A stretch of DNA of 64,000 bases, taken from positions 397,673 to 461,672 of the forward strand of contig CAUYUJ010008047.1 of NCBI GenBank assembly GCA_963575745.1, given 5' to 3'. Positions within the stretch are counted from its first letter, which is position 1, and each line of letters starts with the position of its first letter. The translations under genes and the position numbers were made by a program. Shown here in pieces: positions 1 to 64,000 of the stretch. The DNA is from Prorocentrum cordatum. Its lineage: Eukaryota; Sar; Dinophyceae; Prorocentrales; Prorocentraceae. The notes under the pieces are model-generated. The model searched no databases. It was not told the origin of the DNA and saw only the letters and a program-made list of their open reading frames with translations.

Positions 1-448
1 TCCGATCCCGCCCGCCCGTAGTCAGACGCCACCACCAGTCCCAACAATGCAATCGGCGAGCCTGGAAAGTGGCGCCTATTCCGCGCAGGGTGCATTGCAA
101 GACGGCGATGCGTTCTCGAGCAACGCAGGTCGTGTGCAATCTCGTCAGGCCGCGCGCAGCCCAGAATGCAGCTCGCGGGTGCGTTGCCTATGCGCAGTCT
201 GTGCGTGGTCGTCCACGCTCCGCAGAGGGTCTTGGTAATACTCCATTGACGGGCAGGCTTGAGACTCGCGATGCAGGCCCGACAGAGACCCCACAGACCG
301 ACCACCGACCTCGGCCCCCCAGGAACCGGGACCTGCCACGCGAGAAGCCTTTTGCCCAACGTCTCAGGAAAAGAAACAGGAAAAACGGCAGCTCGAAGCG
401 CGCGCGCAAACATGCATTGTGGGCGCGGGCGACGGGCCTCCTGGATGG

Positions 449-3254
<2,806 letters not shown>

Positions 3255-3357
3255 CGTGGGTCACGAAAGACGTGCTCAGGAATACTGGCCTGCTGGTCAT
3301 GCCGAGCGCAGTCGCGAAGGTGAAGGGCGATCGGCGCGTGGTCGCTGAGCCTGGAGA

Positions 3358-3900
3358 CACCACCGACAAGCCAAGCTTAACAAGCTTGCCGCGTTCATGC
3401 GGAAGAGAGCGGTGATTCTACTTCAAGAATGCAGAGGAACGCTGGACAAGCTGACCGCTGCACTGGCGACATGCCCGTGCCCTTGCAAAATCTTCTTCAA
3501 GCCTCTCTCACAGAAGGCTGGTGGCACTGCGCCCCTCGTTCCAATGGACGTTAGAGTCCAAGATGACCCACATGTTCGATTGCACCATCAGATTTTAGCT
3601 CCTGGCACGGTTGCCCTCCTCACCATCACAAATGATAAGGACAACTTCGCCATGAATCTCATTAGCGTTCGCAACTTCGAGCTGGACAACCGAGCGCAGG
3701 ACAAGATTCGGGCATACTGGAGGGAACTTGTCGATTGGAACCTGCAAGGCCCCACTACGAGAGCATTTTTGGCGGCTGGTGACTTCAATATCAAGTCGGG
3801 CGCGACCCGCAGCTACGTGGACCCCATCACGGAGGGCTCACCCCTGGCTCTGTTCCGGGCTGCCGCTTCTGCCATAGTCAAAGTTTGTTACATCGCATGA
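3358..3900 (+). pseudogene. LINE apurinic-type endonuclease fragment, opposite strand to the adjacent RT
   Basis: Part of an endonuclease/exonuclease/phosphatase-fold domain, the nickase of non-LTR retrotransposons. Visible in order are KLNKLAAFMRKRAVILLQE, where LQE carries the metal-binding Glu, then GTVALLTITNDKDNF, then FAMNLISVRNFEL (matching the N-x-HNF region), and FLAAGDFNIKSG, where GDFN carries the catalytic Asp/Asn. The frame stops at 3900 before the terminal SDH-type histidine block, so the domain is truncated at its C-terminus. The upstream N-W motif is lost to a frameshift before 3358. It runs on the plus strand while the RT remnant next to it runs on the minus strand, so it is either an inverted 5' part of that element or a fragment of another copy. 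Confidence 0.7.
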
Positions 3901-4273
3901 GTTTGTTGTCGCCTTCGCTGCTGCTCTGCCTCCACCTTGTCTGCTCGGGATTGTAATTCGCGCGCGCTGCTGTCGCGCACCTCGAGATGTGACGGGCCCT
4001 GCCGGCTGGCTGCCAGGACCTCGCGCACCTGTGCGTTGGAGAACTGCTGCTGTTGAGCAACGAGGAGATCTGCCGCTGCCGTGGGTTTGCGCCGTCGCCG
4101 CCTTTGCTCCTTCCCAGCGCGGCCAGCCTTTGTTCCATTGGAGTCAGGTCGCCAAACAGAGGATGAGCATCAGCATCTCGTGGGGCCGACAATCGGCGCG
4201 CCGGCAGCTGGAAGCTCACCTTCAGGGAACGTAGGAAACATGTCCGAATCCTATGCAACTTGGCGATTAGCAC
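3893..4273 (-). pseudogene. Possible LINE ORF1 remnant (Gln/Arg-rich coiled coil)
   Basis: Minus-strand frames contain PMEQRLAALGRSKGGDG and, after one frame change, DLLVAQQQQFSNAQVREVL, then a charged ELQSRADKVEAEQQRRRQQ segment. The composition is helical and charged, as in the coiled-coil regions of LINE ORF1 proteins, and it lies upstream (in minus-strand order) of the RT remnant. No zinc finger or definite family motif is visible. The assignment is an inference from composition and position and could be wrong. Confidence 0.33.
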
Positions 4274-4487
4274 GTGGCGAGAGAAGAATGCGCCCAGATC
4301 CGCGATGTCGAACAGGTCCTCCGCTAGCTCCTGCGCGCAGTCGTTGGCCAGCCGCTGCAGCTATCCAGGGGCCCCGTTCAGCCAGAGCGTCTGGACGTGG
4401 AGCCGACGGTCCAGATGTGCGCGGTGGTGCTCGGTCTGCTTCACGATGTGTTTCATGTCCACGCTCGCGTTCTCTCTCGTCGCCCCT

Positions 4488-4514
4488 TATATATATATAT
4501 ATATATATATATAT
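4488..4514. repeat. (TA)n microsatellite
   Basis: About 13 uninterrupted TA units in otherwise GC-rich DNA. Confidence 0.95.
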
Positions 4515-4728
4515 CTGTCTCGTCGGCGGCGGTGTCGTCGTTGTCTGCGTGCGCGTGTAGATCCACTGCGGTCGCCTCCACTCCTGTTCTGGGAGCGGCT
4601 GTTGTCCTGCCGTCTACGATCGCGGGGGTGAGGATTAGATTTTCGAGCGCCGCTGGAGGAGGGCGAGCTGCTGCTGAGGCGGGCATTGGTCGCAGCGCGA
4701 CATGGCGACATGAACCCGACTGGCTACG

Positions 4729-4947
4729 GGAGGAGGAGGAAAAGGAGGAGGAAGGGGACGAGGAGGAGGAAAAAGAAGAAAAAGAGGAGGAGTAGGAGGA
4801 GGGGGAAGAGAAAAACGAGGAGGAGGAGGAGGACGACGACGACAAGGAGGACGACGAGGGCGAGGACGAGGACGAGGACAAAGAGGAGAAGGACGAGGAG
4901 GAGGAGGAGAGGACGAGGAGCAGGAGGAGGGGGAGGAGGAGGCGGGG
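4729..4947. repeat. Purine-rich (GGA/GAC/GAA)n tract
   Basis: About 220 bp of imperfect trinucleotide purine repeats on the plus strand. It opens long low-complexity frames on both strands, which I do not regard as genes. Confidence 0.9.
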
Positions 4948-5948
4948 GGATGAGGATTTTTTTTTGGGGTCGACCCATGATCAGCCACATGACTCCGCTG
5001 GCGTGGCGAGTGCCAGCGAGAAAAAGAGACAGGAGCGCAGCGGTGAAGGCACATCACTGCGCAGCAGCACGGCTCGGGCTGTCCACTATACAAGGACAGC
5101 AGACTGGGCGGCGAGGAAGAGCTATACAACCTGCAGCCGCCACCCGAGCAGGGTGCAACACGGGAGCCCACCGAAGGGGTCGTGATGCAGAGACCCAGAA
5201 AGCAACTACAGAGCAGAGTAGGCGACGGCGCCACACTCTACAGGCAGCAGCAAACGGATCCAGGAGCAGCAGACAGGAGGACCGATCGATCCACCCCGCA
5301 CTCCAGGAAAGACACGGACCCACTGCACAGGGTAGTGCGGACAGTGCACGGGAGCGTGCAGGTGAATCACGAACACGCCTCGAAAAAAGAACGAGAGAGG
5401 GCCCTCATCCAACAAGGGGCACTCTCCGCGCCGTGCGCGGGGCAGGGGAGCGACGGTGCGAGGGTCACTAACGGCGCAGCGCCGGGCAGTCCCCACTCGC
5501 ACCGCGCCCCCCGCCCGCACCCACCCACTATTCAGGTGCCTCGGGCTCGGGCGCCTGCTGAGCATCGCAGGCACCCCGAGCTCCGAGAAAACAAGCGGCT
5601 CGAGGGGCTCGCCCGCCTTGGGATGCAGGCCCCTTCGAGCCAGCTCGAGCATCGACGCGATGGAGGCCAAGACAGCCCGCTGCACTTAAGGGGCCCTTAA
5701 GTGCAGCGGATCTGCTCCTTAGGAAACAAGGTACAGGCAACAAGCGAGCCGCGGCAGCTGCTTGCAGCAAACTAATTGGCAGGGAAGATTTAACGTGTTA
5801 CAGTCAGCCCGTGGCCGACTAGCCTTGCCAGCCGTGCTGGCGAAAGTTCCTGACCAAATTTTTCAACAAGCATCCAGCGCAACATGGGGAGGAGGATAAA
5901 CGAGGACGCCGCCGCAAGCGTCCTCGCAAACGAAGTGCCTAAGACTGC
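4948..5948. other. Unassigned GC-rich stretch with one strong hairpin
   Basis: Several overlapping frames are open on both strands, but their compositions are Arg/Pro/Ser-rich and no domain is recognisable. The one clear structure is the inverted repeat at 5677-5709. The homologous block shared with the second half of the window starts at 5949. Confidence 0.5.
5677..5709. repeat. Perfect 14-bp inverted repeat with a 5-nt loop
   Basis: The left arm CCGCTGCACTTAAG (5677-5690) is followed by the loop GGGCC and the exactly complementary right arm CTTAAGTGCAGCGG (5696-5709). No U-tract follows and no gene clearly ends here, so I do not call it a terminator. Confidence 0.9.
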
Positions 5949-6069
5949 CCGCTGTGCCGCCGTCACCACAAGGAGCCTTCACCCCGTGGCCGCGCAGCAG
6001 CGAGCAAGGGCCGTGCAACAGCAGTGGCGTGAAAGTGAACCGCATCACACACCCTGAGCAAAGGCACAA

Positions 6070-9000
6070 TTAAACCTGACAAAACGTATTGACATCCACC
6101 CGCACTCCTGGTTTATTGTATGACGGGTGGAGGCCCTTTTGGAGACGACTCCAAGGATTACAATGCGAGGCCCGTTTCGAAGGCTCACACTTCTTACCTA
6201 GGCGATCAAGCCGGCCCCCCGACGTGTAATAACCACATTTGTGGCAAATGCAAACGAAACTACCATCCGTACAGTCTATGAGCACACATCTATGCCCTAG
6301 ATCACGAAGTACTGACGGGTGCACATGCAAAGCGAGCGAGCATGACCCACCAGGAGGTTCGACGCCAAACGTGCCACGACGACCACGCAAGCACGTAGCA
6401 CATTGCCAATACGAGCCTACCCAATGCCATTCATGTGAAGGTTTCGCAGGAGCCTGCTCTTTAGCAGGTGGCTTGATTCGCTCTAAATCTTTGCCCAAGT
6501 CTAATCTAGGCCACAAGGACATTAATCTGGCACCCAAACGTCCTACAGCTCGGGCCACGGCCACGGACGGGGCAGGATGCAAGGATGCCGCAACCTTGGC
6601 CGAGGTATCAGCCCACGCATTGCCTTGTCTTAAATAGCGATCCCTTTCGTCGACCGCTTCATCGACAGCAAGATGGGCTTTCACTTTGGATACCGTGACT
6701 TTGTGCATGTGCGGACGAGCAAACTGAGCCACGCCAGCAAACATATACCTGGCTGATATCTGCTCCATCCAGGGCATCCCGAAAAAAATCACAACATTTA
6801 AACAGTCCGAAAAAATGTCACACTGGCCTGTGCTCCACTGAATGGCGATAGACATGGCAAAAAACTCGGCTGCTTGTGGAGTCTGGGGGCATGGCCCCCA
6901 AACTGGTCCTCTGACTCTCACTAATTCAAGCCCAGTCTCCCTGTCAACCAAAGTGAAGGCCCAGCCAGCTCGGTTCAATTCTTTCACAACGTAACGCGAA
7001 CACGATCCATCCACGAACATGTCTCCAGCGAACACACTATGAAGGTCCCCAACCTCTCCTTGGGCCCACTCCACCTGAATACCACCTTTATCCAACGGAG
7101 CAGGAAAAACATCACCCGGGTGAGGAAACACCCCAAAGACAGCCAAGTTGTCGTCCACCTGGCTCGCCCACTTCTGGATCTTTATGGGCACAATCGAGTT
7201 CCTTAGTTCGACTACATCAGGACACTGGCATTCCCACAATCTATGGCGGAGCGTGTCAGGCGCCTCGCCACACAGCGGGCACAGCACGTTCTGCAGCTGG
7301 TAGCCTAGGTCTGCCGCACGCGTACGAGTGTACACCGCGTTGCAAAAAAGCGCCCTCAGACAGCCTTTTTCAAAGGCAGAATACTTCGTGCTCTGGAGAT
7401 AACTAAGGACCCCATCAGTGCAAACACGCCCAGACATGTTCAGACGAGCCCCCATGTCCCACTCGAGACCTCTCACAACAGCTTTGCGAAGCAGATTCTT
7501 AATCAAAGTAGGCGAGAACTCCGTCAATTTAACCTCCTCACCCTTGTCAGTTCTAAAAACAGCGAAGGAAGGCATGGACCAGGAAATCCGCTCACATGAT
7601 TTCCTCAACGCCGTGATCGGCCCCGAGACCGACCGCCACAAAGGGGAGTCTCCCGAGAAACCAACGTCCCAGGCCTCCCTGAGTTCGGGGAGCGAGAGAC
7701 AGTGGGGGTAGGTCCGATGGTGAGCAATCCATATTTCCTTCGACCATCTGACCATCGGAGCGACCGACGCATACCAACACGGCTCGCCATGCGAAAGAAG
7801 AAGAGCCGTCAGCGATCTTCCAGACGCTGATGGTTGCAAGACTGACGCCGCCTGGCGCCGCAATCTCAACAGCTCGTAGTCGCTCACACCATATATTTCG
7901 GATCCGAAAAGCTCCGAGGCCAAAGCTCCCGAGGCAAAAACGTTTTTGGTCACACGGGCCCCAACCAGAGGCCTCAAGCGGGCCAAACGGGAAACAAAAC
8001 CACGAGCTTTTTGTTCACGCTTCTTTTGCTTCGAGCTCCTACCAGCAACACGTCTAGGGCGTCCCACACAATCATCCACTCCTAGGTTCGCCGCTGAACT
8101 GACTAAGGGGCCAGCCAGGCCACCTAGTGCCTGAGCGAGATCACGCCCAAGCGCCTTAGAAGAAGCGATCAAGGATCTCTTTCCCACATCTTGACTCACC
8201 TTAGCTCCGATCCCCTCCTCCAGAATAGAAACCAAGGCTCTGACCACCGGTGGCAGATGCTCCACAATGTATCGCCGCGACCCCGTAGCACTGAGGCCAG
8301 AGTCGTCGATATACAACTTAAAATGCACCTGTGGCGGAATGCACAGCATGTCGAGGGAAGCAATCGAGTACACTCTGATCAACGTGGTGGCAAACGTACA
8401 CCCCGCGATGATTCCCCCCAAGGCCCAGAAGGGCCCATCCACAAACCCGTTCAACACAAAAAACCGAGCCTGAAGATACATCGCAATCGCGAGCCGAGCG
8501 ATCGCGAGGGGGAAATTCACCTGCTTGCAACGCCACAGGAGCAACTTGAGATCAATAGTCTCATAATATTTGTAAAGATCGAGCAGGACCGTTGCGGCTT
8601 CATCCTTGCTCAAAGTCGAGGTCTCCGCACGAACCGCCTGTCTCCACACCACGTCCTGGGCCCCCTCGAAGGGCCCAGCCGCGAAAAAACTCCGAGCGTT
8701 TTTGAACTCCCACTCCTGGGCCAGGGGCCTCCGCACCTTACCGTAAGCACGGTAAATCGCACAAAAATTCCCAATCGGGCGAAAACCAGAAGCTGGTTTC
8801 GGGATCAACGTAAGGAGAGTGATGGCCACCTGTCTCGGTATCAGCGCCGTGAGCTCCATCACGGCAAACAGACCACACAGAATTCTGAGCAGCTCATCAC
8901 TCAAGAAAGAGAAATGCCGCATGTGAAATCCGTCGACGCTGACAGAAGTGTTGATTTTGAAACGCCTGGAAAACTCACGTATCGCCTCCACAGGAACCTC

Positions 9001-10929
9001 AGGAAGTTCAGGGGCAAGCTCACCGACATGGAACCAGGGACCCCCACCAGCATCCCCCCAGAGGTCGGAAAAACGTTTGGACTCAGCTTGGAGCAACGAC
9101 AAGGGGTCCGCCACCACCACTCCGTCCAAGGACAGGGTGGTGGTGGGGACCCATGGCGTCGCTCCTTTGGAAACGGTGTGGACCCTTCGGGCTCCCCGAT
9201 TCACCTTAAACAGTAACCACTCCTTGAACTCTTTCCTGGCAAGCTTCCTAGAGGCAGCCTCAATATTCACAAGCATGTCACGGCACATCTCATGCAAGTG
9301 ATGGAAAAAATCAAGCATTGGGCCGTCTGCTGGCTCGTACATCGGGAGCTCGCGGACGAACTCCTCCAGCGAAGACCTAAAATTCTCCATCTGGCCTAGA
9401 TCAGCGGCGCACTGAGCTGGTGGCTGCTCCAGGCGCTCGAGCACCCGTCCGATGCCAGACTGGTCTCCCACGGTCCAGTAGCACTCGAACTCACTAAAGA
9501 GATTGGTCAGCCACCTAGCAGCAAACAGTGTGCCATCGCCTTTGCCAGAGTCCTTGGACAGCACTGGGCGCCAGCACATTTGGGGAGGCTTACCACGAGA
9601 ACCCCAAACAGGAAGGACCTTACCCGTGGCAGCGGAGACCTCACGCTCGGCAGCATTCGCCCAGTGTTTATAGACCAAGTCAACCGAGTCCTGAACTCGT
9701 TCGAAATCCCCCACCGTCGCCGCTCTACGAGACGAGTCCAGCACATCATGCAGCCACGTCGGAGGCTCACAAGCGGCGACGAGGCACACAGGCGGGAGAG
9801 GCGACGTGGGCAGCGGAGGGGGTTTCCGAAAAGACAAAGCCTGCAACCGCCCGAACTGCGGATGCATGCTAATCCTGACTGGGACATGCGTACAGAGGTT
9901 GGTGTCACGGATGGCCTGCACACTGCTGACCGTCTTGGCCAAGTCAGAGGAGGCAATAAAGAAATCGTACTGCTTAAGACCCGCAACAGATTTCATCGTG
10001 TGACCCTCAGGCACCAGGAACTGGATGCTTTTCTGGTCCCCCAGGCCCCCAGTCAGGAGCTTCTCAGGCTCCATGTTAAAATCCGCGCCCAGGAAAAAAG
10101 GGAAACCGAGGCCCTCCCCCAGGGACAAACACGAACACAAGATATCGATGTTTGAATCCGAGAGGTCCTGGCAGTCATGGAAGTAGGCGGCCATCACCAA
10201 AAACGTGGGCTGCCCAGGCACCTCGACGATGCCTGCCAGAGCCCTCGACGGTATAATGATAGCTCCAGAGTCAGGAGCCCGCAGACCAAGCCCATCACGA
10301 ACAAAGAGAGCGACTCCCGATGACGGGCCTTGACCATCACCAGGCACAGCAGCACTCCATAAACTTTTCCACCCGTGGCGTCTAGCCCAGGAAGAACCAG
10401 GATCGATTTGGTTAGCCAACTGCTTATGCTCCTGCATGATCACGATATCAGCACTAGTCTTCAGCAACCAGAGCTGGCCAGGCCCCCACCCTGAGACATT
10501 GCAGGTTTCAACTGAGGGCGAAAAAGATTCAACAGGAAAAGCATTGGCCTCCATGGGCCTGATCAACTGCACATCGGACCTGGGCGGAACACCAGGCAAA
10601 AGCGGGCCCCTAAGGGTCATAGGTTTCGACGGCCGAGCAGAAACACCATTCGCCAGCAGGGCCCCCTTGGCCCTGGCTAACGCATGCTGAACCGCCCGAA
10701 CGAGAGGGCCACTGTGGGCCCACAAAAAATTAGTATTAGAGACCGCATGTGACTCAGAGGTGCCCTGGGAGATCCACTCAGGGCTGGCCAACACACAGGC
10801 TGCTGTGGGGGAGGTACCCCCTCCGTTGGAAGAAGTCAAAAAATTCTGATCTCGCTGGCTCCCCCCCTCAGGCGCTGTCACCTTTGGGGGGGTCTGATTG
10901 TAAAATCTTGGCTGCACGCGCCTTGGCAT
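6070..10929 (-). CDS. LINE ORF2 polyprotein: endonuclease, reverse transcriptase, zinc knuckle, RNase H
   Basis: Nicks target DNA and reverse-transcribes element RNA (target-primed reverse transcription, known for the family). Taking the ATG at 10929 gives about 1619 aa. Domains, with approximate residues: endonuclease 140-355 (NVSGWG, VIMQEHKQ, FFLGADFNMEPE, YDFFIAS, THVPVRI); RT 690-900 (GFRPIGNFCAIYRAYGKV, motif A LLDLYKYYETID, motif B position GGIIAGCTF, catalytic YIDD near 8300); zinc knuckle CPLCGEAPDTLRHRLWEC near 7250; RNase H with all four acids (FVDGS, QAAEFFAM, IFSDCLN, GNAWAD) near 7020-6620; a C-terminal Cys-rich tail (CATC, CICHKCGYY). Motif B lacks the usual SQG. The same frame is open upstream to 12240, but there it reads ORF1 out of register and is Arg/Ser-rich, so I exclude it. 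The start is uncertain: the ATG at 10929 or a +1 frameshift from ORF1. Confidence 0.9.
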   Translation of the reverse strand: MPRRVQPRFYNQTPPKVTAPEGGSQRDQNFLTSSNGGGTSPTAACVLASPEWISQGTSESHAVSNTNFLWAHSGPLVRAVQHALARAKGALLANGVSARPSKPMTLRGPLLPGVPPRSDVQLIRPMEANAFPVESFSPSVETCNVSGWGPGQLWLLKTSADIVIMQEHKQLANQIDPGSSWARRHGWKSLWSAAVPGDGQGPSSGVALFVRDGLGLRAPDSGAIIIPSRALAGIVEVPGQPTFLVMAAYFHDCQDLSDSNIDILCSCLSLGEGLGFPFFLGADFNMEPEKLLTGGLGDQKSIQFLVPEGHTMKSVAGLKQYDFFIASSDLAKTVSSVQAIRDTNLCTHVPVRISMHPQFGRLQALSFRKPPPLPTSPLPPVCLVAACEPPTWLHDVLDSSRRAATVGDFERVQDSVDLVYKHWANAAEREVSAATGKVLPVWGSRGKPPQMCWRPVLSKDSGKGDGTLFAARWLTNLFSEFECYWTVGDQSGIGRVLERLEQPPAQCAADLGQMENFRSSLEEFVRELPMYEPADGPMLDFFHHLHEMCRDMLVNIEAASRKLARKEFKEWLLFKVNRGARRVHTVSKGATPWVPTTTLSLDGVVVADPLSLLQAESKRFSDLWGDAGGGPWFHVGELAPELPEVPVEAIREFSRRFKINTSVSVDGFHMRHFSFLSDELLRILCGLFAVMELTALIPRQVAITLLTLIPKPASGFRPIGNFCAIYRAYGKVRRPLAQEWEFKNARSFFAAGPFEGAQDVVWRQAVRAETSTLSKDEAATVLLDLYKYYETIDLKLLLWRCKQVNFPLAIARLAIAMYLQARFFVLNGFVDGPFWALGGIIAGCTFATTLIRVYSIASLDMLCIPPQVHFKLYIDDSGLSATGSRRYIVEHLPPVVRALVSILEEGIGAKVSQDVGKRSLIASSKALGRDLAQALGGLAGPLVSSAANLGVDDCVGRPRRVAGRSSKQKKREQKARGFVSRLARLRPLVGARVTKNVFASGALASELFGSEIYGVSDYELLRLRRQAASVLQPSASGRSLTALLLSHGEPCWYASVAPMVRWSKEIWIAHHRTYPHCLSLPELREAWDVGFSGDSPLWRSVSGPITALRKSCERISWSMPSFAVFRTDKGEEVKLTEFSPTLIKNLLRKAVVRGLEWDMGARLNMSGRVCTDGVLSYLQSTKYSAFEKGCLRALFCNAVYTRTRAADLGYQLQNVLCPLCGEAPDTLRHRLWECQCPDVVELRNSIVPIKIQKWASQVDDNLAVFGVFPHPGDVFPAPLDKGGIQVEWAQGEVGDLHSVFAGDMFVDGSCSRYVVKELNRAGWAFTLVDRETGLELVRVRGPVWGPCPQTPQAAEFFAMSIAIQWSTGQCDIFSDCLNVVIFFGMPWMEQISARYMFAGVAQFARPHMHKVTVSKVKAHLAVDEAVDERDRYLRQGNAWADTSAKVAASLHPAPSVAVARAVGRLGARLMSLWPRLDLGKDLERIKPPAKEQAPAKPSHEWHWVGSYWQCATCLRGRRGTFGVEPPGGSCSLALHVHPSVLRDLGHRCVLIDCTDGSFVCICHKCGYYTSGGRLDRLGKKCEPSKRASHCNPWSRLQKGLHPSYNKPGVRVDVNTFCQV

Positions 10930-12133
10930 CAGAACTCGCCGATGGCGCGCCCGTACCGCTTGATGGAGCCGCCGTGGGGGAAGTCGACTCTTGACCAGCC
11001 TCCGGAGCTTCACCACCAGGAGCCTGCGCAGTGGCTGAATGACCCACATGCGGACCATCATCTTCAGCTCCTGCAGCGGCACCTGGTACAAGAACCTTCC
11101 GCTTCTTGCCAGCCAAGCGTGACTTCTGCTCCTCCATCTCTTTACGAACGCGTTCAGCATGAGCCTGCGCGGCACCAAATAGTTTCTTCGCCTGCTTCTG
11201 TATCTCGTCGTTGAGTGTCTTGAGCCGAGCCGCAGCCTCGTTTCTGTCCTCCTCGTTGAGGTCGTAGTCTGCTTCCCACTCCAAAAGGCTGGACATGTCA
11301 ATGGGTAGCGGTTGTCCACCAAGCAGGTCAGAGATGGAGATCTTGACCTCCTGCTTGACAGAGCCCTCGGGGTTCCGAGGCCGATCATCCACCGACTGGT
11401 GCAACTGCTCCACCAGCTCCTTGTGTAGCTTCTCCGAGGCCTCCAACTGCGAAGTAATTGACTCCACATTGGCGCGGGCCTGGACCAGCTCGTTGGAGAT
11501 GCGCTCGAAGGACTCCACCGCTTTGGACAGTCGGGCCTCCAAGCTCCGCATGCTGTGGTACGCCTGGTTGACCTTCTGCTGCAAGGGGGGCTCAACCTTC
11601 TTGGCTGCGGCCATCTCGTCGAGCTTGTGTTGATAACGCTTTGCTGATTCTTCGTCACCCTGGGCTCGCAACAACTGTACCAGTGATGCAATCCGAGTGT
11701 TCTCGTCGGGGGGTAGCTGGGCTCCTCCTGCGCCTGGAACTTGCGGGCCAGGATGAAGAGGAGCAGCACCACCGGGAGACAGCATCGGATTAGCAACCCA
11801 TGTCCCTGGGGGCGGCGGCCCCTGTGCCCACACTCCGCGAGGAGCGGCGGGTTGTTGGAACGATGGTGACGAACGCCAAGCCCAGCAGTGTTTGCACTGC
11901 TGCCAAGCCTGCTTGTTCTTCTTGCAGCCGCAACTCGGACAAGTCCACCTCGATGAAGGTGCATCGCCGTGCTGGGCGCCACCCTTTCCACCGAACGTAG
12001 TACCTGTCTTGCCTCCTTTGCCGAATCCTTTGCCTTTGTTGAAGGACTGGGCATACTGCTGCTGCTGCGCCTCCAGCTGCCAAGGCGGGATCGGCCCTCC
12101 CCAGTTCGCCGCTGCTGGGGAAGGCACAGCCAT
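10868..12133 (-). CDS. LINE ORF1 protein: RanBP2-like zinc finger plus coiled coil
   Basis: Probable RNA-binding chaperone or packaging protein of the LINE, 421 aa. The N-terminus (MAVPSPAAANWGGPIPPWQL) leads into a Gly/Lys-rich stretch at 31-52. A zinc finger at 63-83 has the spacing W-x-C-x2-C-x4-N-x6-C-x2-C, close to the RanBP2 type (WTCPSC, N, CKHC). A Pro-rich linker follows, then helical, charged segments at about 140-255 and 285-355 likely to form coiled coils, and a basic KKRK patch near 350. The frame stays open to 12922, but that extension crosses the SL and a microsatellite. The ATG at 12133, 128 bp after the SL, is therefore the natural start. ORF2 begins in another frame before the ORF1 stop (TGA at 10870-10868). 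Confidence 0.82.
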   Translation of the reverse strand: MAVPSPAAANWGGPIPPWQLEAQQQQYAQSFNKGKGFGKGGKTGTTFGGKGGAQHGDAPSSRWTCPSCGCKKNKQAWQQCKHCWAWRSSPSFQQPAAPRGVWAQGPPPPGTWVANPMLSPGGAAPLHPGPQVPGAGGAQLPPDENTRIASLVQLLRAQGDEESAKRYQHKLDEMAAAKKVEPPLQQKVNQAYHSMRSLEARLSKAVESFERISNELVQARANVESITSQLEASEKLHKELVEQLHQSVDDRPRNPEGSVKQEVKISISDLLGGQPLPIDMSSLLEWEADYDLNEEDRNEAAARLKTLNDEIQKQAKKLFGAAQAHAERVRKEMEEQKSRLAGKKRKVLVPGAAAGAEDDGPHVGHSATAQAPGGEAPEAGQESTSPTAAPSSGTGAPSASSDAKARAAKILQSDPPKGDSA

Positions 12134-12261
12134 CGCACACACAACTGGATGGGTATCGTGGTAGGAAGCGCGGGACTCCGCCCGCAGAAACGAAAAAGGC
12201 TCGCAGGAACGCGGGCCCTTCTGAAGAACTGTTCCTGCAACGCTACTCGAGCGCAGAAGGG

Positions 12262-12283
12262 CTTGAGCCAAAATGGCTACGGA
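12262..12283 (-). other. Dinoflagellate spliced-leader sequence at the LINE 5' end
   Basis: The minus strand reads T followed by CCGTAGCCATTTTGGCTC and AAG, all 22 nt of the DinoSL consensus (D-CCGUAGCCAUUUUGGCUCAAG). SL is normally added to mRNA 5' ends by trans-splicing and encoded in separate SL RNA genes. Here no SL-RNA donor site (GT directly after the AAG) follows, so this is a relict copied from mRNA rather than an SL RNA gene. Confidence 0.93.
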
Positions 12284-12295
12284 AGGCGGGGGGAT

Positions 12296-12408
12296 GAGGA
12301 GAAGCAGGGGGAAGAGGAGGAGGAGGAGGAGGAGGAGGAGGAAGAGGAGGAGGGGGGAGGAGGAGGAGGAGGAGGAACAGGAAGAGGGCGAGGAAGAGGA
12401 GGAGGACG
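12296..12408. repeat. Purine (GGA/GAA)n tract abutting the LINE 5' end, copy 1
   Basis: Imperfect GGA repeats starting about 12 bp outside the SL. A purine microsatellite at a LINE or retrogene 5' junction recurs at 50980 (pyrimidine on the plus strand), which suggests such tracts are common insertion sites or are generated at the junction. Confidence 0.9.
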
Positions 12409-14340
12409 CACATGTGTTCGACCACCGCAGGCGCGCTCGCCATGTCCGCGCCAGGCCAAGCCATGCGCGCGCAGGGGAAAGAGGCGGAGGCGCAAACAGA
12501 GAGGCACAACGAGAACCATGAGAGGAACAAAAAGAGCAGCGGCGGGCATTCCGCACGAGGAGTCCGTTGTCATGAGGCGGGCGCGCGTTCCCACCAAATC
12601 GGACCATCGCGATTCGAGCGAATCGCCCCGCGCGCGCGCCCGAGCCACCGTCGCCACCAAACGACGGGGCCAGCTCAGCAGAGCAACAACACAGAAACAC
12701 AAACAAGGGCGCCCCACAAAAACGGGGACACAGCACAAATAAGACACAACGACGCAGGAGCCTCGAACCGCGTCGGGAACCCGGCACGGGGTGGCTGGCT
12801 AAAAGCAGGCGGCAGCGGCAGGGCGCCGCAAGCGCCTCGAACGCGGGGGGCATGGCGCGGGCGGGCGGGCGCAGATTTCTCGGGGGCGAGCGCTCTAGGC
12901 ACAACGTGCCGCCTGCAAGCATTCGAGCTGAATGCTAAATGCCGGAAAGGGGGGGGGGCAGCGAGCCCAAAGGCGCGCTCGACTCCCTGCGTCGAGGGGC
13001 CGACCGCCGACCCACCGACGGGTCGGCCAAGGAACCGCACTTCGATTTCCAAAAAACAGGGGGCGGCAAGCGCGGGCGCGGCGAAAGAGGCGAGAGGGCC
13101 GGCGGGCAGCTCCTCCCCCAGCCCCAGGCCGCGCGTGAAACGAAGGCACACAAGCAAAGACACGAGCAGGATGAGCAGCAAAAAGCATGGGACAGGAGGG
13201 GGGGCGGCACGGGGCAACAACGAGCAGAAGAGAGAGGGCAGCAAGAGGACCAGACCAAGGGAACCGCGGAGGGCAACAAACCGAAAAGGATATAACGCAA
13301 GCGGACAAGGGCCAGCGCCCACGAGCCACGCATCCGAACCTGGAAGATCACGGCCGGCCTTGAATTCGCCAAGAAATATAAATCTCATACATTCGCAGCC
13401 GTATTCCAGGATCGCCACGAACCTCGGGCAGCAGTCAGCCAACCTTAAGACCCACGAGGGTCGCAAACACTGCCAATCACATGCAGGGGCAGGGGGCCAC
13501 AAGGGAAGGGAACTAAGGGTGCCACAGGAAAACGGGGGAACAGCAAGAGGGGAGGGCCCACAATCTACCCCTGGGGAGGGGGGCAAGGGGGGGCGAGGGG
13601 CGAGGGGGGGCCCACCGAGAACCGAAGCCATACTGAGCGACTAATGCGCTTCCAACACTTCGGGGCGACGGCGAGACAATTGCCTCAACCGCGCCTCGAC
13701 AAATGGAAGTCCTCAAGGACCTAGGATCCCGCCCGACGGGCATTTAGAGCAACCAGAAAATGGCCAATAAAACCACGCCCCACCAGGTCACGAGACCTCC
13801 CTAAACGCGGCCACACGCAGCGAAGCGTCAATGGCCAGACGCCGCCATCCAATTGATCAGACCACGATGCAAGTAGACCGCCACGGGGGGAGGTGCCGAC
13901 GAGGCAACGTTTGAGATTCGGGCGCGCGCGATAATGCCGAAGGTCGTCATCAACAGACCCCTCCGCGTATCCAAGGGCGCAACCTAGCAGAGTGGAATGA
14001 ACGCGGCTCAACGCGCACGTTCCCAGACGCAGTGCCTTGAGGGCGCGCGTCCCACGGTGCGTCGCGCTGTCTTTCTTTGCCTGGCGAAGCCTCGTGGCCT
14101 GCGCCTGGAATCGGCGACCGAAAAACGATCGGGCCCCGCCGCCGCTCGGGTGCCTTTGGGCCCGGGTGCCGATGGGCGCCATGGGGTCGCGGAGGGCGTT
14201 CGACCGCTTTATGGCGTCTTCCTGATTTTCTTTTATACGAAGCTGATTCCTGGGGGCGGGCGCGAGAGCGGGTGCCGAGAAGCTGCCCGCTTCTTGCGGT
14301 CGCCCTGATCCAAGATCCCCCCCACCGAGCCGCGCCCGCC
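12409..14340. other. GC-rich stretch without a supported gene, copy 1
   Basis: Long frames are open on both strands (up to about 410 codons on the plus strand, 318 and 326 on the minus), but they are Arg/Gly/Pro or Ser/Leu/Pro-rich, overlap each other and show no domain. I attribute them to low stop-codon frequency in GC-rich DNA. Confidence 0.55.
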
Positions 14341-14720
14341 CTGTCTGCGGGAAGATGGCAAGGAAGAAGAGGAGGAGGAGGAGGAGGAGGAGGAGGAGGA
14401 GGAGGAGGAAGAGGAGGAAGAGGCGCCGGGGAGGAGGGGGAGGAGGAGGGCCCAGGGAGGAGGAAACAAAAAGGAGGAAGACGAGGAGGACGAGCGACCA
14501 ACGAGGAGGAAGCGGAAGCGGAGACGAGGGGGGGAGGAATGATGGGGGGGCAATAAAGGAGGAAAGGGGGCAGGGGAGGAGGCGGATCGGCCCTGACGAC
14601 ATGAGGACGAGGAGGAGGAGGACATACAGGGACGAGGAGGGATAGTGGCAAGGAGGAGAAGGAGGAATGAAGAGGAAAGGGGGAATGGGGAGGGGAGGCA
14701 ATCAAAAGGATGATAGAACA
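14341..14720. repeat. Purine (GGA)n-rich tract, copy 1
   Basis: About 370 bp of imperfect GGA/GGGA/GAC repeats next to the 3' end of the YR element, with only a short TA tract between. Confidence 0.9.
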
Positions 14721-14787
14721 AAACCAAGGTTGAGGGGGATCAGGATGGAAGCGGAGGGGGGGATAACGAAGCTGCTTACCCGCAAAC

Positions 14788-14788
14788 A

Positions 14789-14820
<32 letters not shown>
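14788..14820. repeat. (AT)n microsatellite directly at the YR element terminus, copy 1
   Basis: AT repeat interrupted once by GT, ending at the base where terminal repeat B2 begins. It may be the target of insertion. Confidence 0.93.
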
Positions 14821-14821
<1 letters not shown>

Positions 14822-14893
14822 GTGTTACCCCATAGCGACGCATTGCGAAGCTTCCCACTCGACGCCGCTGAAATGGATTGGGAGCGCGCCCCC
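14821..14893 (-). repeat. YR element terminal repeat B2, copy 1
   Basis: Outer partner of B1. It forms the 3' terminus of the element, directly against the (AT)n tract. Confidence 0.85.
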
Positions 14894-14912
14894 TGGGAGG
14901 GCGGGGCGGGGG

Positions 14913-15027
14913 CGATGCGAAACCATGAGCACGGGCAACGGGCGAGGCGCGACAAGCTGTGCTACCGTAACCTTTACTCGCGTCACTGAACGGCCACTGA
15001 TACATCATTACTGCGCACGCACGAACA
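14913..15027 (-). repeat. YR element repeat A2, copy 1
   Basis: Internal partner of A1, placed between B1 and B2 with spacers of 23 and 19 bp. Confidence 0.88.
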
Positions 15028-15033
15028 TGCTGT

Positions 15034-15960
15034 TTAACCGCAACAAATAAAATGATATCCCAGAGAGACGCGTTGCGAAGCTTGCCACCAGACGTCACTG
15101 AAATCGATTGCAAGCGCGCCCCGCACCCCATCCAGGAACCCCGCGTTCAGGAACGCGCTGGTTTCGGGCGGGCTGTGGACGGAGACGCCGTAGAACTCAG
15201 CCGAGAAGTATATGGATACGGAACAGTGGTAACGTACTTCCATGCCCACGGCGACCTGAACGCACGTGCCACAGCACGACATAGCTGCGATATAATGTTT
15301 AGTTCGAAACGTATTCCAGCCAGCTGCGTCGACTCCTTCGAGGTGCTCATGAGGCCTACCAACGCGCGACCACATTCCAGCCGTGCCCATGCACTTGCGA
15401 CCCAGGAGCGAGTCGTCAAAATCTGATGGCATGGGGGCGGAGGTCCAATTCCTGAAGTCGGCCCCGAACTGGCACTGGTCAAAAACGATGATAACTGTTT
15501 CCATTGACTTGCTGAGGCGCTCCAAAAACGGCACTGCCCAGAGCATCGAGGACGCTGGATTCTCGATCGCGAGGGGGGCGTTGCACGGCGGGGCTAGCCT
15601 CGCCAGCTTGCATGTTACTTCAGCGAGCCCGTCGCCCCCAAGACACACCTTGCGACCCTTATCCGATAGATGCGAAAGTCCCCAAATACACTCTGCAGAA
15701 CGCGCGGCGCCAGGCAAGGGGCGAAGAACGCGGAGTTCTTCTAGCTATACTGAAGGAGCGGCACGGCGCAAAATAATATTCACTGCGCCTTGCCTTCGCC
15801 CATGAGCCGCATCAGGCCCGGCGCGATGCCTGGCGCGAAGATATTGGCGACCAGCTCGAGCTCGATCTCTAGCGACGGGATGCCGCGCCGTGTCGCGGCT
15901 TTGCCAATGCCTGCCGCGCCTGCAAAGATGCCCAGGGAGATGTCGCCTCTGGCCAGCCAA
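15034..15960 (-). pseudogene. C5-cytosine-methyltransferase-like domain at the C-terminus of the YR element
   Basis: The first piece (frame ending 15780) has SLGIFAGAAGIGKAATRRG, resembling the SAM-binding motif I (F-x-G-x-G). After a gap in coding sense, the second piece (15717-15034, 227 codons open) has GAARSAECIWGLSHLSDKGR, then PLAIENPASSMLWAVP (15590-15530), where ENP corresponds to the motif VI ENV. FDQCQFGADFRNWTS and CMGTAGMWSRVGRPHEHLEG follow. The Pro-Cys nucleophile motif IV, expected between the pieces, is not visible and was probably lost. The end of the frame runs into B1. I am confident this is a conserved domain of the element. That it descends from a DNA methyltransferase is an inference from motifs I and VI. 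Confidence 0.62.
15051..15123 (-). repeat. YR element repeat B1, copy 1
   Basis: Aligns without gaps to 14821-14893 (offset 230) at about 80 percent identity, sharing TTGCGAAGCTT and AGCGCGCCCC. It overlaps the 3' end of the methyltransferase-like reading frame. Confidence 0.85.
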
Positions 15961-16059
15961 GCGGTCGGGGCGCGATGACCTTGTCTAAGGGGACGTCGCC
16001 GGGCTGCTCGCTGCAGCGCAGCAGGGGCCCCTGGACGTTCGGCGGCAGGTCCACCAGCT

Positions 16060-16955
16060 GGGCGTTGATATTGCTCGACTTCTCGCGTCTGGCGAGCGAG
16101 CTGGCGCTGGCCCAGCGCCCGCGCCCCTGGACCTCCAGCTGCGACCTCCCGCCAGTGAGCGCGTCCCAGGACGGGCCCGCGCGCCGCGGGCCGCGCGGCG
16201 CAGTGCCGAGCGCCGAGCTTCTCCAGGTGGCGCAGCTTCGCCGCCTTCGCGACGAGGTTGCCCAACTCCCACGAGATCAACGTAGCGGCGGACCCTTCGG
16301 CCGCTTGCCTCTGCGGTTCCGCTCGAGAAAGCTGCCTAGGAACTGCGAGTTGTTGTGGTCGAGCACCACGTTGTCGTCGCAGACGCCCGTCTTGGTCGGG
16401 CTCCCGTCGTCGTCGGAGGGCGCTAGGGTGAGGGGCCAATTCTGGCAATCTCGGCCAGGCCCAAGTGAGGGCGGGGCGACGTCTCGAACGCGGAGACCGC
16501 AACTCCCCCGGCCGCGAGTGGGCGCCGAGCGCGACCACTGAGACCGCCACATTCACATCCGTTCGGCCCACAAGGTGCAGGGCCACAGCCAACCCGCAGA
16601 TGGTCGGACATGGCCGAGGTAGCCGACCCCAATCTGGTCGCCGTCGCCCCCGCGCCTTGAGGGGCCTCTCGGACCTGGCGAGCGGCTAGGCGCTGGGCCT
16701 CTGGAGGAGGCTCGGGTAAAAGTGCAGGGCGGCAGCCTTCAGCTTCTCGCCGTCGCGCATCTTCCTGCCCGCCAGGTAGGCGCGGCCCGCCCGCCACGGC
16801 AGCGCCCCCCCCCCCAGGACGTCCAGGCTGTTCTCCTTCAAGCCCTGGGGGCGGGCGTGCTCCAAGAACTCCGCGACGCGCCTGTTGCAGTCCTCGACCT
16901 GGGAGGGCTTCGCCGCGATGCTCTCCGGGCAGGAGATCCCCCCGCTGCAGGCTGA
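16060..16955 (-). pseudogene. YR element tyrosine recombinase with catalytic residues lost
   Basis: Would integrate the circular cDNA by site-specific recombination. An N-terminal core-binding-like part (NRRVAEFLEHARPQGLKEN, AGRAYLAGRKMRDGEKLKAA) spans 16910-16690. SPTKTGVCDDNVVLDHNNSQ follows near 16410-16350, then the C-terminal catalytic part AGPSWDALTGGRSQLEVQ and GRGRWASASSLARREK (16180-16079). In the family the first reads LRHxGxSxD and the second ends R-Y-x-K. Here the LRH position reads PRR, and the tyrosine position (codon 16087-16085) is CGC, Arg. The nucleophile is therefore gone in both copies, and a stop and frame changes separate the pieces. Confidence 0.68.
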
Positions 16956-17249
16956 ACGCTGGGCGACAGCCAGCCTCGCTGAGGTTGGGGCTCGCGACCT
17001 CCGCGAGCCGCCGCGATGCGAGGCTGGCGCCGCAGGCGGACGGGGCAGAATCGGCAACCCGGATGGCCCTGGAGCGCCGCCCGCCAGCGGGGGCGCCCCG
17101 CTCGCCCGGCGGTCGCCAAAGCGGCCAAGTGGCAGCGCGGCCGTCACCTCCAGGCGCCCGGCCCCGTTGCGCGCCACCACTCCGGGAGAGGGCCCCCGTC
17201 TCACAGCGGGCGCCCTCGTCGCAACGCCAGGCGCCAGGATGAACGAGCC

Positions 17250-17954
17250 CAGGGGGAGGGCGCCATGGGCGACCCAGCGGCCAGAGTGCAAGTTCCCAAA
17301 CGCGCGGAGGCCGATCGGCAGGATTGACCTGGGACGGGACCCATCGGCAATGGGCCCGTAGTCCAGTGGCCAGCTGAAGGGCGGCGACCTGTCTGAGCTG
17401 GCCCAACAGAGCGGGGCCCCTGCACCTGCCCTTCTGCGTCGCAAGCACCAGGCCCGCGTCGTCCACGAGCAGGAGCACCGTTCTGTCGCCAGCGGCTGCA
17501 GCGCACCACGCGCTTGACGCCCAGCTTGACACCGCGCGCTTCATTGGCATGGGCGGCTCCTTCATTCATGTCCGCCACGCGGCCGTTTTGCCACAACGGC
17601 CCACTTCGCATCAGCAACCGATGTAAGGTTGATGTCAAGGAACCCGTGGCATGCCAGCCAGACAGGCTCCCCATCGCCCTGGATGATGTTGCGGCCACTC
17701 TCGATGGGGGGCTCGCCCAGCTCGTGGCCAGCCAGGGCAATTTCCCGGCGCCTGCGATTTGGGTCCTTCTTGAACCGCCGGCGCTCGCCCATGCGCCCCG
17801 TGAGCCGAACATCATCTGGACCCCGCGCAGAAACGCAGACGCCCGGGCCAGTCTGGCTGGCGTCGCAACACCTTGCCCAGCCAGCCTGCCCCGAGGTCCG
17901 TGTATCCAAGAGGCAAGATGGCCGCTGCGACGAGTAGCCCCCGCGCGACGCTCG
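17250..17954 (-). pseudogene. YR element RNase H domain
   Basis: Would degrade the RNA strand of the RNA/DNA hybrid. After the RT comes CCDASQTGPGVCVSARGP (17910-17860), where DAS carries the first catalytic Asp. A frame change leads to EARGVKLGVKRVVR, then TVLLLVDDAGLVLATQKGR, then RWVPSQVNPADRPPR (17350-17304). This last block is the signature end of the DIRS-type RNase H. Some acidic positions are preserved, but the segments lie in different frames, so no continuous enzyme is encoded. Confidence 0.68.
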
Positions 17955-18126
17955 GCCAGATGCCCCCGGCCTCGCCCCCTGCGGACTCCGCGAGGCATGG
18001 CAAGCAGGGCTGCCGCGAGAGGAACGCGAAGAACAGGCGACCCAGCACTGCCCGCATCTCCCTCCCAGCGCAGTGGCCGCGCCGCACGAGAGCGCGAAGC
18101 CCTGCACGGAGCCTCCGCGATCGCTG

Positions 18127-18184
<58 letters not shown>

Positions 18185-18990
18185 TCGCTCGCCGCTCCCC
18201 GTCCAGGCGGGCGCCGGCGATGTCGAGGGAGGTGCTGACCTGCTCGATCTCGTGGACCTGGAAACCCTCCTTCCGCGCGCCCGGGAGCGCCCGTCCACGC
18301 GGCTATTCCACTTCGGCTCTGTCGCAGCCGACCACTCCGAAGTTGTCGAGGCACGCCGCGCGAACGGCCCCATCCCCCAAGCTTGGCGGCGGCGCGCCGT
18401 AAATGCGCGGGGTAGATGAGATCCCGCGGGCCGACCTCGATCCCGTCGATGCCCCGCGCCCCCGGAGGCGACGCGCGGGCGGGTGGCGGGGCGAAGTGCC
18501 GCGACAGCTCCTCGTCGATCCTTAGCTCGTGGAAGTAGTCCTTGACGTCGAAACTGGCCGAGTAGACGACCTGGCCCCGGCTCGTCTCCAGGTGGCTGAG
18601 GGGGCCCCCAGTAGCAAGCTGAATGGCATCTGGGATCTCGACGCGGGCGTTGCTCCAACGTGCGCCGCGCATGAGTCGTGGATCACACTCTTTCTGCGAA
18701 CAAAGAACGGCCCGGACCTCCATTTGCAAGTTCGAATCCGCGCGAAGTTTCAGACGATAAAACCCCCCAACTTCGCCGGGCGTGCCGCCAGCACCAGGTC
18801 AAAGTGCAGGTTGGGCGGCCCCTCATCCCTGATGCGCAATGCATGCCCCTCTTGCCCGTCTTCGCTGAAAAGAACGGCGGTGCGAAACCGCTTGAGCTTG
18901 CGCGACGCCGCCCTGGGCGCGACGCTGTAGACGCCCCCCCCCCCCCCGCCAGGTCGCGACTCGGCAGCGAAGCGGAAGCCGAGCCAAACG
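17955..18990 (-). pseudogene. YR element reverse transcriptase, interrupted by (TC)n
   Basis: DIRS/LTR-type RT rather than LINE-type. In order: RWSNARVEIPDAIQLATG, then motif A SFDVKDYFHELRIDEELS (18555-18505), which keeps the catalytic Asp. After a frame change comes motif C, CLDNFGVVGCD, with LDN codons at 18350-18339 in place of the more usual YVDN. ARKEGFQVHEIEQV and LDGERRAI follow. A TAG lies shortly after motif C. At 18181-18130 a (TC)n expansion splits the thumb, which resumes as RAGLRALVRRGHCAGREM, AVLGRLFFAFLSRQPCLP and ILPLGYTDLGAGW. At least three frame changes and one stop make it inactive. Confidence 0.72.
18130..18181. repeat. (GA)n / (TC)n microsatellite inside the YR element RT, copy 1
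   Basis: Twenty-six uninterrupted GA units, lying between two RT thumb blocks. The tract has exactly the same length in the second copy (33710-33761). Confidence 0.95.
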
Positions 18991-19409
18991 GCGCAATGCC
19001 CCCAGCGCGCTCGCTGTCACCATAGCGAGTCTGCACGCAGGGGCGCCGCGAGGGCTTCTTGCGGGGAGGGCCGCTCCCTCGGCACGGGCGCAGCGGCAGC
19101 GGCATCTCGGGCCAGCGCAAGAGCAGCCCGCGTTTGCCCGCCCCCTGGCCCGCCCGGCGCCGCGCTGCCGACGCCCCCCCGCAGAGCGCTCGTCGATCCA
19201 AGCGCGCTGCTGATGCGCTGTCGGACTCCGCGACTGAGCGGGCTGCGAGGGCCCTCGCAATCGCGGCGCCGAGGCAAGGGCAGCGGGCCCCGCAAGCGAC
19301 CGCAGGACACGCCCCGAACACGACTGCGCCGCTGCCCCCGGAGAGGATGTTGGCAAGAGGGCGGCCCGCTGAGGGCCGCGAAAAGGGGGGGGGGGGGGGG
19401 CGGGGCGAC

Positions 19410-20567
19410 TAGCCCTTCCTCGCAAGGGCTGCCTCCTCGCGGGCCTTGCGTCGATCCTTCTGGATCTGTGCCTCGCCCTGCACCTGAAGCGCCGCGCGCG
19501 AGGTGGGCTGCGGCGCAATGGCCGCGATATTCTTGTCGAGCCCCTGAAACTACCCGCCCCCTCCGAACCTCGGCGGCTTCGGGTTGGCGGCGCAGGCTTC
19601 CTCCAGCGGCTGAACCCCGCGCGACAGCAGCTCGAGGCTCGCCAGCGCTGATACGTCCAACTGGTCGTGCGCGATGGCCCGCCCCAGGGTCTCCATGAGG
19701 CTGCCGCGCCCATACTTGACTCCGTCATTGTCTGGCACGCGGGCGCCGCGCATTCACTTCTCTGTCCTGGTGCGAGGATCGCAGCCTTGGTCGCGGATGA
19801 ACTTGCGCAACCACAAGGTCGTCCTCGGCCCCTGGATGGGGAAATCCCTCCACGTCGGCTCTCCCAGCGGGCCTGCGCCGCCATTGCGCGGTCGGGCGGC
19901 GCTGGCCCATCTGGTCACGCAAGATGGGCAGCACTCGAACATCCGCCGATCGCACTCCGCCCTAGTCGAGCCCCGAGGCGGCCGACCCGGGTGGGCCGGC
20001 GATGGCCGTCGCCAGGCCTCCAGCAGCAGGGGCGGTCGCGACCGCCAGCTCGAGCTCCTTCTTCCTGCCCTCCAGGTAACTGCCCTCGCTGCGCGCGGCG
20101 ATGGGCCCCAGCGCGAGCGTGGCCGACCCAAGCTTGGCGAAGGCAAACTTACCCTGGATGACGGCGTTCGCGCCCGCGCTCCAATCCTGTCCGGCCACGC
20201 CAGGATCAGTCGCCCCGGCGCGATCGGCCTCGAATCGGCAACGCACGCGCCGCAGCCCAGCGCCCCAGATGGCTCCCGCGCAGCAGCCAGCCGCCAACCC
20301 CGCGAGGCCCGCGCCGATCACGGCGATGAGTCACCATCCGCTGAGGCCTGCCGCCGCCACCGGGCAGCTGACTCCGGACAACTCGGGCAGGCCGCGCCCC
20401 TGAGCGTGCGAGGCGGGGAATGCAGGGCATGGCGCGCCAGGTGCGGCGAGAGCGCGCAGTCGGGGCAGGCGCGCTCGCTCTGCCCAGCCCGCGCGAGAGA
20501 AGCGGTGCCCGCGGTCCGCGCAGTCCCGCGCAACGTCCACCAGCACGTCGCCGAGCCGACCAGACAT
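19410..20567 (-). pseudogene. YR element N-terminal region: Cys cluster, possible TM segment and conserved helical region
   Basis: First comes a Cys-rich patch (CPDCALSPHL, CPSCPE, frame near 20450-20360). A hydrophobic segment (GAGLAGLAAGCCAGAIWGAG, near 20310) may be a membrane helix. A longer conserved block follows: GPRTTLWLRKFIRDQGCDP at about 19830-19780, then RGARVPDNDGVKYGRGSLME, HDQLDVSALASLELLSRGVQ, and a basic QIQKDRRKAREEAALARKG ending at 19410. I know this order from the N-termini of dinoflagellate YR-element polyproteins; its function is unknown to me. Two in-frame stops interrupt it: TGA at 19756-19754, where a Trp codon would fit, and TAG near 19551. Ribosomes would therefore not produce the full protein. 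Confidence 0.6.
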
Positions 20568-20623
20568 GCACGGCCGCTAGCCAGCGGGCGGCGGGCAGCG
20601 CGCAGAGCCTTCGGAACAACAAA

Positions 20624-20738
20624 AAGCGATGGGCCATGAACGCGGGCGACGGGCGAGGCACGCTATGCATTGCTACCTTCGCCCTCACTCGCGTCGCTGA
20701 ACGGCCCCTGATACATCATTACTGCGCACGCACGAACA
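20624..20738 (-). repeat. YR element terminal repeat A1, copy 1
   Basis: Aligns without gaps to 14913-15027 (offset 5711). The outermost 31 bases, from CTGATACATCATT to CACGAACA, are identical; the inner part is roughly 75-80 percent identical. Confidence 0.88.
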
Positions 20739-21400
20739 GGATGCAAAGGAGGAGGGCGCGAAGGAGGGGCGAGGCAGGACGAGGAAGGAAGGGGCGTAGG
20801 AGGCCCCGCAAGTCACGCAAATATGCTCCGAAGAGGGCTTCAACGCCGACCAAGGAAGCCCCGAAACGGCCCTGATGGGCCCCCAACGCGGCCCCAAGAA
20901 GGGCTCAGAGGGAACGCCAAGCATCCCTGGGAACTTTTTCAACGCAACCTAACCTCGCAAAGCCCCCGAGCCCCAAGATCTCCAAGGCCCCCGAGTGGCA
21001 CCCCATGGGGCCCCAAGAGGGCTGATCCGAGATCTGAAAATGCCAACGAGCTCGCCCGAAGACTACTAAATATTCAAAGTCTCGAATCACACAGGTAGAA
21101 TGTTTGGCCGAGCCCCCCCCAGGCGGTATGCTTCGCTCGCGCGAATGCCATAAACATATCAGAGAGCGACATGTCAAAACTGAACAACAAGGTGATGCGT
21201 GGGCAGCGGAGGGAAGCGTCGGGAGTCTGAGAAGCGTGCCGACCCAACGAATCATCGTCGTAGTGGCCACCGTCGTCGTCATTGCTGTCACCGCCATCGT
21301 CATCGCCGTCACCATCCACCATCACCGCCCCCTTTGCGTTCCAACCCCTGCTCCTACATTTTCCTCCAACTCACTCAGAATGACCGTCCATCTCGCCCAC
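20739..21400. other. Flank of the YR element: Pro/Gly-type minisatellite fragment and CGT-rich tract, copy 1
   Basis: From 20860 to 21030 there is CCCCAAG/GGCCCC-type degenerate repeat resembling the larger array at 51.6-52.5 kb. At 21248-21320 an imperfect GTC/ATC trinucleotide tract follows. No gene is recognisable. The sequence stops at the gap. Confidence 0.6.
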
Positions 21401-21500
21401 NNNNNNNNNNNNNNNNNNNNNNNNNNNNNNNNNNNNNNNNNNNNNNNNNNNNNNNNNNNNNNNNNNNNNNNNNNNNNNNNNNNNNNNNNNNNNNNNNNNN
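21401..21500. other. Assembly gap (100 N)
   Basis: Exactly 100 N, a conventional placeholder of unknown true size. Both edges coincide with edges of the duplicated block. Confidence 0.99.
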
Positions 21501-21596
21501 CCGCTGTGCCGCCGTCACCACAAGGAGCCTTCACCCCGTGGCCGCGCAGCAGCGAGCAAGGGCCGTGCAACAGCAGTGGCGTGAAAGTGAACCGCA

Positions 21597-24500
21597 TCAC
21601 ACACCCTGAGCAAAGGCACAATTAAACCTGACAAAACGTATTGACATCCACCCGCACTCCTGGTTTATTGTATGACGGGTGGAGGCCCTTTGGAGACGAC
21701 TCCAAGGATTACAATGCGAGGCCCGTTTCGAAGGCTCACACTTCTTACCTAGGCGATCAAGCCGGCCCCCCGACGTGTAATAACCACATTTGTGGCAAAT
21801 GCAAACGAAACTACCATCCGTACAGTCTATGAGCACACATCTATGCCCTAGATCACGAAGTACTGACGGGTGCACATGCAAAGCGAGCGAGCATGACCCA
21901 CCAGGAGGTTCGACGCCAAACGTGCCACGACGACCACGCAAGCACGTAGCACATTGCCAATACGAGCCTACCCAATGCCATTCATGTGAAGGTTTCGCAG
22001 GAGCCTGCTCTTTAGCAGGTGGCTTGATTCGCTCTAAATCTTTGCCCAAGTCTAATCTAGGCCACAAAGACATTAATCTAGCACCCAAACGTCCTACAGC
22101 TCGGGCCACGGCCACGGAAAGATCCAGGCCCTCACGCAGCTCGTCCGACGGGGCAGGATGCAAGGATGCCGCAACCTTGGCCGAGGTATCAGCCCACGCA
22201 TTGCCCTGTCTTAAATAGCGATCCCTTTCGTCGACCGCTTCATCGACAGCAAGATGGGCTTTCACTTTGGATATCGTGACTTTGTGCATGTGCGGACGAG
22301 CAAACTGAGCCACGCCGGCAAACATATACCTGGCTGATATCTGCTCCATCCAAGGCATCCTGAAAAAATTCACAACATTTAAACAGTCCGAAAAAATGTC
22401 ACACTGGCCTGTGCTCCACTGAATGGCGATAGACATGGCAAAAATCTCGGCTGCTTGTGGAGTCTGGGGGCATGGCCCCCAAACTGGTCCTCTGACTCTC
22501 ACTAATTCAAGCCCAGTCTCCCTGTCAACCAAAGTGAAGGCCCAGCCAGCTCGGTTCAATTCTTTCACAACGTAACGCGAACACGATCCATCCACGAACA
22601 TGTCTCCAGCGAACACACTATGAAGGTCCCCAACCTCTCCTTGGGCCCACTCCACCTGAATACCACCTTTATCCAACGGAGCAGGAAAACATCACCCGGG
22701 TGAGGAAACACCCCAAAGACAGCCAAGTTGTCGTCCACCTGGCTCGCCCACTTCTGGATCTTTATGGGCACAATCGAGTTCCTTAGTTCGACTACATCAG
22801 GACACTGGCATTCCCACAATCTATGGCGGAGCGTGTCAGGCGCCTCGCCACACAGCGGGCACAGCACGTTCTGCAGCTGGTAGCCTAGGTCTGCCGCACG
22901 CGTACGAGTGTACACCGCGTTGCAAAAAAGCGCCCTCAGACAGCCTTTTTCAAAGGCAGAATACTTCGTGCTCTGGAGATAACTAAGGACCCCATCAGTG
23001 CAAACACGCCCAGACAAGTTCAGACGAGCCCCCATGTCCCACTCGAGACCTCTCACAACAGCTTTGCGAAGCAGATTCTGAATCAAAGTAGGCGAGAACT
23101 CCGTCAATTTAACCTCCTCACCCTTGTCAGTTCTAAAAACAGCGAAGGAAGGCATGGACCAGGAAATCCGCTCACATGATTTCCTCAACGCCGTGATCGG
23201 CCCCGAGACCGACCGCCACAAAGGGGAGTCTCCCGAGAAACCAACGTCCCAGGCCTCCCTGAGTTCGGGGAGCGAGAGACAGTGGGGGTAGGTCCGATGG
23301 TGAGCAATCCATATTTCCTTCGACCATCTGACCATCGGAGCGACCGACGCATACCAACACGGCTCGCCATGCGAAAGAAGAAGAGCCGTCAGCGATCTTC
23401 CAGACGCTGATGGTTGCAAGACTGACGCCGCCTGGCGCCGCAATCTCAACAGCTCGTAGTCGCTCACACCATATATTTCGGATCCGAAAAGCTCCGAGGC
23501 CAAAGCTCCCGAGGCAAAAACGTTTTTGGTCACACGGGCCCCAACCAGAGGCCTCAAGCGGGCCAAACGGGAAACAAAACCACGAGCTTTTTGTTCACGC
23601 TTCTTTTGCTTCGAGCTCCTACCAGCAACACGTCTAGGGCGTCCCACACAATCATCCACTCCTAGGTTCGCCGCTGAACTGACTAAGGGGCCAGCCAGGC
23701 CACCTAGTGCCTGAGCGAGATCACGCCCAAGCGCCTTAGAAGAAGCGATCAAGGATCTCTTTCCCACATCTTGACTCACCTTAGCTCCGATCCCCTCCTC
23801 CAGAATAGAAACCAAGGCTCTGACCACCGGTGGCAGATGCTCCACAATGTATCGCCGCGACCCCGTAGCACTGAGGCCAGAGTCGTCGATATACAACTTA
23901 AAATGCACCTGTGGCGGAATGCACAGCATGTCGAGGGAAGCAATCGAGTACACTCTGATCAACGTGGTGGCAAACGTACACCCCGCGATGATTCCCCCCA
24001 AGGCCCAGAAGGGCCCATCCACAAACCCGTTCAACACAAAAAACCGAGCCTGAAGATACATCGCAATCGCGAGCCGAGCGATCGCGAGGGGGAAATTCAC
24101 CTGCTTGCAACGCCACAGGAGCAACTTGAGATCAATAGTCTCACCATATTTGTAAAGATCGAGCAGGACCGTTGCGGCTTCATCCTTGCTCAAAGTCGAG
24201 GTCTCCGCACGAACCGCCTGTCTCCACACCACGTCCTGGGCCCCCTCGAAGGGCCCAGCCGCGAAAAAACTCCGAGCGTTTTTGAACTCCCACTCCTGGG
24301 CCAGGGGCCTCCGCACCTTACCGTAAGCACGGTAAATCGCACAAAAATTCCCAATCGGGCGAAAACCAGAAGCTGGTTTCGGGATCAACGTAAGGAGAGT
24401 GATGGCCACCTGTCTCGGTATCAGCGCCGCGAGCTCCATCACGGCAAACAGACCACACAGAATTCTGAGCAGCTCATCACTCAAGAAAGAGAAATGCCGC

Positions 24501-26509
24501 ATGTGAAATCCGTCGACGCTGACAGAAGTGTTGATTTTGAAACGCCTGGAAAACTCACGTATCGCCTCCACAGGAACCTCAGGAAGTTCAGGGGCAAGCT
24601 CACCGACATGGAACCAGGGACCCCCACCAGCATCCCCCCAGAGGTCGGAAAAACGTTTGGACTCAGCTTGGAGCAACGACAAGGGGTCCGCCACCACCAC
24701 TCCGTCCAAGGACAGGGTGGTGGTGGGGACCCATGGCGTCGCTCCTTTGGAAACGGTGTGGACCCTTCGGGCTCCCCGATTCACCTTAAACAGTAACCAC
24801 TCCTTGAACTCTTTCCTGGCAAGCTTCCTAGAGGCAGCCTCAATATTCACAAGCATGTCACGGCACATCTCATGCAAGTGATGGAAAAAATCAAGCATTG
24901 GGCCGTCTGCTGGCTCGTACATCGGGAGCTCGCGGACGAACTCCTCCAGCGAAGACCTAAAATTCTCCATCTGGCCTAGATCAGCGGCGCACTGAGCTGG
25001 TGGCTGCTCCAGGCGCTCGAGCACCCGTCCGATGCCAGACTGGTCTCCCACGGTCCAGTAGCACTCGAACTCACTAAAGAGATTGGTCAGCCACCTAGCA
25101 GCAAACAGTGTGCCATCGCCTTTGCCAGAGTCCTTGGACAGCACTGGGCGCCAGCACATTTGGGGAGGCTTACCACGAGAACCCCAAACAGGAAGGACCT
25201 TACCCGTGGCAGCGGAGACCTCACGCTCGGCAGCATTCGCCCAGTGTTTATAGACCAAGTCAACCGAGTCCTGAACTCGTTCGAAATCCCCCACCGTCGC
25301 CGCTCTACGAGACGAGTCCAGCACATCATGCAGCCACGTCGGAGGCTCACAAGCGGCGACGAGGCACACAGGCGGGAGAGGCGACGTGGGCAGCGGAGGG
25401 GGTTTCCGAAAAGACAAAGCCTGCAACCGCCCGAACTGCGGATGCATGCTAATCCTGACTGGGACATGCGTACAGAGGTTGGTGTCACGGATGGCCTGCA
25501 CACTGCTGACCGTCTTGGCCAAGTCAGAGGAGGCAATAAAGAAATCGTACTGCTTAAGACCCGCAACAGATTTCATCGTGTGACCCTCAGGCACCAGGAA
25601 CTGGATGCTTTTCTGGTCCCCCAGGCCCCCAGTCAGGAGCTTCTCAGGCTCCATGTTAAAATCCGCGCCCAGGAAAAAAGGGAAACCGAGGCCCTCCCCC
25701 AGGGACAAACACGAACACAAGATATCGATGTTTGAATCCGAGAGGTCCTGGCAGTCATGGAAGTAGGCGGCCATCACCAAAAACGTGGGCTGCCCAGGCA
25801 CCTCGACGATGCCTGCCAGAGCCCTCGACGGTATAATGATAGCTCCAGAGTCAGGAGCCCGCAGACCAAGCCCATCACGAACAAAGAGAGCGACTCCCGA
25901 TGACGGGCCTTGACCATCACCAGGCACAGCAGCACTCCATAAACTTTTCCACCCGTGGCGTCTAGCCCAGGAAGAACCAGGATCGATTTGGTTAGCCAAC
26001 TGCTTATGCTCCTGCATGATCACGATATCAGCACTAGTCTTCAGCAACCAGAGCTGGCCAGGCCCCCACCCTGAGACATTGCAGGTTTCAACTGAGGGCG
26101 AAAAAGATTCAACAGGAAAAGCATTGGCCTCCATGGGCCTGATCAACTGCACATCGGACCTGGGCGGAACACCAGGCAAAAGCGGGCCCCTAAGGGTCAT
26201 AGGTTTCGACGGCCGAGCAGAAACACCATTCGCCAGCAGGGCCCCCTTGGCCCTGGCTAACGCATGCTGAACCGCCCGAACGAGAGGGCCACTGTGGGCC
26301 CACAAAAAATTAGTATTAGAGACCGCATGTGACTCAGAGGTGCCCTGGGAGATCCACTCAGGGCTGGCCAACACACAGGCTGCTGTGGGGGAGGTACCCC
26401 CTCCGTTGGAAGAAGTCAAAAAATTCTGATCTCGCTGGCTCCCCCCCTCAGGCGCTGTCACCTTTGGGGGGGTCTGATTGTAAAATCTTGGCTGCACGCG
26501 CCTTGGCAT
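21597..26509 (-). pseudogene. LINE ORF2, copy 2, frameshifted
   Basis: Same protein as the ORF2 at 6070-10929, with a handful of substitutions (for example motif A LYKYGETID instead of LYKYYETID, and AEIFAM instead of AEFFAM in RNase H). A missing A in a run (GGAAAACATC against GGAAAAACATC, near 22687) breaks the frame between the zinc knuckle and RNase H. A missing T near 21690 changes the last residues. Relative to copy 1 there is also a net 30-bp in-frame insertion near 22120-22150, adding about ten residues (DELREGLDLS) after the RNase H. Copy 1 may have lost these, or they may be the ancestral state. EN, RT and zinc knuckle are intact. Confidence 0.88.
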
Positions 26510-27713
26510 CAGAACTCGCCGATGGCGCGCCCGTACCGCTTGATGGAGCCGCCGTGGGGGAAGTCGACTCTTGACCAGCCTCCGGAGCTTCACCACCAGG
26601 AGCCTGCGCAGTGGCTGAATGACCCACATGCGGACCATCATCTTCAGCTCCTGCAGCGGCACCTGGTACAAGAACCTTCCGCTTCTTGCCAGCCAAGCGT
26701 GACTTCTGCTCCTCCATCTCTTTACGAACGCGTTCAGCATGAGCCTGCGCGGCACCAAATAGTTTCTTCGCCTGCTTCTGTATCTCGTCGTTGAGTGTCT
26801 TGAGCCGAGCCGCAGCCTCGTTTCTGTCCTCCTCGTTGAGGTCGTAGTCTGCTTCCCACTCCAAAAGGCTGGACATGTCAATGGGTAGCGGTTGTCCACC
26901 AAGCAGGTCAGAGATGGAGATCTTGACCTCCTGCTTGACAGAGCCCTCGGGGTTCCGAGGCCGATCATCCACCGACTGGTGCAACTGCTCCACCAGCTCC
27001 TTGTGTAGCTTCTCCGAGGCCTCCAACTGCGAAGTAATTGACTCCACATTGGCGCGGGCCTGGACCAGCTCGTTGGAGATGCGCTCGAAGGACTCCACCG
27101 CTTTGGACAGTCGGGCCTCCAAGCTCCGCATGCTGTGGTACGCCTGGTTGACCTTCTGCTGCAAGGGGGGCTCAACCTTCTTGGCTGCGGCCATCTCGTC
27201 GAGCTTGTGTTGATAACGCTTTGCTGATTCTTCGTCACCCTGGGCTCGCAACAACTGTACCAGTGATGCAATCCGAGTGTTCTCGTCGGGGGGTAGCTGG
27301 GCTCCTCCTGCGCCTGGAACTTGCGGGCCAGGATGAAGAGGAGCAGCACCACCGGGAGCCAGCATCGGATTAGCAACCCATGTCCCTGGGGGCGGCGGCC
27401 CCTGTGCCCACACTCCGCGAGGAGCGGCGGGCTGTTGGAACGATGGTGACGAACGCCAAGCCCAGCAGTGTTTGCACTGCTGCCAAGCCTGCTTGTTCTT
27501 CTTGCAGCCGCAACTCGGACAAGTCCACCTCGATGAAGGTGCATCGCCGTGCTGGGCGCCACCCTTTCCACCGAACGTAGTACCTGTCTTGCCTCCTTTG
27601 CCGAATCCTTTGCCTTTGTTGAAGGACTGGGCATACTGCTGCTGCTGCGCCTCCAGCTGCCAAGGCGGGATCGGCCCTCCCCAGTTCGCCGCTGCTGGGG
27701 AAGGCACAGCCAT
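26448..27713 (-). CDS. LINE ORF1 protein, copy 2
   Basis: Essentially identical to the ORF1 at 10868-12133: zinc finger with RanBP2-like spacing at residues 63-83 and the same coiled-coil regions. A single visible change, Ser to Ala in NPMLSPGG/NPMLAPGG, comes from a C/A difference at 27359. Same overlap with ORF2 and same leader to the SL. Confidence 0.82.
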   Translation of the reverse strand: MAVPSPAAANWGGPIPPWQLEAQQQQYAQSFNKGKGFGKGGKTGTTFGGKGGAQHGDAPSSRWTCPSCGCKKNKQAWQQCKHCWAWRSSPSFQQPAAPRGVWAQGPPPPGTWVANPMLAPGGAAPLHPGPQVPGAGGAQLPPDENTRIASLVQLLRAQGDEESAKRYQHKLDEMAAAKKVEPPLQQKVNQAYHSMRSLEARLSKAVESFERISNELVQARANVESITSQLEASEKLHKELVEQLHQSVDDRPRNPEGSVKQEVKISISDLLGGQPLPIDMSSLLEWEADYDLNEEDRNEAAARLKTLNDEIQKQAKKLFGAAQAHAERVRKEMEEQKSRLAGKKRKVLVPGAAAGAEDDGPHVGHSATAQAPGGEAPEAGQESTSPTAAPSSGTGAPSASSDAKARAAKILQSDPPKGDSA

Positions 27714-27841
27714 CGCGCACACAACTGGATGGGTATCGTGGTAGGAAGCGCGGGACTCCGCCCGCAGAAACGAAAAAGGCTCGCAGGAACGCGGGCCCTT
27801 CTGAAGAACTGTTCCTGCAACGCTACTCGAGCGCAGAAGGG

Positions 27842-27863
27842 CTTGAGCCAAAATGGCTACGGA
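27842..27863 (-). other. Dinoflagellate spliced-leader sequence, copy 2
   Basis: Exact 22-nt match, the duplicate of 12262-12283, with identical flanks. Confidence 0.93.
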
Positions 27864-27875
27864 AGGCGGGGGGAT

Positions 27876-30368
27876 GAGGAGAAGCAGGGGGAAGAGGAGG
27901 AGGAGGAGGAGGAGGAGGAGGAAGAGGAGGAGGGGGGAGGAGGAGGAGGAGGAGGAACAGGAAGAGGGCGAGGAAGAGGAGGAGGACGCACATGTGTTCG
28001 ACCACCGCAGGCGCGCTCGCCATGTCCGCGCCAGGCCAAGCCATGCGCGCGCAGGGGAAAGAGGCGGAGGCGCAAACAGAGAGGCACAACGAGAACCATG
28101 AGAGGAACAAAAAGAGCAGCGGCGGGCATTCCGCACGAGGAGTCCGTTGTCATGAGGCGGGCGCGCGTTCCCACCAAATCGGACCATCGCGATTCGAGCG
28201 AATCGCCCCGCGCGCGCGCCCGAGCCACCGTCGCCACCAAACGACGGGGCCAGCTCAGCAGAGCAACAACACAGAAACACAAACAAGGGCGCCCCACAAA
28301 AACGGGGACACAGCACAAATAAGACACAACGACGCAGGAGCCTCGAACCGCGTCGGGAACCCGGCACGGGGTGGCTGGCTAAAAGCAGGCGGCAGCGGCA
28401 GGGCGCCGCAAGCGCCTCGAACGCGGGGGGCATGGCGCGGGCGGGCGGGCGCAGATTTCTCGGGGGCGAGCGCTCTAGGCACAACGTGCCGCCTGCAAGC
28501 ATTCGAGCTGAATGCTAAATGCCGGAAAGGGGGGGGGGCAGCGAGCCCAAAGGCGCGCTCGACTCCCTGCGTCGAGGGGCCGACCGCCGACCCACCGACG
28601 GGTCGGCCAAGGAACCGCACTTCGATTTCCAAAAAACAGGGGGCGGCAAGCGCGGGCGCGGCGAAAGAGGCGAGAGGGCCGGCGGGCAGCTCCTCCCCCA
28701 GCCCCAGGCCGCGCGTGAAACGAAGGCACACAAGCAAAGACACGAGCAGGATGAGCAGCAAAAAGCATGGGACAGGAGGGGGGGCGGCACGGGGCAACAA
28801 CGAGCAGAAGAGAGAGGGCAGCAAGAGGACCAGACCAAGGGAACCGCGGAGGGCAACAAACCGAAAAGGATATAACGCAAGCGGACAAGGGCCAGCGCCC
28901 ACGAGCCACGCATCCGAACCTGGAAGATCACGGCCGGCCTTGAATTCGCCAAGAAATATAAATCTCATACATTCGCAGCCGTATTCCAGGATCGCCACGA
29001 ACCTCGGGCAGCAGTCAGCCAACCTTAAGACCCACGAGGGTCGCAAACACTGCCAATCACATGCAGGGGCAGGGGGCCACAAGGGAAGGGAACTAAGGGT
29101 GCCACAGGAAAACGGGGGAACAGCAAGAGGGGAGGGCCCACAATCTACCCCTGGGGAGGGGGGCAAGGGGGGGCGAGGGGCGAGGGGGGGCCCACCGAGA
29201 ACCGAAGCCATACTGAGCGACTAATGCGCTTCCAACACTTCGGGGCGACGGCGAGACAATTGCCTCAACCGCGCCTCGACAAATGGAAGTCCTCAAGGAC
29301 CTAGGATCCCGCCCGACGGGCATTTAGAGCAACCAGAAAATGGCCAATAAAACCACGCCCCACCAGGTCACGAGACCTCCCTAAACGCGGCCACACGCAG
29401 CGAAGCGTCAATGGCCAGACGCCGCCATCCAATTGATCAGACCACGATGCAAGTAGACCGCCACGGGGGGAGGTGCCGACGAGGCAACGTTTGAGATTCG
29501 GGCGCGCGCGATAATGCCGAAGGTCGTCATCAACAGACCCCTCCGCGTATCCAAGGGCGCAACCTAGCAGAGTGGAATGAACGCGGCTCAACGCGCACGT
29601 TCCCAGACGCAGTGCCTTGAGGGCGCGCGTCCCACGGTGCGTCGCGCTGTCTTTCTTTGCCTGGCGAAGCCTCGTGGCCTGCGCCTGGAATCGGCGACCG
29701 AAAAACGATCGGGCCCCGCCGCCGCTCGGGTGCCTTTGGGCCCGGGTGCCGATGGGCGCCATGGGGTCGCGGAGGGCGTTCGACCGCTTTATGGCGTCTT
29801 CCTGATTTTCTTTTATACGAAGCTGATTCCTGGGGGCGGGCGCGAGAGCGGGTGCCGAGAAGCTGCCCGCTTCTTGCGGTCGCCCTGATCCAAGATCCCC
29901 CCCACCGAGCCGCGCCCGCCCTGTCTGCGGGAAGATGGCAAGGAAGAAGAGGAGGAGGAGGAGGAGGAGGAGGAGGAGGAGGAGGAGGAAGAGGAGGAAG
30001 AGGCGCCGGGGAGGAGGGGGAGGAGGAGGGCCCAGGGAGGAGGAAACAAAAAGGAGGAAGACGAGGAGGACGAGCGACCAACGAGGAGGAAGCGGAAGCG
30101 GAGACGAGGGGGGGAGGAATGATGGGGGGGCAATAAAGGAGGAAAGGGGGCAGGGGAGGAGGCGGATCGGCCCTGACGACATGAGGACGAGGAGGAGGAG
30201 GACATACAGGGACGAGGAGGGATAGTGGCAAGGAGGAGAAGGAGGAATGAAGAGGAAAGGGGGAATGGGGAGGGGAGGCAATCAAAAGGATGATAGAACA
30301 AAACCAAGGTTGAGGGGGATCAGGATGGAAGCGGAGGGGGGGATAACGAAGCTGCTTACCCGCAAACA

Positions 30369-30400
<32 letters not shown>
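27876..30400. other. Microsatellites and GC-rich filler between LINE and YR element, copy 2
   Basis: Duplicate of 12296-14820: purine tract at 27876-27988, GC-rich DNA without a supported gene to 29920, purine tract 29921-30300, (AT)n 30368-30400. I saw no difference from copy 1. Confidence 0.6.
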
Positions 30401-30401
<1 letters not shown>

Positions 30402-33400
30402 GTGTTACCCCATAGCGACGCATTGCGAAGCTTCCCACTCGACGCCGCTGAAATGGATTGGGAGCGCGCCCCCTGGGAGGGCGGGGCGGGGGCGATGCGA
30501 AACCATGAGCACGGGCAACGGGCGAGGCGCGACAAGCTGTGCTACCGTAACCTTTACTCGCGTCACTGAACGGCCACTGATACATCATTACTGCGCACGC
30601 ACGAACATGCTGTTTAACCGCAACAAATAAAATGATATCCCAGAGAGACGCGTTGCGAAGCTTGCCACCAGACGTCACTGAAATCGATTGCAAGCGCGCC
30701 CCGCACCCCATCCAGGAACCCCGCGTTCAGGAACGCGCTGGTTTCGGGCGGGCTGTGGACGGAGACGCCGTAGAACTCAGCCGAGAAGTATATGGATACG
30801 GAACAGTGGTAACGTACTTCCATGCCCACGGCGACCTGAACGCACGTGCCACAGCACGACATAGCTGCGATATAATGTTTAGTTCGAAACGTATTCCAGC
30901 CAGCTGCGTCGACTCCTTCGAGGTGCTCATGAGGCCTACCAACGCGCGACCACATTCCAGCCGTGCCCATGCACTTGCGACCCAGGAGCGAGTCGTCAAA
31001 ATCTGATGGCATGGGGGCGGAGGTCCAATTCCTGAAGTCGGCCCCGAACTGGCACTGGTCAAAAACGATGATAACTGTTTCCATTGACTTGCTGAGGCGC
31101 TCCAAAAACGGCACTGCCCAGAGCATCGAGGACGCTGGATTCTCGATCGCGAGGGGGGCGTTGCACGGCGGGGCTAGCCTCGCCAGCTTGCATGTTACTT
31201 CAGCGAGCCCGTCGCCCCCAAGACACACCTTGCGACCCTTATCCGATAGATGCGAAAGTCCCCAAATACACTCTGCAGAACGCGCGGCGCCAGGCAAGGG
31301 GCGAAGAACGCGGAGTTCTTCTAGCTATACTGAAGGAGCGGCACGGCGCAAAATAATATTCACTGCGCCTTGCCTTCGCCCATGAGCCGCATCAGGCCCG
31401 GCGCGATGCCTGGCGCGAAGATATTGGCGACCAGCTCGAGCTCGATCTCTAGCGACGGGATGCCGCGCCGTGTCGCGGCTTTGCCAATGCCTGCCGCGCC
31501 TGCAAAGATGCCCAGGGAGATGTCGCCTCTGGCCAGCCAAGCGGTCGGGGCGCGATGACCTTGTCTAAGGGGACGTCGCCGGGCTGCTCGCTGCAGCGCA
31601 GCAGGGGCCCCTGGACGTTCGGCGGCAGGTCCACCAGCTGGGCGTTGATATTGCTCGACTTCTCGCGTCTGGCGAGCGAGCTGGCGCTGGCCCAGCGCCC
31701 GCGCCCCTGGACCTCCAGCTGCGACCTCCCGCCAGTGAGCGCGTCCCAGGACGGGCCCGCGCGCCGCGGGCCGCGCGGCGCAGTGCCGAGCGCCGAGCTT
31801 CTCCAGGTGGCGCAGCTTCGCCGCCTTCGCGACGAGGTTGCCCAACTCCCACGAGATCAACGTAGCGGCGGACCCTTCGGCCGCTTGCCTCTGCGGTTCC
31901 GCTCGAGAAAGCTGCCTAGGAACTGCGAGTTGTTGTGGTCGAGCACCACGTTGTCGTCGCAGACGCCCGTCTTGGTCGGGCTCCCGTCGTCGTCGGAGGG
32001 CGCTAGGGTGAGGGGCCAATTCTGGCAATCTCGGCCAGGCCCAAGTGAGGGCGGGGCGACGTCTCGAACGCGGAGACCGCAACTCCCCCGGCCGCGAGTG
32101 GGCGCCGAGCGCGACCACTGAGACCGCCACATTCACATCCGTTCGGCCCACAAGGTGCAGGGCCACAGCCAACCCGCAGATGGTCGGACATGGCCGAGGT
32201 AGCCGACCCCAATCTGGTCGCCGTCGCCCCCGCGCCTTGAGGGGCCTCTCGGACCTGGCGAGCGGCTAGGCGCTGGGCCTCTGGAGGAGGCTCGGGTAAA
32301 AGTGCAGGGCGGCAGCCTTCAGCTTCTCGCCGTCGCGCATCTTCCTGCCCGCCAGGTAGGCGCGGCCCGCCCGCCACGGCAGCGCCCCCCCCCCCAGGAC
32401 GTCCAGGCTGTTCTCCTTCAAGCCCTGGGGGCGGGCGTGCTCCAAGAACTCCGCGACGCGCCTGTTGCAGTCCTCGACCTGGGAGGGCTTCGCCGCGATG
32501 CTCTCCGGGCAGGAGATCCCCCCGCTGCAGGCTGAACGCTGGGCGACAGCCAGCCTCGCTGAGGTTGGGGCTCGCGACCTCCGCGAGCCGCCGCGATGCG
32601 AGGCTGGCGCCGCAGGCGGACGGGGCAGAATCGGCAACCCGGATGGCCCTGGAGCGCCGCCCGCCAGCGGGGGCGCCCCGCTCGCCCGGCGGTCGCCAAA
32701 GCGGCCAAGTGGCAGCGCGGCCGTCACCTCCAGGCGCCCGGCCCCGTTGCGCGCCACCACTCCGGGAGAGGGCCCCCGTCTCACAGCGGGCGCCCTCGTC
32801 GCAACGCCAGGCGCCAGGATGAACGAGCCCAGGGGGAGGGCGCCATGGGCGACCCAGCGGCCAGAGTGCAAGTTCCCAAACGCGCGGAGGCCGATCGGCA
32901 GGATTGACCTGGGACGGGACCCATCGGCAATGGGCCCGTAGTCCAGTGGCCAGCTGAAGGGCGGCGACCTGTCTGAGCTGGCCCAACAGAGCGGGGCCCC
33001 TGCACCTGCCCTTCTGCGTCGCAAGCACCAGGCCCGCGTCGTCCACGAGCAGGAGCACCGTTCTGTCGCCAGCGGCTGCAGCGCACCACGCGCTTGACGC
33101 CCAGCTTGACACCGCGCGCTTCATTGGCATGGGCGGCTCCTTCATTCATGTCCGCCACGCGGCCGTTTTGCCACAACGGCCCACTTCGCATCAGCAACCG
33201 ATGTAAGGTTGATGTCAAGGAACCCGTGGCATGCCAGCCAGACAGGCTCCCCATCGCCCTGGATGATGTTGCGGCCACTCTCGATGGGGGGCTCGCCCAG
33301 CTCGTGGCCAGCCAGGGCAATTTCCCGGCGCCTGCGATTTGGGTCCTTCTTGAACCGCCGGCGCTCGCCCATGCGCCCCGTGAGCCGAACATCATCTGGA

Positions 33401-33706
33401 CCCCGCGCAGAAACGCAGACGCCCGGGCCAGTCTGGCTGGCGTCGCAACACCTTGCCCAGCCAGCCTGCCCCGAGGTCCGTGTATCCAAGAGGCAAGATG
33501 GCCGCTGCGACGAGTAGCCCCCGCGCGACGCTCGGCCAGATGCCCCCGGCCTCGCCCCCTGCGGACTCCGCGAGGCATGGCAAGCAGGGCTGCCGCGAGA
33601 GGAACGCGAAGAACAGGCGACCCAGCACTGCCCGCATCTCCCTCCCAGCGCAGTGGCCGCGCCGCACGAGAGCGCGAAGCCCTGCACGGAGCCTCCGCGA
33701 TCGCTG

Positions 33707-33764
<58 letters not shown>

Positions 33765-36318
33765 TCGCTCGCCGCTCCCCGTCCAGGCGGGCGCCGGCGA
33801 TGTCGAGGGAGGTGCTGACCTGCTCGATCTCGTGGACCTGGAAACCCTCCTTCCGCGCGCCCGGGAGCGCCCGTCCACGCGGCTATTCCACTTCGGCTCT
33901 GTCGCAGCCGACCACTCCGAAGTTGTCGAGGCACGCCGCGCGAACGGCCCCATCCCCCAAGCTTGGCGGCGGCGCGCCGTAAATGCGCGGGGTAGATGAG
34001 ATCCCGCGGGCCGACCTCGATCCCGTCGATGCCCCGCGCCCCCGGAGGCGACGCGCGGGCGGGTGGCGGGGCGAAGTGCCGCGACAGCTCCTCGTCGATC
34101 CTTAGCTCGTGGAAGTAGTCCTTGACGTCGAAACTGGCCGAGTAGACGACCTGGCCCCGGCTCGTCTCCAGGTGGCTGAGGGGGCCCCCAGTAGCAAGCT
34201 GAATGGCATCTGGGATCTCGACGCGGGCGTTGCTCCAACGTGCGCCGCGCATGAGTCGTGGATCACACTCTTTCTGCGAACAAAGAACGGCCCGGACCTC
34301 CATTTGCAAGTTCGAATCCGCGCGAAGTTTCAGACGATAAAACCCCCCAACTTCGCCGGGCGTGCCGCCAGCACCAGGTCAAAGTGCAGGTTGGGCGGCC
34401 CCTCATCCCTGATGCGCAATGCATGCCCCTCTTGCCCGTCTTCGCTGAAAAGAACGGCGGTGCGAAACCGCTTGAGCTTGCGCGACGCCGCCCTGGGCGC
34501 GACGCTGTAGACGCCCCCCCCCCCCCCGCCAGGTCGCGACTCGGCAGCGAAGCGGAAGCCGAGCCAAACGGCGCAATGCCCCCAGCGCGCTCGCTGTCAC
34601 CATAGCGAGTCTGCACGCAGGGGCGCCGCGAGGGCTTCTTGCGGGGAGGGCCGCTCCCTCGGCACGGGCGCAGCGGCAGCGGCATCTCGGGCCAGCGCAA
34701 GAGCAGCCCGCGTTTGCCCGCCCCCTGGCCCGCCCGGCGCCGCGCTGCCGACGCCCCCCCGCAGAGCGCTCGTCGATCCAAGCGCGCTGCTGATGCGCTG
34801 TCGGACTCCGCGACTGAGCGGGCTGCGAGGGCCCTCGCAATCGCGGCGCCGAGGCAAGGGCAGCGGGCCCCGCAAGCGACCGCAGGACACGCCCCGAACA
34901 CGACTGCGCCGCTGCCCCCGGAGAGGATGTTGGCAAGAGGGCGGCCCGCTGAGGGCCGCGAAAAGGGGGGGGGGGGGGGGCGGGGCGACTAGCCCTTCCT
35001 CGCAAGGGCTGCCTCCTCGCGGGCCTTGCGTCGATCCTTCTGGATCTGTGCCTCGCCCTGCACCTGAAGCGCCGCGCGCGAGGTGGGCTGCGGCGCAATG
35101 GCCGCGATATTCTTGTCGAGCCCCTGAAACTACCCGCCCCCTCCGAACCTCGGCGGCTTCGGGTTGGCGGCGCAGGCTTCCTCCAGCGGCTGAACCCCGC
35201 GCGACAGCAGCTCGAGGCTCGCCAGCGCTGATACGTCCAACTGGTCGTGCGCGATGGCCCGCCCCAGGGTCTCCATGAGGCTGCCGCGCCCATACTTGAC
35301 TCCGTCATTGTCTGGCACGCGGGCGCCGCGCATTCACTTCTCTGTCCTGGTGCGAGGATCGCAGCCTTGGTCGCGGATGAACTTGCGCAACCACAAGGTC
35401 GTCCTCGGCCCCTGGATGGGGAAATCCCTCCACGTCGGCTCTCCCAGCGGGCCTGCGCCGCCATTGCGCGGTCGGGCGGCGCTGGCCCATCTGGTCACGC
35501 AAGATGGGCAGCACTCGAACATCCGCCGATCGCACTCCGCCCTAGTCGAGCCCCGAGGCGGCCGACCCGGGTGGGCCGGCGATGGCCGTCGCCAGGCCTC
35601 CAGCAGCAGGGGCGGTCGCGACCGCCAGCTCGAGCTCCTTCTTCCTGCCCTCCAGGTAACTGCCCTCGCTGCGCGCGGCGATGGGCCCCAGCGCGAGCGT
35701 GGCCGACCCAAGCTTGGCGAAGGCAAACTTACCCTGGATGACGGCGTTCGCGCCCGCGCTCCAATCCTGTCCGGCCACGCCAGGATCAGTCGCCCCGGCG
35801 CGATCGGCCTCGAATCGGCAACGCACGCGCCGCAGCCCAGCGCCCCAGATGGCTCCCGCGCAGCAGCCAGCCGCCAACCCCGCGAGGCCCGCGCCGATCA
35901 CGGCGATGAGTCACCATCCGCTGAGGCCTGCCGCCGCCACCGGGCAGCTGACTCCGGACAACTCGGGCAGGCCGCGCCCCTGAGCGTGCGAGGCGGGGAA
36001 TGCAGGGCATGGCGCGCCAGGTGCGGCGAGAGCGCGCAGTCGGGGCAGGCGCGCTCGCTCTGCCCAGCCCGCGCGAGAGAAGCGGTGCCCGCGGTCCGCG
36101 CAGTCCCGCGCAACGTCCACCAGCACGTCGCCGAGCCGACCAGACATGCACGGCCGCTAGCCAGCGGGCGGCGGGCAGCGCGCAGAGCCTTCGGAACAAC
36201 AAAAAGCGATGGGCCATGAACGCGGGCGACGGGCGAGGCACGCTATGCATTGCTACCTTCGCCCTCACTCGCGTCGCTGAACGGCCCCTGATACATCATT
36301 ACTGCGCACGCACGAACA
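30401..36318 (-). mobile_element. YR retroelement with split direct repeats, copy 2, decayed
   Basis: Duplicate of 14821-20738 at offset +15580: A1 36204-36318, B1 30631-30703, A2 30493-30607, B2 30401-30473. The pseudogene parts are N-terminus 34990-36147, RT 33535-34570 with (TC)n at 33710-33761, RNase H 32830-33534, tyrosine recombinase 31640-32535 and methyltransferase-like domain 30614-31540. It carries the same stops, frameshifts and Tyr-to-Arg change, so the decay predates the duplication or the two are one locus. Confidence 0.82.
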
Positions 36319-37030
36319 GGATGCAAAGGAGGAGGGCGCGAAGGAGGGGCGAGGCAGGACGAGGAAGGAAGGGGCGTAGGAGGCCCCGCAAGTCACGCAA
36401 ATATGCTCCGAAGAGGGCTTCAACGCCGACCAAGGAAGCCCCGAAACGGCCCTGATGGGCCCCCAACGCGGCCCCAAGAAGGGCTCAGAGGGAACGCCAA
36501 GCATCCCTGGGAACTTTTTCAACGCAACCTAACCTCGCAAAGCCCCCGAGCCCCAAGATCTCCAAGGCCCCCGAGTGGCACCCCATGGGGCCCCAAGAGG
36601 GCTGATCCGAGATCTGAAAATGCCAACGAGCTCGCCCGAAGACTACTAAATATTCAAAGTCTCGAATCACACAGGTAGAATGTTTGGCCGAGCCCCCCCC
36701 AGGCGGTATGCTTCGCTCGCGCGAATGCCATAAACATATCAGAGAGCGACATGTCAAAACTGAACAACAAGGTGATGCGTGGGCAGCGGAGGGAAGCGTC
36801 GGGAGTCTGAGAAGCGTGCCGACCCAACGAATCATCGTCGTAGTGGCCACCGTCGTCGTCATTGCTGTCACCGCCATCGTCATCGCCGTCACCATCCACC
36901 ATCACCGCCCCCTTTGCGTTCCAACCCCTGCTCCTACATTTTCCTCCAACTCACTCAGAATGACCGTCCATCTCGCCCACATCCACAAGCCTCATATGCT
37001 TCTGCTCTTCCCCTCAACTCATCAGGCCCT
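36319..37030. other. YR element flank, copy 2, and start of unique sequence
   Basis: Matches 20739-21400 up to 36980, then continues into sequence not seen in copy 1. No gene recognised. Confidence 0.55.
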
Positions 37031-37091
37031 TCTCCTCTCCCCCCCCCCCTCTTCCCCTCCCCCCCCCCCCGCCCCCCCTCCCCCCCCCCGC
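37031..37091. repeat. Poly-C / (C)nT tract
   Basis: About 60 bp of C runs of up to 13, broken by T and G. Located about 50 bp right of the point where the duplicated match ends. Confidence 0.92.
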
Positions 37092-39598
37092 CAGGTCACT
37101 CCAGGCACTCCCGTCGCCGTCACGGGGGGCATCAATATCCGGCCAGGGAATGTCAATGGGGGAGGGGCCCATCCCCAATATCGCCCACGAGCGCGGAGCA
37201 GATTCGCCCTCGATTGGGCCCTGAAACATATGCACCCGCAAGTGGGCAATGGGGCCCAGGTCTCACTCTTACCCCCAACTCGCGGGCGCACTGCCCACCT
37301 CCGCCCGGGGGCGCCCATCGCGGATCAGGGCGATCGCGCCGCCTGGACATAATCGAGGCATCGGAGGCGGCCTCGGGAAGGGCCACAGTCCACAATTGCA
37401 GTTCCCGCTGCGCTTCGGAGCCTTGCTGCTGGGCGGAACGCGTGGATTATACCGCGGGCGATGACCCCCGCGTGGAGATTGTTCTCCCGTTGGAAAAGCC
37501 AGGGCGCAAGGGCGGGACTGGGCATGCTGCGCATGCCGCGGCGGTGGCCCGACGAAGCCTCTCGGACAGAGTGCGTCGGTTATGCCTCCACCTGCTCGAG
37601 AAATACCGGAAACATGTCTCGCCTCGTTGCGGGGGCATCGCGGGGGCGGAGTGGGCGCGAGCCGCGCCGTAACGAGCGGCGCGCTGGATTGCGGATGCGG
37701 TGGCGTAGCCCTTGGCCCCCATCCTTGGCGCCGCCATCGCAGGGCGGGTAGTTCCACGGGCCCCGGCTGGCGCGAGAGGGCGCGAGCGCCCGCCTGCCTC
37801 GATGCAGGGCCAAGTCAACAGCAGCCTCGTCAAGGGGAAATTCAGCACAAGAGCGCCTGGCCATCTGCATGCGGGTTCTCGAGCCGCCGGGAAAAAAAGG
37901 CCTCTCAGGTGCTGCCGGGCGCGCGCGAGTTCCTGCTTATCCTTGAGGCCTCGAGGGCAACCTGGTGCACTCGACTCGGGACACATGGAGGGCGTCAAGC
38001 CCGCTTGCCGGAGCTGGCGCGCCGGTTCTGAGCAGCGAGAAGCCGGAGAGAACACGGCGCGCCAGTCGCGGAAGGGGAAGCGCGGTCTGCGGTCCTCCAG
38101 CTGGGTCGGACGAATGCCACGACGCCAAATATTCTCCCGCGGGTGGTTCTTCAGTTTGGTCTTTCCTGCCTGGATCGAGTCGCTCGGTTAGTTCTTCGCC
38201 TTGCGGGTCCACGGGCTCTGACAATCTGGCCAGCGGCGTGGCGCGGAGACTATGCCGCGCCTTTCCACATGGTGAATCTGTTAGGCTCGTCATGCATGGT
38301 CCAGGCGCAGCTGGCCCCGCTACCAGATGTCGCCACCGTAGAAGGCGCGCCCGACGACTCGATTTTCTGCGCGGCCGGGCCAAAGCGGATGCATCCGCGA
38401 CGTAGGAGATGCCCGCCCATTACCGTGCGAATTGGCAGCGGGAGAAGCAGCCCAAAGACGGCCCTCTGGCCGGCCTTTGGGGACCTCCAGAGGGCCTTTC
38501 CCCGATCTCGGCGCGAATCGTTACTGGTGAGCCTCGAAAAGCAGGCAGAGCTCCGGGGAGGGGCCTGCGCCCCCCTCGCGAGCAACTTTGAGAGGGACAG
38601 GACCCACGCGAACTTCAGATGTTTCGTCGTGCAGATTCTGCGAGGGATCTCGGGGGAAGAGCGGTCGGCCCACTGACTTGTCCTGCTTGCGTGGATGCAC
38701 TGAAGCACCCCCTCCCGGCAGCGGGGCGCGGAGCAGGGATCGGCGCGACCATGCCCAGCGCCTGGGAACAATGCTCGCGGCGAGAAGCTGGCATGCCGGA
38801 TGGATCCCGCGCGGGGGAGCTGCTGAAGGCATTGCGCTCTGGCCCCCTGCATCCTCGCCCCCCTGCCCTCGGGGCTGACGACGACCTCGAAGCTTCGGCG
38901 TTTTCTGCCTTGGACCTCATGGCGCCTAAGCGCCTCGCCGCTGTTCTACGCGCGGACGATCCCGCGCTTCTAGCATCGTCCGGGGGCGCCGCCCAGCGCG
39001 TTCAGCAGGCGCTTGCGGATCGGGCGCTTCGTGAAAAAAACATCGCCGTGCACGAAAGCTGCCAAGCGCGCCGCGGTCGTCCACGGCGCGGAGCACGCGA
39101 GAACTGCCGCGGCCGAGGCGGCCCCTCTGAGCCTGCCGCTGCGGGGGCGAGCGCCAGCGCCGACGCAGCTCTCCTCTTCGCGCCGCCGGTTAGGGTTCCA
39201 GTGGCAAGGAGATCTTGCTCTAGAGCGCGCGGCGTCGGCGCGCCTGGGGGACGCTGCAGCGCAGGTTGCAAAACTCGCTGGCCTTGTTGGCGGCGGGTCC
39301 ACCCACTTGGCAGCAGCTGCTGGAGCGTTCGAGGGAAAGGTGGACTCCTCCTTTCGTTCCTGACGCTGGCTCTACGCGGTGGCAGCCGGCGCCTGCCAGA
39401 CGCCCGATGACATGCGTGAGTCATGGGCGGGGGCGGTGCTCGGCAGCCCCTCCTGGCGCCCTGTCGTTCCTGCCTGCACGGAGCTGCCCTGGGTGCTGTC
39501 TGGCTCGGGCAGGGCAGTCTTGGACGCGGCGTCCCGACGTTCAGCGCCACGGCCCCTCCCCGACGAAGAACTGCATTAAGTAGTCTTCGTCAGAGGCT
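37092..39598. other. Unassigned GC-rich stretch
   Basis: Open frames occur on both strands (for example 37447-38055 minus, 38619-39410 plus) with moderately balanced composition, but I recognise no domain. They may be heavily decayed retroelement sequence. Confidence 0.4.
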
Positions 39599-39830
39599 AT
39601 GCGGATAGGCGGATCCTCCTCGGCCCTTCTCGATTCACGGGGCCTGCCAGAGTGGCTGGGGTGGCGCGCGTCGGCGGGAGCAGGCGCCCGGGCGCAGTGC
39701 AAGGAGTGCGTCTGGTCGCTGGCGGAGGCACGCTGTCGCAGGAGGCTTCAACAGAGCCTACAAGAATACGCGCGGCAGTTCCCTCTGTTCTTGTTGGGCT
39801 CCGTCCTGCGATGGGGGCCGCAGCAGAGCC

Positions 39831-40106
39831 ATGGAGTTGTCGTTGCTGTCGTTGCCATGGAAGAACTTACGGGGTCAACGGCCTCTGTCACGGCATCGGC
39901 GCCGCCTCATCCTGATCATTCGCGCGCAGGGGCGCCAGTCGTGGGCTAAGGAAGAATGTTGCATCTTCTGCCAGCGCGCCGTCCACAACCCGAGCTTCCA
40001 CGCCTTAGGCGCCTGCGATGTCGCGCAACAATGCGCGCTGCCTTCTGACAGGCGCGAGGGATACCGCAACCCGCATCTAGGGAGGAATGCGCCCGCGTCC
40101 TGCTGA
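39831..40106 (+). pseudogene. Possible retroelement C-terminal zinc-knuckle fragment
   Basis: A 91-codon frame holds CIFCQRAVHNPSFHALGAC, with spacing C-x2-C-x9-H-x4-C, preceded by GRQSWAKEE. A C-C-H-C knuckle of this kind follows the RT in many LINE ORF2 proteins, including three other remnants in this window. No RT or RNase H motif could be read next to it, so the assignment is tentative. Confidence 0.35.
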
Positions 40107-40611
40107 GTACGTCGCCAGGGGACGCAGGCTTCTCCGAGGCAGCGTCGCTAGAAGATTTCCTGAAGCAAACGGCGACCCTCTTCTGGAAAAAACTCCTTCC
40201 CCTCCAGGTCTGTTTCCTCTCCCCCCCACCTGGCTAACCTCGTGCCTGCGTCGTGCGTCGGCGTAGGATGGAGTCGAGACCGGGCGAGGATTCGGCGAGG
40301 ATCTCTGCTGGAGGGCCGCTGGTGCCCCCCCCCAGAAAAACCCAAATCTAGCGTTAGCTTTCGGCTTTGGGCCCTGGGCGTGGCAACTCCCGGGAGAGAG
40401 CCTGTGAGCTGAGGGAGGTTTGGGCACGGTGGCGCGCAAGTCCTCGCACCCTCCCCCTCTCTCCAAGGGCTACTTCCCAAGAATGGTCTCATCAGTCCCT
40501 GGGCTGACGTGTGGGGTTGCCATCGGTCGCCGGTTGGCCCCGGCAACTATCCACTAAAGGGGCTGAGCCCGCAGTCGCAATATGCCACCCTGTTGGGAGG
40601 TCACCAACCAC

Positions 40612-40690
40612 CCCCTCCCCCTCCCTCTCCCCCTCCTCCTCCTCCTCCTCTCCCTCCTCCTCCTCCTGTTCTTCTTATTCTTATTATTAT
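40612..40690. repeat. (CTC)n pyrimidine tract grading into TTATTC-rich DNA
   Basis: CTC/CCT repeats, then an AT-richer TTCTTATTAT-type stretch to about 40910, unusual for this window. No gene seen. Confidence 0.85.
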
Positions 40691-41004
40691 GTTTTTTCTT
40701 CTTATGTGTACCATCACTGCTATTCTTCGTAGTGCTACCATTACTCTGCTTAGTCTTCCTACTATCCATCTCTTTATTCGTATTATCAGTACTACCATGT
40801 TTTCATTCGTATTATGATTATTCGTCTTAGTATGTTTCTTAGTGTTTTCGTTATCTTCTTATTAATCGTATTATGGGTATTCGGATTCGCCTTCTTTTTA
40901 TTCTTAGTTACCTACCTAGGCTCTGCCTAGAAGGGTTCTTACTCTATGTGCTTAAAAGGTCGGGCAGTGGGAACCGGCTCGGGCGGTTCCCCCAGGATCC
41001 GCCC

Positions 41005-41160
41005 CGCGGTTCCCCCGGTTACGTTCCCTTAGCTTAGCGTTGCTTATCTCATCTTAGCTTGGCTCATGTAATTTTATATAGTTTAGCTTAGCTTCATCTT
41101 AGCTCAGGTTTGTCTTAGCTTCGCTTACCTTCATCTTAGCTTCGCTGAGCTTTCGCATAG
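41005..41160. repeat. (TTAGC)n-type degenerate pentanucleotide array
   Basis: Repeated TTAGCTT/TTAGCGT/ATCTTAGCTTGG words with about five-base phasing. It lies directly beside the CATAG array and may be the same satellite family in diverged form. Confidence 0.75.
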
Positions 41161-41432
41161 AAGAGCACACCATAGCATAGCATAGCCTAGCATAGCGCAG
41201 CTCAGCATAGCATAGCATAGCATAGCGCAGCACCGCACAGCACAGCATAGCACAGCGCAGCATAGCATAGCATAGCATATAATAGCGCAGCATAGCATAG
41301 CATGTTATCGCTTAGCATAGCACAGCGCATCATGACATAACATAGCTTAGCATAGCATAGCATAGCGCAGCATAGCATAGCATGGCATAGCATAGCGCAG
41401 CATAGCATAGCATGGCATAGCATAGCATAGTA
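41161..41432. repeat. (CATAG)n pentanucleotide satellite with CGCAG variants
   Basis: About 54 five-base units, mostly CATAG, with interspersed CGCAG, CACAG, CATGG and CTTAG variants, so it remains read-through open on the minus strand (MLCYAMLCYA). It is not the dinoflagellate telomere repeat TTTAGGG. Confidence 0.93.
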
Positions 41433-41554
41433 ACGAATGCTGCTTTCCTATGGGCTCCAACTTCTAGGTAGGGTCGCACTGCAGTAATATTATTAGTCTT
41501 CGTCTCCTTAGTAGATTCCATGTTCTTCGTTCGTATTAGTATCGTTATTGCTAT

Positions 41555-42112
41555 TCTTCCTGCTCCTCCTCCTCCTCCTTCCCCCCTCCTCCTCCTCTTC
41601 CTCCTCCTCCTCCTCCTCCTCCTCCTCCTCCTCCTCCTCCTCCTCCTCCTCCTCCTCCTCCCCCGCCTCCCACCTTGACAACATCGAGTCACGGTCGCAC
41701 TCGACCACCCTCTCTGATCAGCGCGGAGAACGCGGCGAAGCAGGACGAAGCCTCCTCCCCCTCCTCTGGCGGGGGCGCAATCCTGGCGCTCTGCAAATGG
41801 GTGTGTGCCTCCAGCGCTCTGCGCCGGCCGCCCAGGGACGGCCGCTGCTCAAACCACGCGACGGCAATCCCCATCCTCCTCCTGTTCCTGCTCCTCTGCC
41901 TCTTCCTCTGCCTCTTCCTCCTCCCCAAATCCTCCCTCCTCCTCCTCCTCCTCCTCCTCCTCCTCCTCCTCCTCCTCCTCCTCCTCCTATCCTCCACCAT
42001 CATCCCTCCTCCTCCTCCTCGTCCTCCTCCTCCCTCTCCTCCTCCTCCTCCTCCTCCTCCTCTTCCTCTTCCTCCTCCTCCTCCTCTTCCTCCTCCTCCT
42101 CGTCCTCGTATG
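41555..42112. repeat. Two (CTC)n tracts separated by 200 bp
   Basis: Pyrimidine trinucleotide tracts at about 41560-41665 and 41876-42110. The intervening 41666-41875 contains no recognisable gene. Confidence 0.9.
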
Positions 42113-43034
42113 GGGTTTCTGGGCCTGTCGCAATTGCGCCGGAGCTCGTCGCACTCGTCCCGCGCCTCCTGTGTCGGCGGGCGGCGCATGACGCGGACCA
42201 ACGTGGGGGGGGCCAGAGAAGTGGGAGGCGGGAACGGACGATGATCAGGAGGGGGAGGCGAGAGGCCCTCCTCCCTCTCCTCATCCCTCCTCTGGCCTCC
42301 TCAGAAATGGGAGGAGAAGGCAGGAAGGCCAGAGGGAGGAGAGGGGGGTCAAAGAAAGAGGAGAAAGAGATCAGAAGGAGAAGGAAATTTGATTAGGCAA
42401 AGGCTTCCGCTACCACTGATTTGTACCGAGCGACTATTCACCTGCCGAGGAGGAGAGGACGGGGGAGGATGAGAGGGGGTCGGAGGAGGTACGACGACGA
42501 CGCGGGAGGAAGAAGAGCCGGCAGAGGAGGAGGCAGGGGATGCCGAGGGGAGAGAGGGCGGTAGAGGAGGGGGCATGAAGCGGAAGCGAGGAGGGACGAA
42601 AGGGGGGACAGTGCAGCAGCTTCGGATTCTTCAGCTCTGGTCTGAACCTGAGGCGACTTCCTCGGGGTGAGACCTCTGTCGAGGCGGTCGAGGTTCTCTT
42701 TCCGATTATTTGCGTATTCGGCTCTGCGCTCTGCGACAAGGGACTCTCGCAGCAGCAGCAGATGGCACGCTGTGGCGAGCCAGCCAAAAGCGGTAGCACT
42801 GCAGTCGCTGGATCTGCGAAACAATGCGTCGCAAGTGTCCAAACGCATCGCTTACGTAGCTCTTTGGCTCAAGCCGCTCTGGCTCAAATCTTGCCGACGC
42901 GCGGGGCCGACCGGAACAGGGCGGCCCTCCTCCTGGTTTGCGCCTCCAGTGGGGAAACCGACAGGTCCGGACGTGTGTTCAGCTCCTCAGCTTCATCCTT
43001 TAAGCCTCAGTCCTCAATCCTGAGGACTAACATT
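42113..43034. other. Unassigned stretch with a degenerate double SL-like motif
   Basis: A minus-strand frame (42848-42438) begins with a fairly balanced composition but degenerates into Pro/Ser/Leu. At 42854-42888 the plus strand has ACGTAGCTCTTTGGCTCAAG followed at once by CCGCTCTGGCTCAAA. This resembles a spliced leader followed by a truncated second one, with several mismatches. No downstream reading frame was identified. Confidence 0.35.
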
Positions 43035-43036
43035 TT

Positions 43037-43400
43037 CACGGATTGAGGGCGGGAGGTTTGCAACATGTTGCTCTCGCCTTAGCGTCGCGTGCATTCGTCC
43101 TCGAATTAGCGCCGCGTGCACTTTTCATGTTGGAAAAACATTCGCGAGAGATTCGCGGTTTGAGGGCGGTCCCTATTCAAGGTATGTTTCTCGCATCAGC
43201 GCCACGGACACTCGTCTTAAACATGTACAAGATGTTCACGGACTGATGGCGGGCGGTTTCCAAAATGTGGCTCTCGCATTAGCGCCGCGCACACTCGTCG
43301 AAAGCCAGTGTAGACTTTGCACGGATTGAAGACGGCTCTTTATCAACATGTGTTTCGTTTTTGCGTCGCGCACATTCGTTTTGAATATTTGCAGGAATTC
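43037..43400. repeat. Degenerate tandem repeat, four units of about 85-113 bp
   Basis: Units start near 43037, 43150, 43237 and 43320. They share CACGGATTGAGGGCGGG-like starts, a CTCGCATTAGCGCCGCG-like core and an ACTCGTC-like end. Confidence 0.7.
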
Positions 43401-43486
43401 CACTGACCCCCTGGTTGAAATACCAGAAACGATGGTTGGGAACGGTTCAGGATTGTCTGGGCGCAGCAATTCAATTGATTCACAGT

Positions 43487-43925
43487 GTTGAAGTCCAAAG
43501 AATGCTGTCCTGGCACGTTTCAGGATCGCCAACACTCAACACTCATGTTGGTTCGTGGCGCTGAAGTCCCGAGAGTGGTGTTTCGGCACGCTTCAGGATC
43601 TTCAAACAACTGCCTCCCAACGGTGCGCTTCCCTCAAATGGGGAATGAATCCACGCAGGGGCATACGGAAAGGGGGCTCGGGGGGAGGGTGTGTCCAAAC
43701 ATCGTTGATAGTGTTCGGGTTTATACTGGTCCTCCTCCTGCTCCGCCGCCCCCTCCTCCCCCTTCTCCCCCCCTCTAACCGCTCCTCCTCGACCTTCCTC
43801 CTCCCCCTGCCTTTATGAAGCTGGAGCTCGGGGGGAAGCTCTATTCAAACATCGTTGGTGACTCTCGGGTTTACACTGGTCCTGGTCCCCCTCCTACCGT
43901 TCCTCCTCGACCTTCCTCCTTACTC
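43487..43925. repeat. Two imperfect local duplications
   Basis: (i) About 70 bp, with GAAGTCC, GGCACGTTTCAGGATC and CAACAC-like words at 43491 and again at 43561. (ii) About 150 bp, with CAAACATCGTTG, CTCGGGTTTACACTGGTCC and CCTCCTCGACCTTCCTCC shared between 43690-43806 and 43846-43921. Confidence 0.65.
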
Positions 43926-44276
43926 CTGCTCTTCGTCCCCCCTGGGGCCCCGCGTCGCCTGCAGTTCGTGCTCCTTCTCGTGGATGCGGTCCTCCAGGGA
44001 CTCGGCCTCCGCGCGCCTGGCCGCCTGGAGCTCCCGCTCTGGCGAGTGGTCGGCCTCTTGGCGCGGGCCAGGCAAGGGGCACGGGGGCAGTAGGACGAGG
44101 ATGAGGACGAGGAGGAGGAGGAGGAGGACGAGGAGGAGGACGAGGAGGGGCCAGCAGGACGAGGAGCACGAGAAGGAGGACGAGGAGGACAGCGCCAGCA
44201 GGAGTTTGGCTTACGCACTCATGAACGCACAGGCAAGGGAAAGGGAAAGGGACAGGACAGGGTGCCACTAGCTTGT

Positions 44277-46218
44277 TGAGACGACCATCTCATTGCGGCA
44301 CGATGTGCCCCAACCTCCCGCACGTTTGGCACCAAAGTTGGCCGTTCATCAACATGCAGTGGTTGTTCAATTCGACGTTCTGTCCGCGGATCTTGATCGA
44401 TGTCTACAGCGTCGGGAACAGCTTCAGCGGCGTGCTGCTCTCTGACTTGCCTTCCCACCCAGCACACTGCGTGTTCTTCAGCCACGTGATCTGGTTGTCT
44501 CCTCCAAGTGAGCGGTTGCATCGGGTATACTGTACGACGATCCTGGTAGAATTGCCTCCTGCTACGGACGCGACGCAGCTCCATGAAGACCTTGTCGCTG
44601 ACGTCCAGCGGCTTGCGTTTTTCCTTCAGCCTCATCATGCACTTACCACTCGAGCAAGAAGAGAGATGACTGATGATGGACGCTGTCCCCATGTGTATCT
44701 TGGATGCCAACATTTCCCAGTCACTGCGCTCGTTGACCTGCGGCTGCGTGAAGCCGATGGATTTCACCACCCCTGTCTTCACCAACTCATATGCCACACC
44801 ATCTCCATCAAAGACACTGAGAATTTGAAATATAACCACTCGGTTAGTTCCGTCACGGTGGGAAGAACACACTTCCGAAGGTCCACTTGGCTCCTGCCTC
44901 CAGGTCTCGCCTCCAGAGCTTGCGTCGCTGCTCTCCACCACATTCCGTTGATACCACCTGGCTGCAAACCACGTTGAGCAGCAACCCATCCATCCAGCAC
45001 GGCCTGCGCATCCGTCCATAGTATGATAGGCCTCTCCGTCAACGCAAGTCAGAAAGGCCAGGAGCGCGATCGCTGAGCTGGGTACCACTTGCCTCTCCAC
45101 GAATCGTGCCGCAGAGCTCGGTGAAGTCCGTTGGTGGGCTTCAGCGCACATTCAGCGCACAGTCGCATCCTGCTCTGGCAACCCTCGTGCCCGTGGAATT
45201 TGCTGACCCATCCAGGGAAGCAGTGCCCGTCGTGAGCCTCCGGCCCTCCGTGAGACCAAACACGCCTCAATGTGGGAGATTTGCCTCAATAATGCTCGTG
45301 AACATCGCAGAAGTAGCCGTAGCCGTACTCCTCCAAGGTCATGGGGCTGGGTGTTTGACTGAGACGTCCTGGTCGACTGCCTGGAGCGCGAGGAGGAGGA
45401 GCAGGAGCCTTCTGGGGGACGGGGGCTCAGAAAAAGGATTGGGGGGCTCCCGTCCCGGGGCGCCCGTCTCAGCCTGCCTGGGTCCTGATCCCGCTGGCCG
45501 TGAGCCTGCGCGGACCTGCTCACCCACTCTCGGAGAATGCAAACTGATCGCTGGATCCTCGCCCTCGCCACCCAGCCACACGTGCCCGCACCAACCACGA
45601 GCTGTCCCCCGTCATGGCGCCCATCGTGCGGCCAGTCTGGTACGGATTTGAGAGCGTGGGTCCCCCAGGCGGGGGGCCGGATACACCCTCCCTCCTCCCT
45701 CCGTCGGCCAGTGGGGGTGATTCCCTCCAACTGAGGGCCGGAGTCATACAGGGTGCTCAGAGATGGGCTTTCCTCCATCCTCCTTCTGGCTCTGTCAAGA
45801 CGGTCAGCAGTTGCCTCCACCCAATGATGCTGGATGTCGCCATTGCACTTGCAGCCGCAAGTCTGGTGCATAGTGTCCCCCACTGCTTCTCTGCATCTTG
45901 TGCAGGCCAGTGTTGTGTCTTATTATACCGCATCCAACCGCGCTTGGTCCCATAGCCCTCCAGCCACGAAGGTCTCCAGCATTTCAGCTTCCTTACCGAA
46001 CTCTTCCTCGAGGATGCTGCGGAGGCTCTGGCTTGATAGAGGTCACCACACTCTAACCCATGTCCGAATGTGTGTAGCGCTGCTAGCTTCCAAAGTAGGT
46101 CGTTGATCACGCTGTTGATGATATCGCACAGGTCGGAGAGATCCAGGTCGTCATTATCTGCGATGGCCGATTCGCCGCCCAGGTGATCAATCCTCCGATC
46201 ATGCGTTCGACAAGCCAT
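44277..46218 (-). pseudogene. LINE ORF2 3' half (post-RT, zinc knuckle, RNase H, Cys tail), minus strand
   Basis: In minus-strand order: LLWKLAALHTFGHGLECGDL (near 46110-46050), matching the thumb/post-RT block of other LINEs; MHQTCGCKCNGDIQHHWVEA (near 45860), a C-C-H-type knuckle; RPIILWTDAQAVLDGW (45030-44980), where WTD is the third RNase H catalytic region; and QLWCQTCGRLGHIVPQ (near 44350-44300), the C-terminal Cys motif. The pieces are in different frames. The RNase H first Asp and the RT palm are not visible. It is a 5'-truncated, decayed copy; its 5' side abuts unassigned sequence before the 46.7 kb microsatellite. Confidence 0.55.
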
Positions 46219-46714
46219 CCTATCTCGACATGACCCGTAATGTGCGTTCTTTACCTCGTCTTCCCCATTTTGTTCGTAAACAGTTTTTATGTGTAGATCG
46301 GCGAGCTCGGAGAGTTTCCTACCTACGCCACCTATTTACCAATTCACTCAGTTATTTGCTGCCGTAGTGCCAGTGCCAGTGGATCCTTGATGGGATACCA
46401 CAAGTAGGACGACGGGGAAGCCAATTCCTCCTCTCCTCCTCTTCCGCTTCCTCCTCCTTGGAGAATGCAATGCCAACAGGGTGGTCCCCCTCCCCCCCAG
46501 GGCCCGCGGCGCAGACTACCTGCAGCACGGCCGGCTGGAAGCCCAGAGCAGAACGCGTCGCCCCGCGCCTCTCACGGGGGGGGGCACAAACAGGTAGGAC
46601 TCCCAGCAGCCCTCTGGGCGCGAGTGGTTGAAAGCGTTTCCCCTTCCACCCCCCCTTCTTCCCCGTCGGGAACCCCCAGGAGGGGGGGCGCGAACTAATC
46701 CTTGATGTTGCTAA

Positions 46715-47112
46715 GGTGCCTCCTCCACCTCCTCCTCCTCATCCTCCTCCTCCGCCTCCTCCTCCTCTTAATCATCCTCCTTCCCCTCCCCCTCCTCCAC
46801 CCCCACCCCCTCTCCTCCTCCTCCTCCTCCTCGTCCTCCTCCTCCTCCGCCTCCTCCTCCTCCTCTTCCTCCTCCTCCTCCTCCCCTTCCCCCTTTTCCT
46901 CCTCCTCCTCCTCCTCCTCTCCTCCTCCTCCTCCTCTTCCTCTTCCTCCTCCTCCTCCTCCTCCTCCTCCTCTCCTCCTCCTCCTCCCTGCTTCCTCCTC
47001 CTCCTTTTCCTCTTGTCTTTCTCTTCCCTTTCCTCCTCCTCCTCCTCCTCCTCCTCTTCTTGTTATTCGTCTTCTTCTTCTTCGTATTCTTCCTCCTCCT
47101 CCTCCTCCTCCA
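46715..47112. repeat. (CTC)n pyrimidine microsatellite, about 400 bp
   Basis: Imperfect CTC/CCT/CTT repeats between two LINE 3' halves of opposite orientation. Confidence 0.93.
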
Positions 47113-47119
47113 AGGCGTG

Positions 47120-48759
47120 GCCACTTATACGACACCGACTCCTAGAAGCACCACCACGACACAGATGGCAGCAACGACGTGGAGCCATCGGCAGCCTCGT
47201 CCTGACCCTGTGGCTCTGCGGTTGGGACGCGCTGCGGGCAGATTGTGGACCGACGCAGACGGCAGCACGTGGGAGTTTCCTGAGGACGAGCAGGCAGGCG
47301 ACCCCACGGAGCTGATTGACACGCTGGGAAGACACATCCGCCGACGAGTTTGGATGCATGCAGCACGGCACTACCACGGTACAGGATGTGAGCACGGCGT
47401 CGACAACACAGACCTCGACGGCGCCTACGCCCACTCCTCCATCAAGGACGTCATGCAGAACACGGAACACTTCTAGCAGCGGCCTGCGCTGGCACGTGGA
47501 CTGAGGCACGCAAGGCGAGCATAGGAGTCAGGCACACCACCTGCCAGTGCGGGCGCGTCGGGACGGACTTCCACCGCATCTGGGGCGACTGCAGCAGCCG
47601 CAGGGGTAGCCCTGCATACGATCACTCCTCAGCCATCACACGAAGAGCCCACAGCATGAGTGGCACAGTGCCCTGCTTCTGGCTACGGGGGCTCACCCCC
47701 ACACCATAGACACGCCCAGAGCCCTGCACCACGGAGGAAAGCGAGACCTGCTTAGGCGAAGCGATCGGCCAAGGCAGACTCACGCCGACGGGAAATGGGC
47801 CACTGGTGATCTATGGGGACGGCAGCGGTGGAGAACGATATGGAGACGACCGAAACATGCGATGTGGTTGGGCCTGGGTCAGACTACGCCTTGGCGTCGA
47901 CGGCGAATACCAGTTGGCGGCAGGCAGGCGGGGTCCTCTAACAGGACATAGGCAGAGCAACAACCGAGCAGAGGTGTGGGCCTTCTACAACTGCGTCAAG
48001 AGCACCAACGACGACCTCCACATCTGGACCGACTCCGCGGTACTAGTAGCGAGCTGGCGCAACCTTCGACACCAGTGGCCCTTCAACCAGGGCTCCAACG
48101 CGGACGTATGGCAGCTCATCCACACAGCGCTCATCAACAGGCGTGGCACGATCAGCCTGTTCAAGATTGAGAGCCACCTGACGCTGGAGGAGGCTCTGCA
48201 GGGGGGGGTCCCCAAGCACGCCTGGGCTGCGAACAACATCGCCGACCAGCTCGCCGACCAAGCCGCGGCGGAGCACGCGATCGGTGCGGCCCAGCCCGAC
48301 TGCTACGACTGGATCAGGGCTACGGCGGTCAATGTTCGCGGCAAAATATGCCAAGCCACCCGTGATGCCTTCGAAAGCAGACCACCCCAGCACGCCACGA
48401 GACGACAGCAACGAGCAGACGAGCTGAATGACCACCACCCTGAGCCACCACACAACCTCAGCCAGATCGCGTTGGAGCACCACCACGACATCAGCAAGGG
48501 GGGCACCTTGGCGCGCTGGGACTGCACTCGGTGCAGACAGCCCGCTACCAGGACGGGGCCCAAGGACATCGCCAAGCAATGGCTATCTCGACCTTGCGCA
48601 GGCTGGAAAATTTCGACACGCACGACGAGAGGCATTGTGCTCGGCAGCGAGTTCTCACACCCGACCCACCACATGATCTTCAACCACAAGGAAGCGAAGT
48701 GGTTATGTGTGCGGGCCGAGCGAGCCCTGGACAGCGGGGCTACCTCGGGAAGCTGCTGA
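47120..48759 (+). pseudogene. LINE ORF2 3' half with well-preserved RNase H, plus strand
   Basis: RVWMHAARHYHGTGCEHGVD (near 47340-47400) matches the post-RT block. A frame change near 47430-47470 leads to RHTTCQCGRVGTDFHRIWGD, the zinc knuckle (47530-47590). The same frame continues, with one TAG at 47707-47709, into RNase H: LVIYGDGSGG (first Asp), NNRAEVWAF (Glu), IWTDSAVLVA (Asp), ANNIADQLADQA (last Asp). All four catalytic acids are present. The Cys tail WDCTRCRQPA lies near 48515. The frame ends at 48759. It is a 5'-truncated element; apart from the TAG, the 47464-48759 reading frame is open, so it is younger than the minus-strand copy next to it. Confidence 0.75.
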
Positions 48760-48907
48760 AGGAGCCCTGCCACTCGACCCCGCCCACGCCTTCAGCTACC
48801 TACCTGTTGACCCGCCTGCTCAAGGGCGTGGAGTGGAATGGTATCTTGGATGACGGCACGGACAGACGTGCACTCGCTTGCCACGTTGCTGGACGTTTGT
48901 GGTCCCC

Positions 48908-49030
48908 TTGGGTGTCTAGGCACTGGTCACCTGGGATGAGGCAGACGGTACCCGACCCAAGGGTGACACCCCCCCCTGGGTGTCAAGGCACTGGTCACCT
49001 CCATGAGGCAGACGGTACACAGCCCAGGGG
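48908..49030. repeat. Tandem duplication of about 55-69 bp
   Basis: TGGGTGTCTAGGCACTGGTC and ATGAGGCAGACGGTAC recur in two adjacent units (48908-48976 and 48977-49030), just after the LINE coding end, possibly in its 3' UTR. Confidence 0.85.
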
Positions 49031-49599
49031 TCAGTCGCAGTTTTGCTGTATGACTCGCTGAAGTTTGGACGTAGATCGCAGTTCAAGGCAAGACCAGGCA
49101 GCGCGTTCGTGCACTACGGGTACCACCTGTGCACCACGAAGTGCGAGCTGTGGCGTCACCCCCGTGCGGTGGGATTCGGAAGGCAACCAACCCACCGCAC
49201 GGGGAGAACGAGATGTATGCGACCCCGTGGACATAGTGAACATGGTGAGGAGCCTGGCCTCATCTATACCTTGGTGCGGGGCGAGTTCGACTACCGCATC
49301 GGCTGGGAATTCTCGGTCGAGCACGAGGCCCGCTGCGACAAGTTGGGTGACGGGCTCTCTGGGTGGTCGGCCTGCGCCGACCTTGATTCTGCCCTCCCCA
49401 TGAGGGCGTGCCCAGAGAGCCGACGTGTTCCCCAACCGCTGTCAGTAGCGCGGCCGTCTGCACTGGGCCGCCGACCTCGGCTTCGTCCTCAAGGTGCTGG
49501 ACGAGGCCTGGCGCGGCCTGGGCCCGCGGGCCGCGGGGGGGGCCCGCCGCCCGCGGTCGCGGGCGCTGGAGCGACATCGTCGCGCAACGCGTCCCCGCG
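49031..49599 (+). other. Unassigned; one open frame of uncertain reality
   Basis: A plus-strand frame from 49043 reads a moderately balanced protein (LIYTLVRGEFDYRIGWEFSV) for about 120 codons before turning Arg/Gly/Pro-rich. I do not recognise it. It could be coding or decayed. Confidence 0.25.
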
Positions 49600-49661
49600 T
49601 CCTCCTCCTCCTCCTCCTCCTCCTCCTCCTCCTCCTCCTCCTCCTCCTCCTCCTCCTCCTA
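49600..49661. repeat. (CTC)n microsatellite
   Basis: About 20 near-perfect CTC units. Confidence 0.95.
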
Positions 49662-49942
49662 CCTCTTACCTTTTTTTCTGGGGGGCGGAATTTACACTGT
49701 GGAGCCTTATAGATAGCTCAGCCCAACACGCCGGAGGACTGGCCGAAATCCTCGTTCACAGCCCCAACCTGCTCCACGCATGCCCACAATTTCAAAACGA
49801 AAACGGACGCCGCGCACCACGTCGAATAACCACAAATATCACACGCAAGGCTACGCACGAAACCACAGCCGATCCGTGCTGAACTCATGTGCCACAAAAC
49901 CGCCACACCCACCTTACCCAACGCCGATGTTGGCCCAATCGA

Positions 49943-50884
49943 TCAGCGGCCCCGTAGGAATAGTTGGCCGCTCAGCCATCGGCATCTCGAACATGGGAAT
50001 TTCACGTCGTAACGCCTCAGGCCCTCGGGCGCCCAATCGATACGATCGCGCACCCGCACAAACGGCTGAGCAGCACAGCGGATGTCCAGCCAGGCCCGCC
50101 GCTGCTCCTCCACGGCCGCGTAGGAGTCGGCGTTGGCAGCCTCCGCACTCCGATCTTCACCTTCAGCACCGTCGCCCGCCCGCACAGCCCCATCTGCGAC
50201 CATGGCGGCGGCGACAGCGGCAGCAGGGCAGTGATCCCCCGTAGGGGTCCGAGCTGCACTGCAGCATGCTTCCGACGGCTGCACGGTGATCCACAAAGGG
50301 CCCAGCTTCGGCGGCTCCACGTCCAAGGCCGAAAACACGACAGCGCCGCACGTGCACCGCATACCCACCAGCGGTGGGAGCGGCAGCCAGCACCCGCCGG
50401 CCGGGACGGAAAGCGGGGCCGTGGCACGCAGGCCCTCCCCCGTGACGCTGATCCTCTTCGAACTGTCCACGTCGCCAGGCGCAACCATGTGGAGCGGAAG
50501 ATGCAGAGCCAAATCGCCTTGCTTCTTGATATGCTTTAATATGTCGAGATTCTCCTCCGACAGGCCAAAAGCTGTACGCAGCGCTCGAATAGCGTCACCG
50601 AGTCGGTGTCGGTGCGCCCCGGGAATGCTATCAGCCCTCCAGTGCAGGACGAATGCCTTCCCCAGCGCAGCCATTCTCAGCTTGAGCTCCTCCTCGACCT
50701 CAAGCGGGACCTCCATCTGAAGAAAAGCGCCGTCGGCGGCATCAGCGGCGCGCCTGCTGTCCGTACCCGCAACCCGCTTTGGGTGGAGACGACGAGACAG
50801 CGCGACAGCAGAGCGACGCGCCCACGCTTTGCCGCTCAATGTTGGCCCACATCCAGGCCGTGCTGGGGAACCTCCGGTAGTCAT
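49943..50884 (-). CDS. Unrecognised protein, candidate SL-bearing processed retrogene
   Basis: Intronless minus-strand frame of 313 aa from the ATG at 50884, which follows the relict SL (50979-50958) by 73 bp, so the start is supported by the leader. No known domain recognised. The N-terminus is basic (RRSAVALSRRLHPKR). A helical, charged region follows at about 60-135 (MEVPLEVEEELKLRMAALG, LSEENLDILKHIKKQGDLAL), then a small Cys pair (MRCTCG) and an Ala-rich acidic stretch. The C-terminus has Cys residues (CSRCRW). An A7 run on the minus strand at 49678-49672, about 265 bp past the stop, could be a tail remnant. The combination of SL, 5' UTR and intronless ORF fits a reverse-transcribed mRNA. 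Whether it is expressed is unknown. Confidence 0.5.
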   Translation of the reverse strand: MTTGGSPARPGCGPTLSGKAWARRSAVALSRRLHPKRVAGTDSRRAADAADGAFLQMEVPLEVEEELKLRMAALGKAFVLHWRADSIPGAHRHRLGDAIRALRTAFGLSEENLDILKHIKKQGDLALHLPLHMVAPGDVDSSKRISVTGEGLRATAPLSVPAGGCWLPLPPLVGMRCTCGAVVFSALDVEPPKLGPLWITVQPSEACCSAARTPTGDHCPAAAVAAAMVADGAVRAGDGAEGEDRSAEAANADSYAAVEEQRRAWLDIRCAAQPFVRVRDRIDWAPEGLRRYDVKFPCSRCRWLSGQLFLRGR

Positions 50885-50957
50885 CCTCCGCTGCAGCGAA
50901 CAACGTGCACATGCCAAGCTGGCTTGAACAACGTGGGTTTCGCCCGCTGGTGGGCGG

Positions 50958-50979
50958 TTTGAGCCAAAATGGCTACGGA
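50958..50979 (-). other. Relict dinoflagellate spliced leader upstream of the 49943-50884 frame
   Basis: The minus strand reads TCCGTAGCCATTTTGGCTCA then AA: 21 of 22 bases of DinoSL, with the final G replaced by A. No SL-RNA donor follows. As at 12283, a trinucleotide microsatellite begins directly outside the SL. Confidence 0.9.
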
Positions 50980-51071
50980 CCTCCTCCTCCTCCTCCTCCT
51001 CCTCCTCCCTCCTCCCCTCCTCCTCCTCTCCTCATCATCATCATCAGCATCAGCATCAGCATCAGCATCAG

Positions 51072-51143
<72 letters not shown>

Positions 51144-51144
51144 T

Positions 51145-51194
<50 letters not shown>

Positions 51195-51245
51195 TTTCCT
51201 CCTCCTCCTCCTCCTCCTCCTCATCCTCCGACTCTTCCTCCTCTT
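50980..51245. repeat. (CTC)n - (ATC)n - (CTC)n compound microsatellite
   Basis: CTC units to about 51033, ATC units (with an AGC-ATC variant block) to 51195, then CTC again. Poly-Asp/Met and poly-Ile/Ser frames here are repeat artefacts. Confidence 0.95.
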
Positions 51246-51299
51246 CCATGTAGAGCCGCGCAGTCGCGCCTCGCCCTGGAAGAACGACCTCTCGGCGGG

Positions 51300-51485
51300 C
51301 GGTGCCGCGGAGGGGGGGGGAAGGGGGAAGGGGGAAGGTGATGGCCGCAAAGGGGAAGGGGGGAGGGTTGGCCGTGGGGGAGAGGAGGGCTGGCCGCGCG
51401 GGGAAGGGGGCATGGGGGGGGGGCGGGAAGGGGAGATATGATGGGGAGAGCTGGCAGAAAAGGGAAAGGGGAAGGGGGGGCTGGA
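51300..51485. repeat. G-rich tract (GGGGAAGG-type)
   Basis: Purine-rich plus strand with G runs of 4-9, so G-quadruplex-capable in principle. No gene. Confidence 0.8.
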
Positions 51486-51636
51486 AGCCCTGACCCCCCC
51501 GAGCCATGAAAGAATCCGCCGACCCCTTGTGGGTTTTTAGGCGTGTGAGATAGCTCCCCGCCCATAACCCCTCCAGGGGCCCTAAACCGGAGATTCGACC
51601 CCCCCCGGCCCAGGGGCACCCAGGACCGAACGCGCC

Positions 51637-52500
51637 ATGGCCCCGGGGCGCCCAGGGCAGAACGCGTCATGGGGGAGCCGAAGGTCCCCAAACGGGCCAA
51701 AAGCGCAAAAACGGGCCCACGCGACGGTCCAAGAAAGCTCCAAGAGGCCTCCAAGACGGCCCACGAGGGCCCCGAGACGCCAAACGAGCGCTCCAACACG
51801 CCCAAGATGGCCCAAAGACGGGCTAAGAGGCCTCCTAGACGGCCCAAGAGGCCCCACGAGGCCCCAAGAGGCCTCCAAGATGCGCCCCAAGAGGGTCCCG
51901 AGATGCAGAATTTTGCCCACTCCCTTCGTGAAACGCATATGTTTCACAAATTCGCCTTCTGGGCTTTCCGATGTTCCCAAGGGGCCCCCAAGACCGCCCC
52001 AAAATGGCCCAAGAAGCCTCCAAGAGGGCCCCAAGATAGCCCAAGAGGGCCCCAAAACGGCCCAACAGGCGCCCAAGACGGCCCAAGAGGGCCCCGAAGA
52101 CGGCCCCAAGAGCGCTCCAGGAGCGCTCCAAGTGGCCTCCAAGAAGGCTGAATATGGCCCCAAACGGTCCAAGAGCAATCAACGACACCGAAGATGGCCT
52201 CCAGACGGCCCAAGATGCCCCCCAAAGGCCCCAAGAGGCATCCAAGATGCGCCCCAAGAGGGCCTCTAGACGCAAAAAGTTGGCCCGTCCCCTTTGTAAA
52301 ACGTACATGTTTCACAAATTCGCCTTTTGGGCGTTCCGACGCTCCCAGACGGCCCAAGAGGCCCCCAATACCGCACCAAGACGGCCCAAGAAGCCTCATG
52401 GGGGCCCCAAGAGTGCCCCAAGAGGCCGCCAGAGGCCCCCAAAAGGCCGCCAAGACGCCCCAAGGAGCCCCCAGGAGGCCCCCAGGAGGCCCCCCTAAGA
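51637..52500. repeat. GGCCCAAGA-type minisatellite with a higher-order unit of about 370 bp
   Basis: Degenerate words such as GGCCCAAGAGGCCCC fill the region and leave frames open on both strands (Pro/Lys/Arg-rich plus, Gly/Leu/Trp-rich minus). A longer, less repetitive segment with ACATGTTTCACAAATTCGCC occurs twice, at about 51930-51960 and 52305-52325, defining two higher-order units. The same word family is seen at 20.9, 36.5 and 60.1 kb. Confidence 0.8.
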
Positions 52501-54169
52501 CCCCCAGACGCCTCCGCATTGCGAGCCGTCAAGCCAACTGCAATGCACCCCGCGCATACAGCCTTGCTCTTCCTCGCGACGTGCTCACTATCTTGCTCGG
52601 CGCTAATGTGCTGCTGCCGCGCGAACTGTTTCGTGCGCGCTGCGAACGTCAACAGCCTCTTCACCCGTTTCGACTCATCTGCCACATCTTTCGCGGTGAT
52701 GCCTCGCTGATCACAGCTTCCGCACGCTACTCTTGCTCCTTTCGTCTTCTGGTGGTCCTCCACTTGGTTGCGGGTCGAAAGGCCGACCTCCCACTACGTA
52801 TCCGCCACCACCCGCGCGCGACACCGCACCCTCACACAAGACGCCGCTGGCCAGAAACTCCTGGCCTCGCAACACTCACAGAAGGGGTCGGCGGATGTGG
52901 CGTAAGCCTGTAGAATCACGACGGACGGCTGTTCAATATCTTCGGCCTCTGGGGACACGTACCGGACCTCGGGACGACTCGGGATGAAACAGCGGTCCCC
53001 GGGAATGGGTCGAGACTTCTGGGGGCGACGTCATGAAAGCATCAAGACGTCGGGGGTCTTGGGGGGGAAGGGAGGGCTGGCCGCGGGGATGGCTGGCAGC
53101 GGGGGAGGGGAGGGCGCCGAGCGCGCGGCAGGCCCCCCGTCGTCCCCGCAGAAATGGAGGAGGGGGCACGAGGGAAGATCGGCAAGCATCACTTTCCCCT
53201 GCGGAGGGGGGGGGGGGACGTCCATACGAAACCGTCTCGGATTCTGTTCAACGGTGTCCTGGACTGATTTCGCACGGTGCTAGTGGTTCCGTCGGCCCCG
53301 ACGTGCTACGCGAAGAAGGGTATGACCGCGATTGCTTACGCTGGGGTGCCTGAAGCTCTGGGAGAAGTCTTGGACAAGGTTGAGGCTGATGTTCAACACG
53401 AACCGTCTCCCTATCGACCTGTCTCGGTGGTCTCGGCTGTGGAGGCAAAGCTGAAAGTGCCAGTCCTGTGGAACAAGCGAAACCACCCTTGCAACCACCC
53501 TTCGGCTCCATCAGCCAGTTTGCAGCATCGGGTGATGCGAGGGAGGCGGTGGAGGAACTGGAGCAGAAATTGGGGAAGGAGAGTGTGCGGTACAGTAGCA
53601 CGCAAGAGAATATTGATGCAACGTGCAGCGTACTGTTCAGGACGTCTGTGAAGACTTGTGCTCGAGTCACGGACACCCCCTTGAGATGGGAGACTCACAA
53701 AGGGCAAATGACCTGATATCATGTGGGCCCCGGTGGCCGAAAAGAACAGTCAAGCTCTCTCGAAATTCGTACGCGGCACCAGTACAGTGGCTAAAGAATT
53801 GGGTGAATATGTTCAATCGATCCCGCTCATTGATTGCTCCTGGGCTGGATGAAGCGTCCGTCGAGTTCGGCAGCACGCCCGCGTTGATCGAGTTGCATGA
53901 GAGGGCACAGCTTGTTCAGCGAAGCAGTTTGTGTACACGTTGCTCGCAGGACGACCAATGTGGATTTGGCTTCGGTGACTGAAAGGATAAGGAGTCAGGC
54001 ATGGAGGCTTGCGTGCCTGGGTTGTGGAGCACAACTAGCTAGTGCAACTCACTACTGATACTGAGGGTCCACAGGTGGACCGAAGAACGGAATGTCTGGG
54101 CGCCCTATCATATTGAAAGAAACTTGCTAGGTTTCTCATGTGAACAAGGGCCCATGGTAAGTACTCCAC
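52501..54169. other. Unassigned stretch
   Basis: Plus-strand frames at 53277-53651, 53468-53716 and 53623-53982 have natural-looking composition (AREAVEELEQKLGKESVRYS) but are short, overlapping and unrecognised. They may be 5' parts of the LINE at 54.2 kb or something unrelated. Confidence 0.35.
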
Positions 54170-56527
54170 GGTGATGCTGGCGATGTATGCTGGAATGATA
54201 TATGCTGGCGACCGCCTCTGTGTGTCGATTGGGAGCTGGCCAGACACTGGTGCGTGGGAAAACCGGACGGTGTCGACGCAGAACGGTGGCTCAACGTGGC
54301 CCGGAGACAATGGGACCAACACGATCAGATCTGGAGGCATGCCGTGCACGACGCGTCCCTCGTCAAGGGTACGTCGGACGCGCAGCGTTGGGCGGACGAC
54401 CTGTCGCGGCATTTTTCTGTTGCTATGTAGACGACCCGCGAACGGGCCAGGCTATTGCAGCAGGCGGCGGTGGAGGCCAAAGAGGGCAGGCCAGACCCGG
54501 AGGAGCACGAAGACAGCAGGAGGCACAGCAACGGCAAGATGCATATGACCTGGAATACCTCTTTGGGGTATGACAAGGGAGATGCGGGCCAACGCGCAGC
54601 CGCCCTTCCATGAGCGCCAACTCGCAAATCTCGTCGTGAGGTCCAACCAGCTGCTGTACTTGATGCGCCGCGGCCAAGGGAGGGAGGAGGCGTGCCGTGT
54701 GCTTCACCAATGCCTGCGTGTGGCGGCGGCGCCATGCGACTACTTGTGGGAGACGGCGTGGAGAGGCGCCCGTGCGGGGCGCGCCCCTATGCGACGACAG
54801 CAGCACTGACCCTGCGGCGCCCACCACCACGACGAGCACGGAGGAGCCACTGCAACTACTTTCAAAGAGATGGCGAAAAATCTCGGAAAGGGACGTCTCA
54901 AAAAGGCGGACAGACAGACTGCGGCTGGGGCCCAAGCGGCTCCGACAACGGGTTTGGGACGACCAGGACATGTTTGATATGTGGGGTGCGATACACCTGC
55001 AGCGAGGTACAGCGGCAGGTTCTGACGGATGGTCTGGGACACCTGCGGCTGACCTGGGTGGTATCGTGGCCCTGGCCGTCGCCTTGGCCTTTGACGCCTT
55101 CGAGATGGTCAGAGGCACGACAGGTCCACCTCGCTAAGGAGAGCCCGCCTACGGGGGGAGGGGCCACCCCGGTCTCGCAACTCTGATCGATCACGGTGTT
55201 CAGCCCATGGTGCAGGGTCTGGGCCACAGCGCGCCTGCGATCTCACTCCTGCGCCGCCTGGTGCAAGGAGTGGCGGCCGCAAGAGGCCCACGGGGCAATG
55301 CAGGGCGCTATGGTGCACGACGCGGCAGCGCGTGTCATTGCTGCCCTGGAGGCTGGCGAGCTCGGCACGTCTTGGGACTACAGCTTGGCGTTCGACTGGG
55401 TACATCCTACGGCTGCCTGGAGCAGTTCGGTATGCCCAGCCACTTTGCGAATATGCTGGGTTAGGCAATGGACCAACCGACGACGGTGGCTACAATTACA
55501 TGGGGCCACTGCCAAACATCCAGAAGAAAGACGTGTCCACCTCCCTCTCACAGGGGGAATATGTGGCCCGCCTTGGCCATTTTGGCCATGCTCACGGGAC
55601 TGATCTGTTAAATTGCCTCGCGTGAGCCGGGGGTATGCTTATGCACAAGCCCTGGGTATGGTTCTGGGTATGGTGGAGAACGACGGCAAGCATCAATGGG
55701 CACACCGTGACTCGCTGAAGCGACGGCAGCTGCAGGCGCGGGGGGATGTCCACGCGGACATCATCTTCCCGAGCCTGACGATCTTGGAGATGAAACTCAC
55801 TGGAGGGAAGCACCGGGCCGCCAGCACCAGCGAGGCCAAGCGCATGCCCAAAACATAACCACAGGCGGAACGTGCTCGGCTGCTGCCGCTCCCTCCTCGA
55901 CATCGACAAGAAGCGGTAGCTGCAACGCCGCTGTCCTCGACTCCGTACGGGTGGTTCAACTCCACGCCGCCGCGCGCGGCCACGGACTAGCTCCAGCCAG
56001 CCGTCCACAGCGCCACTGGTGTACCGCGACGGTCGTCGCCGCACCTCAAACGCCTGGTCGTGGGCCACCAGGTCGACGCGCGGTTCCGCGCGCAGCAGGA
56101 GACGCTCGTCGCCACAGCGCGTGTTGCATCCGAAAGAACGGAGGACTGCAGCACGCCGGGCGCTTGGGTGACACGACAGAACCTTGCAGGCACTACCAAC
56201 AACACCTTCAGGTTGATGGGGTGGAGGAATATATCACGGTGGAAGTGGTACCACCACGGGATCGCCGAGAAGATCTCCCTGGACAACACGGATGAACACT
56301 GGCACTCGCTCATCTTCCTGGGCCGCATACTATGGGAGCCGTGGCGGCACCACAAATTCTATGGCTGGTTGGGTACGACACGGAACGATGCGCTGGCGTG
56401 CAGGACTGCCCACTACGACGCGAAGCGGCTCAAGGCCGCCATCGCCAGTGCGCAGGAGCACTCGTCTGCGTTGGCGGTGCTCACGGGAGGCCTCGTTTAC
56501 CAGCCTCGGACTTATCCCTATCCCTGA
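54170..56527 (+). pseudogene. Decayed LINE ORF2 with reverse transcriptase, plus strand
   Basis: In order: VARRQWDQHDQIWRHAVHDA (near 54290-54340), a linker block ending in TAG at 54428; PPFHERQLANLVVRSNQLLY (54600-54660); RGTAAGSDGWSGTPAADL (55005-55060), the pre-palm KxxGxDGW block; WCKEWRPQEAHGAMQGA and WDYSLAFDWVHPTAA (55375-55420), motif A; FGMPSHFANML and SLSQG (motif B, near 55550); then directly LGMVENDGKHQWAHRDSL (55660-55710), which normally follows motif C. The YVDD motif between them is missing, apparently deleted around 55620-55640. A further region to 56527 (WYHHGIAEKI, IFLGRILWEPWRHH) may be its C-terminal extension. Several frameshifts are present. Confidence 0.65.
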
Positions 56528-56653
56528 GATTGGCACGCCCAAAGGCGACGACAATCTTACGGATGCGCCCTCAAAAATAAGGGAATATCTAAGATTGGCA
56601 TTGTGATGAGGCGATGCCCAGCTTAGGGATAGGGATACGTTCCAGGCTGGTAA
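56495..56653. repeat. Fold-back (MITE-like) inverted repeat, 159 bp
   Basis: Arms of about 64 bp at 56495-56559 and 56590-56653. The outer 33 bp pair with four mismatches and one bulged base (TTACCAGCCT...ATCCCTATCCCT), the inner half more loosely; the loop is about 30 nt and itself contains CCCTcaaaaatAAGGG. No coding potential. Confidence 0.8.
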
Positions 56654-56876
56654 CTTGCGTCGCCTGCTGCCTTCGAGCGGAGCCCGGACAACGACCCTTC
56701 GATGGGATGCCCGTGGCGTGCGTGCGCTGCGCATGCGACCGACCACGTGGTGCGGGAGTGTCGAGGAGGGGCGTTCAAGGGCCAGCCTCGTGTCCGTCCA
56801 GGATGGCCCGCGGGTGGAAAACGGCGGAAGGATGTGGAGAAGCGGCTGCTGCTGTGGGGTGGCAGCTATCAGGACA

Positions 56877-57012
56877 GCAATTTTGCATCACGGGTACAGT
56901 GGTGCTCGTCACAAAAACTCTTGCGCGGACGGGGATCTCTAACCGCAATGTTGGATCACGGGTGCGGTGGTGCTCGTCACAGGTACTGTTGCGCCGACGG
57001 GGGCCTCCAACC
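56877..57012. repeat. 68-bp tandem duplication
   Basis: Two adjacent units share ATCACGGGT, GTGGTGCTCGTCACA and GACGGGG, about 80 percent identical. Confidence 0.85.
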
Positions 57013-59300
57013 CCCGACTACACAAAGGTTCCAACCTTCTCTGCTTGGGACCCTCCTTCGAGCGAGGTCATCGTGAAGGCTTTCGTCTTTGCCAACATAT
57101 TTTTTCCTAAGGTTGCCAAATCTCAGAGTCCAAAACTCGTGCTGTCTTTCGGGACATACACGTAGAACCGTCAAGCCCACGTACCGAATACGGGGGAAAA
57201 CTAACTAATACATTGCTCGGACATGGGACCGTGAGCATCCGTTGGAGAGCACAACTCATCAGAAGGGGGCGCCTGTCCTGGAGCGGGTGTTCCTCTCAGA
57301 TAAAACCCCACATGAAACGACCGATGCACACTGCCAATATCATGTATGATTTCAAGAGCAGAACAACAGTGAACTAGCACGAATGATGGCCAAGAGTACC
57401 GGACTTCCCACGACAGTGTTAGCAGCGGTCTTTAATCGGCACCATGCGCAAACATCAATTTGCCTGAATGGGGTCGCGATTGCATGGAAACACCCGGGTA
57501 AAGGTGTAGCAGTTGGGTGTCCCTCCGCAATTCTCATGGTGCCGAATTGTTCGTACGAGCCAATTGGGCAACTCTGGCCAGGATTGGGTAAATGTAGCGT
57601 CAACTTCCGTGTAAGGTTGCCGCCAAGACAACCGCATGTGTCGCTATGTCGGGCAGTCGGCTCAAGAAGCTCCAAGGATGCATGAAACAGCATGGGGACG
57701 TCCATGGGCGAGGGCCCTGCCCCCCTACCTTGGAGTGGACGACTTTGCTGGACAGATAAAAGCACGAGCTGGGTCGAAACCTACGTTGAAATGCATGTTC
57801 GCGAAGTTGCAGAAGAGGGCGAACAAGCTCAGCGTAGCGCAGGACGTACGTATGTGATCTCAGGTCCTGCAGATACTATGGTGCTGAGGTCGTGGGACTG
57901 GACGGGAAGGATCTGCATCAGGCGCAGTTCTGTCCTGAAGACTGTCCGATGGGGAACCATCTAAACATCGATATCTGGCATTCCTGTTTTTCCAAGACCC
58001 GCCTTCGTGCTGGCTCTAGGGCCCGCCATCCTTTGGTTCAGGACTGCTTGGAAGATGTGTGCGGGACATTGCCGGGCTGGAATATTCGGAGACTGATGTA
58101 CCTGGCTGCGCCGATCGGTGCGATAGCCCTCTCTTGAAACGATGTTAGAGGATCTCTAGGAGCTGCCTGGGTCTCTCTTGAGGTGGGATGGAAATTCGGC
58201 ACCACATTTGATGTGATAAACTCGAATGGGGGACAGTGATCCTAACGTCCACGTCCCTCAGCTGAATATTCAGAATGACTTAGGATCGGCATGGATACTG
58301 ATGCTGTCCAGTAGTGCTACGGTGAAACTGCAGCTACCAAGAAGTGTAGAATTGGACATGGCTGTTGCTCGGAACCTAGATGGCCCCAAACTCCCCTGGA
58401 ACTCAAGCGAAAAGGTGGCTTTGAACTCCTTCAGCCTCACATGGCAATGTCCGAAGAGCAAGTTGCTTCGTGCAGGGTATGCTGGTATGCTATCGACACG
58501 GCGTGCGTATGTGGGCTCATGGTAGATGTCATGCACCATCGTTTTGTACACTGCCCCGTCCCCAATCCTCTCGTAGATGAGTTGGATGAGCAAATATGGG
58601 CGATTGCAACTGGTGACCACGAGTCGCAACCCGCTGCTTCTCGGACTCCAGCCTGAGTACTCCTTCATCCTTCTCCCTCCTGAGGGGCGGAGAGCGCGAC
58701 GGGCAATTCTGGTGTCGGGACCCGTCGGTATCTCTTTCAGAGGCTTTCCAACGAAATGTGTTTCGGATGGAATGTTTTCAAAGATGGCCATCGGGTGCTG
58801 TGCCGTGCGGGGGGGGGGCTTGCAGTCCTTGATGCGAATAGTGAACGGTGGGCAATGTATATAGAAAAAGAGTTGGCAGAGAGCTTCCACAGACCAGCCC
58901 TGCGGCGGAAAACGTGGCTGCTTACGTTGCCTTGACTCATTTCCCCCTCATGAACTGGATGAGTGTAGGCTCCAGAGGAGTAAAAGGCGTGACCTCGTGG
59001 CCCCCTTTGTCAGCTGTGCAACAGGACATCCTACCATGCAGGAGCACATGTGCTCGCTGTAGGACGGCGCGCGTGCAACGCAGAGGTTGTGAAGACCAAA
59101 CGGCCTGGACGAGGGCTCGGACAAATGGAGAATGGCTATCGGGAGCGCGGCGGCGGATGCCGCGGCTGAGCAAGGAACCCTCAGTCACAACCGCCCCTCC
59201 AGCCAGGAACTGGAAGATGCCCTGCAGAGAGCAAAGCCCTCTGTGCATACCCATTGTATGTGGCCAGGTCTGTGGTTCTGTTAACCAAGGAGCAGCCCCA
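57013..59300. other. Unassigned, lower-GC stretch
   Basis: Base composition is closer to balanced here than elsewhere. The longest natural-looking frame is on the minus strand at 58270-58890 (206 codons), with no motif I recognise and no SL nearby. No RNA gene was identified by eye. Confidence 0.4.
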
Positions 59301-59353
59301 CCCCTCTGCGCGTAGAGGGGCACTTTCGTCGCAGCCGCTTGGATCCAAGCGGC
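59301..59353. repeat. Two adjacent perfect inverted repeats
   Basis: CCCCTCT-gcgcgt-AGAGGGG at 59301-59320, followed after 13 bp by the 20-bp perfect palindrome GCCGCTTGGATCCAAGCGGC at 59334-59353. Confidence 0.9.
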
Positions 59354-62300
59354 GCCTGGGGGCGGCCGAGGGGCGCTACGGGGTCTAATTGGTAACAAAC
59401 AAGAAATATAAAAGAGCGCGGGCGCGGGGGAGAAGAAGGCGGAGTACGCTCAGAGCATGAAGTCCATGAGTTTGTGTGTGTGTACACGCGCGTAGAGGAA
59501 CGCAGCATGGCATACACACAAACTGTCGGAGCTCTGAACGGATTTCCTGGATCGGCGCTAGACGCCCCTGGCGCGCGGAGCGCGCAAGGGGCGGCGGCCA
59601 GACGCCGCCAGGGGGCCTAGCACAGGCCCGAAGAAATCAGAGCGGAGCTCTGAAAGTTTATGTGTACGTATACGGTGTTCTTCGCCGAGGGGAGGGAGAT
59701 ATTCCGAAGGGCACGGGGCCATTCCGAGGAAGGGGAGGGAGCTATTCTCAGGAATGAAGGGGATGTAAGGGGATTGAGCTACTCCGAGGGAAGGAGGGGG
59801 AGCTGTTCTCTTCTAAGGGGGGAGGGGAGGGGGCTACTCCGACGGCTCCGTCTTCAAGAGCCTTCGCACGCTTGGATATGTTTGGGGAGGCCGCGCGGGA
59901 GGGCTGCCGCCACGCTCCCCCCCGGCATTTGCCTGGAATGGCCGCTGTGCCGCGGCTCGCCGGCTACTGCAGGCCCAGAGCCCAGTTGCCCGCTCCTCAC
60001 TCCAGAGGGCCCCAGGGGCGGCGCCCCATCCCCCAAATGGGGGAGCACGAACAGACACTTCGAGCCTTACGCCCCGAGACTGCCCACATAACTCCCCAGA
60101 GGCTCCCGAGGACCCCCCGAGGCCCCCCCCAGATGTCGGGGCCCCCGAGAGGCTCCCACGAAGCCCTAAGACGCCCCCCAAACAGCCCCGCAAGAGCGCA
60201 CCTGAGGGGGCGCGCCCGAGCGCGCAAGAGCGCTCCCAGGCGCCCTCATCCAGGCGCCGCCAGGCGGGCCCAGAGCCGATCCAAGAAATCCGAGGGGACC
60301 TCTGGACGTTCATCTTTGAGCCATGTTTTCTGTTTCGAAGTGTGTCTGGCCCGCCCTCTCTGCTGCTCCTCCTCATCCCCTCCCCTCCTCTCACCAGTGT
60401 CAGATCCAGCCGTACGTGCCTCCCGCTGGAGGTGTGCGGGGTGTCATGGAGCGCGCCACAGGCAAGATCGGCCCCCAAAATAGGAGGTGCCTCGGCTTCC
60501 CCTAAGCACCTGCGCGATGTGCTGCGTGACCCCGAGGGCCACAAGCTCTCTATCTGCGAGGCGCGGATAGATCCATATCCACCGTCTGGGGAACCGACAT
60601 CCTGGGACCCCAGCGAGCGGTGGACATGAATAGGCATTGTCCCGGGGGGGGGGGCCAAACATCTGTCCACATCCACCGCGTGCCGAGGTCCCCGAAGATC
60701 GATCCCCCAGGCGGTGGCTATGTATAAATCCCCTCCTCGGATTATCGCTGCTTTGTCCGCTTCCGATGCGATATCTGCTACGGTCAACGCGTATAATATT
60801 GATACACGATAAGAATTCAAAAGCCATGTCGACACTCTTCAAGCGGGGCGTGGCCAGCGACAGTGCCCAAGGATGGGCCGAAAGGGGAAACATGCAAGAG
60901 CAATCTTGGAAAATCGCTCATCCTTACTATCCATGTTGACCGTATCGTTTGTAGCAGCTGAGGTAATTGCACGATCGATGGTCGGCCTGTAAACTTGCAG
61001 GCCCAGTGCAACGAGGAAATCGAATCCCATGGCTCGAAAACCGCTGGGCACCGTGCGGATGAATGTAAGCACCCGTCTTGTGAGCACGGGCCGGCCAAGC
61101 TGCTGTGGCCCGCCCTGATCAGGACAGGCTGGCGTGGGAGCGCACTCGAAAACCGCCCTTCCCGGTCTGTGGGGCTCGGGCTTCGTCCCCGCCTTTCCAT
61201 GCTGGCCTGTCCACTCTGCCGCAGGATGTGTGCATCTCGTCCCAGCTCGGGACCCAGCCTGCAGCAGCCCGCCGCGCCATGCGCGGACATGCGCAGACAT
61301 GCGCAGACATGCGCAGCCTGAGCGCCAGGAGGGCGACGCCGGCGCCCCTGGCCGCCCTGCGTGGCCAGGCAGCGAGGCCCAGGCGGCACAGCTGCGCGGG
61401 AGGCTCCGGAGAAACTCGCAGAAGCACCTGCAGTCCCCGCGCTCCCCATGCGCCAAATGAGGCACGAGTGGGGCGCTTCTGGCCACGGCGAACCACGCCC
61501 ATGAGCAGGCTCCACGAGCTGCACCTAAGGAGCGGCAGACCCCGAAAAAGAATGCCCCTCCAGAGCCCAAAGTGGTTCTGCTTCAGCGCCTTCACTGTAT
61601 CTTCTCGGGGTCGCACTGCCCGCGACGGTCTTGGTCGCGCCACCGCGGAGGTACCGCACACGCCTCGAGCTGTCTCAGCGACCGGAGCAGGAGGGAAGGC
61701 GGAGGAGGAGTTGGCATGGAGCGGACGGGTCCTGAGAAAAATCGGGGGCGTCCAAGAGAGGGGGGCCTGCAAGGACCGCATCGAAATCATAAGGGGGGCA
61801 ATCGCATCGAGGGAGGACCTGGCCATGATGTCCCCCCCCGTTCCCCCTGATCACCACCTCCCCCTTGGCCGCCCCCAAAAAACGGGCCCTGGACCCCAGG
61901 ACCCCACCCCCCTCCGCGAGGCCAAAGTCTCCGTCCCGAGCAAATCTCGGACGGTCCTGGGGCCCAAGGAGTGCCCCCGGGGCTCCGGAGATAAACCTCC
62001 AGGACTCGTTTCGCTCGTGGGTGATGGGACGCATAAGGACCTACCATGACCATGCGGCCTCCTCGGAAGCATCCGTCCGAACCGAACATACACTACAAAC
62101 AAATCGTGGTACATCGATTCCCCAGCGGTGTGGCCAGAAAGACACTGCTGCTAGGGACCTTATGCTATAAGATTTCTCGTCGCGGAAGCCGCCCCTGGAG
62201 GGGGCGACGCACACATGGTATAAGTATGTTTGGTTGATACCGACTACAGGACTTTGTTGCTGCATGGCGACGGTGAAATACATTAAAACGGCCTGTGCGG

Positions 62301-62919
62301 AAGCTTTCGGAGCAGGCTCTCAAACGTTCATGCCTATGCCGCCTTCTCTCCTGCGATCCGATCCATGGCGAGAGGAGGAGCAAAGGAACCGAGGGGGTCT
62401 GAAATGGTTGCGGCCCCAGAACATCGGGCAGGAACATGGGATGAACCCGAATCTGGTCAAAATCGGCCCTGGGACCCCTCGCAGGGTCCATCTGTCCGTG
62501 CGGGACGGCACGGCCGGATCTCCCGGCGACGACGACGACGACGGCGACTGACGGCCCGAAACCAAGACCTCGAGGGCTTCGTGCGGGGCGGCATGGTCGA
62601 CTCTGCGGGCAGGAGTAACTTCATGGGCGCGTCCGATTGACATCACGGGCAGAGACCGCCGGGCGGGACGCACCAAAACTCAAATGAAAGTTGAAATGCT
62701 CACGGGCGAGAACCACTCTCGGTAAGCCTTTCAGACAAGCCTGGGCTGGACAGGGCATCTACCCCTACCGAGAAAATGCCCAAGCTCGGGGCCTCGCTGT
62801 GTCCGTGCGGGACGGCATGGTCCGGATCTCCCGGCGGCCGCCCGGGGAGTTCACGGACGCGACCTCCGCGGCGTGCTGTTGCGCCTCGTGCAGCTGCTCC
62901 TGAAACGGCTTAATGCATC
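59354..62919. other. Unassigned region with local minisatellites
   Basis: At 59690-59850 a GGGAGCTATTC/CTACTCCGAGG word recurs about six times. At 60060-60290 there is a GCCCCC/GAGGCTCCC-type array related to 51.6 kb. At 61286-61315 the ten-base unit GACATGCGCA occurs three times in tandem. No gene recognised. Confidence 0.5.
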
Positions 62920-63050
62920 CTTCCTCCCCCTCCTGCTCCTCCCCCCCTGCTCCTCCTGTTCCTCCTTCCCCCCCTCCTCATCCTGTTCCCCTCCTCTTTC
63001 CCCTCCATCTCTCCTCCTCCTCTTCCCCCTCCTCCACCCCCGCTTCTGAT
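62920..63050. repeat. Pyrimidine-rich tract
   Basis: CTCC/TCC-rich plus strand, about 130 bp. Confidence 0.85.
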
Positions 63051-63255
63051 CCATACCCCGATGAACTGGTCCATACCCCGGCGAACCGGTCTATTCCCTG
63101 GTGGCACCGGGGAATAGTCCAGATTGCGGGCGCAGCTGTAGCGAATGTTTCGAACGGGGTCGTCCTGGAAAGGTAAGAAAACCAAGAGAGTAGGATTATG
63201 TGCAACCATTCGCTTCCCCCAAAAAGTCCCCAGGGAATGGATCAGGCGGCGCGCG

Positions 63256-63262
63256 CAGTAGT

Positions 63263-63308
<46 letters not shown>

Positions 63309-63327
63309 CTAGTAGTACTAGTAGTAC

Positions 63328-63400
<73 letters not shown>

Positions 63401-63429
63401 CGTAGTCGTAGTCGTAGTAGTAGTAGTAA

Positions 63430-63489
<60 letters not shown>

Positions 63490-63490
63490 A

Positions 63491-63525
<35 letters not shown>

Positions 63526-63545
63526 TAAGTAAGTCTAGTAAGAGT
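63256..63545. repeat. (GCA)n-(GTA)n trinucleotide microsatellite
   Basis: AGC units, then long AGT/GTA runs with CGT variants. Confidence 0.96.
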
Positions 63546-63619
63546 ATAAGTAGAAAAAAGTAGTAGCAGGATCAGTACCGGCGCCGCCGTTCGTCCGAAG
63601 TACCCTGGTCAGTAACGCG

Positions 63620-63920
63620 GAGGTTAGTGGTGGAAGTAGTAGAAGTAGTAGATAGTAGTAGTACTATAGTAGTATTAATAGTAGTAGTAGTAGAAGTAGT
63701 AGTAGTCGTAGTAGTAATAGTAATAGTAGAGTCGTAGTCGAAGTAAGCATAGTCGTAGTGAAGTCGTATTCGTAGCGTAGTAGTAGTGATGATAAAAGTA
63801 GTAGTAGTAGAATAAGTAGTAGTATAGTAGTACAGTAGTAGTAGTAGTAAGTAAATAGTAGTAGTAGTGTAGTAAGTAGTATAGTAGTAAGTAAAATTTC
63901 AAGCATATATGAAACATAAC
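63620..63920. repeat. Degenerate (AGT)n array
   Basis: A less perfect continuation of the preceding microsatellite with AGTATAGT-type variants. The end of the window shows nothing else. Confidence 0.9.
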
Positions 63921-64000
63921 ATTAGTAGTAAGTAGAATTCTGAAGTACTCGTAGATGAATAGTAGTAGTCGTAGTGGCTATACTGGAAAACAGTAATCGT

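Follow-up and report, generated by a model that had tools for sequence, protein, structure and literature searches.

The window analysed here, 64,000 nucleotides of Prorocentrum cordatum DNA (C8047:397673-461672, from an assembly totalling 4.13 Gb on 21875 contigs), contains a decayed copy of a tyrosine recombinase (YR) retroelement with split direct repeats (Table 1). Comparison of the window with itself gave two repeat pairs: the A pair, 110 bp at an offset of 5711 with 84% identity, whose outer 31 bp align without a difference between A1 and A2, and the B pair, 76 bp at an offset of 230 with 80% identity. Both pairs are far above chance: their best local scores are 74 (A) and 46 (B), while 500 first-order Markov resamples for each pair reached no more than 16 and 14. 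The sequence-only reading had described these pairs as 115 bp and 73 bp at the same offsets, ordered A1-ORF-B1-A2-B2 around reverse transcriptase (RT), RNase H and YR sequence. The repeats are real and their order, read on the minus strand as A1-coding-B1-A2-B2, is confirmed, with the coding regions surviving as remnants in frames that tblastn shows to be broken.

Table 1. Features of the element in the window (coordinates are window positions).
Feature	Coordinates	Strand	Basis
A1 repeat, element 5' end at 20738	20623..20738	-	Repeat alignments; length of 116 from young family
Reverse transcriptase remnant, several frames	17947..18815	-	tblastn with RT of P0004 and P0011
RNase H remnant	17302..17943	-	tblastn
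Tyrosine recombinase (YR) remnant, two frames	16010..16922	-	tblastn; predicted fold of homologous L027 domain
Cytosine-5-methyltransferase-like remnant	15391..15947	-	tblastn with P0004 and P0013 pieces; predicted fold of homologous L027 domain
B1 repeat, abutting A2	15028..15122	-	Repeat alignments
A2 repeat	14912..15027	-	Repeat alignments
B2 repeat, (TA)n tract inside; element 3' end near 14771	14771..14893	-	Repeat alignments

The same reading took both ends to be defined to the base. This holds for the 5' end at 20738; the 3' end had been placed at 14821, about 50 bp off, near the start of the (TA)n tract in B2. Because the last part of B follows this tract (its end reads TTGTTTGCGGGTAAGCAGC, versus TTGTTGCGGTTAAACAGC in B1), B2 ends at about 14771, and the element covers 20738 to 14771, about 5968 bp. 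A search of positions 14000-21500 for inverted or LTR termini returned two inverted pairs (one at 71%, one an AT palindrome), neither framing the element.

A 15.6-kb stretch holding the whole element is present twice, at 5949-21400 and 21501-36980, so that a second element copy, which the sequence-only reading had not reported, lies at +15580 inside a 99.9% identical duplication. Positions 6566-21400 and 22147-36980 are 99.89% identical (15 mismatches in 14835), 5949-6567 pairs with 21501-22118, and a gap of 100 Ns (21401-21500) sits exactly between the halves; by appearance, the duplication looks like an assembly artefact. Each half also carries one long minus-strand open frame (6070-12276, 2068 aa; 22565-27856, 1763 aa), and judged by eye these look like a LINE-type polyprotein.

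In the window and in other copies, tblastn with relatives places RT, RNase H and YR in this order between A1 and B1, the domain set of DIRS-order YR retrotransposons. RT and RNase H were located with the relatives P0004 and P0011; the Pfam model RVT_1 is weak and matches only P0011 and P0013, and in ten window ORFs and the long open frames of L009, L011, L012 and L014 Pfam recognised none of RT, RNase H and YR. In L009 and L011 a single frame runs through RT, RNase H and the C-terminal part of YR. A motif pattern applied to 22 entries found the RT active site in 11, and in ten of these (L009, L010, L013, L014, L017, L021, L022, L024, L025 and L027) it reads [CY][VI]DN, not YxDD, the eleventh, L011, having VGY; four relatives, P0009, P0011 (Symbiodinium), P0012 and P0013, also have [CY][VI]DN. 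Asparagine at the second place of the RT active-site motif is unusual. A regular expression for the Gag zinc finger, a trait of the Pat1 subgroup, was run from A1 to RT in nine entries; L018 and the window each had a single match that looks like chance, the other seven none. A scan of viral_contigs with P0011 found no relative.

A YR fold is predicted for the L027 domain homologous to the window remnant. When the YR and methyltransferase-like pieces were searched as single sequences against those of the PDB, no meaningful match resulted; with a YR profile, the best match was 3hiu, an uncharacterised protein (E 7.5e-05), and XerD came second (E 0.0043). The histidine beside R242 that is common in homologues is an arginine in the family domain examined, which counts against an explanation by YR integration.

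YR is followed by a further domain that had escaped the sequence-only reading, for which a cytosine-5 methyltransferase fold is predicted from the L027 homologue of the window remnant. The best fold rows include DNMT3A, rows within 1 Z being tied; the only PDB match of a methyltransferase profile is DNMT2 (E 0.4), and the domain escapes Pfam. Relative to YR, 14 of 15 copies have it in the -1 frame; in all eight copies examined this frame stays open for at least 120 codons upstream, and six of the eight lack an ATG there. Candidate readings of the step from YR to this domain (window about 16010-15947) are a frameshift that is conserved, a separate ORF, and a mini-intron of about 56 nt flanked by short direct repeats; none of 13 copies has a slippery heptamer X_XXY_YYZ in the frame tested within the overlap. 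The homologues P0021 (of YR) and P0038 (of the methyltransferase) both come from 6410-base contigs of the same source, a hint that the two domains occur together in another organism.

Further copies were located in the assembly with queries internal to the element. A 131-bp query inside the window A1 gave at least 40 scored matches among 88 candidates, many in pairs 5.3-6.4 kb apart, and B pairs recur at similar spacing too; a search for other copies with conserved ends and similarly spaced A and B pairs, proposed in advance as a check, was thus positive. The young family has an A of 116 bp, the length at which matches to A2 stop, and a B of 92 bp, with B1 abutting A2; in the wider family, 17 bp lie between A2 and B2. 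Among the 12 entries in which A1 and A2 are both present, namely the window and 11 copies retrieved from the assembly, the two repeats are 100% identical in L009 and L010, 97-99% in L011-L015, 95% in L017, 91% in L016, 89% in L028, and 85% in L018 and the window, so the window copy is old. Its closest relatives lie on C17478 and C21299. L018, a copy of the window subfamily, is swollen at about 6790-9020 by some 2 kb of imperfect simple repeat, which sits between the methyltransferase-like domain and B1 and has open frames rich in S, L, P, Q and A.

The sequence beside these copies was sampled at 33 places, which yielded 30 left flanks and 25 right ones; another four right ends, wholly or mostly N, stand outside the 25. 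The match list held 27 contigs, of which 21 (including C9130) were fetched, one is that of the window, and C18098, C20610, C17311, C5587 and C2961 were left out. Flanks were called dense in GAT when 8 or more of 20 triplets in phase read GAT; 24 of 30 left flanks and 18 of 25 right flanks reach this threshold, versus 55 of 127876 positions on both strands of the window, a small background control of one 64-kb stretch. Counted in any phase, the figures are 23 of 30 and 19 of 25, and 30 of the 33 places have dense GAT on at least one side. The three that do not are C21299 and C21318 (6 of 20 each, one flank) and the window copy (0 and 0 of 20), an exception in its family with no GAT beside either end; by itself, the window copy is insufficient to reveal GAT targeting. 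In a scan leftward from A1 at eight loci, GAT was found in 90 of 160 test windows within the first 200 bp, 17 of 240 at 200-500 bp, 0 of 1200 at 500-2000 bp and 54 of 1950 at 2-4.5 kb: GAT arrays are not rare in the neighbourhood of the elements, yet they peak at the junction.

The arrays meet the element at a fixed position. Right ends could be placed to the base in 21 of 25 cases (the exceptions being C14178, C17478, C16594 (B2 not found) and the window); the flank begins with TG in every one of these 21 and with TGATG in 17. On the left, 25 of 30 flanks have TGA as their last bases, and 23 have GATGA. ATCATC never occurs more than twice in any flank; therefore the GAT strand is the element strand. 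The typical left joint reads GATGA/TGAGAG (GATGA/TGAGAGTG) and the typical right joint ATCGTCA/TGATGATG. The internal B1/A2 joint reads ATCGTCA/TGAGAG (ATCGTCA/TGAGAGTG) and has no GAT, and for this reason the arrays belong to the target. When the flanks are joined, the GAT register is kept at 18 of 19 places, the exception (C17086) having an indel inside the right array. The joints agree with the lack of target-site duplication in DIRS-order YR retrotransposons: a duplication of 1-15 bases is excluded at 7 of 19 places, and the arrays at the other 12 could hide multiples of 3.

These joints are, to judge from their sequences, those predicted if YR inserts a circle through an ATG(A) core common to circle and target. 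Given the repeats, ends, joints and domain order, together with the predicted YR fold, we are confident that the window holds a decayed copy from a family of PAT-type (DIRS-order) YR retrotransposons whose recombinase would integrate circular cDNA into (GAT)n arrays; the circle, the strand exchange and the reading of the array by the recombinase are inferred. Reverse transcription would lead to a circle whose B/A joint equals the internal B1/A2 joint (ATCGTC-ATGA-GAGTG). YR would then cross the circle joint with the array (GATG-ATGA-TGATG) inside the shared ATG(A) core, giving GATG-ATGA-GAGTG as the left-end product and ATCGTC-ATGA-TGATG as the right-end product. Such an exchange would be one conservative event that leaves the target unduplicated and keeps the array in register across the two flanks. 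Counting against this reading are the window copy without adjoining GAT, the lack of shared variant units between left and right arrays, the occurrence of GAT arrays elsewhere in the neighbourhoods and the 12 places where a duplication could be hidden; nor did any empty site come to light.

An improbable alternative is that a short ATG-like core suffices for a PAT-type element and that the arrays grew later, by slippage from ATGATG at the ends. The left and right arrays of one copy are no more alike in variant units than shuffled pairs (mean correlation of shared units -0.04, reached by 3587 of 5000 shuffles), as later growth would allow, and four left flanks (C14795, C18122, C2698 and C20211) lack an array. 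Since no sharing beyond shuffled pairs was found, the case that single arrays were split comes from register, strand and core. Against slippage, however, many copies have imperfect arrays of tens to hundreds of bases on both sides in a single register, arrays also adjoin copies whose A repeats are 97-100% identical, leaving little time for growth, and all 21 precisely placed right ends continue as ATGATG-like sequence. Moreover, the window has tracts of four or more GAT only at 51034-51192, and this array adjoins no A repeat. The (GAT)n repeat there, which reads as ATC on the plus strand, lies between CCT-type tracts without an A-repeat match; it is possibly an empty target.

It is very unlikely that the element has no target choice, inserting widely and surviving only in neutral microsatellites: GAT arrays are plausible neutral ground, which favours such survival, but survival cannot account for the single strand, register and base position at both joints. 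It is barely credible that the element itself includes the GAT tracts at its ends, in the manner of elements that carry simple-repeat tails, for although these tracts stand on both sides of most copies, their length and units vary between copies and the internal B1/A2 joint, expected to copy the outer joint, has none. Insertion into pre-existing arrays, our preferred reading, would go with a dinoflagellate YR lineage that is likely specific for interspersed (GAT)n, having a short ATG or ATGA core at the circle B/A joint, scattered arrays that serve as one dispersed attachment site, and a cytosine-5 methyltransferase reached from YR through either a shift to the -1 frame or a very short intron.

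Set against published descriptions, here drawn from parts of the papers cited, we place the family with the PAT-type YR retrotransposons by its repeat order and predicted methyltransferase domain. It has the PAT repeat arrangement A1-coding-B1-A2-B2, and the methyltransferase of PAT would be matched by the predicted cytosine-5 fold, not by the adenine type described for DIRS1. The sequence-only reading knew of no dinoflagellate family with split direct repeats. One is in print: SymbioDIRS-Dnmt3 of Symbiodinium, published as A-coding region-B-A-B (PMC5890265), and such repeats are also described in Ngaro, VIPER and PAT (PMC8547959, PMC6681497, PMC4157794). A dinoflagellate genomics review does not mention DIRS in its main text, by term search (PMC11453091). 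Like our family, SymbioDIRS-Dnmt3 is a dinoflagellate element with RT, RNase H, YR, a cytosine methyltransferase, predicted by fold in our family, and an RT poorly fit by Pfam; unlike it, it is described with Dnmt3 in the Pol frame and YR as a separate ORF, whereas here the end of YR is in frame with RT and RNase H in L009 and L011 and the methyltransferase-like domain comes after YR, in the -1 frame. The portion of the description available mentions no GAT or microsatellite target (PMC5890265).

PAT and Toc3 share the A1-B1-A2-B2 split direct repeats, a methyltransferase domain and YR (PMC4157794), whereas the DIRS1 methyltransferase is of the N6-adenine type and precedes YR (PMC3537659); here the predicted fold is cytosine-5 and follows it. 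The first assignment, to Ngaro/PAT-type elements, stands as to the split-repeat order. Ngaro has the A1-[ORFs]-B1A2B2 layout with RT, RNase H and YR (PMC8547959), but fits less well than PAT because, in the excerpted account, it lacks a methyltransferase (PMC4157794) and a domain of that predicted fold follows YR here. TATE of trypanosomatids is likewise a YR retroelement found at one position of a short tandem repeat, in its case the telomeric hexamer, GGG^TTA (PMC6681497), in contrast to interspersed trinucleotide arrays. Endogenous nimaviruses with YR are a further kind of mobile DNA that occupies short tandem repeats, in their case (TAACC)n, but these are large DNA viruses in a telomere-type repeat (PMC10871703), not retroelements in GAT arrays.

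Split direct repeats in a dinoflagellate YR family are therefore of a known kind in a known host group; the new aspects are that the family would target GAT arrays and that its methyltransferase-like domain lies after YR. In the open-licence literature on YR elements and microsatellites or simple repeats, on dinoflagellate DIRS and on dinoflagellate retrotransposons with trinucleotide repeats, covered mostly as titles and the beginnings of abstracts, no YR retrotransposon came up that sits in an interspersed trinucleotide or GAT array. That younger copies sit at the same base inside GAT runs suggests that the recombinase of the element targets the GAT repeat. Site choice by YR retrotransposons is little documented in the portions of the literature consulted, and because the outer ends, internal joint and target of one family share a readable core, the circle-and-recombination model becomes testable on sequence. 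The microsatellites of a large dinoflagellate genome are thereby tied to a mobile element, which may use the arrays as a harmless landing place.
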